Positions 1-40,679 of a stretch of 40,679 bases of DNA are shown here, one piece after another. This DNA is from an uncultured Eubacteriales bacterium (GTDB lineage Bacteria > Bacillota > Clostridia > Oscillospirales > Oscillospiraceae). Every line of letters begins with the position of its first letter. Within the stretch, counting starts at the first letter, position 1. Both the position numbers and the translations under genes were made by a program. Under the pieces are notes generated by a model. The model did not search any database and had not been told where the DNA came from. It worked only from the letters and a program-made list of their open reading frames with translations. The DNA lies in NCBI GenBank assembly GCA_900317375.1, contig ONGJ01000032.1, positions 1 to 40,679 of the forward strand. The letters are read 5' to 3'.

Positions 1-1
1 C

Positions 2-550
2 CAGCATATCAACAACGACATTCTGAAGCGGATGAACCGCCGCGGAACAGGCGACGAGATTCGTTCCCTCTTCCGCCGCCTGCGGGAGCGGATCCCCGAT
101 CTGGTTCTGCGGACCAGCCTGATCACGGGTCTGCCCGGCGAGGGAGAAGAAGAATTCCACGAACTTTGTGAATTTCTTCGCGAGGCAAAGATTGAGCGGG
201 CGGGGGTATTCCCCTTCTCGCCGGAGGAAGGAACACCGGCGGCAAAAATGCCGCACGCAGATGCGGAGACGGCGGCACAGCGTGCCGAACAGATTCTGGA
301 GCTTCAGGGAAGCTTCCTGGACGCCTTTGCCGAAAAACAGGTGGGCAGAACCCTGCCGATCCTGATCGAGCGCTATGACGAGGCTGAAGCCTGCTGGATC
401 GGGCGCAGCTATGCCGATTCACCGGAGATCGATTCCTTCGTCTGCGTAGGCGGCGACTGCCGGCCGGGAGAGATCCGGCCGGTACGGATCACGGGCGCCG
501 AGAACGGCATTCTGTACGGCACAGTCCGGGAGGAGGCTGGGGGATGCTGA
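2..550 (+). CDS. rimO: Ribosomal protein S12 methylthiotransferase RimO, C-terminal part (cut by window edge)
   Basis: RimO is a radical SAM enzyme that adds a methylthio group to an aspartate of ribosomal protein S12. The frame is open from base 2 and starts mid-protein with QHINNDILKRMNRRG, the typical MiaB/RimO core segment. It continues with RTSLITGLPGEGEEEF and FPFSPEEGTPAAKM, then a C-terminal TRAM domain over roughly the last 65 residues. The stretch GRSYADSPEID is the RimO rather than MiaB version of this region. The N-terminal UPF0004 domain and the radical SAM cysteines lie outside the window. The stop overlaps the pgsA start (ATGCTGA), so the two are probably co-transcribed and translationally coupled. 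Confidence 0.9.
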   Translation, partial: QHINNDILKRMNRRGTGDEIRSLFRRLRERIPDLVLRTSLITGLPGEGEEEFHELCEFLREAKIERAGVFPFSPEEGTPAAKMPHADAETAAQRAEQILELQGSFLDAFAEKQVGRTLPILIERYDEAEACWIGRSYADSPEIDSFVCVGGDCRPGEIRPVRITGAENGILYGTVREEAGGC

Positions 551-1089
551 AAACAACCGCCAATAAAATCACGGTTTTCCGGATCCTGCTGGTCCCGGTT
601 TTTCTGGTGCTGTGCTACAGCGGGAAGCGGATCCCGGCCCTGATCGTCTTCCTGCTTGCCAGCCTGTCGGATCTGGCCGACGGGTATATCGCCCGTCACT
701 ATAACCAGATCTCGGACTTCGGCAAGTTCATGGATCCGCTGGCCGACAAGATCCTCGTGATGGCCGCAATGTGCTATTTTGTGGAGGTCGGGCGGATGCC
801 CGGCTGCGCGCTGGCCATCGTGCTGCTGCGGGAGTTTGCCGTTTCGGGGATGCGGCTGGTCGCCGTGGAGCAGGGGCGTGTCATCGCCGCCGGCTGGTCC
901 GGCAAGGTCAAGACCGCCGCAACGATGATCTGTCTGTGCCTGATGCTGCTGATCGGGCCTCCCGGGCCGGAAGACTCGGCACCGGACATCGTTGCGCAGG
1001 TCAGCACGGCCGTCATTCTGATCACCACCGTCTATTCCGGCGCGGAATATCTCTGGAAAAACCGGGACATCTTCCGCAGCGCCGATTGA
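544..1089 (+). CDS. pgsA: CDP-diacylglycerol--glycerol-3-phosphate 3-phosphatidyltransferase
   Basis: This 181-residue integral membrane enzyme makes phosphatidylglycerophosphate, the committed step to phosphatidylglycerol and cardiolipin. It carries the complete CDP-alcohol phosphotransferase signature DG-x2-AR-x8-G-x3-D-x3-D, seen as DGYIAR then GKFMDPLAD at about residues 46-67. Several hydrophobic segments flank it, including LIVFLLASL before and ATMICLCLMLLIG after. Length is normal for PgsA. The ATG lies inside the end of rimO (7-nt overlap), which supports coupling. rimO next to pgsA is a common arrangement in Clostridia. Confidence 0.93.
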   Translation: MLKTTANKITVFRILLVPVFLVLCYSGKRIPALIVFLLASLSDLADGYIARHYNQISDFGKFMDPLADKILVMAAMCYFVEVGRMPGCALAIVLLREFAVSGMRLVAVEQGRVIAAGWSGKVKTAATMICLCLMLLIGPPGPEDSAPDIVAQVSTAVILITTVYSGAEYLWKNRDIFRSAD

Positions 1090-1149
1090 AAAGAAAGATC
1101 ATGCCGTTCCGTCCGACAGGGCGGGACGGACAGAGAAGGAGCGTTTTCT

Positions 1150-2610
1150 ATGTATCTCTATAATTCCGCAAGCCGCAAGAAGGAGCTGTTTGTTCCCAAC
1201 CATCCGGACATCGTCAAAATGTACACCTGCGGGCCTACCGTGTATCACTATGCGCATATCGGGAACCTGCGCTCGTACATCATGGAGGATGTTCTTGAAA
1301 AGTATCTGCGCTGGCTGGGCTATCCCGTCAAGCGCGTCATGAACATCACCGACGTCGGCCATCTGACCTCGGACGCCGACGAGGGCGAAGACAAGATGCT
1401 CAAGGGCGCGAAGCGCGAACACAAGTCGGTCATGGAGATCGCGAAGTTCTACACCGACGCGTTCTTTTCCGACTGCGCAAAGCTGAACATCAAGAGACCG
1501 GACGTGGTGGAGCCCGCCACCAACTGCATCGACGAATACATCCGCATCATCAGCAAGCTGATGGACACCGGGTATGCCTATTTTGCCGGCGGCAACGTCT
1601 ATTTCGACACCTCGAAGCTTGAGCGCTATTACATCTTCAACGACTTTAACGCGGACGACCTGGACGTCGGTGTGCGCGAGGGGGTCGAAGAGGACCCGAA
1701 CAAGCGGAACCGCAACGACTTTGTGCTCTGGTTCACCAAATCCAAGTTCGAGGATCAGGCGCTGAAATGGGATTCTCCCTGGGGCGTCGGCTATCCCGGC
1801 TGGCACATCGAATGCTCGGGCATCTCGATGAAGCATCTGGGCGAAGACCTGGACATCCACTGCGGCGGCATTGACAACGCCTTCCCCCACCATACCAACG
1901 AGATCGCGCAGAGCGAGTCGTACCTCGGGCACAAGTGGTGCAACTGGTGGATGCACGTGCTGCACCTGAACACCCAAACCGGTAAGATGTCGAAATCCTC
2001 CGGCGAGTTCCTGACGGTTTCGCTGCTGGAGGAGAAGGGCTATGATCCGCTCAGCTATCGCTTCTTCTGCCTGCAGAGCCACTATCGCAAGGCACTGGTC
2101 TTTACCTGGGAGAACCTGGACAACGCCCAGCTTGCCTATCAGAAGCTGATCGCCCGGATCGCCGGTCTGAAGCCCGGGGACGGTCCGGTGGACGAGGACG
2201 TGTTCGCATCCCAGAAGGAGAAATTCCAGGCCGCCATGGACAACGACCTGAACACCTCGCTTGCGGTCACAGCGCTGTACGATGCCCTGAAGGTGAAGGC
2301 CAGCGATGCCACCAAGCTCGCGCTGATCGGGGACTTTGACCGGGTTCTGAGCCTCAGCCTTCTGGAGAAGGCCGAGAAAAAGCGTGAAGAGCTCAGCCGT
2401 CAGGCAGCGGCGCCGGCTGCTGGGGCCGGCTTCAGCATCATCTCGGAAAGCGGCGAGGAGGACCCTGCCGTGAACGAAAAGATCGAAGCCCGCCGGGCGG
2501 CGAAAAAGGCAAAGGACTTCGCCCTCGCCGATCAGATCCGCGACGAGCTGAAAGCGAACGGAATCGAGTTGACGGACATTCCCAACGGCGTCCGCTGGAA
2601 GCGTGTATAA
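1150..2610 (+). CDS. cysS: Cysteinyl-tRNA synthetase
   Basis: This class I aminoacyl-tRNA synthetase charges tRNA-Cys in the cytoplasm. The 486-residue length is typical. The HIGH motif is HIGN at residues 36-39 and the KMSKS loop is at about 279-283. The active-site zinc ligands are visible as C27 (CGPTVY), C222 (WHIECSG) and the HHTNE motif near 247-251. The C-terminal part ends with the usual ADQIRDEL and DIPNGVRW. The ATG follows an AAGGAG site at 1136-1141. A short 7-bp hairpin (1108-1130) sits in the 60-nt gap after pgsA. I see no T-box leader, so it is probably read through from rimO-pgsA. A strong terminator follows directly. Confidence 0.96.
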   Translation: MYLYNSASRKKELFVPNHPDIVKMYTCGPTVYHYAHIGNLRSYIMEDVLEKYLRWLGYPVKRVMNITDVGHLTSDADEGEDKMLKGAKREHKSVMEIAKFYTDAFFSDCAKLNIKRPDVVEPATNCIDEYIRIISKLMDTGYAYFAGGNVYFDTSKLERYYIFNDFNADDLDVGVREGVEEDPNKRNRNDFVLWFTKSKFEDQALKWDSPWGVGYPGWHIECSGISMKHLGEDLDIHCGGIDNAFPHHTNEIAQSESYLGHKWCNWWMHVLHLNTQTGKMSKSSGEFLTVSLLEEKGYDPLSYRFFCLQSHYRKALVFTWENLDNAQLAYQKLIARIAGLKPGDGPVDEDVFASQKEKFQAAMDNDLNTSLAVTALYDALKVKASDATKLALIGDFDRVLSLSLLEKAEKKREELSRQAAAPAAGAGFSIISESGEEDPAVNEKIEARRAAKKAKDFALADQIRDELKANGIELTDIPNGVRWKRV

Positions 2611-2618
2611 GATTGAAA

Positions 2619-2658
2619 AATCGGGGGGCTGCCTCAAAGGCAGCCCCCGATCTTTTTA
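2619..2658. terminator. Bidirectional rho-independent terminator between cysS and the RiPP transporter operon
   Basis: A 12-13 bp GC-rich stem (GGGGGCTGCC paired with GGCAGCCCCC) with a TCAAA loop is followed by CTTTTT on the plus strand. It is preceded by GAAAAA, which gives a U-tract on the minus strand. It serves the convergent ends of cysS and the minus-strand ABC gene. Confidence 0.93.
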
Positions 2659-2666
2659 TATTCTTC

Positions 2667-4850
2667 TTACAGCACCTGGTACTTTACCAGGGCGGCAAAT
2701 TTGCCGCCGCGGGCCATCAGTTCATCGTAGGTGCCCTCCTCGGCGATCCGCCCTCCGCTGAGGAGGACGATGCGGTCGCAGTCACGGATCGTGGAGAGGC
2801 GGTGCGCAATTACGATGCGGGTGCAGTTCAGGCTGTCGAGGGCGTCGGTGACCTTTTTCTGTGTCACGTTGTCCAGCGCGGAGGTTGCTTCGTCCAGGAT
2901 GAGGATGGAAGGCTTCTGCGCAATAACGCGTGCGATCAGCAGGCGCTGTTTCTGCCCGCCCGAGATGGCGACGGCATCATCGGAGAGAATCGTCTGCATG
3001 CCCAGGGGCATGGCGCGGATGTCATCCGCCAGCCCGGCAGCCTCCGCCGCCGCCCAGGCCTCTTCCTCGGTAAGGTTGGGCCGTGAGATGGCAATGTTTG
3101 TAAAAACGTTGCCGGAAAAGATGCGGCCCTGCTGCAGGACGACGCCGATCTGGCGGCGGACGGCAGCCGTATCGAGGTGGCGCAGATCTTCGCCGTCGTA
3201 ATAGACAGCACCGGTCTCAGGCTCCTCAAAGCCGAGGAGCAGACGCACCAGCGTGCTCTTCCCGGAGCCGGATTCGCCCACGACAGCGAGATACTCGCCG
3301 GGTTTCACCTGCAGTTCCAGCCGGTCCAGCACCGGCCGCGTGCTTTTGGCATAGCGGAAGGTGACCTCGTTGAGGGAGATCGCGCCGCTGAGCTTGCCGG
3401 GATCCCGGCCGGCGGACGAGATCTCGGGGATCTCATTCAGAATCGGCTCGAGCAGATGGAGGATGGGTCGGATAGCGGCCACCTGGGAGCCGAGCGTGCT
3501 CAGCTGGAGAATGGCAGCCGAGCTCATGCTGTAGGCGGAAAAGAAATAGATGAAGAGGTCGTCGCTCAGCCCCGTCTGCAGAGCCCGCAGGAAGAGGAGC
3601 GCCAGGCCGAAAACCGTCGTGGCAGGCATCAGCGCGTTCTGAATCCGGATGAACGCCGGCGGATGGAACTCGGCATCCGCCTGCAGCCGATAGGCCTCCA
3701 TAAACCGGGCCAGCGCCCTGTTTTCGGCGCAGGCGGTTTTCACCTCGCCGATGCCTCTGAGTGTATCCAGGGCCCGTCCGTTTGTGGCCATCTGCCCCTC
3801 GATGCGGTCCATGGCGTTGCGCATCTGGCCGATGACGCCGAGAACCTGGAGCACAAGCTGGGTCAGAAGCACCGCGAGAGCCGGGGCAACCATCGCAGGC
3901 GCCGCAGTCTGAAGTTCAAAGACATACACAAGAGAGAGCAGCGCCGCCAGGCCCGTCTGAAAGAAGAGCGTGCAGAGCACCGTGCAGAGCGGATCCACCA
4001 GCGTCAGACTGCCATAGATGTCGGCAGTCTTATTGATTCGGAAGAAATCCACCGGCAGGTCAAGCACGCGCGCAAACAGCGAGCTCTGGAGAAACAGCGA
4101 CATTTTCTGGCTCACCCGCGCCACGGTCCGGGCCTGCACCACCGAAAAGAGGTAGCGGGCGATGGCGCAGCCGAGCAGGAAGATCAGCAGAGAAAAGATC
4201 ATCTTCTCATGTCCCGACGGGATGACAAGCGTCATCATCCACTTGCAGGAGATCGGGTAAAAGATTCCAAGCAGGGTCATGGCCAGCGCTGAGAGCGCAA
4301 TCATCACCGCCTCGCCCCGGGACACACAGCTTTTCATATAGAGAAGAAGGTCCCCCAGGCTCAGCCTGCGCTGCGGCACGGCGCTGTAATACAGCACCGC
4401 CTCTCTCTCCACCCGCCTGGCAGTCTTCCCTTCCATGACCAGTATCTCACCTGTGGAGCGGTCACTGCAGGAATAGCGGCCAAAGCTGCCGGGCAGCAGC
4501 GCCGCCGTCACCCCGCTGTCCAGTCTGCACAGATAGGGCCCGAAGGCATCCTTTTCCCAGCCGGGCTCAAGGATGCAGACACGCGACATGATTCCGTTTT
4601 TGCGCAGAAGGGCCTCCACATAGTTCTCATTCCCGACCCGATCCGGTTGGAAATCCGGGGTCGGGATTTCAAAATAACCACAGATCTCCCGCAGCGCAAA
4701 AGCACGGTCCTGAGACCGGTCGCTGCTCTTTTCCCGTGCCTCCGGCCGTCCCGGGTCCGTAACCCCCAGAAGTTTTCCCTCGGCGTTTGCAAGGCGCTCG
4801 CGATCGGCCGCTTCGCGTTCGCGGAGCCTTTTTTCCCAGTTCACGTTCAC
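2667..4850 (-). CDS. NHLM-type RiPP exporter, ABC permease/ATP-binding protein without peptidase
   Basis: One of two ABC half-transporters expected to export the modified Nif11-leader peptide. About 170 N-terminal residues precede the membrane part and show no C39 peptidase motif, which fits the NHLM 'ATP-binding protein' type rather than the 'peptidase/ATP-binding' type. Six hydrophobic segments follow (from about ALSALAMTLLGIFYPI). The C-terminal ATPase has Walker A GESGSGKST, signature ISGGQKQR, Walker B ILILDEATSALD and the switch IAHRLST. Translation starts at a GTG after a GGGAGG site. The gene begins 13 nt after the stop of the peptidase-bearing partner. It is the last gene of the minus-strand operon, next to a strong terminator. 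Function is by family; the cargo is inferred from context. Confidence 0.88.
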   Translation of the reverse strand: MNVNWEKRLREREAADRERLANAEGKLLGVTDPGRPEAREKSSDRSQDRAFALREICGYFEIPTPDFQPDRVGNENYVEALLRKNGIMSRVCILEPGWEKDAFGPYLCRLDSGVTAALLPGSFGRYSCSDRSTGEILVMEGKTARRVEREAVLYYSAVPQRRLSLGDLLLYMKSCVSRGEAVMIALSALAMTLLGIFYPISCKWMMTLVIPSGHEKMIFSLLIFLLGCAIARYLFSVVQARTVARVSQKMSLFLQSSLFARVLDLPVDFFRINKTADIYGSLTLVDPLCTVLCTLFFQTGLAALLSLVYVFELQTAAPAMVAPALAVLLTQLVLQVLGVIGQMRNAMDRIEGQMATNGRALDTLRGIGEVKTACAENRALARFMEAYRLQADAEFHPPAFIRIQNALMPATTVFGLALLFLRALQTGLSDDLFIYFFSAYSMSSAAILQLSTLGSQVAAIRPILHLLEPILNEIPEISSAGRDPGKLSGAISLNEVTFRYAKSTRPVLDRLELQVKPGEYLAVVGESGSGKSTLVRLLLGFEEPETGAVYYDGEDLRHLDTAAVRRQIGVVLQQGRIFSGNVFTNIAISRPNLTEEEAWAAAEAAGLADDIRAMPLGMQTILSDDAVAISGGQKQRLLIARVIAQKPSILILDEATSALDNVTQKKVTDALDSLNCTRIVIAHRLSTIRDCDRIVLLSGGRIAEEGTYDELMARGGKFAALVKYQVL

Positions 4851-4863
4851 AGCAGGCCTCCCT

Positions 4864-7014
4864 TCACTGAGACGACACCAGGGTATAATACTTTCCCCGG
4901 AGCTTCATCAGTTCGTCGTGGGTACCCTGTTCCGCGATCTTTCCGTTGTCCAGCACCAGAATGCTGTCGCAGTCCCGCACCGTTGAGAGCCTGTGTGCCA
5001 CAATGACCGCCGTCAGCTTTCGTGCCTTGATGTTTTCCATGATCACATGCTCGGTCTTCGCGTCCAGGGCCGAGGTCGCCTCGTCCAGGATCAGCACCTT
5101 CGGGTTCCGTGCCAAGGCCCGCGCAATCGTGATGCGCTGGCACTGCCCGCCCGAAAAGTTTCTGCCCCCCGAGCGGACCACATAGTCATACCCGCCCGGA
5201 AGCATCAGGATATCGTCATGGATGCAGGCCTCACGCGCAGCCTGCACGACCGCCGTGCTCGAGAGCTTCGTGTCCCACATGCGGATGTTGTTGGAAACGG
5301 TATCCTCGAACAGCGTGCTCTCCTGGCTCACAATCGCCACGGCATCGGTAAACAGCGTCTTCGGAATCGAAGCGTGCGGCCGTCCGTCAAAAAGCACCTC
5401 TCCCGACCAGGGCAAAACCGTCCCTGTCAGAAGCTTTGCCACCGTGCTCTTTCCGGAGCCGGATGCGCCCACGACAGCAATCCGCTGGCCGGGCTGTACG
5501 GTAAAGCTGAAATCGTCCAGCAGGGGCGGCGCGACCCGGGAATAGCCGAAGGTGACATGCTCGAACGCAATCCCGCCGGCCAGGGGCTGAATCTCTTCCT
5601 CTTCCGGCATGGTCCTGACCGGGAATGCCTCGTCCTCGGCATAGTTCATGACATCCTCCACCTTCTGGATGGAGGTTGCAAGCTCGCGCGTGTTTTTGCT
5701 CACCTGAGACAGGTCCTGCGCCGGCGCCGTCAGCTTTTGAATCAGCGTCTGCAGCACAAGAATCAGACCTACCGTTGTGTAACCGTGGATGATGGACCAG
5801 GCCGCCACAGACAGCACCAGCGCATTCGTCAGGTCCAGCATGAAGGTCGCAAGGCCGGTCAGCCATACCGTTATGCTGTTCTCCCTTGTCCGGCCTGCGT
5901 TCACGTCCGCCTGCTGTCCGGCCCAGCGTGAGAAGTAGCCGTTGGCAACGCCGGAGGATTTGATCGTCTCGATCATGTCGATGCCCGAGATCATGGCAGC
6001 ATCCATACGCATCTGGCTGTTCATCCGCCGCTGCTGGGACTGCAGGGTAAAGCGGGCCAGGAACCAGGTCGTGAGGATATTGCCGGCCAGCGCGAAGGCC
6101 CCCAGAAAAGCCGCCACCGGGCTCAGACTGAACAGCGCCCCAAAATAGATGAGCACCATCACCAGCTGAATCGCCACGGGCGTAATCTTTCGTACCAGGA
6201 GCTCGGCAATCGTTGAGTTCATCGTCAGGCGTGAGATCAGATCCCCCACCGAGCGCTGCTGGTAAAACTCCGTCGGCAGATTCAGAAGGTGTCTGAAAAA
6301 GCCTGTATTCGACCGCATCGCCATATTCCCCTGAATCCGGTAGATATGCATCTCGCGCAGAATGTCGGATACCAGCTCCAGCACGCCGAGCAGCAGAAGC
6401 GTCAGGAAAAACTGCTTCTCCCATTCCTGTTTCGAGTTCAGCATCACATCGGTGAAGATTCGCTGATACACCGGTGTCATCAGTCCGATCAGGGCCACCG
6501 CCAGCGCATCCAGCGCCAGAAACACCAGCCCGGAACGGTACTGTGCCGCCTTGGACCGCAGATAGCCGCCTACCGTAGGCATTTTCCCATCCCGCACGAA
6601 GTTATCGCCGGGTCGAAACTCCAGCACGATGCCCGTAAAGCTTCGGTTGAACTCCTCCATGCTGACAGTGATCTCTCCGAGGCCCGGGTCATTGAGATAG
6701 GCCTTGTTTTTCCCGAAGCCGCGAAGCACCACAAAGTGTGCCATGTTCCAGTGGATGATGCAGGGGATGTGCGCCTTTGTCATCACGCTCTCCACAGACC
6801 AGCGATATCCCTCCGCCACGAGGCCGTAGTTTTCCGCCGCCGTCATCAGATTCGAGGCTTTCGACCCGTCGCGGGAGACACCGCAGTCCCTCCGCACCTG
6901 CTCCAGGGGCACATATTTGCCATGATAGGCAAGAATCATCGCCAGAGACGCCGCACCGCACTCCACATATTCCATCTGCATGATCAGCGGCACTTTGACA
7001 TGCGAATATTTCAT
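4864..7014 (-). CDS. NHLM-type RiPP exporter with N-terminal C39 leader peptidase
   Basis: A peptidase-containing ABC transporter that should cleave the precursor after its double-glycine site and export the core. The N-terminal C39 domain (residues 1-135) has the catalytic triad C19 (VECGAASL), H93 (AHFVVL) and D109 (LNDPG). Six membrane segments occupy about residues 165-440. The ATPase has Walker A GASGSGKST, signature FSGGQCQR, Walker B VLILDEATSALD and IVAHRLST. Length (716 residues) fits the family. The ATG follows GGAGG. It lies 18 nt after the HlyD-like gene and 13 nt before the second ABC gene, so these are one operon. The partner substrate, a Nif11-type precursor with a GG site, is encoded at the head of the same operon. 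Confidence 0.92.
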   Translation of the reverse strand: MKYSHVKVPLIMQMEYVECGAASLAMILAYHGKYVPLEQVRRDCGVSRDGSKASNLMTAAENYGLVAEGYRWSVESVMTKAHIPCIIHWNMAHFVVLRGFGKNKAYLNDPGLGEITVSMEEFNRSFTGIVLEFRPGDNFVRDGKMPTVGGYLRSKAAQYRSGLVFLALDALAVALIGLMTPVYQRIFTDVMLNSKQEWEKQFFLTLLLLGVLELVSDILREMHIYRIQGNMAMRSNTGFFRHLLNLPTEFYQQRSVGDLISRLTMNSTIAELLVRKITPVAIQLVMVLIYFGALFSLSPVAAFLGAFALAGNILTTWFLARFTLQSQQRRMNSQMRMDAAMISGIDMIETIKSSGVANGYFSRWAGQQADVNAGRTRENSITVWLTGLATFMLDLTNALVLSVAAWSIIHGYTTVGLILVLQTLIQKLTAPAQDLSQVSKNTRELATSIQKVEDVMNYAEDEAFPVRTMPEEEEIQPLAGGIAFEHVTFGYSRVAPPLLDDFSFTVQPGQRIAVVGASGSGKSTVAKLLTGTVLPWSGEVLFDGRPHASIPKTLFTDAVAIVSQESTLFEDTVSNNIRMWDTKLSSTAVVQAAREACIHDDILMLPGGYDYVVRSGGRNFSGGQCQRITIARALARNPKVLILDEATSALDAKTEHVIMENIKARKLTAVIVAHRLSTVRDCDSILVLDNGKIAEQGTHDELMKLRGKYYTLVSSQ

Positions 7015-7032
7015 CGTCGCAGCCTCCGTGCC

Positions 7033-7557
7033 TCAGGGATTGACCAGCAGCATGATCGGCTGCACGTTATCCACCGTAATCACAGCATCCAACAGATCGG
7101 CCGCATCGAGTGATCCATCGGTCTTGGCATATAAATAGTAATTATAATCGGATGCAGAAACCTCTTCGAGCAGCCAGTCGTCGTTAATGATCTCGGATAG
7201 TTCACCCTGCGACATCGGCGTACTTGACACCTCGATAATCTTGCCCTGCAGGGCCTCGCCGTTCGGCCGTGTCACCCGCACGGAATCCCCCACTTCGATC
7301 TTATACTTCTGCATCTGCTGCGGCGAAACGAAAAGATAGCAGGTCGGTCCGTAATCCGGGCAGATACCCCTGCAGGAAACAGAGATCGGCAGCGTGCCCG
7401 CAAAGGACCACACCAGAAACGACAGCAGAAGGATCAGCACGGCCACCAGCGTCAGCCAGGGCATCATCCGTGCCGTATTGACATAGGGCCCGATCTTGTC
7501 CTGCTGACTCAGCTGGTCCATACTCTCCCGGCGAAACAGATTTTCGGTTGGAGCCAT
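7033..7557 (-). CDS. Short HlyD/NHLM-type secretion adaptor
   Basis: A 174-residue protein with a cytoplasmic start, one membrane segment (about residues 33-54, WLTLVAVLILLLSFLVWSF) and an extracytoplasmic domain. The opening LFRRESMDQLSQ and the following membrane helix resemble NHLM secretion proteins of the HlyD family. The usual long coiled-coil hairpin is absent. The protein goes straight from the membrane exit (PISVSCRGIC) into a barrel-like part (GDSVRVTRPNGEALQGKIIEV). It is less than half the length I expect for this family. No frame break is visible, so it looks naturally short. The ATG follows AAGGAG. It lies between the radical SAM gene and the peptidase-ABC gene, which supports an export role. 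Confidence 0.7.
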   Translation of the reverse strand: MAPTENLFRRESMDQLSQQDKIGPYVNTARMMPWLTLVAVLILLLSFLVWSFAGTLPISVSCRGICPDYGPTCYLFVSPQQMQKYKIEVGDSVRVTRPNGEALQGKIIEVSSTPMSQGELSEIINDDWLLEEVSASDYNYYLYAKTDGSLDAADLLDAVITVDNVQPIMLLVNP

Positions 7558-7595
7558 AGGAAAACTCCTTTCATCGGTTGATGTGTTGGTTCGGA

Positions 7596-9530
7596 TTACA
7601 GGATTCCCGTCGGCAGCGCCAGCGAGATATAACGGCCGCCCAGCCGGGCAATCACATTCAGAGCGGTGAGCTCTTCTGCGGCGGCCAAGATTTCGGCCTC
7701 GGGGGCAGTGTCCCTGAGGGCGCCCAGCAGCTGCCTCTCTGTTTTCGCCTCATCACAGGCATCAAACACAGCCCGCTTCAGGCCGGTCAGAAGCATAAAA
7801 GGACGGACCATACAGGGCCGGGAATCGATCAGCAGCAGCCCCGCCTCGGTTTCGGCTGCCTCCAGGGCACGTTTCTCTCCCGAGGAGGCAATGCGTTTCC
7901 ACTCATAAACCGCTGTGTAAAGCCTGTCATACAGGGGGTGCATTCGCTCGCGTTCGTCTGAGAAAGCGCCTCCCGTCAGGCGGTAGTACATGCACAGGTT
8001 CTCAACCCGGTCATCGTTGTCCCCGTATATATACCGGTTCATCTCCTCCGGCTCCAGCTCAAGCCCGTAGGCCTCCGGTGCCTCCAGATAGCGCGAGTAG
8101 CGCTGGAACATGATCGGAAACGCCCCGGTCGGCGGCTGGAAATGCACGATCTTCGGGATCAGCGCCGTCATCTCTTCATAATCCTCTGCTTTTTCACCGG
8201 GGATGCCGATCAGCAGGTTCCAGGTCAGGCCGAGATGGTGCCGGCGGCAGTTTTTGAGGAATGCCACGTGTGCTGCAGCGTTGTTCCCCTTGTTCATCAG
8301 GTCCAGCAGGTGGTCGTTCAGGCTTTCAATACCCGGCTGCACGATCCGAAAGCCCGCCTGCACCAGCTTTTCTATGTCCCGCTCCTTCAGGTTTGTCTTG
8401 ACCTCGCCCACCAGGGTCAGCTTTCGCCCGCTCTCTGCCAGCATGGGCAGAAGATGCTCCATCGCATCAAAGCTCAGAATATTGTCTGTCAGCTGGATCA
8501 GGCTGTTCCCGTACCGCTCGCTCAGCCCGAGGATTTCATCCCGCAGCCGCTCGGCCGTCTTGTAGCGGTAGACATTTTTCCGTCCGTTCAGCCCGCAGAA
8601 GCTGCAGGGGTGCTTCTGCCCCCACCAGCAGCCGCGGGAGCCCTCCAGATAGATCGCATAATTCGCCCCGGAAAGATAGAGAAGGTCTTTGTTTTCCTCG
8701 ACAAACTGCCGGCCGAACATCGGCACGCCATAGGAGCCGGCCTGCTCCCGTTCCCACTCGGCAACATAGTCGGAATAGTCCGGCCAGCAGACCTGATTCA
8801 TATCCTCTGTCATTCGATGCGGGATCGGATCGGGAACCGGTTCGCCGCGGCGGACCACCCCATACGGCATGGGTCCGGACTCCAGCCCCATGGCAATGCG
8901 GCAGACCTGTGCAAAGACCTCGTCCCCCTCGCCGAAGAAGACATAGTCGACGCTGGGATAATGGCGCAGGATGGCCGCCCCCGCCTCACCGGAGACATTG
9001 GTTCCGCCGAGTATCGAAGCGATGCCGGGCGCAATCTCCTTCACCCTTTTGATCACAGCCAGCGCGCCGTTGACCTGAGAAAAAATAGAGCTGACTGCCA
9101 GCACCCCCGGCCTTCTCCGGGCAATCTCAAGAGCGAGTTCGTCGACACACAGGCGCGCCTTTTCCCGGGCGTAGATTAGCAGAGAGAGGACTTCATCAAA
9201 AGAATACACCGGATACTCCCGGCAGAGGAAGGCCGCGAAGGTCTCGTCGGAGCAGGTGTTTTCAACGTCGGTCATATGCGCAAAGAGATACTCTTCCAGA
9301 CCCGAGCTGTACGGAAAAGCATCGATCTTCCGGCAGGCATCCATCCCCAGCATGTGGGACAGACGGAACATGGGATAAAGCACCTGCGCCCGCATACCGG
9401 CCTCATTCAGGCACTGGCGGAAGAGGGAAAGCGCGATGGACGGACGCGGGGGAAAATCATAGGGCGGTGAAAGCAGAACCACGTCGAGCTGTTCTGCGTC
9501 TCGGACCGGGTCAACAATCTCGGGTTTCAT
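7596..9530 (-). CDS. B12-binding radical SAM RiPP maturase (C-methyltransferase-type family)
   Basis: A 644-residue enzyme of the group annotated as RiPP maturation radical SAM protein 1. The N-terminal half looks like a cobalamin-binding Rossmann domain (LLSPPYDFPPRPSIALSLF at about 14-32; LGGTNVSGEAG, then VDYVFFGEGDEVF). The iron-sulfur motif is the unusual C-x7-C-x2-C of this family: C301, C309 and C312 in GCWWGQKHPCSFCGLNG. The middle has VGEVKTNLKERDIEKL and FRIVQPGIESLND, as in other B12 radical SAM proteins. Family members are proposed C-methyltransferases on precursor peptides. The actual reaction here is not shown by sequence. It has a strong GAGGAGG site before ATG, follows the precursor gene and an attenuating terminator, and precedes the adaptor by 38 nt. 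Confidence 0.87.
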   Translation of the reverse strand: MKPEIVDPVRDAEQLDVVLLSPPYDFPPRPSIALSLFRQCLNEAGMRAQVLYPMFRLSHMLGMDACRKIDAFPYSSGLEEYLFAHMTDVENTCSDETFAAFLCREYPVYSFDEVLSLLIYAREKARLCVDELALEIARRRPGVLAVSSIFSQVNGALAVIKRVKEIAPGIASILGGTNVSGEAGAAILRHYPSVDYVFFGEGDEVFAQVCRIAMGLESGPMPYGVVRRGEPVPDPIPHRMTEDMNQVCWPDYSDYVAEWEREQAGSYGVPMFGRQFVEENKDLLYLSGANYAIYLEGSRGCWWGQKHPCSFCGLNGRKNVYRYKTAERLRDEILGLSERYGNSLIQLTDNILSFDAMEHLLPMLAESGRKLTLVGEVKTNLKERDIEKLVQAGFRIVQPGIESLNDHLLDLMNKGNNAAAHVAFLKNCRRHHLGLTWNLLIGIPGEKAEDYEEMTALIPKIVHFQPPTGAFPIMFQRYSRYLEAPEAYGLELEPEEMNRYIYGDNDDRVENLCMYYRLTGGAFSDERERMHPLYDRLYTAVYEWKRIASSGEKRALEAAETEAGLLLIDSRPCMVRPFMLLTGLKRAVFDACDEAKTERQLLGALRDTAPEAEILAAAEELTALNVIARLGGRYISLALPTGIL

Positions 9531-9556
9531 AAAGCCTCCTCAGGGACCGGAGCGGA

Positions 9557-9590
9557 AATAAAAAACCGGCAGCCGGAAAACGGCTGCCGG
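9557..9590 (-). terminator. Rho-independent terminator between precursor and radical SAM genes
   Basis: A perfect 10-bp stem (CCGGCAGCCG / CGGCTGCCGG) with a 5-nt loop is followed on the minus strand by TTTTTTATTTCC. It lies downstream of the precursor stop and upstream of the radical SAM ribosome site. It probably lets most transcripts end after the peptide gene while some read through. Confidence 0.85.
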
Positions 9591-9614
9591 CAGATGCGGA
9601 CAGGTGAATGAATA

Positions 9615-9642
9615 TGCGGCGGACAGCGACCTGTCCGCCGCA
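9615..9642 (-). other. Perfect 12-bp hairpin directly after the precursor gene
   Basis: TGCGGCGGACAG and CTGTCCGCCGCA form a perfect 12-bp stem with a 4-nt loop, 11 nt after the precursor stop codon. There is no U-tract behind it, so it is more likely a 3' stabiliser or processing structure than a terminator. The true terminator follows about 25 nt later. Confidence 0.6.
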
Positions 9643-9653
9643 CAGCAATTGCA

Positions 9654-9938
9654 TCAGCAGGTTGCGGCCGAGGAAATGGAGATTGTGACGCCCGCAGCCG
9701 GAACGACCGTGGCGATGGTGGGCGTAGTGCCGCCGGCCACCTCGTCAAGCTGGGCCTTGTCAAGCTTGCCCTCTGCGGCGTTGGCGTTGACGAAAGCCTT
9801 GAGTTCGTCAACAGTGGCAGTGATGCCGAAATCCTTCAGAACCTCTTCAACCGGCTTGCCGCCCTTGGCAGCCTCGGCAACCTTGGCCTGCAGTTCGGGA
9901 TCTTTTGCGACTTTTTCATAAAACTCTTTAATCGTCAT
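9654..9938 (-). CDS. Nif11-type leader RiPP precursor peptide
   Basis: A 94-residue precursor. The leader (residues 1-70) is a Nif11-type leader: it starts MTIKEFYEKVAKDPELQAKV, is acidic and Ala/Lys-rich, and ends LDEVAGG, a double-glycine site matched to the C39 peptidase in the same operon. The predicted core is 24 residues. It begins TTPTIATVVPAAGV, ends TISISSAATC, is rich in Thr, Ser, Val and Ile, and has a single C-terminal Cys. This gives nine hydroxyl residues but at most one thioether ring. A good AAAGGGG site precedes the ATG, and a consensus promoter lies about 90 nt upstream. Only one precursor copy is visible. Product structure is unknown. Confidence 0.9.
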   Translation of the reverse strand: MTIKEFYEKVAKDPELQAKVAEAAKGGKPVEEVLKDFGITATVDELKAFVNANAAEGKLDKAQLDEVAGGTTPTIATVVPAAGVTISISSAATC

Positions 9939-10029
9939 GACAGTTTCCCCTTTCTTTTTTCTTTGTCTTATTTAATATCCGTTTTCAACGATTCGGTCCG
10001 CGGAAAGCAGAACCTGAATGGATAGCTGA

Positions 10030-10058
10030 ATTATAATACCCGGACGGCCTGTTGTCAA
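10030..10058 (-). promoter_or_regulatory. Consensus sigma-A promoter for the precursor operon
   Basis: On the minus strand, TTGACA (10058-10053) and TATAAT (10035-10030) are separated by exactly 17 nt. Both hexamers match consensus fully. The expected start is near 10022, giving a leader of about 85 nt before the precursor ATG. Confidence 0.9.
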
Positions 10059-10079
10059 GAATCATTCCTGTGCGTTTTG

Positions 10080-10099
10080 TTATGCAAAGATATGCATAA
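10080..10099. promoter_or_regulatory. Inverted repeat between divergent promoters, candidate operator
   Basis: TTATGCA-N6-TGCATAA is a perfect 7-bp inverted repeat. It lies between the two outward-facing -35 boxes (10053-10058 and 10106-10111), a position suited to a regulator controlling both arms. No regulator gene is visible in the RiPP locus, so a factor encoded elsewhere would be needed. Confidence 0.5.
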
Positions 10100-10105
10100 A
10101 GTATA

Positions 10106-10134
10106 TTGCAGAGATTTTGCCGGAATGCTATACT
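10106..10134 (+). promoter_or_regulatory. Sigma-A-type promoter for the reductase-LanM operon
   Basis: TTGCAG (10106-10111), a 17-nt spacer and TATACT (10129-10134) face the plus-strand genes. The expected start is near 10141, about 36 nt before the reductase ATG. It is a weaker match than the opposing precursor promoter. Confidence 0.75.
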
Positions 10135-10176
10135 GGCGCAGGCGGAAACATCGCTGCCGGGACGGAGGGATGCCCA

Positions 10177-10935
10177 ATGAAAATACTCGCCATTGTTTTT
10201 ACTCAGCGCCGAAAGGACAAACCGGCAAGCCTGCAGGTGACAGAGGAACTCTGCAGACTGGTTTCAGAGCGCGGAGGCAGGGACGTGGAAACCGAAATCG
10301 TCACGATGAGCGAGCTGCCGGTGCTGGCCTGCGCCGGATGCAAGACCTGCTTTCGCGAAGGCAGATGCCCGGCAGACAAAGCCGACGGCATGGCTGAGCT
10401 GCGGAAAAAGGTGCGGGAATGCGACGCGCTGATCGCGGCCACGCCGGTCTATATGTGCATGGTCAGCGGATGGTGCAAGAATTTTCTGGACCGCTGTGCA
10501 CGCTGGTGTCATGTCTTCGAACTGCTGGGGAAGCCCTGTCTGGTTCTCAGTGTTACTTCGGCAACAGGCGGCGAGCGGACAGCAGATTATCTGTCAGAGT
10601 GTCTGGAGGTCATGGGTGCCGCGGTTTCTGCCAGGCTTGCATTTCAAAAGCTGGGAGAGGGCGTGCTGATCGGGACGGAGAATGCAAAAGCATGCATGGA
10701 GAACGCCGCAGCATCTCTGTTCGACGCTATCCGTGCGCCGGAAGACTATCTGTCCGAACGGGCAGAGACGCAGTTTCAGAGTCTGCAGCGCACCTATCGC
10801 ACGCTGGAGACAGTCTGGCTGCTGAGCGGGCAGAAATGCAGCAGCGAGGTGGATACCTTCCGCAGCCGCGGACTGATGACCTGCGCCTCTCTTCGTGAGG
10901 CGCTGCAGACCGGAGAGGCAGGGGGAAAGCCGTGA
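10177..10935 (+). CDS. Flavodoxin-fold NAD(P)H-dependent FMN reductase family protein in RiPP locus
   Basis: A 252-residue cytoplasmic protein of the FMN_red/flavodoxin-like type. It starts MKILAIVFTQRR, a first beta strand and phosphate loop, followed by CAGCKTCFREGRCPADKADGM, where cysteines precede the PADKAD segment as in this family. IAATPVYMCMVSGWCKNFLDR is the typical flavin-side motif. The ATG at 10177 is preferred over an upstream ATG at 10117 because GGAGGG sits just before it and the fold starts there. Its stop overlaps the LanM start (GTGATGG), so they are coupled. It could reduce dehydroamino acids or supply electrons to the radical SAM enzyme; both roles are inferred only from context. 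Confidence 0.78.
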   Translation: MKILAIVFTQRRKDKPASLQVTEELCRLVSERGGRDVETEIVTMSELPVLACAGCKTCFREGRCPADKADGMAELRKKVRECDALIAATPVYMCMVSGWCKNFLDRCARWCHVFELLGKPCLVLSVTSATGGERTADYLSECLEVMGAAVSARLAFQKLGEGVLIGTENAKACMENAAASLFDAIRAPEDYLSERAETQFQSLQRTYRTLETVWLLSGQKCSSEVDTFRSRGLMTCASLREALQTGEAGGKP

Positions 10936-12155
10936 TGGAGAAAGCCGTAGAAAAAACGGAAGAAAACAGAGAGAGGAAAAGTGCGGAGCAGGGGCCTGAA
11001 GATCTGTATGCCTTTCTCCTCCCTTACGCAGAGGAGGAGATACGGACAATCAGGGCGCAGACCGGCGTTCCCATGCGGGAGGCGGCCGTGCTGGGAAAAG
11101 GTCTCCTGTTTCAGCGGCTGAAGGATCTGACAGAGCCGACAGTACAGGCAATGCTGGAGGAGAACCTTTGCAGCATCAACCCCGCAGTCACGCTGAGCCC
11201 GCATTTTGCGTCTGAGGCAGACCGTGAAAGGGCGCTCAGGGAGACCGCAGCGCAGCTGAGGCGTCCCGAGGGCAATCCCTTTGCAAGGTACCCGCTGCTG
11301 GAGCAGGATGCCGGGCGCATCCGGGAGAACTTTCGCAGCTTTCTCATCGGCTTTCTGCATCGTCTGGATGAAAACCGGGCGCAGATTGAGCGGGGCCTGC
11401 TTCAGGGGCGGTCGATGGGGGCGCTTCTGTCCCTCAGCGCCTCCGGCGCCGATTCGCATCTGCACGGGCAGTGTGCCCTGCGAGTCGGGACCGAAGGCGG
11501 TGTATTCTATTACAAACCGCGCGACAGCCGCTTAGACCGTCTGTACAGGGAGATCACGGAACGGTTCTGCCCGGACGACACCCGCGCTCCGCTGGCAGTC
11601 TGCGGAGAGGGCTTCGGCTTTATCGAATGCATGAAGACGGCACCGGTTCAGAGCCGGGAAGAGGTGTCTCAATACTATGAGCATTTCGGTGCGCTGACAG
11701 CGCTGTTCCGTTTCCTCGGCACCTCGGATATGCATTATGAAAACATTCTCGCCTGCGGCGTCTATCCCGCGGCAATCGACATGGAGACGCTGTTTACCCC
11801 TGCATCCGATCCCTATCAGGGCTGCGAAATCGCATCCGTTGACGAAATGAACCCGGTCTGGAGAGATCTTTTCTTCTCGACCCAGTCGACACTGGTGCTG
11901 CCGATGATGCTGCAGGGGAAAGCGCAGATCAGCCCGCTGCTGCGCGGGAACGCCGAAACTGCCAGGTGTCTTCCGGTTCTCGACGGGAAGCCGATCTCGA
12001 TCTACGGTTTTGAGGAGTCGTACATCGGCGGTTTTTCGCGGATGTATGACCGGCTTCTGCGGTGCGCTGACGCTGCACGAGATGCACTCGCCTGCGGGAT
12101 GCGCGTCGAAAGATGCACGGGAGCGCATCCTGGCCGACCTGAACAGGCATTTTGA
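10935..12155 (+). pseudogene. LanM-type lanthipeptide synthetase, dehydratase half (frame-broken)
   Basis: The N-terminal part of a class II lanthipeptide synthetase (DUF4135 dehydratase), which phosphorylates and eliminates Ser/Thr in precursor peptides. Motifs present are GADSHLHGQ then FYYKPRDSRLD near residues 172-205, GEGFGFIECM, TSDMHYENILACGVYPAAIDMETLF near 265-290, and ESYIGGFSRMY before the break. From about 12060 the frame loses LanM similarity and stops at 12155 after an unrelated tail. The C-terminal half continues in the next frame (12010-13620). About 20-35 expected residues (the region with the conserved R-x-T-x2-Y and HP segment) are missing or scrambled at the junction, so this looks like a small out-of-frame deletion. 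The start is ATG 10935, with GTG 10932 possible. Confidence 0.78.
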
Positions 12156-13620
12156 AAAAGAGCCGGCATATACGCCGGCAGTCCGGTGGGAACGGGCATG
12201 TCTGGAAGAGGGGGATATCCCTTATTTTTCCTTCCGGGCCGGACAGAGCGGCCTTTACGGGGATCCGTACGGAGGCATTCTGCTCAGCGGCTTTTTTCGA
12301 ATGACCGCCATCGAGCGCTGTCTCCTGACGCTGGAGCGTTCCGGGCCGGAGGAAAAGCGCTTTGAACTGGATTATCTGAGGAGGCGGTTCCGGCAGGGCC
12401 CCGATTCTGCAAAAGAGATCGGCAGAGAGCAGCCGGAACGGGCGCCGGAAGGAAGCCCCGATCCCCTCTCCGTGCAGGACGCGCGGGCGGAGGCCGTGAA
12501 GATTCTCGGTGAGATGGACAGGATGGCGCTTCGGCTGACAGACGGAAAGCGCATCCTGCTGAGTGCCGACAAGCATCTGGTACCGAGCCATCATCCGAAC
12601 TTTGAGCGGGGTCTGCCCGGGATGAGTCTGTTTTTCGATCTCGTACAGAGATGCCACGGCCTGCACTGCGCAGAGGCGGCCACACGGCTTCTCGGCGATA
12701 CGGAGGAAGACCTCCTTCGGTCGCGGAGGACATACCGGCAGATGACAGAGGCCTTCCGGGGCATCCTGCATCCCGGCCTCCGCAAAGGCGTGGGCGGCCT
12801 GCTGCTGTCCCCCTGTATGGACAGGGACGGCATTGCCGATGTGCTTGACAGCCTGATGCTGATGACACGGTCGTATGAAGAAGAGGACGCAAGTCTGTAT
12901 TCCGGAATCGGCGGCCTTCTAGCGGGCTGCCTCGCAGCTGCTGCCCGCATCGGGGACGGAGAGGAAAAAGAGATGCTGTCCCATCTGATCAGGCGGCTCA
13001 GCCGTCTGCTGATTCCGCGCGTGGAGAGCGCCGGGCAGGTCTCGGGCCTCGGCCGCGGGATGGCCGGAACCGGACTCGCCCTGGTGCAGGCCTGGCAGCA
13101 CACCGGGGACAGGGAGCTTTTGGAAGCAGCTGAAAAGGCCTTTTCGCTGGAGAGCGGGCAGTACCGAGAGCTTCTGCGCGGCTGGCCGGACTACGGGAAG
13201 TCCCCGCTGCCGGTCATTGTCGGGGAGAGCCTGGAGGCCGGCGCGCCGGGAATCGCCCTGGCAGCTGTCCTGAGCGAGCAGGCGGTTCCGGCTGCCGGAG
13301 AGCTGGCGGATCGGGCGCTTTCATGCACGCTCGCACTGCCCTTCCAGGAGACGGACGATCTGGCACTTGGAAATGCAGGCATCGCGCTTGCCCTGACGGA
13401 AGCCGCCTGCCGGCGCAGCGACCCCGGGCTCCTGAGCGCCGCAGGAGAAAGACTGGCGCAGTCAGCGCAGCGTGCCAAGCAGGACGGCGGATACCGATCG
13501 GTCCCGCTCAGGCTGCGCAACATTCCGGATCCTTCCTTCTGGCGCGGCATCGCCGGAATCGGGTATGCCATGCTGAAATACGCGGAAGCCTGCGAGAAAG
13601 TACAAAACCCGCTTCCTTAA
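12010..13620 (+). pseudogene. LanM-type synthetase, end of dehydratase plus LanC-like cyclase half lacking zinc ligands
   Basis: Continuation of the LanM gene in the +1 frame. Similarity starts near 12085 with KDARERILADL, then GDIPYFSF, the usual dehydratase end. The rest is a LanC-like barrel: YSGIGGLLAG, GLGRGMAGTGLALV, EAGAPGIALA, LALGNAGIALAL and WRGIAGIGYAML. In active LanM proteins the matching motifs read sGxxHG, WCHGAPGIAL and CHGNAG. Here the His is Arg, the first Cys-His pair reads EA, and the second reads AL. All three zinc ligands and the active-site His are therefore absent while the glycine framework is kept. No convincing independent start exists (the open frame begins at TTG), so it is most likely the 3' part of one broken gene. 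A terminator follows. Confidence 0.78.
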
Positions 13621-13683
13621 CCGGCTGCCATTCAAAGACCACAGCGACGCCTGGTTTGCCTTCGCAGCACCAAGCAGAAAAAA

Positions 13684-13729
13684 CTGCGTTCCCGGGATGC
13701 GGAGTGACCGCACGGGAACGCAGTTTTTT
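13684..13729. terminator. Bidirectional terminator between LanM and the AI-2E-type permease
   Basis: An 11-bp stem (CTGCGTTCCCG / CGGGAACGCAG) encloses a second 5-bp stem (TGCGG / CCGCA). TTTTTT follows on the plus strand and GAAAAAA precedes, giving a U-tract for the minus strand. The flanking genes converge on it. Confidence 0.9.
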
Positions 13730-13752
13730 GCATTTTTATTGTCAGACTCCAT

Positions 13753-14952
13753 TCAGGCCGAAGGATTCTTTCCGTCTGCCTTCTCGGCATCTTTCGGCTC
13801 TTCCTCCCCTTTCGGCTCTTTCGCCTTCTTCGATGAGGCGGTGCGGCGCTTCTTTTCACGCCGGGGCATGACATAATCACGCCAGACAAAGCTCAGAATC
13901 GCCGCGATGGGAACCGACAGGATCATCCCCCAGACACCGAACATGTTTCCCAGCACGATGCTGGCCACCAGAATCAGAAGGCCGGAAACACCAAGGGTAC
14001 CGGAGAACAGCTTTGGCTTCAGGATATAGCCGTCCACGAACTGGAGCGCAATGCTGAATACCACAAACATCAGCGCGTGCAGAGGATTGACCAGCAAGAG
14101 CACAAAGCCGCCGATCACCATGCCGATAATGGGCCCGAAGTTGGGGATCAGATTCGTCACCGCCACAACGACCGACACCAGGCCGACATAATCCATCCGG
14201 CAGATGATCATGAAGAGGGCATTCACGAGGCCGACAATCAGCGTATCCAGAAGGGTCTGGCCAAGGTAGTTCATCAGGATCATATGGCAGCGAAGCGAAA
14301 AGTCCATGATCTCCTCGGTTTTGCCCGGCGGAAGAATGCTGCGCAGGAAGCGCCAGAACCCGCTCATCACCCGCTTTTTGTCGATGAGAAGATAGACCGC
14401 AAGGATCGCAGCGATCACGGCGGTAATGATCCCCTTGCCGGAGTTTGCCGCCGAGCTCAGGATTCGGCCGGAGTTCTCACGCACAAAATTGGTAATGCTG
14501 CTCAGGGCATTCTGGGAAAGTGTTGCAAGCCCTTCCGCATCGACGAAGCTCTTCAGCGGACTGTTCTCGAGCATTTTGATCATGGAGGCGGCATAGCTGT
14601 CGATGTTCTCAGAAAACGTCGCAACACTCTGTACCAGCTGAGGAATCAGCGTGCCGAGCAGGAGAAGCAGCAACAGCAGGCCGGACAGCACAGCCAAAGC
14701 CACGGCAAGGCCCCAGCGTGTCTGCCCCGTTTTCATCTTTTTCAGGACCTTGAAATAAAAGAAGCTCGCCACCGGGTTCAGGACATAGGCAAAAACAATG
14801 CCCAGAAAGACAGCCCTGAAATTCCCCAGAAAGCTGCCGATCGCAGAGAGCACCGTGCTGAAGTTTGTTAACAGCACAAAGAAAAGAATGCCGATACAGG
14901 CGGCGACCGCCCCGGGATACCAGGGCTTTTTTTCAAGCTCTTTCAGTTTCAC
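13753..14952 (-). CDS. AI-2E family (UPF0118) membrane permease
   Basis: A 399-residue polytopic membrane protein of the AI-2E transporter family, a broad group of putative permeases whose substrates are mostly unproven. Typical features are a long N-terminal hydrophobic pair (ACIGILFFVLLTNFSTV; AVFLGIVFAYVLNPVASF), a basic loop, a central soluble stretch (SFSENIDSYAASMIKML) and the C-terminal block NLIPNFGPIIGMVIGGFVLLL with QFVDGYILKPKLFSGTLG. The last 40 residues are Lys/Glu-rich and probably cytoplasmic. AGGAGG precedes the ATG, and a promoter-like pair lies upstream. It is convergent with the RiPP locus and separated by a terminator, so no functional tie is implied. Confidence 0.9.
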   Translation of the reverse strand: MKLKELEKKPWYPGAVAACIGILFFVLLTNFSTVLSAIGSFLGNFRAVFLGIVFAYVLNPVASFFYFKVLKKMKTGQTRWGLAVALAVLSGLLLLLLLLGTLIPQLVQSVATFSENIDSYAASMIKMLENSPLKSFVDAEGLATLSQNALSSITNFVRENSGRILSSAANSGKGIITAVIAAILAVYLLIDKKRVMSGFWRFLRSILPPGKTEEIMDFSLRCHMILMNYLGQTLLDTLIVGLVNALFMIICRMDYVGLVSVVVAVTNLIPNFGPIIGMVIGGFVLLLVNPLHALMFVVFSIALQFVDGYILKPKLFSGTLGVSGLLILVASIVLGNMFGVWGMILSVPIAAILSFVWRDYVMPRREKKRRTASSKKAKEPKGEEEPKDAEKADGKNPSA

Positions 14953-15001
14953 CAGATTATCCTCCTGCCGTTGAATCCGCCGTACGGATTTCAGTTTGGA
15001 T

Positions 15002-15030
15002 ATTATAATTCATATTGAGGAAAGATGCAA
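15002..15030 (-). promoter_or_regulatory. Probable promoter of the AI-2E-type permease gene
   Basis: On the minus strand TATAAT (15007-15002) lies 17 nt downstream of TTGCAT (15030-15025). The -10 box is perfect and the -35 box is half-matched. The expected start is about 45 nt before the ATG. Confidence 0.6.
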
Positions 15031-15090
15031 GAGCGGCATTGTCTTTCGCAGCCGCCGGGTACAAAAATCTCGTATTTTCTTTATCAGTAC

Positions 15091-15119
15091 TTGCGAAATC
15101 GGGCAAATGAGATTATAAT
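15091..15119 (+). promoter_or_regulatory. Promoter of the small DUF5684-like membrane protein gene
   Basis: TTGCGA (15091-15096), a 17-nt spacer and a perfect TATAAT (15114-15119) precede the GGAGGG site (15138-15143) and ATG at 15149. Confidence 0.8.
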
Positions 15120-15148
15120 CACCTTACATTTCAATTTGGAGGGACAAT

Positions 15149-15517
15149 ATGGAAAGCACTGCCACAACCTATACTTATCAGAGCACGAGTCCGATCCCGA
15201 GCATCATCGCGCTGATCCTGTGCGTGATTGCCATCGTCGGCATGTGGAAGACCTTTGTGAAAGCAGATGTTCCGGGATGGCACAGCCTGATCCCCATTCT
15301 GAACGTCTATGATATCTGCAAGATCGCGCTGAAGGAAAACGTCGGCCTGTTCACGGTTCTCAGCGTTATCTTCCCCATCGTTCTCATCTACCCCAGCATC
15401 CAGCTTGCAAAAGCTTTCGGCAAGGGTACCGGCTTCGGCATCTGCCTGTACCTGTTCAGCTTTGTCTGCTATCCGATTCTCGGCTTCGGTGACGCTGAAT
15501 ACATCGGGCCGCAATAA
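15149..15517 (+). CDS. Small membrane protein, DUF5684-like
   Basis: A 122-residue protein with three or four hydrophobic helices (IIALILCVIAIVGMW; FTVLSVIFPIVLIYPSI; ICLYLFSFVCYPILGFG). The stretch VPGWHSLIPILNVYDICKIA and the ending ILGFGDAEYIGP resemble the small DUF5684 proteins of Clostridia, whose role is unknown. It has its own promoter, a strong ribosome site and its own terminator, so it is a monocistronic unit. I cannot assign a function. Confidence 0.78.
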   Translation: MESTATTYTYQSTSPIPSIIALILCVIAIVGMWKTFVKADVPGWHSLIPILNVYDICKIALKENVGLFTVLSVIFPIVLIYPSIQLAKAFGKGTGFGICLYLFSFVCYPILGFGDAEYIGPQ

Positions 15518-15540
15518 GCTTTCTTAAAACTTTTTCAAAA

Positions 15541-15577
15541 GGAATGCCCCGGTCGGAAGACCGGGGCATTCCTTTTA
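15541..15577. terminator. Strong terminator after the DUF5684-like gene
   Basis: A 14-bp perfect stem (GGAATGCCCCGGTC / GACCGGGGCATTCC) with a GGAA loop is followed by TTTTATTC. The upstream CTTTTTCAAAA makes it usable from the minus strand, for the coiled-coil gene ending at 15594. Confidence 0.93.
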
Positions 15578-15593
15578 TTCTCTGAGGAAAGGC

Positions 15594-16277
15594 TTATTTC
15601 TTTTCCTCGTCAGGACCGAAGCGCTTGGTATAATAGTCGATCTCGTAGGCAGCCTCCATCATGGTGTACTCTGCCTCCAGCGCCCAGGCATAGGCCATCT
15701 CGTAGCAGCTGTTTGCATAGTCCAGCAGGTCCAGAATCCAATCTTCCTGAGCAGCCTTGTCGAGCTCTTCTTTGCGAACGGCGATCTTCTCCTTGGCGGC
15801 ATTGACCTTCATCTCGGTGCGGAGCTTGGCATTGCTGCACTTGGCATCGCGGCGCTCGCGGATCATGCGGGCATTCTCTTCGGCAACGGCGAAGTCACCG
15901 GCAGTCTGCTTCTGAATCGCATCAACACCGGTCTTCTCATTGGCAATGCTCTCGGCATCGGCCTTGTCCAGCGTCATGGCAGCCTTGGCCTTGGCAGCGC
16001 CCGCTTCCAGCTTTGCCTCAGCGCTGTCCATCCCGGCACTGATCTTATCAGCCTGTGTATCCAGTTTGGCATCCAGTTCGTCCGCCTTCGCGTCGAGCTT
16101 GGTATCAACACTCGCATTGAAAGCGTCGATCTTGGCATCGAGCGCGTCGATGTCAGCGGCGATCTCTTCGAGCTTCTTCTCACGGGCAATCTTGCGGGCG
16201 TCAATGGAGGCATCCAGTTTGGCTTTCAGTTCATCCAGTTTACGACCCTGAGCTGCATATTTTTCTTCGAATGTCAT
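15594..16277 (-). CDS. Alanine/lysine-rich coiled-coil protein of unknown function
   Basis: A 227-residue, highly charged protein without membrane segment or signal peptide. Residues about 5-120 are almost continuous heptad-type helix (KLDELKAKLDASIDARK, then repeated DAKLDT/DALDAK units), followed by a second helical block and an aromatic C-terminal part (CYEMAYAWALEAEYTMMEAAY). The repeated KLD-A units suggest internal duplication. The start at 16277 is chosen because GAGGAAGG lies just before it; an upstream in-frame start at 16307 lacks such a site. I do not recognise the family. A structural or scaffold role is possible but unproven. Confidence 0.72.
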   Translation of the reverse strand: MTFEEKYAAQGRKLDELKAKLDASIDARKIAREKKLEEIAADIDALDAKIDAFNASVDTKLDAKADELDAKLDTQADKISAGMDSAEAKLEAGAAKAKAAMTLDKADAESIANEKTGVDAIQKQTAGDFAVAEENARMIRERRDAKCSNAKLRTEMKVNAAKEKIAVRKEELDKAAQEDWILDLLDYANSCYEMAYAWALEAEYTMMEAAYEIDYYTKRFGPDEEKK

Positions 16278-16412
16278 AGATAGAACCTTCCTCTCGTTAT
16301 GAATCATGCTTCTGCACCATCACAGAACGCTTTATTTATAATAAGCCTTTTCCCCGATATTGTCAAGCCGATCAGCATGATCCGGACAGGGTATTCAGGC
16401 AATCCGGAGACG

Positions 16413-16455
16413 CAGAAAGCTGACCGCTTTTCTGTTAACGGCGGTCAGCTTTCTG
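16413..16455 (-). other. 15-bp inverted repeat downstream of the small membrane peptide gene
   Basis: CAGAAAGCTGACCGC and GCGGTCAGCTTTCTG form a perfect 15-bp stem with a 13-nt loop. No clear U-tract follows on either strand. It may still act as a transcript end for the gene at 16498-16695. Confidence 0.5.
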
Positions 16456-16497
16456 TATCCGTGATACTGGTGCAGAACACGTTTTGCGGCTGCAGGA

Positions 16498-16695
16498 TTA
16501 TAGGCCGAGGATCGCGCCCAGAATCGATTTCTTATGCTTCCAGATCATAGAAACGACAAAGCACAGACAAACCACACCAACGACTTTGGAGACCAGGCCT
16601 TTCAGCGATTCCATCATCTTCTTTTTCATATGTGCTTCTATTCTGGCCTTAACCAGCTCTCTGGCCTTACCGAACAGGCTTGCCAACAGTTCCAT
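16498..16695 (-). CDS. 65-residue single-pass membrane peptide
   Basis: A small protein with an amphipathic, basic N-terminal half (LFGKARELVKARIEAHMKKK) and one membrane helix (VVGVVCLCFVVSMIW, about residues 38-52), ending in a short hydrophobic tail. It is judged real because a near-ideal GGGAGGTGAG ribosome site lies 5-6 nt before the ATG and the composition is membrane-like. It is followed by a perfect inverted repeat. No family recognised. It could be a small stress or toxin-like membrane peptide, but nothing in the sequence decides this. Confidence 0.6.
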   Translation of the reverse strand: MELLASLFGKARELVKARIEAHMKKKMMESLKGLVSKVVGVVCLCFVVSMIWKHKKSILGAILGL

Positions 16696-16739
16696 ATTCT
16701 CACCTCCCTTTTCTGAAGTCAGTCTAAACGATCAGGCAA

Positions 16740-17080
16740 CAATAGTCAAGCTCTTTCTCGCTCTCGCTCCCCGGGAGACTGTACCGCCTTGCGGTGCCCG
16801 GAGAATCGTTCGGGCTTACGCTGTTCCTCCGATTCTCCGACCGCTGCAGGTTTCCCGCAATGCCTTCCTCTGCCACCGGCAGCGGCATTGCGCGATACCG
16901 TGCGCGCCAAGGGAAGCCATCTGCCCCTCATGAAGATACTGCGGGCGCTCAGTTTGTTGAAGAAGTAACCCTCTTCCCCATCTTATGCGCGGCGCGGTAA
17001 TCCGAAGGCGAGGGATCACTGTCCCTTCCGCGCAGCGGCAGAAAGCCGAAGTCGGGCGCGCCCAAGCAGGCTGTACCGCC
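16740..17080. other. Gene-free 340-bp stretch rich in inverted repeats
   Basis: I see no credible gene here. It contains several hairpin-forming pairs: GGAGAATCG / CGATTCTCC (about 16799-16840), CGCAATGCC / GGCATTGCG enclosing CTGCC / GGCAG (about 16857-16891), and a GGGCGCGCCC palindrome near 17055. The word CTGTACCGCCTT occurs at both ends (about 16780 and 17070). This could be a structured transcript end of the flavoprotein gene or an interspersed intergenic repeat. Confidence 0.45.
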
Positions 17081-22697
<5,617 letters not shown>

Positions 22698-22755
22698 GCT
22701 TTCCTCCCTCTCCAAACGATTGGACGGAATATTAACGCTTAAACTGGTAACTTAT

Positions 22756-22784
22756 ATTTTACATGAATTCCTGAACGATTGCAA
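22756..22784 (-). promoter_or_regulatory. Promoter of the giant flavoprotein gene
   Basis: On the minus strand TTGCAA (22784-22779), a 17-nt spacer and TAAAAT (22761-22756) precede the GGGAGG site and ATG at 22697. The expected leader is about 50 nt. Confidence 0.72.
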
Positions 22785-22854
22785 CAGATTCTTTCCTTTT
22801 TCAAAGCGGTATGCTATAGTAAAAATCAGAAAACCGGGATGAAGGAGAAGCGAA

Positions 22855-23235
22855 ATGATAAAAGGGATCGGATTGGATATGTGCAGCATTTCGCGTGTAC
22901 AGAGCATCCTCGACCGCGAGGGGCCGGACGGGGCATTTTTCCGGCGGGCATTTTCGGATGCCGAGCGGGAAGAAGCGTCCCTCCGTCATGATCTGGCCGC
23001 TTTCTATGCGGCGCGCTTTGCCGTCAAGGAGGCCGTTTTCAAGGCGGTCGCCCCGCTGACGGAAAAGGGCTTTGACCTGCGGATCGTGGAGAGCGTCCAC
23101 CGTCCCGACGGCAGCCCGGCCGTCCGGGTCACGGAAAAGCTTGCGCCTTACCTGAAGGAAGCAGACATTGGGACGCTGCATCTTTCCATCACCACGGAGG
23201 GTGACTACGCCGCCGCCATGGTGGTCGCCGAGTAG
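22855..23235 (+). CDS. acpS: Holo-[acyl-carrier-protein] synthase
   Basis: AcpS transfers 4'-phosphopantetheine from CoA to acyl carrier protein. The 126-residue length is normal. Signature motifs are IGLDMCSISR at the N-terminus, with the metal-binding D8, and RFAVKEAVFKAV in the middle, with the catalytic Glu, followed by the usual LHLSITTEGDYAAAMVVAE end. GAAGGAG precedes the ATG. A weak -10 (TATAGT, 22815-22820) lies upstream. It is a single gene on the plus strand, divergent from the flavoprotein. It could serve housekeeping fatty acid synthesis; nothing ties it to the RiPP locus. Confidence 0.93.
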   Translation: MIKGIGLDMCSISRVQSILDREGPDGAFFRRAFSDAEREEASLRHDLAAFYAARFAVKEAVFKAVAPLTEKGFDLRIVESVHRPDGSPAVRVTEKLAPYLKEADIGTLHLSITTEGDYAAAMVVAE

Positions 23236-23287
23236 TCAGGCGGTCCTTAAGCCCGATTACAGGTTACTATCACAGACTGGATCCGTT

Positions 23288-24640
23288 TTATTGGCTGGGT
23301 GACAGCGCAGAATAAGTCGTCTTATTTCCATTTTGGTTCTGAATCAGACGCCCTTCAGCGCAGAGCAGCTTCAACAGCTTGTATGCCTTTGTGGAGCCCA
23401 CTCTGAATTCTTCCTGGACCTCTTTCCTTGAAGCCTCGCCTTTTTCCCTCACAAACGCATATACTCTCTCCGCAGCGGAGGAAGCATCGCCTGCCTGCAG
23501 CACCCTGCCCGGGTCTGAGGGTCCCGCTTCGGCGTCCTTCCATTCATTGCGATTCCACATTTCCACAGTGAATGCGCCTTCTGCGCTTCTGAACAGCGGT
23601 GCGGGCTCAAAGTCCTTATAGAGCCTCATGATCTTCCTTATGCCGGTCCCGTAACTCTCCACGAGGCCAAGCCGGTAGAATACAGCCGCAAGATTCGGAT
23701 TCCTGGACTGCGAAGCCCCTAAGAATATGGCTTCCATAGATATTCCCGTTACCAGACCGCCTAACGATATGAATTCCACATGATCGTCGAAGAGATTGAT
23801 GATGGTGCTGCCGGAAAACAGGTAATCCCTGTGTATGATGCTGTTAAGCAAAGCTTCACGGATGGCCTCTTCCGGGTAATCCCGCCGGTCTGTCCTTCTT
23901 AACCCTTCAAAAACCGCTTCTGTCTTATTGTAGAAATCAAGGAATCCGTACACATCCTCAAGCTGCTTAAGAAGCGATCCGGAGAATTCTTTTCTGTCAC
24001 GAAACACCGCGTTATCAACGCCCTGAAAAACGGCCGCCTTGATCGTGTGGGGACATTGATCGGAAAGAAGCATAGCGAGATTCGTATAAAGCCCATCTTC
24101 ACCAATGAGCTTCAGCGTTTTCATCTGTTCCTGTCCAAACTCCAGATTCCTTGAAGTCAGCTCGGCCTGAAGCGTATTGAAAGACAGCTCCTGATAAAGG
24201 CTCCGGCTTTCCTCATAAGATTTACCTGAGCTCTCCATGATCATCTGCCGGATTCCGGCTTCATTCAGAGGAATGCAGGCCGATCCTCTCCTCACGTACA
24301 CGCCTGACGGTTTCAGGCCCTTTGAAGCAAGGTAATAAGGCCTCTCTGTCCCTACCGAGACAGTCGCCCTGATCACATCCTTCCCGTCCTTCTCTATGGA
24401 GCGGATCTGAAGAAACGGCATGATGTCGGGAAGAATCGTGTCATGGACAATATTGGACAGCCTGGTCATGACATCCTCCGGCGCCGCTACTCCAACAACC
24501 GTTCCATCATCCTGAATTCCAATATAGAGTTCACCGCCCTCGGTGTTTGCGAAGGCTACGATCTCTTTGGGTATGCTGTCCGGGAGCTTCCCAGTCTTTC
24601 GATCCAATTCCTTAAATTCAACATCCAGGTTCTCTCTCAC
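23288..24640 (-). CDS. AlbA_2 (Schlafen-like) domain transcriptional regulator/ATPase-like protein
   Basis: A 450-residue protein of the widespread 'ATP-binding, putative DNA-binding' group. The N-terminal AlbA_2 domain has EFKELDRKTGKLPDSIPKEIVAFANTEGG split over residues 6-36 and LYIGIQDDGTVVGV. The middle has REALLNSIIHRDY and VESYGTGIRKIMRLY, typical of the HATPase_c_4-like part. A winged-helix end (RKEVQEEFRVGSTKAYKLL) follows. The start codon is GTG at 24640, behind AAGGAG. Base composition is clearly lower in GC than its neighbours, and it stands alone with gene-poor flanks, so it may have been acquired. Members are often linked to mobile DNA or stress control; the target here is unknown. 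Confidence 0.82.
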   Translation of the reverse strand: MRENLDVEFKELDRKTGKLPDSIPKEIVAFANTEGGELYIGIQDDGTVVGVAAPEDVMTRLSNIVHDTILPDIMPFLQIRSIEKDGKDVIRATVSVGTERPYYLASKGLKPSGVYVRRGSACIPLNEAGIRQMIMESSGKSYEESRSLYQELSFNTLQAELTSRNLEFGQEQMKTLKLIGEDGLYTNLAMLLSDQCPHTIKAAVFQGVDNAVFRDRKEFSGSLLKQLEDVYGFLDFYNKTEAVFEGLRRTDRRDYPEEAIREALLNSIIHRDYLFSGSTIINLFDDHVEFISLGGLVTGISMEAIFLGASQSRNPNLAAVFYRLGLVESYGTGIRKIMRLYKDFEPAPLFRSAEGAFTVEMWNRNEWKDAEAGPSDPGRVLQAGDASSAAERVYAFVREKGEASRKEVQEEFRVGSTKAYKLLKLLCAEGRLIQNQNGNKTTYSALSPSQ

Positions 24641-24675
24641 GCTTCTTTCTCTCCTTTCTCACCTTTCTCGCTTTC

Positions 24676-24704
24676 ATATTAGCGAGTGAGAAATGAAAAG
24701 TCAA
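24676..24704 (-). promoter_or_regulatory. Promoter with overlapping inverted repeats for the AlbA_2 gene
   Basis: On the minus strand TTGACT (24704-24699), a 17-nt spacer and TAATAT (24681-24676) form a good promoter. CTCGCT / AGCGAG brackets the -10 box, and TTTCTCAC / GTGAGAAA form an outer pair. This layout suits self-repression by the encoded DNA-binding protein, which is inference. Confidence 0.65.
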
Positions 24705-25025
24705 GTAAAATTCGTCTGCCTGTTTATTTCTCATCGACCCCTACCACCCCGCGATAGCCGAAGGCTGCGGAGAAACCGGGTGATTCCGGTTCTTCGCAGC
24801 CTTTCCAATGTGGTTATGATTATTACGATCCCCGCTGTAAACCGTCATGATTGCTCCTGCACCGCCTGCAGCTCACCGGCCGTCTTTTCGTATTCCCCGG
24901 CCGCACCCTTCTCCTGAAGATGCCCGTGTGAGCATGCAGACATAAGCGGCATTTCCGGAGCTATAAAAAAAGTATGGCAAAATCTGTGGCGCCGAATCAT
25001 ACGCGCAAAGGATGCGCAGCACAGG
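24705..25025. other. 320-bp gene-free stretch with one long hairpin
   Basis: No credible gene. The main structure is an 18-19 bp near-perfect inverted repeat at 24761-24803 (arms AAGGCTGCG...CCGG and CCGG...CGCAGCCTT, one mismatch and one bulge, 6-nt loop). No clear U-tract follows. The minus-strand end of the HD gene at 25026 has only a weak CTGTG/CACAG stem followed by ATTTT. Confidence 0.5.
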
Positions 25026-25586
25026 TCAGCCGCGGCTTATCTTTTCCAAGGTGTCGGAGAGGACGGTTTTTCGCAGCTCGGTAAGCCAGTCGGAGAACGC
25101 GACGGTGTCAAAGGCGTAGGTCTGATTGAGGGAGTACTCGTTTTCGGACCAGGTGTCGAGGGGCGATTCGTTGTGCTGGATCAGCGCCTCCAGCTTGTCC
25201 AGCGCTTTATAGAGCTTCGCCTCAGGGGTCTCCTGGCGGTCCATCTCGTTATAGAGGGCCATCAGGTCGTTACTGAGCTCGGGAGGCAGGGACCGGACCC
25301 ATGTGTGGAGGAGAGAATCCTCGGTGTCACGGTCGCTGTCGGTTTTGCGGAAGGTCGGAATGTCGCCGGTAAAGCACTCGCCCAGATCGTGGATCAGGCA
25401 CATGTCCGTCACCCGGTCGATGTTGAGCCCGGGAAACTCCCGGCGCAGGAGCATGGCCATCAGGGAGACGCGCCAGCTGTGTTCGGCAACGCTCTCTGTG
25501 CGGCGCTTTGACGTGGTGCAGTGGCGCGGGGTGTCCTTCAGGCGCTCGGCCACATGCAGGATTTCAAGGTATTCACGTGCGGTCAT
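25026..25586 (-). CDS. HD-domain phosphohydrolase, YfbR-like (HD_3)
   Basis: A 186-residue cytoplasmic HD-superfamily protein of the type that includes YfbR-like 5'-nucleotidases. Metal-binding residues are visible at H36 (VAEHSW), H66-D67 (LIHDLGE, with E70) and the later ALDKLEALIQH. Length and order fit the HD_3 group. The substrate is probably a nucleotide, but specificity cannot be read. It is the last gene of the long minus-strand operon, 14 nt after the ABC exporter gene, with GGGGAGG before its ATG. A link to the exporter function is not obvious; it may be a passenger. Confidence 0.85.
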   Translation of the reverse strand: MTAREYLEILHVAERLKDTPRHCTTSKRRTESVAEHSWRVSLMAMLLRREFPGLNIDRVTDMCLIHDLGECFTGDIPTFRKTDSDRDTEDSLLHTWVRSLPPELSNDLMALYNEMDRQETPEAKLYKALDKLEALIQHNESPLDTWSENEYSLNQTYAFDTVAFSDWLTELRKTVLSDTLEKISRG

Positions 25587-25600
25587 TGAACATTCCTCCC

Positions 25601-27529
25601 CTATTCGAGTTCGAAGGCGCCGGTGTAGAGGCGGTAGTAGGTACCGCGCTCAGCGATGAGCTGGGCATGGCTGCCGCGCTCGATGATGCGGCCGTGGTCA
25701 AGGACCATGATGACATCGGCGTCGCGCACGGTGGAAAGCCGGTGCGCAATGACGAAGACCGTGCGGCCTTCCATCAGCTTGTCCATGCCTTTCTGAACAA
25801 TGGCCTCGGTGTGCGTGTCGATGGAGCTGGTCGCCTCGTCGAGGATCATGACCGGCGGGTCGGCGACCGCCGCACGGGCAATGGCAATCAGCTGGCGCTG
25901 GCCCTGGGAAAGGTTGGCGCCGTTGTTATGCAGCTCGGTCTGATAGCCATGGGGCAGGCGCATGATGAAATCATCGGCACCGGCTAGGCGGGCGGCACGG
26001 ATGCACTCGTCATCCGTGGCATCGAGGCGGCCGTAGCGGATGTTCTCGAGGACGGTGTCGGTGAAGAGATGGGTCTCCTGCAGGACCAGGCCGAGAGAAC
26101 GGCGCAGGTCGGCCTTTTTGATCTTATTGACGTTGATGCCGTCGTAGCGGATCTTGCCGTCTGCGATGTCATAGAAGCGGTTGATGAGGTTCGTGATGGT
26201 GGTCTTGCCGGCACCCGTGGCGCCGACGAAGGCGACCTTCTGGCCAGGTTCGGCATAGACCGAAATGTCATGGAGAACCGGCTTGCCCTCTTCATAGGCA
26301 AAGTCGACATCGACCATGCGCACGTCACCGCGCAGCGGCGTATAGGTGACGCTGCCGTCGGCAGTATGGGGATGGCGCCAGGCCCAGCGGCCGGTACGCT
26401 CGGCAGTCTCGGTGAGAACACCGTTCTCCTCTCTGGCGTTGACGAGGGTGACATAGCCCTCGTCGGTTTCGGGTTCTTCGTCAATGAGGGAGAAGACGCG
26501 GGCGGCGCCCGCACCGGCCATGACGATGGCGTTGAACTGCTGGGAGAGGTTGTTCACGTTGCCGGTAAACTGCTTGGCCATGTTCAGGAAGGGCACCAGA
26601 ATGGAAATGCTGAAGGGCAGGCCGGAAATGCTGATATTCTGCAGGCCGGAAAGCAGGAAAAGACCGCCGGCAAGTGCCAGGACAACATAAAGAAGATTGC
26701 CGATGTTGGCCATGATGGGGCCGAGGAGGCTGGCATAGGTGTTGGCCTTGCGGCTGACCTCATAAAGCTCGTTATTGGCAGCGTTGAAATCGGCGATGCT
26801 GGCCGCTTCATGGTTGAAGACCTTGATGACCTTCTGGCCGCTCATCAGCTCCTCCGCCAGGCCCTCCATGGCGCCGGTGGCCTGCTGCTGGCGCATAAAG
26901 TAACGGGCGCTGCCGCCGCCGACCACCTTGGTGGTATAGAACATGGCGACAATGCCAAGGACGAGGACAAGGGTCAGCCAGAGGCTGAACCAGAGCATGA
27001 CGGCGAAGACGGCCAGGACGACGGCGCCGGACTGGATCAGATTCGGAAGAGCCTGTGACACCAGCTGGCGGAGGGTATCGATGTCGTTGGTGTAATGCGA
27101 CATGATATCGCCGTGTGCGTGGGTATCGAAGTAGCGGAGAGGCAGCCCCTGCATGCCGTCAAACATCTCGCGGCGGAGCTTGTCCAGAAAGCCCTGGGTC
27201 ATATAGGCCATGATCTGGGTATAAACGGTCACGGCAATCAGGGACAGCAGGTAGAGAGCGGCAAGAATGACGAGATAGCGAACGATCTCGGGGCGTGCGG
27301 CGGCCCAGTCGCGGGTGAGATAGAGGTTCTCGACAACCGCCAGGACCCTCTGTACGAAGACGGAGGGAATGGCCGAAACAACGGCGGAGAAGAGAATGCA
27401 GAAAACCGTCAGCGGGGCCAGACGCGGATAATATGAGAAGAGCTTTCGGATCACACGGCCGAGAGAAGAAAAGTTCTTTTTCAGGTCTGCAGAGGACCCG
27501 GGAGCGGAACGCCTGCGTGTTTCAGACAT
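25601..27529 (-). CDS. ABC exporter half-transporter with canonical ATPase site
   Basis: A 642-residue type IV ABC exporter half, with membrane domain (about residues 40-330) and ATPase. Walker A GATGAGKTT near 433, signature LSQGQRQ, Walker B MILDEATSSID near 560 with the catalytic Glu, and VIAHRLST. An insertion of about 40 residues (AREENGVLTETAERTGRW region) separates the domains. The ATG at 27529 is preferred over the upstream in-frame 27562 because GGAGG precedes it and it gives an 8-nt overlap (ATGTCTGA) with the partner gene. Together with that partner it should form a heterodimer of the BmrCD/TM287-288 type. Substrate unknown; drugs, lipids or peptides are possible. Confidence 0.9.
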   Translation of the reverse strand: MSETRRRSAPGSSADLKKNFSSLGRVIRKLFSYYPRLAPLTVFCILFSAVVSAIPSVFVQRVLAVVENLYLTRDWAAARPEIVRYLVILAALYLLSLIAVTVYTQIMAYMTQGFLDKLRREMFDGMQGLPLRYFDTHAHGDIMSHYTNDIDTLRQLVSQALPNLIQSGAVVLAVFAVMLWFSLWLTLVLVLGIVAMFYTTKVVGGGSARYFMRQQQATGAMEGLAEELMSGQKVIKVFNHEAASIADFNAANNELYEVSRKANTYASLLGPIMANIGNLLYVVLALAGGLFLLSGLQNISISGLPFSISILVPFLNMAKQFTGNVNNLSQQFNAIVMAGAGAARVFSLIDEEPETDEGYVTLVNAREENGVLTETAERTGRWAWRHPHTADGSVTYTPLRGDVRMVDVDFAYEEGKPVLHDISVYAEPGQKVAFVGATGAGKTTITNLINRFYDIADGKIRYDGINVNKIKKADLRRSLGLVLQETHLFTDTVLENIRYGRLDATDDECIRAARLAGADDFIMRLPHGYQTELHNNGANLSQGQRQLIAIARAAVADPPVMILDEATSSIDTHTEAIVQKGMDKLMEGRTVFVIAHRLSTVRDADVIMVLDHGRIIERGSHAQLIAERGTYYRLYTGAFELE

Positions 27530-29264
27530 CTTCTTCGCCTCCCTTCGTCTGCTGCTGCACAATTTCGCGGTAAATATCGCAGTCCTTCAGCAGCGTTTCG
27601 TTTGTGCCGGAGGCGACGATCCGGCCGTTATCCATGACGAGGATCAGGTCGGCGTCCTGTACCGAGGCAACACGCTGGGCAATGATGATCTTGGTGGTGT
27701 CGGGAAGATAGCTGCGGAAGCCCTGGCGGATCAGGGCATCGGTGTGGGTATCGACCGCACTGGTAGAATCGTCAAGTATGAGAATCTTCGGCTTTTTGAG
27801 CAGGGCACGGGCGATGCAGAGGCGCTGACGCTGGCCGCCGGAGACATTGGTGCCCCCCTGCTCGATGCGGGTGTCATAGCCGTCGGGAAAGGCGCGGATA
27901 AACTCATCCGCCTGCGCGAGCCGGCAGGCCTCTTCGATCTCTGCGTCGGTGGCATCCTCATCCCCCCAGCGCAGATTCGAGCGGATCGTGCCGGAAAAGA
28001 GCATGTTCTTCTGCAGGACAACCGAAACGGCATCCCGGAGGGTCTTCAGGTCATAGCTGCGCACATCGATGCCGCCGACGAGGACCCGGCCTTCGGTGAC
28101 ATCGTACAGACGCGGAATCAGCTGGATCAGCGTGGATTTGCCGGTGCCGGTGCCGCCCAGAATGCCCACGACGGCACCGGAGGGAATATGGAGATTGATC
28201 CCCTCGACAGCGCAGCGGGGAGCGTCGGCAGAGTATTTGAAGCTGACATTCTCAAAGTCGACGGAGCCGTCGGGGACCTCGGTCAGCGGATCCGGAGGAT
28301 TCTTCAGACCGGGCTCGGTGGAGAGCACCTCGGCAATGCGGTGCATGGACTCAAGCGAGATGGTGAGCATGACATAGATCATCGAGATCATCATCAGGCT
28401 CATCAGGATCTGGACGCCGTAGGTCATCATGGCGGCTATCTGACCGACATCGATGACGGCGCCGCCGGAGGAGATGATCATGCGCGAGCCGACATAGAGA
28501 ATAAAGAGCATGTTGAAGTACATGCACAGCTGCATCAGGGGGTGGTTCAGGGCGACAACACGCTCGGCATAGGTAAAGTCACGGCGGATATTGTCAGAGG
28601 CAGCGGCGAACTTTTCCTTTTCAAAAGGCTCGCGCGCAAAACCCTTGACCACGCGCATGGCACGGACGTTTTCCTCGACCGACTCGTTCATGCGGTCATA
28701 CTTGCGGAATACCGCACGAAAGGCCGGCATGGCCTTCCGTGCGATGAGAACCAGACCGAAGAGGAGGACGGGAATGACGATGACGAAGGTCATGGCAAGC
28801 CTGCCGCCCATGATATAGGCCATGATGACAGAAAACAGAAACATCAGCGGCGCACGCACCGCGAGGCGGATGGACATCATGTAAGCCATCATGACATACT
28901 GGATATCCGTCGTGAGGCGCGTCACCAGAGACGGCGGGGAGAAGCGGTCGATGTTCTCAAAAGAGAAGGTCTGAATCCGAGAGAAGAGGTCAGCCCGGAG
29001 ATTCCGCGCAAAGCCCGCCGAGGCGCGCGATCCGGTAACGCCGGCGGCGCCGCCGCATACGAGCGACAGGAGCGCCATCACGACAAGCATCAGCCCCGGG
29101 ACAAGCACCTCGTTCATCGGCACGCCGGCTTTGACACGGTTGACAAGGTCCGCCGTATAGAAAGGGATCAGAACATCGATCAGGACCTCGGCAACCATGA
29201 GCGCAAGCGTCAGAAAGGTAGGCTTCTTGAACTCGCGGAGGCTTTTCAGCATGGTTTTGATCAT
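27522..29264 (-). CDS. ABC exporter half-transporter with degenerate ATPase site
   Basis: A 580-residue ABC exporter half. Six hydrophobic segments precede the ATPase, which has Walker A GGTGTGKST near residue 370, signature VSGGQRQR and Walker B LILDDSTSAVD near 496. The residue after the Walker B Asp is Asp instead of Glu, the hallmark of the degenerate site in heterodimeric exporters. The IAQRVAS switch also has Gln in place of His. The downstream overlapping gene supplies the canonical half. Only 3 nt separate it from the phosphatase gene upstream, and its ribosome site is weak, so translation may be coupled. Confidence 0.9.
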   Translation of the reverse strand: MIKTMLKSLREFKKPTFLTLALMVAEVLIDVLIPFYTADLVNRVKAGVPMNEVLVPGLMLVVMALLSLVCGGAAGVTGSRASAGFARNLRADLFSRIQTFSFENIDRFSPPSLVTRLTTDIQYVMMAYMMSIRLAVRAPLMFLFSVIMAYIMGGRLAMTFVIVIPVLLFGLVLIARKAMPAFRAVFRKYDRMNESVEENVRAMRVVKGFAREPFEKEKFAAASDNIRRDFTYAERVVALNHPLMQLCMYFNMLFILYVGSRMIISSGGAVIDVGQIAAMMTYGVQILMSLMMISMIYVMLTISLESMHRIAEVLSTEPGLKNPPDPLTEVPDGSVDFENVSFKYSADAPRCAVEGINLHIPSGAVVGILGGTGTGKSTLIQLIPRLYDVTEGRVLVGGIDVRSYDLKTLRDAVSVVLQKNMLFSGTIRSNLRWGDEDATDAEIEEACRLAQADEFIRAFPDGYDTRIEQGGTNVSGGQRQRLCIARALLKKPKILILDDSTSAVDTHTDALIRQGFRSYLPDTTKIIIAQRVASVQDADLILVMDNGRIVASGTNETLLKDCDIYREIVQQQTKGGEEDV

Positions 29265-29267
29265 TTT

Positions 29268-31481
29268 TTATTCGTCCAGTATTTTTGTAATTGTTGTAAC
29301 GTTGCGGCCCTCGCTGTATTCATAGGTAAAGTCATCCATGGACTGCTTGACCATATAAATGCCCAGACCGCCGATTTTCCGCTTTTCGGCGGGAAGCGTG
29401 ACATCCGGATCCTGTTTGAGCAGCGGGTTATAGGGAATGCCGCTGTCGGAAAGGGTAACGGAGACCCTCTTGGGGTCGGTTTCGGTGGTTACCCGAATGG
29501 TAGCTGTGCCGCCCTCAGGGCCGTAGGCATAGTTGGCAATGTTCACGAAGAGTTCTTCCACGGCCACATCGATCTGCATCATCTTGCGCATCGGGCAGTC
29601 GATCAGTTCAAGGTGTTCATCCACATAGGCAAGCACCTTATCGAGGTTATCGACTTTTGCGTCCACAGTCAGCATGTCATTTGCCTCCTTATCAGGTCCC
29701 ATATAGTCCATGCAAAGCATCGTAATGTCGTCAAACTGAGGGGCATCGCCCACAAAGGTGTCAATGGTTTCCTTGATATGGCGCAGCCGCGCTTCCGGAC
29801 TCTGGTCACGCACCTCGTTGATGGCATCCAGCATTCTCTGATTCCCGAACAGTTCGTTCTCGGCATTGGTCGCCTCGGGAACGCCGTCGGTATAGACGAA
29901 GAGGCTGTCACCGGGATTCAGCTGGAACTCGTGCTCGCGGAAGCGAAGCCCTTCCAGCGTAGCCACCGCAGGTGAATGCCGGTAGATGACCAGCTCATAC
30001 TCGCCGTCCTTGCGGCGGATCACCGGATGTTCGTGGCCGGCATTCACGGCGATGCCGCGGCCGGTGGAAATCTCGATAATCGCCATCCAGACCGTCACGA
30101 AGAGCTCGGCATCATTGCCCTCGCAGAGCTGTTCGTTGGTATAAGCCAGCACCTCGCCGGGAGAAACCCCCATCTGGGCACGGTTTTTGATCAGGGTCTT
30201 GGCGATGACCATAAACAGTGCCGCAGGAACCCCCTTTCCGGAGACATCCGCCATCACAACGGCCAGATGATCCGGATCGATCAGGAAGAAGTCGTAGAAG
30301 TCACCGCCGACCTCTTTGGCCGGGTCCATGGTGGCAAAGAGGTCAAACTCGTTGCGTCCGGGGAAGGCCGGGAAGATCCGCGGCAGCATGTCAGCCTGGA
30401 TCTGGGTGGCAACCGAAAGCTCGGCACCGATGCGTTCCTTCTCGGCCGTGACCTTCTGCAGGTCATTCATATAGACATCCAGAGAGCCGATCATATCGGC
30501 AAAACGATCGGCAAGAGAACCGAGCTCGTCGTTGGGCCCCTTTTTCTTTCGGATGGTGACAGCGGTCTGGGGATCCTTCGTCTCGGAATAGGTCACAACC
30601 TCGTGTTCCAGCCGGACAATGCGCCGCAGGATCCCATTCTGGAGGTTTGCGAACAGCAGCACCGTGCCGACGAGCAAAATACCGGCGGAGATCAGCGACA
30701 GATGCTGAACCGCGGTGCGGGTCTCAGCCGTTACACGGTCGACACTGGCATCGGCGCAGAGCAGGCCGATCTTCTCGCCGTTGATGATGAGGGGCTGGCA
30801 GTAGGTATAATTGTAGCCGTACTCGTTGTCAACGGAGTCGACGGTGTTCTGGTCCTCCCCGGTCTCCCAGGTACGCCACATGACCGCATGCTCGGCAGGA
30901 TCTTCATAGGCCTGATCGCCGAACACAAGGATTTCGCTGCCGTCAGTATCCGTCGTCGTCATCATGGAGGGGTCAAACATATAGGTCATGGTGTACTCTT
31001 TGCCCTCGGTCGGGTAAATGAAGTAAACATAACTGAAATGGAACTCCTCCGCCGCGTCAACCAGGACAGAGAACCAGTATTCAAAGCGCCAGGTCATGTA
31101 AAGGCGCTGCGCGGTCTCATCAAGCTGCGGAAAGGGGACGCCGCCGTCCGGCATATCGCTGCCGTAATGCTGCCTCATGTAGTTCAGGAAGGCGGTACGG
31201 GAAACCTCCATATCCGAACGGAAGTCAACGGGAACCTTCAGCTGGTCCGGATGACTCTCGAACCAGGCTTTCAGGAGAGCCACGTCATTGCCGTCCTTCT
31301 GCATCAGACCGGTCACGTGGGTCGTAAACTTTTTCAGGTCGTTTACGCACTCCCGGTGATAGGTTTCCGTCATTTCGCGATAGATCACATACCCGCTGAT
31401 TATGGTTGTCAGCAGCGCAAAGAGCAGAAACAGAACCCCAAACTGTCTGGCGAGGCTTATTTTCCTTTCTGTCTTATCCAT
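29268..31481 (-). CDS. Membrane SpoIIE/RsbU-type PP2C phosphatase fused to an RsbW-like ATPase domain
   Basis: A 737-residue signalling protein. A first membrane helix (about 14-36) and a second (about 264-285) enclose an outside sensory domain of about 220 residues. A HAMP-like linker (residues about 290-340) leads to a PP2C domain with the metal-binding motifs EVGGDFYDFF, MADVSGKGVPAALF, FVYTDGVPEA and FDDITML. The C-terminus (about 595-737) is an anti-sigma-type kinase domain with VEELFVNIANYAYG (N box), SDSGIPYNPL and GGLGIYMVKQ. Such proteins dephosphorylate STAS-domain antagonists and control sigma factors or other targets. No STAS protein or sigma factor is in the window. The start overlaps the MFS gene stop by 8 nt. 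Confidence 0.9.
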   Translation of the reverse strand: MDKTERKISLARQFGVLFLLFALLTTIISGYVIYREMTETYHRECVNDLKKFTTHVTGLMQKDGNDVALLKAWFESHPDQLKVPVDFRSDMEVSRTAFLNYMRQHYGSDMPDGGVPFPQLDETAQRLYMTWRFEYWFSVLVDAAEEFHFSYVYFIYPTEGKEYTMTYMFDPSMMTTTDTDGSEILVFGDQAYEDPAEHAVMWRTWETGEDQNTVDSVDNEYGYNYTYCQPLIINGEKIGLLCADASVDRVTAETRTAVQHLSLISAGILLVGTVLLFANLQNGILRRIVRLEHEVVTYSETKDPQTAVTIRKKKGPNDELGSLADRFADMIGSLDVYMNDLQKVTAEKERIGAELSVATQIQADMLPRIFPAFPGRNEFDLFATMDPAKEVGGDFYDFFLIDPDHLAVVMADVSGKGVPAALFMVIAKTLIKNRAQMGVSPGEVLAYTNEQLCEGNDAELFVTVWMAIIEISTGRGIAVNAGHEHPVIRRKDGEYELVIYRHSPAVATLEGLRFREHEFQLNPGDSLFVYTDGVPEATNAENELFGNQRMLDAINEVRDQSPEARLRHIKETIDTFVGDAPQFDDITMLCMDYMGPDKEANDMLTVDAKVDNLDKVLAYVDEHLELIDCPMRKMMQIDVAVEELFVNIANYAYGPEGGTATIRVTTETDPKRVSVTLSDSGIPYNPLLKQDPDVTLPAEKRKIGGLGIYMVKQSMDDFTYEYSEGRNVTTITKILDE

Positions 31482-33852
31482 TGTTTTTCTCCTTCCGGTT
31501 ACAAAACAGAATCAGCACAACGGCGACGAGCACATAGAGCACCGCGCCGAGAAGCATCGGAGAGAAATCGCCGCGGCCGGGCAGAAGCATCAGCTCGGCC
31601 ACCATGGGGGCAAAGGTCAGCAGCACATAGGAAAGCACCACCGAAAAGATCAGCGCGGTAGACTCGTCCACAGCCGTGCGCACCACCCGCAGACTCATGA
31701 AGCGGTCCGTCGTCAGAGGCGTCGCAAAGCCGTCGAGGAAGCCCAGGATCATGCTGGTAATCACGATCATGACCGCAACGGGCGGAATGCGCAGGATGAA
31801 GATGCCGACCCCCGTCAGGGCAAAGGCAAAGGCGATGCAGGGTATGATCCCGAAGCGCTTTTTCGCCCTGGCAACCAGCATCGGGCCGATGTAGATGCCT
31901 GCAAGGCCGTTTGCGATATAACAATAGCTCAGCATGACGGAGGAAATGCCCGTAACCTGGCAGATGGCCGGTATCAGTGTCACACAGAGCATGACGCCGA
32001 TGTTGAGCGGGATGCCCACAGTGAGAATGAAAAAGATCATCTCTCGCGAGAAGAGCATCTTTGCCAGTTCGCGGGGCCGAACCGGTGCGGCATCGGCGGT
32101 TTCCTCCGCACGCCGGGAGAGCGCTTTCCACGGGGTTACGGAGAGCGTGAGCAGAAGGTAAAGGCCGAAGAGAACCGCCGAGCAGAGGAAGGTCACCGCA
32201 TAGCCGGCATTGGCAGACAGAATCGCACCGAGACCGGCACCGCAGGTAGCACCGGCAAGAAGGCCCGCGTTGTCCTGGGCGATGTTCTCACTGCGGCCGA
32301 GCTCGGTCTCATAGCCGCGGGTGATCAGGAAATTGGAGACCTGCTTGAAGCCGGCATAGGCAAAGCCGGCCAGCCCGCGGCAGATCACGACGGTCAGCGC
32401 GCCGCGCAGAGAAAAGGCGGCCAGATTGCAGAGAATCATCATCAGCGACGAGAAGATCAGCACCGTACGGGTGTTGAACTTCCGCACATAACGGGGCAGC
32501 GTGAGCATGCCGACCATCTGCGTCAAGCCCTCCAGAGTCAGCGGCAGCGCAGCCGTCATGCCGACGGAAAGGCCGAAAAGCGTCTCGCCGCTGGCACGGA
32601 TCATCATGGCGGCGTAGGGCACGCACATATATTCGGCTGTCGAACACAGGAAGCCCGTAAAGCGGAGGGCCATACTGACCTGCTTTTCGGGGACGTGCCC
32701 TCCCCCGCCGGGGTCCTGCACGCGCAGAGCAAGCAGGTCGACCAGACGGTTCATCTCGAACACGAAGATCAGAAGGATGATACCGGTGGAGATCAGCACC
32801 AGAACGATGCTGCGCATCTCGGCGGCGATGGCAGCGTCCGAGATCTCGGCCTCCAGGAACATCTGTTCCTTCGCTTCCCTGCCCTCGCCGAAAGTAAAGG
32901 TGATCAGATTGGACTCTTCCTCGGTGCGAAGCACCTCGGAAATATGGGAAGAAACGCGCACGGCACGCAGCATCTCGAGGCTTTGGATGCGCTCGTCAAT
33001 ATACTCTTTCAGACCGGATACCTCGCGGAGACTGACCCCCTGGTCGCTGACTCTGCTGATCTGCTTTTCAAGACTCTGCAGGGCAACACGGACGGAGTCC
33101 TCGGTCCGCTCGCGATAATCGCGCTGATAGATGACAATGGAGGAAGCGGAAAGCAGCACAATGCCCGTGGTCATAATCAGGATGGTCAGGGTGTGCTCGA
33201 TGCTGCGGAAGACCGGGTCCTCCAGCCCGCGGAGCCAGTTCTCACCGCGCAGCAGCTTGAAGGCAATCACGAGCGCCAGGCATTCGAGCACAGCTGTCAG
33301 AACGACCATCCTGCCGATGCGCAGGGCAAGGTCCCAGAAGCTTTCCCGGAAGATGCTGTCCTGATACAGGCATCCGAAATAGCCGACAATGTCATCCCCC
33401 TGATCAACATTGGCAAAAATGGCACGCTGGGAGCCCGATTCAAGCACCTGGCCTTCCATCGCGGTCAGTACGGGAAGGCTGCGCCGGAACTCGCCGGAGG
33501 CCAGGAAGCGGCGCACGGACTCTTCGCTTTCGGCCACCTTCTGGTCGGAGCAGTAGAGCAGGTTCCCTTCCCGGTCGACGACAAAGGGAAGCGGACCGGG
33601 GTACTGTTCGCTGAAGCTGCGGAAGACATCATCCATGCCGTAGTAATTTTCAAAGCTCTTGCCGAATTCGATGGCCGTCTCTACGCCGGAGACTGCGTCC
33701 ATCTCGACGCGGGCAATCACCTGTTCCTCCAGATCGATGGCCGTGGTGCGATAGTTCAGAAAACCCATCGCCGAGACGAAGCAGACGGCAAAAACAGCCA
33801 GAAGGATCAGGCTTGTCAGATAGATTCTGTTTTCTTTCCTGGTATCCGGCAT
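31474..33852 (-). CDS. MFS permease fused to an N-terminal double extracytoplasmic sensor region
   Basis: A 792-residue membrane protein. The first 390 residues are not MFS. They contain membrane helices at about 11-33, 180-200, 220-245 and 365-385, with two outside loops of about 140 and 120 residues; the second has helical, signal-receptor-like character (EDSVRVALQSLEKQISRVSD). The rest has about twelve helices with MFS features (LPRYVRKFNTRTVLIFS; AGFAYAGFKQVSNFLITRGYETELGR). The start at 33852 is chosen over an upstream in-frame start because GGGAG precedes it; only 1 nt separates it from the binding-protein stop. Its downstream neighbour is the SpoIIE phosphatase, so it may sense and report as well as transport. 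The substrate is unknown. Confidence 0.8.
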   Translation of the reverse strand: MPDTRKENRIYLTSLILLAVFAVCFVSAMGFLNYRTTAIDLEEQVIARVEMDAVSGVETAIEFGKSFENYYGMDDVFRSFSEQYPGPLPFVVDREGNLLYCSDQKVAESEESVRRFLASGEFRRSLPVLTAMEGQVLESGSQRAIFANVDQGDDIVGYFGCLYQDSIFRESFWDLALRIGRMVVLTAVLECLALVIAFKLLRGENWLRGLEDPVFRSIEHTLTILIMTTGIVLLSASSIVIYQRDYRERTEDSVRVALQSLEKQISRVSDQGVSLREVSGLKEYIDERIQSLEMLRAVRVSSHISEVLRTEEESNLITFTFGEGREAKEQMFLEAEISDAAIAAEMRSIVLVLISTGIILLIFVFEMNRLVDLLALRVQDPGGGGHVPEKQVSMALRFTGFLCSTAEYMCVPYAAMMIRASGETLFGLSVGMTAALPLTLEGLTQMVGMLTLPRYVRKFNTRTVLIFSSLMMILCNLAAFSLRGALTVVICRGLAGFAYAGFKQVSNFLITRGYETELGRSENIAQDNAGLLAGATCGAGLGAILSANAGYAVTFLCSAVLFGLYLLLTLSVTPWKALSRRAEETADAAPVRPRELAKMLFSREMIFFILTVGIPLNIGVMLCVTLIPAICQVTGISSVMLSYCYIANGLAGIYIGPMLVARAKKRFGIIPCIAFAFALTGVGIFILRIPPVAVMIVITSMILGFLDGFATPLTTDRFMSLRVVRTAVDESTALIFSVVLSYVLLTFAPMVAELMLLPGRGDFSPMLLGAVLYVLVAVVLILFCNRKEKNNG

Positions 33853-33853
33853 G

Positions 33854-35062
33854 TCAGGCTCCCTTGGTGAAAATCTGGTCACAGATGGTCAGAAACTCAA
33901 AGTCCAGCGGATAATAGATTTCTTTTGCCACGTCATAGTTCAGATAGATGCCGGGGGCGCTGCTGTAGACGCAGGGAAGCGACCCGGCCTCGGCGCCGTT
34001 GAGCGTCTTGGCGATGACCTCGGCGATAAAACGGCCGACGTTTTCCGCGTCGTTGGCAGAGATCAGCATCAGCCCGCCGTTTCGGACCGACTCGACATCA
34101 TCCATCAGATAGACGGGGATGTTTCTGTCGTAGAAGGGCTTCAGCATGTCTTTCAGACGCGTCAGGTCGTTAATGAGGTCAACGGTCAGATAGAAGGCGT
34201 TAATGCCCTGAGAAGCCATTTTGGATATCCGCTCTGCCACCAGGCGATAGTAGGCATCCAGCTGTTCGTCCGTCTCACGGGGCTGTTCTTCGATGTTGTC
34301 CTTGCAGAGCGTAAAACCGAGGTTTTCCGCGGCGTACACAATGTCCGGCACACCGGAGATGGTCTCGTCGCCGTAGACAATGACACCCAGTTTGCGAAAG
34401 GGGCACATGGAGTAATAATACTTCAGCTGACGGAAGACCGGCAGCGGTTCCACCTGAGCCCAGACCATCGGATTGCCGCTGCCCTCGGTGGCCGAGGCGA
34501 TGATGCCGGACGCCACGGGGTCGGTGGCGGAAAAGTCGAACATGGGGACGGGCAGGTTCAGCCGGCTGACGAAAACACCGGCGCTGGTCCCGAAGGTGAT
34601 AATCAGGTCGATGTCCTTCCCCGCCCGCGTAGTCAGCGTATCTGCGACAAGGTCGGCGTCGTCATAGCCCAGATAGAAGAAGGCCTGATCCGCGAAGGAA
34701 AGGTAGGGGCCGAGATCGGTTTTGGTCAACATATCCACCATTTTTTCGGTGGTCAGGCCCCGGGTGTCAACGTCCTCGGCGGAAAAGGGCAGGCGTCCCG
34801 GATAGATCCAGCCGAGTTCCTCCAGGCCCTTGAGAATATAGTAGAACTGGCGGCTGGCGACCAGGTATTCGTCATAGTCGACATAGGCGGCGCGGTATGG
34901 TCCACCGTCCGGCCGGGTATGCGGGGTGATGCCGATCTCCGCTTCCGCAGCGGACAGAGCCTCCTGCCCGTCGGCCAGCGCGGACGACATCAGGAAAGAG
35001 ACCATCAGCAGCACGCAGAGCAGCAGGGCCAGCGTACTTTTCATCCGGCTTCGTCCTGTCAT
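33854..35062 (-). CDS. Secreted ABC_sub_bind-type substrate-binding protein
   Basis: A 402-residue exported protein. It opens with a basic start and hydrophobic signal (TLALLLCVLLMVSFLMSS) ending ALADG, which fits cleavage by signal peptidase I; no lipobox Cys is present. The body has two-lobe binding-protein features of the ABC_sub_bind family (DLIITFGTSAGVFVSRL; MFDFSATDPVASGI; KLGVIVYGDETISGVPD; INAFYLTVDLINDL). ATG 35062 is preferred because GGAGAAGGTG precedes it and it overlaps the racemase stop (ATGA). No matching importer permease is present in the operon; the nearby ABC genes are exporters. It may instead feed ligand to the adjacent sensor-MFS or phosphatase. Confidence 0.82.
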   Translation of the reverse strand: MTGRSRMKSTLALLLCVLLMVSFLMSSALADGQEALSAAEAEIGITPHTRPDGGPYRAAYVDYDEYLVASRQFYYILKGLEELGWIYPGRLPFSAEDVDTRGLTTEKMVDMLTKTDLGPYLSFADQAFFYLGYDDADLVADTLTTRAGKDIDLIITFGTSAGVFVSRLNLPVPMFDFSATDPVASGIIASATEGSGNPMVWAQVEPLPVFRQLKYYYSMCPFRKLGVIVYGDETISGVPDIVYAAENLGFTLCKDNIEEQPRETDEQLDAYYRLVAERISKMASQGINAFYLTVDLINDLTRLKDMLKPFYDRNIPVYLMDDVESVRNGGLMLISANDAENVGRFIAEVIAKTLNGAEAGSLPCVYSSAPGIYLNYDVAKEIYYPLDFEFLTICDQIFTKGA

Positions 35063-36198
35063 AGAATCACCTTCTCCAATCTCCCGGCGGTCATACAGAG
35101 CCACTCACTGCGCGCGACGGAAATACCGGTCCTCTCCATCGTGTCCCTGAGGCTGACGGCCCCCTCGCCCAGAAGCACCGCCTCGTCCCCTATCGCGATG
35201 TCCTCGGCGCCCGTCACGTCCACGGCAAGATTATCCATGCAGATATCGTCCGCCAGGGGAAAGAGACGGCCCCGGATCAGGATCCGGATTTCTTTCTGCG
35301 TCAGCAGGAGCGGGCAGTCCCAATAGCCCAGCATGATGCGGGCAATCCGCCGGTAGCCATCGTGCGGTTTGTCCATATGGGACTCGTAGCAGAGCGGTGC
35401 CTCATCACTGATCTCACGCACATCGAAGACATGGGCGCAGATCCGCAGAATCGGACGCAGCCGGCCGCCGTCAAAGCTTGGCAGGCCGTACATGGCCGTA
35501 CCTGTCCGGACCATGTCATAGGCATATTGGGGAAAGAGGAACACAAGCGCGGAATTCAGGATATGCACGGTCAACTGCGCACGATGCTCCGGCCGGATCC
35601 GGCAAAGAAAGGCGTCAAAACGCTCGAGTTCGCCGTGAATTCCCTCCAGGTCCTCGGAATACGAGGTATACAGATGGCTGTATAAGCCCCGGACATGCAG
35701 GCCGCGGGCAGAGAGCAGACGGTCTTCGTTCCGGAGAAATTCCTCATAGGAGAGGCCCATCCCCGAATCCCAGCCGTCCACCCGGATATGGACGGTCAGC
35801 CACAGGGACAGCTTTTCCGCCAGCGCCTCGAGCTCGTCAAACTGACGCATGCTGTAGACGGAGAAGACTGTCCTGTCCGGTTTGACAGTGCCCTCTCTCA
35901 GGCAGGTCTCCAGCTCATCGCTCTCCGTCGGGCCGAGGAGCAGCAGCGGCAGACCACCGGATTCGGACAGTGCCGTCAGGGTCATCAGTTCCTTCATCTT
36001 CCCGACGGCAGCCATGTCAGCCAGACGGTTTGCCGACAGAAAGCGGTACAGTCCTTTCATGCCATGACCGTAAGCATCGGCCTTCAGCACCGCGCAGACA
36101 GCGGTACCGGCGGGAAGCTTACTGCGGATGACAGCGAGATTGTTTCTCAGGGCATCGGTTCGAACCTCCGCCCAGGCAGATTTGTGCACATTTTTCAT
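35059..36198 (-). CDS. Alanine racemase-like PLP enzyme
   Basis: A 379-residue fold-type III PLP enzyme of the alanine racemase family, which interconverts L- and D-amino acids. The PLP lysine is K39 in VLKADAYGHG. The C-terminal part has YDMVRTGTAMYGLP and DDICMDNLAVDV, matching the family's conserved blocks. The catalytic Tyr region reads IMLGYWDCP instead of the usual GYADG, so substrate preference may differ from alanine. It overlaps both neighbours by ATGA, sitting between an unrecognised protein and a secreted binding protein. This suggests a pathway role rather than the housekeeping alr, which is inference. Confidence 0.85.
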   Translation of the reverse strand: MKNVHKSAWAEVRTDALRNNLAVIRSKLPAGTAVCAVLKADAYGHGMKGLYRFLSANRLADMAAVGKMKELMTLTALSESGGLPLLLLGPTESDELETCLREGTVKPDRTVFSVYSMRQFDELEALAEKLSLWLTVHIRVDGWDSGMGLSYEEFLRNEDRLLSARGLHVRGLYSHLYTSYSEDLEGIHGELERFDAFLCRIRPEHRAQLTVHILNSALVFLFPQYAYDMVRTGTAMYGLPSFDGGRLRPILRICAHVFDVREISDEAPLCYESHMDKPHDGYRRIARIMLGYWDCPLLLTQKEIRILIRGRLFPLADDICMDNLAVDVTGAEDIAIGDEAVLLGEGAVSLRDTMERTGISVARSEWLCMTAGRLEKVIL

Positions 36199-37673
36199 TT
36201 CAGAAAGTTCTCCGGGAACATAGAGTATAGTTCTTCCGCAACGCTGCGGTACCAGCCGTCCGGCCTCTCGTCGCGGGAGGTCAGATCGGGAAGCATCCAG
36301 GAGAGCCCGATAAGGTGGGCATCCCAGAGACCGGTCCGCGCCATCTGCTCACAGAGTGAACGGAAGGAAGGTCGGGTCATCCACAGCTCGGCAGGTCCGG
36401 CCGGGGCGGCAAAGCCGTCGCCGGCGAAAAGCGCAAACATCGGCCCGCACAGATAGCCGCTGCCGTCATAGGGGCGAATCCGGTCCGCCTCGTCAGAGAG
36501 GCCGAGGGATTCCAGCAGGCGAACCGTCAGCCGCTGCCACTGCGGCAGATACTGCGACTGAAAGACACCGCCCATCCAGGTAAAGCCGCGCTCGAAGGCA
36601 AGAAGCAGGGCCAGCGCATAGAGCCCCGGGAACAGGGTCCGGCTCTCCAGCAGCCCGATCAGCGAATCGCAGTCGGCCGGGAAGCACAGACTCTCGCCTT
36701 CCAGGGTGGTTCCGGTCAGGGTTCCGTCCTCCCCGAGGAGCAGGAAAACCTTTCTCCCCTTCTCATCCGCGCAGCCAAACAGATGCCCGGCCAGAGGGAT
36801 GCCTTCCTCGGTGCGCACGGTGCAGAGCGCCTTTCTCAGCTGCGCATTGCCGAGCAGACGGGCAAAGAGCGAGGTCCCCTCCCGGAGTTCCCGGAGCAGC
36901 AGGGGCAGGGCAAGCTCCTCCGCCTCCAGATAGGTCAGAAGCGGCGTATCCGCATCGGAAAACAGATGTTCGGAAAGACCCGCCCCGATGACCGTGGTCT
37001 GGGCCGAGAAGGATTCGGCCGCCAGCACCGCATCCGATTCGTAGACGGTGCCGATCAGTTCTTCCAGCGCGCTGCGCATCTCCGGACGCATGACCGTCCG
37101 AAGGCTTTTGCGGAATTCCACGATCATGTCCCTGTCGACAGGCGGCACCTGGGAGGTCATCCGGTTGCGGTACTTCCGGCGGAACAACGGCAGAAGCTGT
37201 ACTTCTTCCGGGTCAGTGGCAATACAGATGCCCCTCGCGAAGGTGGAACTGCTGAGTTCAACCTGGGCAGCGCCCAAGATGGGAACCGTCCGCCCGGTAT
37301 AGCCCAGCTTTCGCAGCAGGGCGGCATAAAACAGATCGCCCTGAAAGGTCTGGGCACAGTAGATGCCGCCGTGATGGTCGGCCGTACAGAGGACCCCGAA
37401 GCCAAGCGCCTCGCGAACCCCCTCGGCGAATGCCGGACCGAGGCGCCGGCCGGCAAGGCCGGAAGCCGCAGCAATCAGATCTGCAGGGTCACAGAGAGGA
37501 GGAATTCGGCGGTTTCGGCGCACTTTCTCAGCCTGCAGCGCGAGGAAGGCATCCAGTGTCATATCGCCCGTCTCTCGGCAGGCGCGCACCGTAAAGTTCC
37601 GTTCGGCGCACAGGTCCGCCAGTTCCCTCAGGCCGGGCTTCGGCATTGCCTGTGCGGAGCTCGATTCAGTCAT
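36195..37673 (-). CDS. Unrecognised 492-residue cytoplasmic protein upstream of the racemase
   Basis: I do not recognise this family. It has no signal peptide and no clear membrane segments. Notable stretches are LCTADHHGGIYCAQTF near residue 95, with paired His and Cys that could bind metal or act in catalysis, QVELSSSTFARGICIATDPEE, ESFSAQTTVIGAGLSEHLF and FERGFTWMGGVFQSQYLPQW. It is soluble-enzyme-like in composition. It starts 12 nt after the LRR gene and its stop overlaps the racemase start by ATGA, so it is surely co-translated with that enzyme. It may act on the same metabolite. Confidence 0.8.
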   Translation of the reverse strand: MTESSSAQAMPKPGLRELADLCAERNFTVRACRETGDMTLDAFLALQAEKVRRNRRIPPLCDPADLIAAASGLAGRRLGPAFAEGVREALGFGVLCTADHHGGIYCAQTFQGDLFYAALLRKLGYTGRTVPILGAAQVELSSSTFARGICIATDPEEVQLLPLFRRKYRNRMTSQVPPVDRDMIVEFRKSLRTVMRPEMRSALEELIGTVYESDAVLAAESFSAQTTVIGAGLSEHLFSDADTPLLTYLEAEELALPLLLRELREGTSLFARLLGNAQLRKALCTVRTEEGIPLAGHLFGCADEKGRKVFLLLGEDGTLTGTTLEGESLCFPADCDSLIGLLESRTLFPGLYALALLLAFERGFTWMGGVFQSQYLPQWQRLTVRLLESLGLSDEADRIRPYDGSGYLCGPMFALFAGDGFAAPAGPAELWMTRPSFRSLCEQMARTGLWDAHLIGLSWMLPDLTSRDERPDGWYRSVAEELYSMFPENFLK

Positions 37674-37685
37674 GTCCGGCCATCC

Positions 37686-39845
37686 TCAGCGATAGATGAT
37701 ATTCAGGCTGTCGCAGCCCTCAAAGGCATTCAGATTGATGTTGGTCGCGGTGGCAGGCAGGCTCAGGGTCCGAAGACCGGTGCACTGGGAAAAGGCCTTC
37801 GCCCCGATGTTCCGCAGGCCGTCCGGCAGCACGAGCTCGGTCAGGCAGCGGCAGCGGGTAAAGGCATTGGGGCCGACGGTGAGGACACCCCGCGGGATCT
37901 CAATCTCCTCCAGTGCGGCAAAGTCCAGGAACTGGCTGTCGGGTATGGTGCTGACCCCCGAAGGCCAGTGGACCTTTCGCAGGGTGGTGCGCATAATATC
38001 GTTATTCCTTTTCGTGCTGAACGCCGTCGCCGAAAGCGTGGTCACGCTGTCGGGGAAAAGCAGCTCCGTAATCGGGCAGTTGGTAAAGGCGTTGCTGGCA
38101 ACCGATTCCAGGCCATGCCGGAAGTTGACGGTTTCCAGGTTGGTGCAGCTGTCGAAGGCAGAGGTCCCGATGGTCTTCAGGCCGGAGCCGAAGCTGACGG
38201 TCGCGAGCCGGTCGCAGCAGCTGAAGACGGCGGAGCCGAGCGTGGTCACGCTGTCGGGAAACACGACGGCGATGAGCCGGTCACAGTCATAGAAGGCATT
38301 GTCGCCGATGGTCCTGAGCCGGTTCGGGAAGGTCACCGCCGTCAGGTTTTCACAGTGATAATAAGCACGCGCCTGAATCTCGGTCAGCGTAGAGGGAAAC
38401 TCCACCACCCGCAGGGAGGGGCATTCGCCGAAGGCGCCCGCGCCGATGGCGGTCACACCCTCGGGCAGGACGACCTTTTCCAGCGCCGCCATGCCGTAAA
38501 ACTGTTTATCGGTAACCTTCGGCAGGCCGGTGGGCCACCAGACCTTTTTCAGGGTATTCCGCAGCGGGTCATCTACCTTGTTGGAGTTGATGGCAGAGCT
38601 CTCCATCCGGGTCACGCTGTCGGGAATACGGAGCTCCCGCAGGGCGGTATAGGTAAAGGCGTTGGCCTCGATGGCCTTCAGGCCCTCGCTGAGGACGACA
38701 TCGTCCAGTGCCGGACAGCCGGAGAAGGCGGATATGCCGATCTTCTGGACGCCGGAGGTCACCGTCACGCTCTGCAGCCGGTCGCAGTACATGAAGGCGC
38801 GGTCGCCGATTTCCCGCACGCGGTCGGGGATATAGACCGTCGTCAGGGCGTCGCAGTCGGAAAACGCAAGTTCACCGAGTTCCCTCAGCTGGCCGGGGAG
38901 AGAGATGTCCCGAAGGCTTTTGCAGTCACGGAAGGCCTGGTAGCCGATGGAAAAAAGACTCTGCGGCAGCGAGAGCGAGCTGAGCGATTCACAGCCCTGA
39001 AATGCGCTGCCCTTGATCTCAGTCACGCCCTCGGGCAGAACGACGGTCTCCAGAGCCCGGAAGCCGTTGAACTGGCTGATGGGCACCGTCGGAATGGAAG
39101 CGGGCCAGTGCAGCTTTTTCAGGGAGGTTCGCAGAACGTCGGAGGTGTTGTTGGAATTGACGGCGCTGACATCCATTTTCCGGACGCTGTCCGGAATATC
39201 CAGCTCGATGATGGGGCTGTAGGAGAAGGCGTTGGCACCGATCTCCTCCAGGCCGTCGTTGAGCGAAATGTCCGTCAGGCTGATGCAGCGGGTGAAGGCG
39301 CCGTTTCCGAGCTTCCGCACGCCGCGGCCAAGCGTCACCTCGCAGAGCCGGCTGCAGGAGGAGAAGGCCGTCTTGTCGATGGTATGGACGCTGTCGGGGA
39401 TCACGAGTTCGGTCAGGGCGCCGCAGTCCGAGAAAGCACCCTCGCCGATCGTGCGCAGCGAGCCCGGAAGGGAGATCTCGTACAGCGCATCGTTGTTGTA
39501 GAAGGCCTGATAGCCGATCTCGGTCAGCGACTCGGGCAGATCCACCCAGCGCAGACCGGTGCAGCCGTAGAAGGCCTTGGTGTCAATCTTTGTGACGCCG
39601 TCCGGAATCGTCACAGAGGTAATGCCCTGCTTTCCGGCGAAGACACCCGGACCGATCACCCGGACGTTATCAGGAATGACGATGTCCCTGTCGGTCCCCT
39701 TGAAGCCCGTCAGGACCCCTGCACGGTCAACCGTAAACTGGCTGTCGGCAAAGGCGTTTGCCCCCAGCAGGGAAAAAACAAGAACAAGCAGAAGGAGGCA
39801 AAGACTCTCCCGCCAGACAAAGCGAATCGTTTTTCCGTTTTTCAT
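37686..39845 (-). CDS. Secreted BspA-like leucine-rich repeat (LRR_5) protein
   Basis: A 719-residue exported protein. It has a basic start, a hydrophobic signal (LCLLLLVLVFSLLGA) and a likely cleavage at AFA-DS. The rest is an array of about 23-residue LRR_5 units with repeating IPDSV, IGxxAF and L-x2-I/V patterns. Three or four spaced blocks end in a divergent LRR with a LKKLHWP or LRKVHWP element. No LPXTG, repeat-anchor or membrane tail is visible, so it is probably released or held non-covalently. Such proteins bind host or bacterial surfaces, or serve as sensor parts. ATG 39845 is chosen over 39968 because the signal peptide follows it directly and GAGAGG precedes it. First gene of the nine-gene operon. 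Confidence 0.88.
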   Translation of the reverse strand: MKNGKTIRFVWRESLCLLLLVLVFSLLGANAFADSQFTVDRAGVLTGFKGTDRDIVIPDNVRVIGPGVFAGKQGITSVTIPDGVTKIDTKAFYGCTGLRWVDLPESLTEIGYQAFYNNDALYEISLPGSLRTIGEGAFSDCGALTELVIPDSVHTIDKTAFSSCSRLCEVTLGRGVRKLGNGAFTRCISLTDISLNDGLEEIGANAFSYSPIIELDIPDSVRKMDVSAVNSNNTSDVLRTSLKKLHWPASIPTVPISQFNGFRALETVVLPEGVTEIKGSAFQGCESLSSLSLPQSLFSIGYQAFRDCKSLRDISLPGQLRELGELAFSDCDALTTVYIPDRVREIGDRAFMYCDRLQSVTVTSGVQKIGISAFSGCPALDDVVLSEGLKAIEANAFTYTALRELRIPDSVTRMESSAINSNKVDDPLRNTLKKVWWPTGLPKVTDKQFYGMAALEKVVLPEGVTAIGAGAFGECPSLRVVEFPSTLTEIQARAYYHCENLTAVTFPNRLRTIGDNAFYDCDRLIAVVFPDSVTTLGSAVFSCCDRLATVSFGSGLKTIGTSAFDSCTNLETVNFRHGLESVASNAFTNCPITELLFPDSVTTLSATAFSTKRNNDIMRTTLRKVHWPSGVSTIPDSQFLDFAALEEIEIPRGVLTVGPNAFTRCRCLTELVLPDGLRNIGAKAFSQCTGLRTLSLPATATNINLNAFEGCDSLNIIYR

Positions 39846-39898
39846 GACAACCTCTCTTTCCCGCAGGCATCCTGTAAACCCACTTTCCCTATCATAAT

Positions 39899-39927
39899 AA
39901 AATACCATAATTTCAGCGCATCTGCAA
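39899..39927 (-). promoter_or_regulatory. Promoter of the nine-gene operon
   Basis: On the minus strand TTGCAG (39927-39922), a 17-nt spacer and TATTTT (39904-39899) precede the LRR gene. The expected leader is about 45 nt. It is the only clear promoter found ahead of the run of genes ending at 25026. Confidence 0.65.
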
Positions 39928-39939
39928 CAGTTTCCCTTA

Positions 39940-39973
39940 AAAAGTACCCCGTACCGTTTTGGCAGCACGGGGT
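39940..39973 (-). terminator. Terminator of the cyclase-family gene
   Basis: On the minus strand ACCCCGT and ACGGGGT pair, with a partly paired inner loop, followed by ACTTTTTAAG. It separates the cyclase-family gene from the LRR operon promoter. Confidence 0.82.
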
Positions 39974-40002
39974 GTGTTCATTTCAGTGAGAATACGCCTC
40001 CT

Positions 40003-40524
40003 TCAGGACAGCGGAATCAGATAAGCACGGCAGGGCGCGCCCTCGCAACCGCCGAGATTCAGCGGCGCCGCGCTCAGGAAGTATCGCCCCTCCTCAACCC
40101 CGTCGAGAACGATGCCCTCCAGCAGCACGCATTCGGCGCCGAGCAGAATCAGATGCACCTGTCGGGGAGCGTCTTCCGGCCCGACGGTCTGGCTTTCATT
40201 TCCGAGCAGGAGGAGTTTGGCGGATGCAAAAACCCCCGCAGCCTCTTCCGTCACCGTCGCCTTCCCGGCGATCAGGATCCTCTGCGCAGCGCCGGCATCG
40301 GCGGCACCGACGAAGGGTTCCAGCCCCATCTGATCAAGGGTCTTCCCGTTCGGCACAAAATGGCAGGGCGCATCCGCATGGGTGCCGTTGTGGGCACACA
40401 TCCTGAAGCCTGTCAGGCTGCAGGAATCGCCGTTTTCCAGACTCTGAAGCCGGATTCTTTCCGGCTGGGGATCTCCCGGATACACCCGGCAGTGAAACAG
40501 CTCCTGCGTAATGTCAATCAACAT
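40003..40524 (-). CDS. Cyclase family hydrolase (kynurenine formamidase-like)
   Basis: A 173-residue protein of the PF04199 group, metal-dependent hydrolases that include kynurenine formamidase and isatin hydrolase. The diagnostic motif is AHNGTHADAPCHF near residues 44-56 (HxGTHxDxPxH). The start MLIDITQELFHCRVYPGDP matches the usual opening DIT...yPGDP, and VLLEGIVLDGVEEGRYFL matches the C-terminal block. It is slightly short for the family. It overlaps the upstream gene end by 11 nt, so the two are coupled. Substrate cannot be told. Confidence 0.88.
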   Translation of the reverse strand: MLIDITQELFHCRVYPGDPQPERIRLQSLENGDSCSLTGFRMCAHNGTHADAPCHFVPNGKTLDQMGLEPFVGAADAGAAQRILIAGKATVTEEAAGVFASAKLLLLGNESQTVGPEDAPRQVHLILLGAECVLLEGIVLDGVEEGRYFLSAAPLNLGGCEGAPCRAYLIPLS

Positions 40525-40678
40525 TTTTCTCTCCCCCGTTTTCTATGATTTCCATGGCCTTTCTGAGGATCGGAAGCTCTCGGGCAGCAATCAGCCTGCC
40601 AAGCGCGGACACTCTGCACCTTTCGTATTCTCTGACAGCCCCGTCAAAGCTCAGCCTCAGGGTGGACAGATGGAATGC
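40514..40678 (-). CDS. C-terminal 54 residues of an unrecognised gene (cut by window edge)
   Basis: The frame is open from the right edge to TGA at 40514-40516. The visible part is charged and helical, with AVREYERCRVSALGRLIA and LPILRKAMEIIENGG. It overlaps the start of the cyclase-family gene and carries that gene's GGGGGAGAG ribosome site, as expected for coupled operon genes. Too little is present to name a family. Confidence 0.6.
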   Translation of the reverse strand, partial: AFHLSTLRLSFDGAVREYERCRVSALGRLIAARELPILRKAMEIIENGGEKNVD

Positions 40679-40679
40679 C

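What the first reader, a model, noticed from the sequence alone, without database searches (positions are those of the whole stretch)
2667..13620. Divergent Nif11-leader RiPP locus that combines a B12 radical SAM maturase, a LanM-type enzyme, a flavodoxin-fold reductase and NHLM export
The set joins a Nif11-type precursor, a C-x7-C-x2-C B12 radical SAM enzyme, a LanM whose cyclase is degenerate, a reductase and a two-ABC NHLM exporter. Proteusin pathways (for example polytheonamide) also pair a LanM-like dehydratase without cyclase activity with radical SAM enzymes. The Thr/Val/Ile-rich core starting with Thr fits that logic. The exact combination with a flavodoxin-fold reductase is not one I know.
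Basis: partly seen in the sequence, partly recalled or inferred. Interest (0 to 1): 0.85.

Follow-up and report, generated by a model that had tools for sequence, protein, structure and literature searches.

The report
Clostridial peptide cluster with zinc-less LanM
This is a recurring bacterial gene cluster that probably makes a small secreted peptide and then dehydrates, reduces and methylates it; its ring-forming enzyme domain has lost its zinc site, and in this assembly the dehydrating enzyme's gene reads as broken, possibly through an assembly error.

Summary
The cluster is real: at 2667-13620 an NHLM-type exporter, a B12 radical SAM C-methyltransferase (TIGR03975, C-x7-C-x2-C), a Nif11 precursor (core TTPTIATVVPAAGVTISISSAATC), an FMN reductase and a LanM, around a divergent promoter. 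All seven genes recur in the same order in three MAG loci (rSAM 77-78% identical); two more distant loci (48-51%) keep most. Another 80-nt loss breaks an unrelated flavoprotein in the same contig, so an assembly artefact is about as likely as a real mutation. The reductase is not a new partner: in 7 of 7 plasmid places opened (of 17 records) its homologue lies in a lanthipeptide gene run (LanJ-like). The distinctive feature is LanMs whose cyclase domains lack all zinc ligands; two relatives add a separate LanC that keeps them, the window type none found. Zinc-less LanM-like proteins are already known in Clostridium. Best reading: polytheonamide-like logic, D-residues made by dehydration and reduction, plus C-methylation. 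The chemistry is inferred. New variant of a known kind.

The parts
2667..4850 (-). ABC exporter permease/ATPase (NHLM_ABC2-like, 727 aa)
   Evidence: TIGR03797 617.1 bits (cut-off 709.4), PF00005; 75-76% identical in L023-L025
4864..7014 (-). ABC exporter with N-terminal C39 peptidase that would cut after the GG of the leader (716 aa)
   Evidence: TIGR03796 813 bits (cut-off 853.3), PF03412 115.2 bits; 77-79% identical in L023-L025
7033..7557 (-). Short HlyD/NHLM-HlyD-like membrane fusion protein (174 aa)
   Evidence: weak TIGR03794 match, 30.6 bits of cut-off 156.2; 174 codons also in L023-L025
7596..9530 (-). B12-binding radical SAM C-methyltransferase, Cx7Cx2C (644 aa)
   Evidence: TIGR03975 497.7 bits over cut-off, PF04055, PF02310
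9565..9591 (-). Terminator-like hairpin with T run between precursor and rSAM (possible attenuator)
   Evidence: 1 found; shuffles mean 1.1, so the pattern count alone is not unusual; fold z -4.8; a similar hairpin is read in L023-L025
9654..9938 (-). Nif11-leader precursor, 94 aa, core TTPTIATVVPAAGVTISISSAATC after VAGG
   Evidence: TIGR03798 33.8 bits; alignment A2, 53-83% identical to four relatives
10030..10058 (-). Sigma-70-like promoter TTGACA-17-TATAAT before the precursor
   Evidence: 12 of 12 consensus positions; TTGACA/TATAAT with 17 between also read at the same place in L023-L025
10177..10935 (+). FMN reductase, LanJB-like, with CX2CX2CX5C (252 aa; ORF opens at 10117)
   Evidence: PF03358 77.1 bits; A4; top fold match SP1951 with FMN, 2oys/1sqs (model pLDDT 70.5, below 50 over residues 51-63 with the first three of the four Cys)
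10932..12155 (+). LanM, 5' part (dehydratase kinase residues); homology ends near 12057, the rest of the ORF is out of frame
   Evidence: PF13575 153 bits, TIGR03897 142.4 bits; aligns with CylM active-site stretches
12010..13620 (+). LanM, 3' part (LanC-like domain without zinc ligands); homology begins near 12062
   Evidence: TIGR03897 140.9 bits, PF05147 47.5 bits; zinc-site alignment
12050..12067 (+). Site of the net 80-nt loss against L023, L024 and L025; frame break in LanM (exact placement ambiguous)

Best explanation
A Nif11-leader RiPP cluster of polytheonamide-like logic. Proposed order: the LanM phosphorylates Thr/Ser of the core and eliminates phosphate, giving Dhb/Dha (in intact relatives; the window copy is broken as assembled); the FMN reductase, a LanJ-like enzyme, reduces some Dhb/Dha to D-Abu/D-Ala; the B12 radical SAM enzyme adds methyl groups at unactivated carbons of Val/Ile/Thr; the C39 transporter cuts after GG and exports the peptide; an N-terminal Dhb would hydrolyse to a 2-oxobutyryl cap. 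The fused cyclase domain has lost its zinc site, so the product is largely linear; where a separate LanC stands in the cluster (L026, L027) one C-terminal Ser20-Cys24 ring is likely. Shown: gene content, order, recurrence, promoter, loss of zinc ligands, loss of 80 nt in the assembly. Inferred: every chemical step, their order, target residues, and any role of the product.
For: Gene families; same set and order in L023-L025, partial in L026 and L027. The positions that CylM uses for phosphorylation and elimination are kept in the five intact LanMs, with Ser in place of CylM Thr512 (roles from passages of PMC4550811). Zinc ligands and catalytic His absent in all five plus the window half, present in four plasmid LanMs and, as Cys/Cys/Cys plus His, in the separate LanCs of L026 and L027. 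Lacticin 481 synthetase zinc-ligand mutants retain dehydration (title of a reference seen in PMC9934072). Reductase homologue in a lanthipeptide gene run in 7 of 7 places opened of 17 records, one with a lactocin-S gene. Cores conserve T1, T2, P3, T7, P10, G13, S20 and C24 in five of five aligned. PoyC/PoyF precedents.
Against: No chemistry was measured. Class III cyclases work without zinc ligands (passages of PMC10604976), so a ring may still be made. All five aligned cores keep a C-terminal Cys, which a purely linear product would not need. L027 has no reductase in the contig held (tblastn, ORFs read), so reduction is not essential to every member. The window LanM is frame-broken as assembled. 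Thr512 is Ser in the five intact LanMs, and the CylM T512A mutant does not eliminate (Ser was not tested there). TIGR03975 names the family, not the substrate residues.
Confidence: 0.55

Rival explanations
1. The window's broken LanM is an assembly artefact; the organism carries an intact LanM and a working pathway.
For: A second loss of exactly 80 nt, in an unrelated flavoprotein of the same contig (near 17549, against G015), also breaks a frame. Apart from the deletion both LanM halves stay open and show pN/pS of 0.32-0.40 against relatives, against 0.26-0.35 among intact pairs.
Against: In a comparison of G000 with G015 (56,117 bases aligned in 13 segments, about 31 kb of it outside the window by subtraction) the only 80-nt gap was the flavoprotein one; six other gaps of 40 or more bases were 43-157 nt. 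No gap over 34 nt in window 25042-39935. Reads are not available. In LanM the placement of the gap is ambiguous, and only the net size is 80.
Confidence: 0.5
2. The break is real and recent: the locus is decaying in this species and at most C-methylated or unmodified precursor is made.
For: Frame break and lost elimination segment. Relics of related genes in two genomes of the same genus: an rSAM N-terminal fragment in G059 and a LanC fragment in G015. HlyD pN/pS is higher in window pairs (0.43-0.49) than in L023 against L024/L025 (0.26-0.28).
Against: The other six cluster genes are open; the identical size of the second loss points to a technical cause.
Confidence: 0.4
3. The zinc-less LanC-like domain still closes a ring without metal, as class III enzymes do, so the product is a true lanthipeptide with a Ser20-Cys24 ring.
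For: Ser20 and Cys24 are invariant in five of five aligned cores; class III cyclases lack the zinc ligands; the C-terminal part of the L024 model is mostly confident and helical, and the weak whole model still finds LicM2, LanL and LanCL folds.
Against: The catalytic His is lost too (K, R or M); L026 and L027 keep a separate LanC with zinc-type residues, which suggests that their fused domain does not suffice.
Confidence: 0.25
4. The reductase is an iron-sulfur flavoprotein that feeds electrons to the radical SAM/B12 enzyme rather than reducing Dha/Dhb.
For: CX2CX2CX5C invariant in four of four aligned, as described for iron-sulfur flavoproteins (passage of PMC3164229).
Against: The same four-Cys form occurs in a Paraclostridium lanthipeptide cluster with no rSAM among the 12 features shown; lactocin S and Macrococcoides homologues lack it; no iron-sulfur flavoprotein is named among 27 PDB matches of the profile.
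Confidence: 0.12
5. As assembled, the 5' LanM product is a phospho-only enzyme like EmbM, making a phosphopeptide.
For: Phosphorylation-site residues stay, the elimination segment is gone; EmbM with a Nif11-type precursor phosphorylates Thr3 and Thr4 (passages of PMC9505594 and PMC9259500).
Against: The frame ends inside the dehydratase domain, which is unlikely to fold; the break may be an artefact.
Confidence: 0.04

Closest known systems
Polytheonamide-type proteusin pathways (PoyB/PoyC, PoyF)
   Same: Cx7Cx2C B12 rSAM C-methyltransferase with a LanM-like dehydratase lacking a working cyclase; Thr first in the core
   Different: Nif11 instead of nitrile-hydratase leader; no epimerase among the eight cluster ORFs; a LanJ-like reductase; PoyF lacks a cyclization domain (passage), whereas here the domain is present without zinc ligands
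LanJB-containing class II lanthipeptide clusters (annotated here: lactocin S, lichenicidin-type, mersacidin-type; in print: bicereucin)
   Same: LanM with an FMN reductase and, in four of the six LanM places opened, a peptidase-domain or other ABC exporter next to it
   Different: The four LanMs tested keep zinc ligands; precursors of other families; no rSAM named in the stretches shown (most genes are unnamed)
CA_C0082-type LanM-like proteins of Clostridium
   Same: Zinc-binding residues lost; some homologues lie in lanthipeptide clusters (passages of PMC10301443)
   Different: Those also lack dehydratase residues, are 670-728 aa and sit behind agr operons; here the 900-919-aa enzymes keep the dehydratase residues
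Phospeptin (EmbA/EmbM)
   Same: Nif11-type precursor with a LanM-like enzyme without working cyclase
   Different: EmbM only phosphorylates and its precursor has no Cys (passages); here intact relatives keep the elimination positions and the cores end in Cys
Prochlorosins and other Nif11 lanthipeptides
   Same: Nif11 leader, GG site, LanM (passages of PMC2887384)
   Different: Here one precursor beside its enzymes, zinc-less LanM, plus rSAM and reductase
Other LanM + rSAM clusters met here (L081, L091, L092, L093)
   Same: L081: Nif11 precursors, zinc-less LanMs, four-Cys reductase, exporter; L091: LanM-like gene, reductase and exporter; L092, L093: Nif11 precursors and LanM
   Different: The rSAM is of SPASM type (Pfam in L081 and L091; by tblastn likeness to it in L092 and L093); L092 and L093 keep zinc residues (CCG)

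Membership tests
Class II lanthipeptide (LanM-made) | Leader peptide with GG site and LanM nearby | tested here: met
Class II lanthipeptide (LanM-made) | Intact LanM with dehydratase residues | tested here: inconclusive
   met in five of five intact relatives, Thr512 as Ser; not met in the window as assembled
Class II lanthipeptide (LanM-made) | Zinc-binding LanC domain | tested here: not met
   ligands absent in window and five relatives
Class II lanthipeptide (LanM-made) | Thioether ring in the product | not testable with these tools
   needs mass spectrometry
Proteusin | Nitrile-hydratase-like leader | tested here: not met
   NCBIfam lists only TIGR03798 (Nif11) for the precursor at E 0.01
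Proteusin (polytheonamide type) | Cx7Cx2C B12 rSAM C-methyltransferase | tested here: met
   TIGR03975 over cut-off; motif read in sequence
Proteusin (polytheonamide type) | Radical SAM epimerase in the cluster | tested here: not met
   none among the eight cluster ORFs scanned; the rest of window and genome not tested
LanJB reductase | FMN reductase fold, coded with a lanthipeptide synthetase | tested here: met
LanJB reductase | Reduces Dha/Dhb to D-Ala/D-Abu | not testable with these tools
   biochemistry
Iron-sulfur flavoprotein | Compact motif CX2CX2CX5-7C binding a 4Fe-4S cluster | tested here: inconclusive
   motif present and invariant in four; cluster binding untested; no such protein named among 27 PDB profile matches
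NHLM exporter | TIGR03796/03797/03794 over curated cut-offs | tested here: not met
   all three below cut-off, though best family for each
Nif11 RiPP precursor | TIGR03798 over cut-off and GG site | tested here: met
   33.8 of 32.3 bits for the window; Pfam PF07862 finds the precursors of the window and of L023-L025 but not those of L026 and L027 at E 0.01, which rest on alignment A2
Phospeptin type | LanM-like enzyme lacking elimination residues | tested here: inconclusive
   missing only in the broken window copy; kept in relatives

The most novel reading that the evidence does not exclude
In Clostridia a lineage of Nif11-associated LanM enzymes has been turned into pure dehydratases by loss of the cyclase zinc site, with ring closure handed to a separate LanC in some members and dropped in others. 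In the window type this serves an epimerase-free route to D,L-alternating, C-methylated, membrane-seeking peptides: the stretch V-T-I-S-(I/V)-S, present in the window core and in L023-L025 but not in L026 or L027, would become alternating L and D residues by dehydration and reduction, a second solution to what polytheonamide makers do with a radical SAM epimerase.
Probability: 0.2. Interest if true: 0.75.

Novelty: new variant of a known kind. Interest (0 to 1): 0.5.

Why it matters
If right, D-amino acids, dehydration and unactivated C-methylation are combined by a compact set of enzymes, without an epimerase. It would show how a LanM can be reduced to a dehydratase while its cyclase is re-supplied in trans, and give a source of enzymes for peptide engineering. 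It also warns that short out-of-frame losses in MAG contigs can make a working cluster look dead.

Tried and rejected
Proteusin membership: rejected by the leader test. An unprecedented reductase: rejected by plasmid neighbourhoods and print. A separate LanC elsewhere in the genome: in G000, G454 and G456 Pfam LANC_like passes its cut-off only inside the LanM; in G455 it also rings, weakly, inside the LanM of its second cluster (L081); separate LanCs only in G457 and G458. An internal start that would make the 3' LanM half a gene of its own: judged by eye from sequence only, no ribosome site close to an in-frame ATG. Empty-site test: the cysS and flavoprotein flanks lie on one G015 contig in the window's order, but other genes stand between them there, and the AI-2E transporter is on another contig, so no clean empty site. 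Structure of LanM: mean pLDDT 51.3, only the C-terminal part usable. Separate LanC of L027 against PDB sequences: no hit; window 3' LanM half against PDB: only hits at E 0.075-0.094 to unrelated proteins. Papers on TIGR03975: 2, neither opened. SP1951 literature: nothing used; that SP1951 lies beside a pneumococcal LanM is recalled, not tested. Rhizobium plasmid hit of the rSAM: epimerase and C-methyltransferase side by side, no LanM named, not used further. Rows dropped: reductase pN/pS rows with the window are invalid (start wrong by one base) and not used, and the other reductase rows of that call cover only 151 codons; one search stopped on a zero division; one search printed nothing. In one search, alignments under 500 columns or 70% identity, or overlapping a longer one by over 30%, were dropped. 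Paper listings were capped: 20 of 58, 5 of 8, 15 of 40.
Full report
What is there. The region 2667-13620 holds two divergent gene groups. Leftward: precursor, radical SAM enzyme, short HlyD-like protein, C39 ABC transporter and second ABC transporter. Rightward: FMN reductase, then LanM, whose ORF start overlaps the reductase's stop. Family searches give Nif11 precursor (TIGR03798, 33.8 bits, cut-off 32.3), TIGR03975 (497.7, cut-off 281.85), FMN_red, C39 and LanM. The three NHLM models are the best families for the exporter proteins but stay under their cut-offs. A 12/12 promoter stands before the precursor and a terminator-like hairpin between precursor and rSAM; both are also seen when L023-L025 are read. 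The window's own taxon is not told; 'clostridial' is inferred from its nearest loci, titled Clostridiales, Ruminococcaceae and Lachnospiraceae. That RUG-named MAGs come from rumen is recalled.

The LanM is broken as assembled. The LanM match falls in two frames. Aligned to L023, L024 and L025, the window lacks a net 80 nt near 12050-12067; the lost segment holds the R-x5-[ST] stretch that stands where CylM has Arg506 and Thr512, needed for phosphate elimination (passages of PMC4550811). L023-L027 have single ORFs of 907, 919, 910, 900 and 901 aa. Both window halves keep pN/pS of 0.32-0.40 against relatives, intact pairs 0.26-0.35, so the break is recent or not real. In the same contig a flavoprotein (minus strand, near 17549) lacks exactly 80 nt against G015, again out of frame. 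Two losses of one size in one contig suggest a technical cause. Against this, a comparison of G000 with parts of G015 (56,117 bases in 13 segments, window included; about 31 kb outside it by subtraction) showed no other gap of that size. I leave artefact and real break at about even odds.

Recurrence. One scan of genome contigs gave 10 loci with rSAM relatives. In 5 of 10 (L023-L027) a Nif11 precursor and a LanM lie in the same locus; L023, L024 and L025 have all seven genes in the window's order. L026 has precursor, LanM, separate LanC, rSAM, HlyD, the start of ABC1 (contig end) and a reductase 4.3 kb upstream of the precursor; L027 has precursor, LanM, separate LanC, rSAM, HlyD and both ABC proteins but no reductase in its contig. 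The other 5 (35-36% identical; L028 and L030 are short contigs) gave no tblastn match to LanM or the precursor at 1e-3. The cluster is rare: full rSAM only in the own genome among 61 of the genus (28 of 61 had some match at 0.001, beside the own one a partial in G059 and weak rSAM-domain ones), 1 of 394 in the order at 1e-30, 1 of 200 and 1 of 299 in the families of L024 and L026 at 1e-40 and 1e-60, precursor profile 1 of 398 in the phylum at 1e-6; in each the one is the genome already known. LanM dehydratase domains were found in 5 of 250 genomes of the family, the own one included.

Cyclase. Zinc ligands and the catalytic His are missing in the window half and in all five relatives, present in the four plasmid LanMs tested, and present as GHG, CSG and CCG in the separate LanCs of L026 and L027. 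A LanM tree of 15 rows (window not included) groups eight zinc-less enzymes, L023-L027, two of L081 and the second LanM-like gene of G000 (90/92, below the tool's star), next to two CCG LanMs of the same family, L092 and L093; a ninth zinc-less one, L091, falls outside on a long branch. In a tree of 14 LanC domains the two separate LanCs pair (98/95) apart from the zinc-less domains (93/93); by BLAST they match the CCG LanM domains (87-114 bits) better than their own neighbours' (40-47 bits). This suggests that ring closure moved to a separate gene in one lineage, but class III enzymes cyclize without zinc (passages of PMC10604976), so loss of ligands is not proof of loss of function. Zinc-less LanM-like proteins, lacking dehydratase residues too, are already described in Clostridium (passages of PMC10301443).

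Reductase. tblastn found 17 plasmid records. I opened 7 places, and in all 7 the gene lies in a run with a lanthipeptide synthetase gene: Macrococcoides, Latilactobacillus (2, one with a lactocin-S gene), Paraclostridium (2, one class I), Priestia, and Staphylococcus (two genes away from LanM). PMC7268733 (passages) says FMN reductases of this kind (LanJB) are common in class II clusters and make D-residues. The AlphaFold model (pLDDT 70.5) matches SP1951 with FMN best. A CX2CX2CX5C motif is invariant in four of four aligned, as in iron-sulfur flavoproteins (PMC3164229 passage); whether it binds a cluster is untested, and lactocin S and Macrococcoides homologues lack it.

Mechanism and novelty. 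See Best explanation. PoyC methylates Ile and Val residues, and the N-terminal Thr that PoyF dehydrates (passages of PMC11285071 and PMC9505594). The window core starts TTP and is rich in T, V and I; S20 and C24 are invariant in five of five aligned cores. D-residues by dehydration and reduction would take the place of an epimerase. In print I found no account of Nif11, zinc-less LanM, LanJ and B12 rSAM together; the searches were made, in an open-licence library only, by capped listings and by passages of the papers named, so this is weak evidence of absence. Each part is known; the combination and the cyclase hand-over are a new variant.

Noticed in passing
17081-22715, minus strand, break near 17549: A large FAD/FMN-binding flavoprotein with repeated domains (named by eye, no family search) is frame-broken by a loss of exactly 80 nt against G015, the same net size as in LanM.
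   Followed up: partly
L081 (G455:C9:30000-46000): A second Nif11 cluster in the genome of L024: two Nif11-like precursors, a zinc-less LanM of 899 aa, a LanM-like protein of 651 aa, a reductase with the four-Cys motif, a SPASM radical SAM enzyme and HlyD/ABC exporter genes.
   Followed up: partly
L090:2287-4820 (G000:C152, own genome): A second, open LanM-like gene (674 aa, dehydratase residues present, no zinc ligands) behind a small ORF with a VAGG site.
   Followed up: partly
L091 (G001:C39, same genus): Another cluster: LanM-like gene of 802 aa without zinc motifs, a reductase, a SPASM radical SAM enzyme and exporter genes; no Nif11 precursor was found by tblastn.
   Followed up: partly
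L056:6165-6683 (G059) and L058:8708-8980 (G015): Relics in the same genus: an N-terminal fragment of a B12 rSAM relative, and a LanC end with CCG just before the homologue of window 15594-16307 and near the AI-2E transporter homologue.
   Followed up: partly
L024 against L025: rSAM 99.8% and reductase 98.7% (151 codons) identical, precursors one residue apart, but the LanMs only about 78% identical, as if one part had been exchanged between species.
   Followed up: no
L002 (G000:C48:12687-12854): Weak Nif11-like ORF ending LKEIAGGWDPYHYGDT, 19.5 bits, below cut-off; 4 of 14 control genomes also ring below the cut-off.
   Followed up: no
L026:1899-4937: An AMP-binding (adenylation) enzyme of about 1000 aa lies between the reductase and the precursor in this distant relative.
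   Followed up: no
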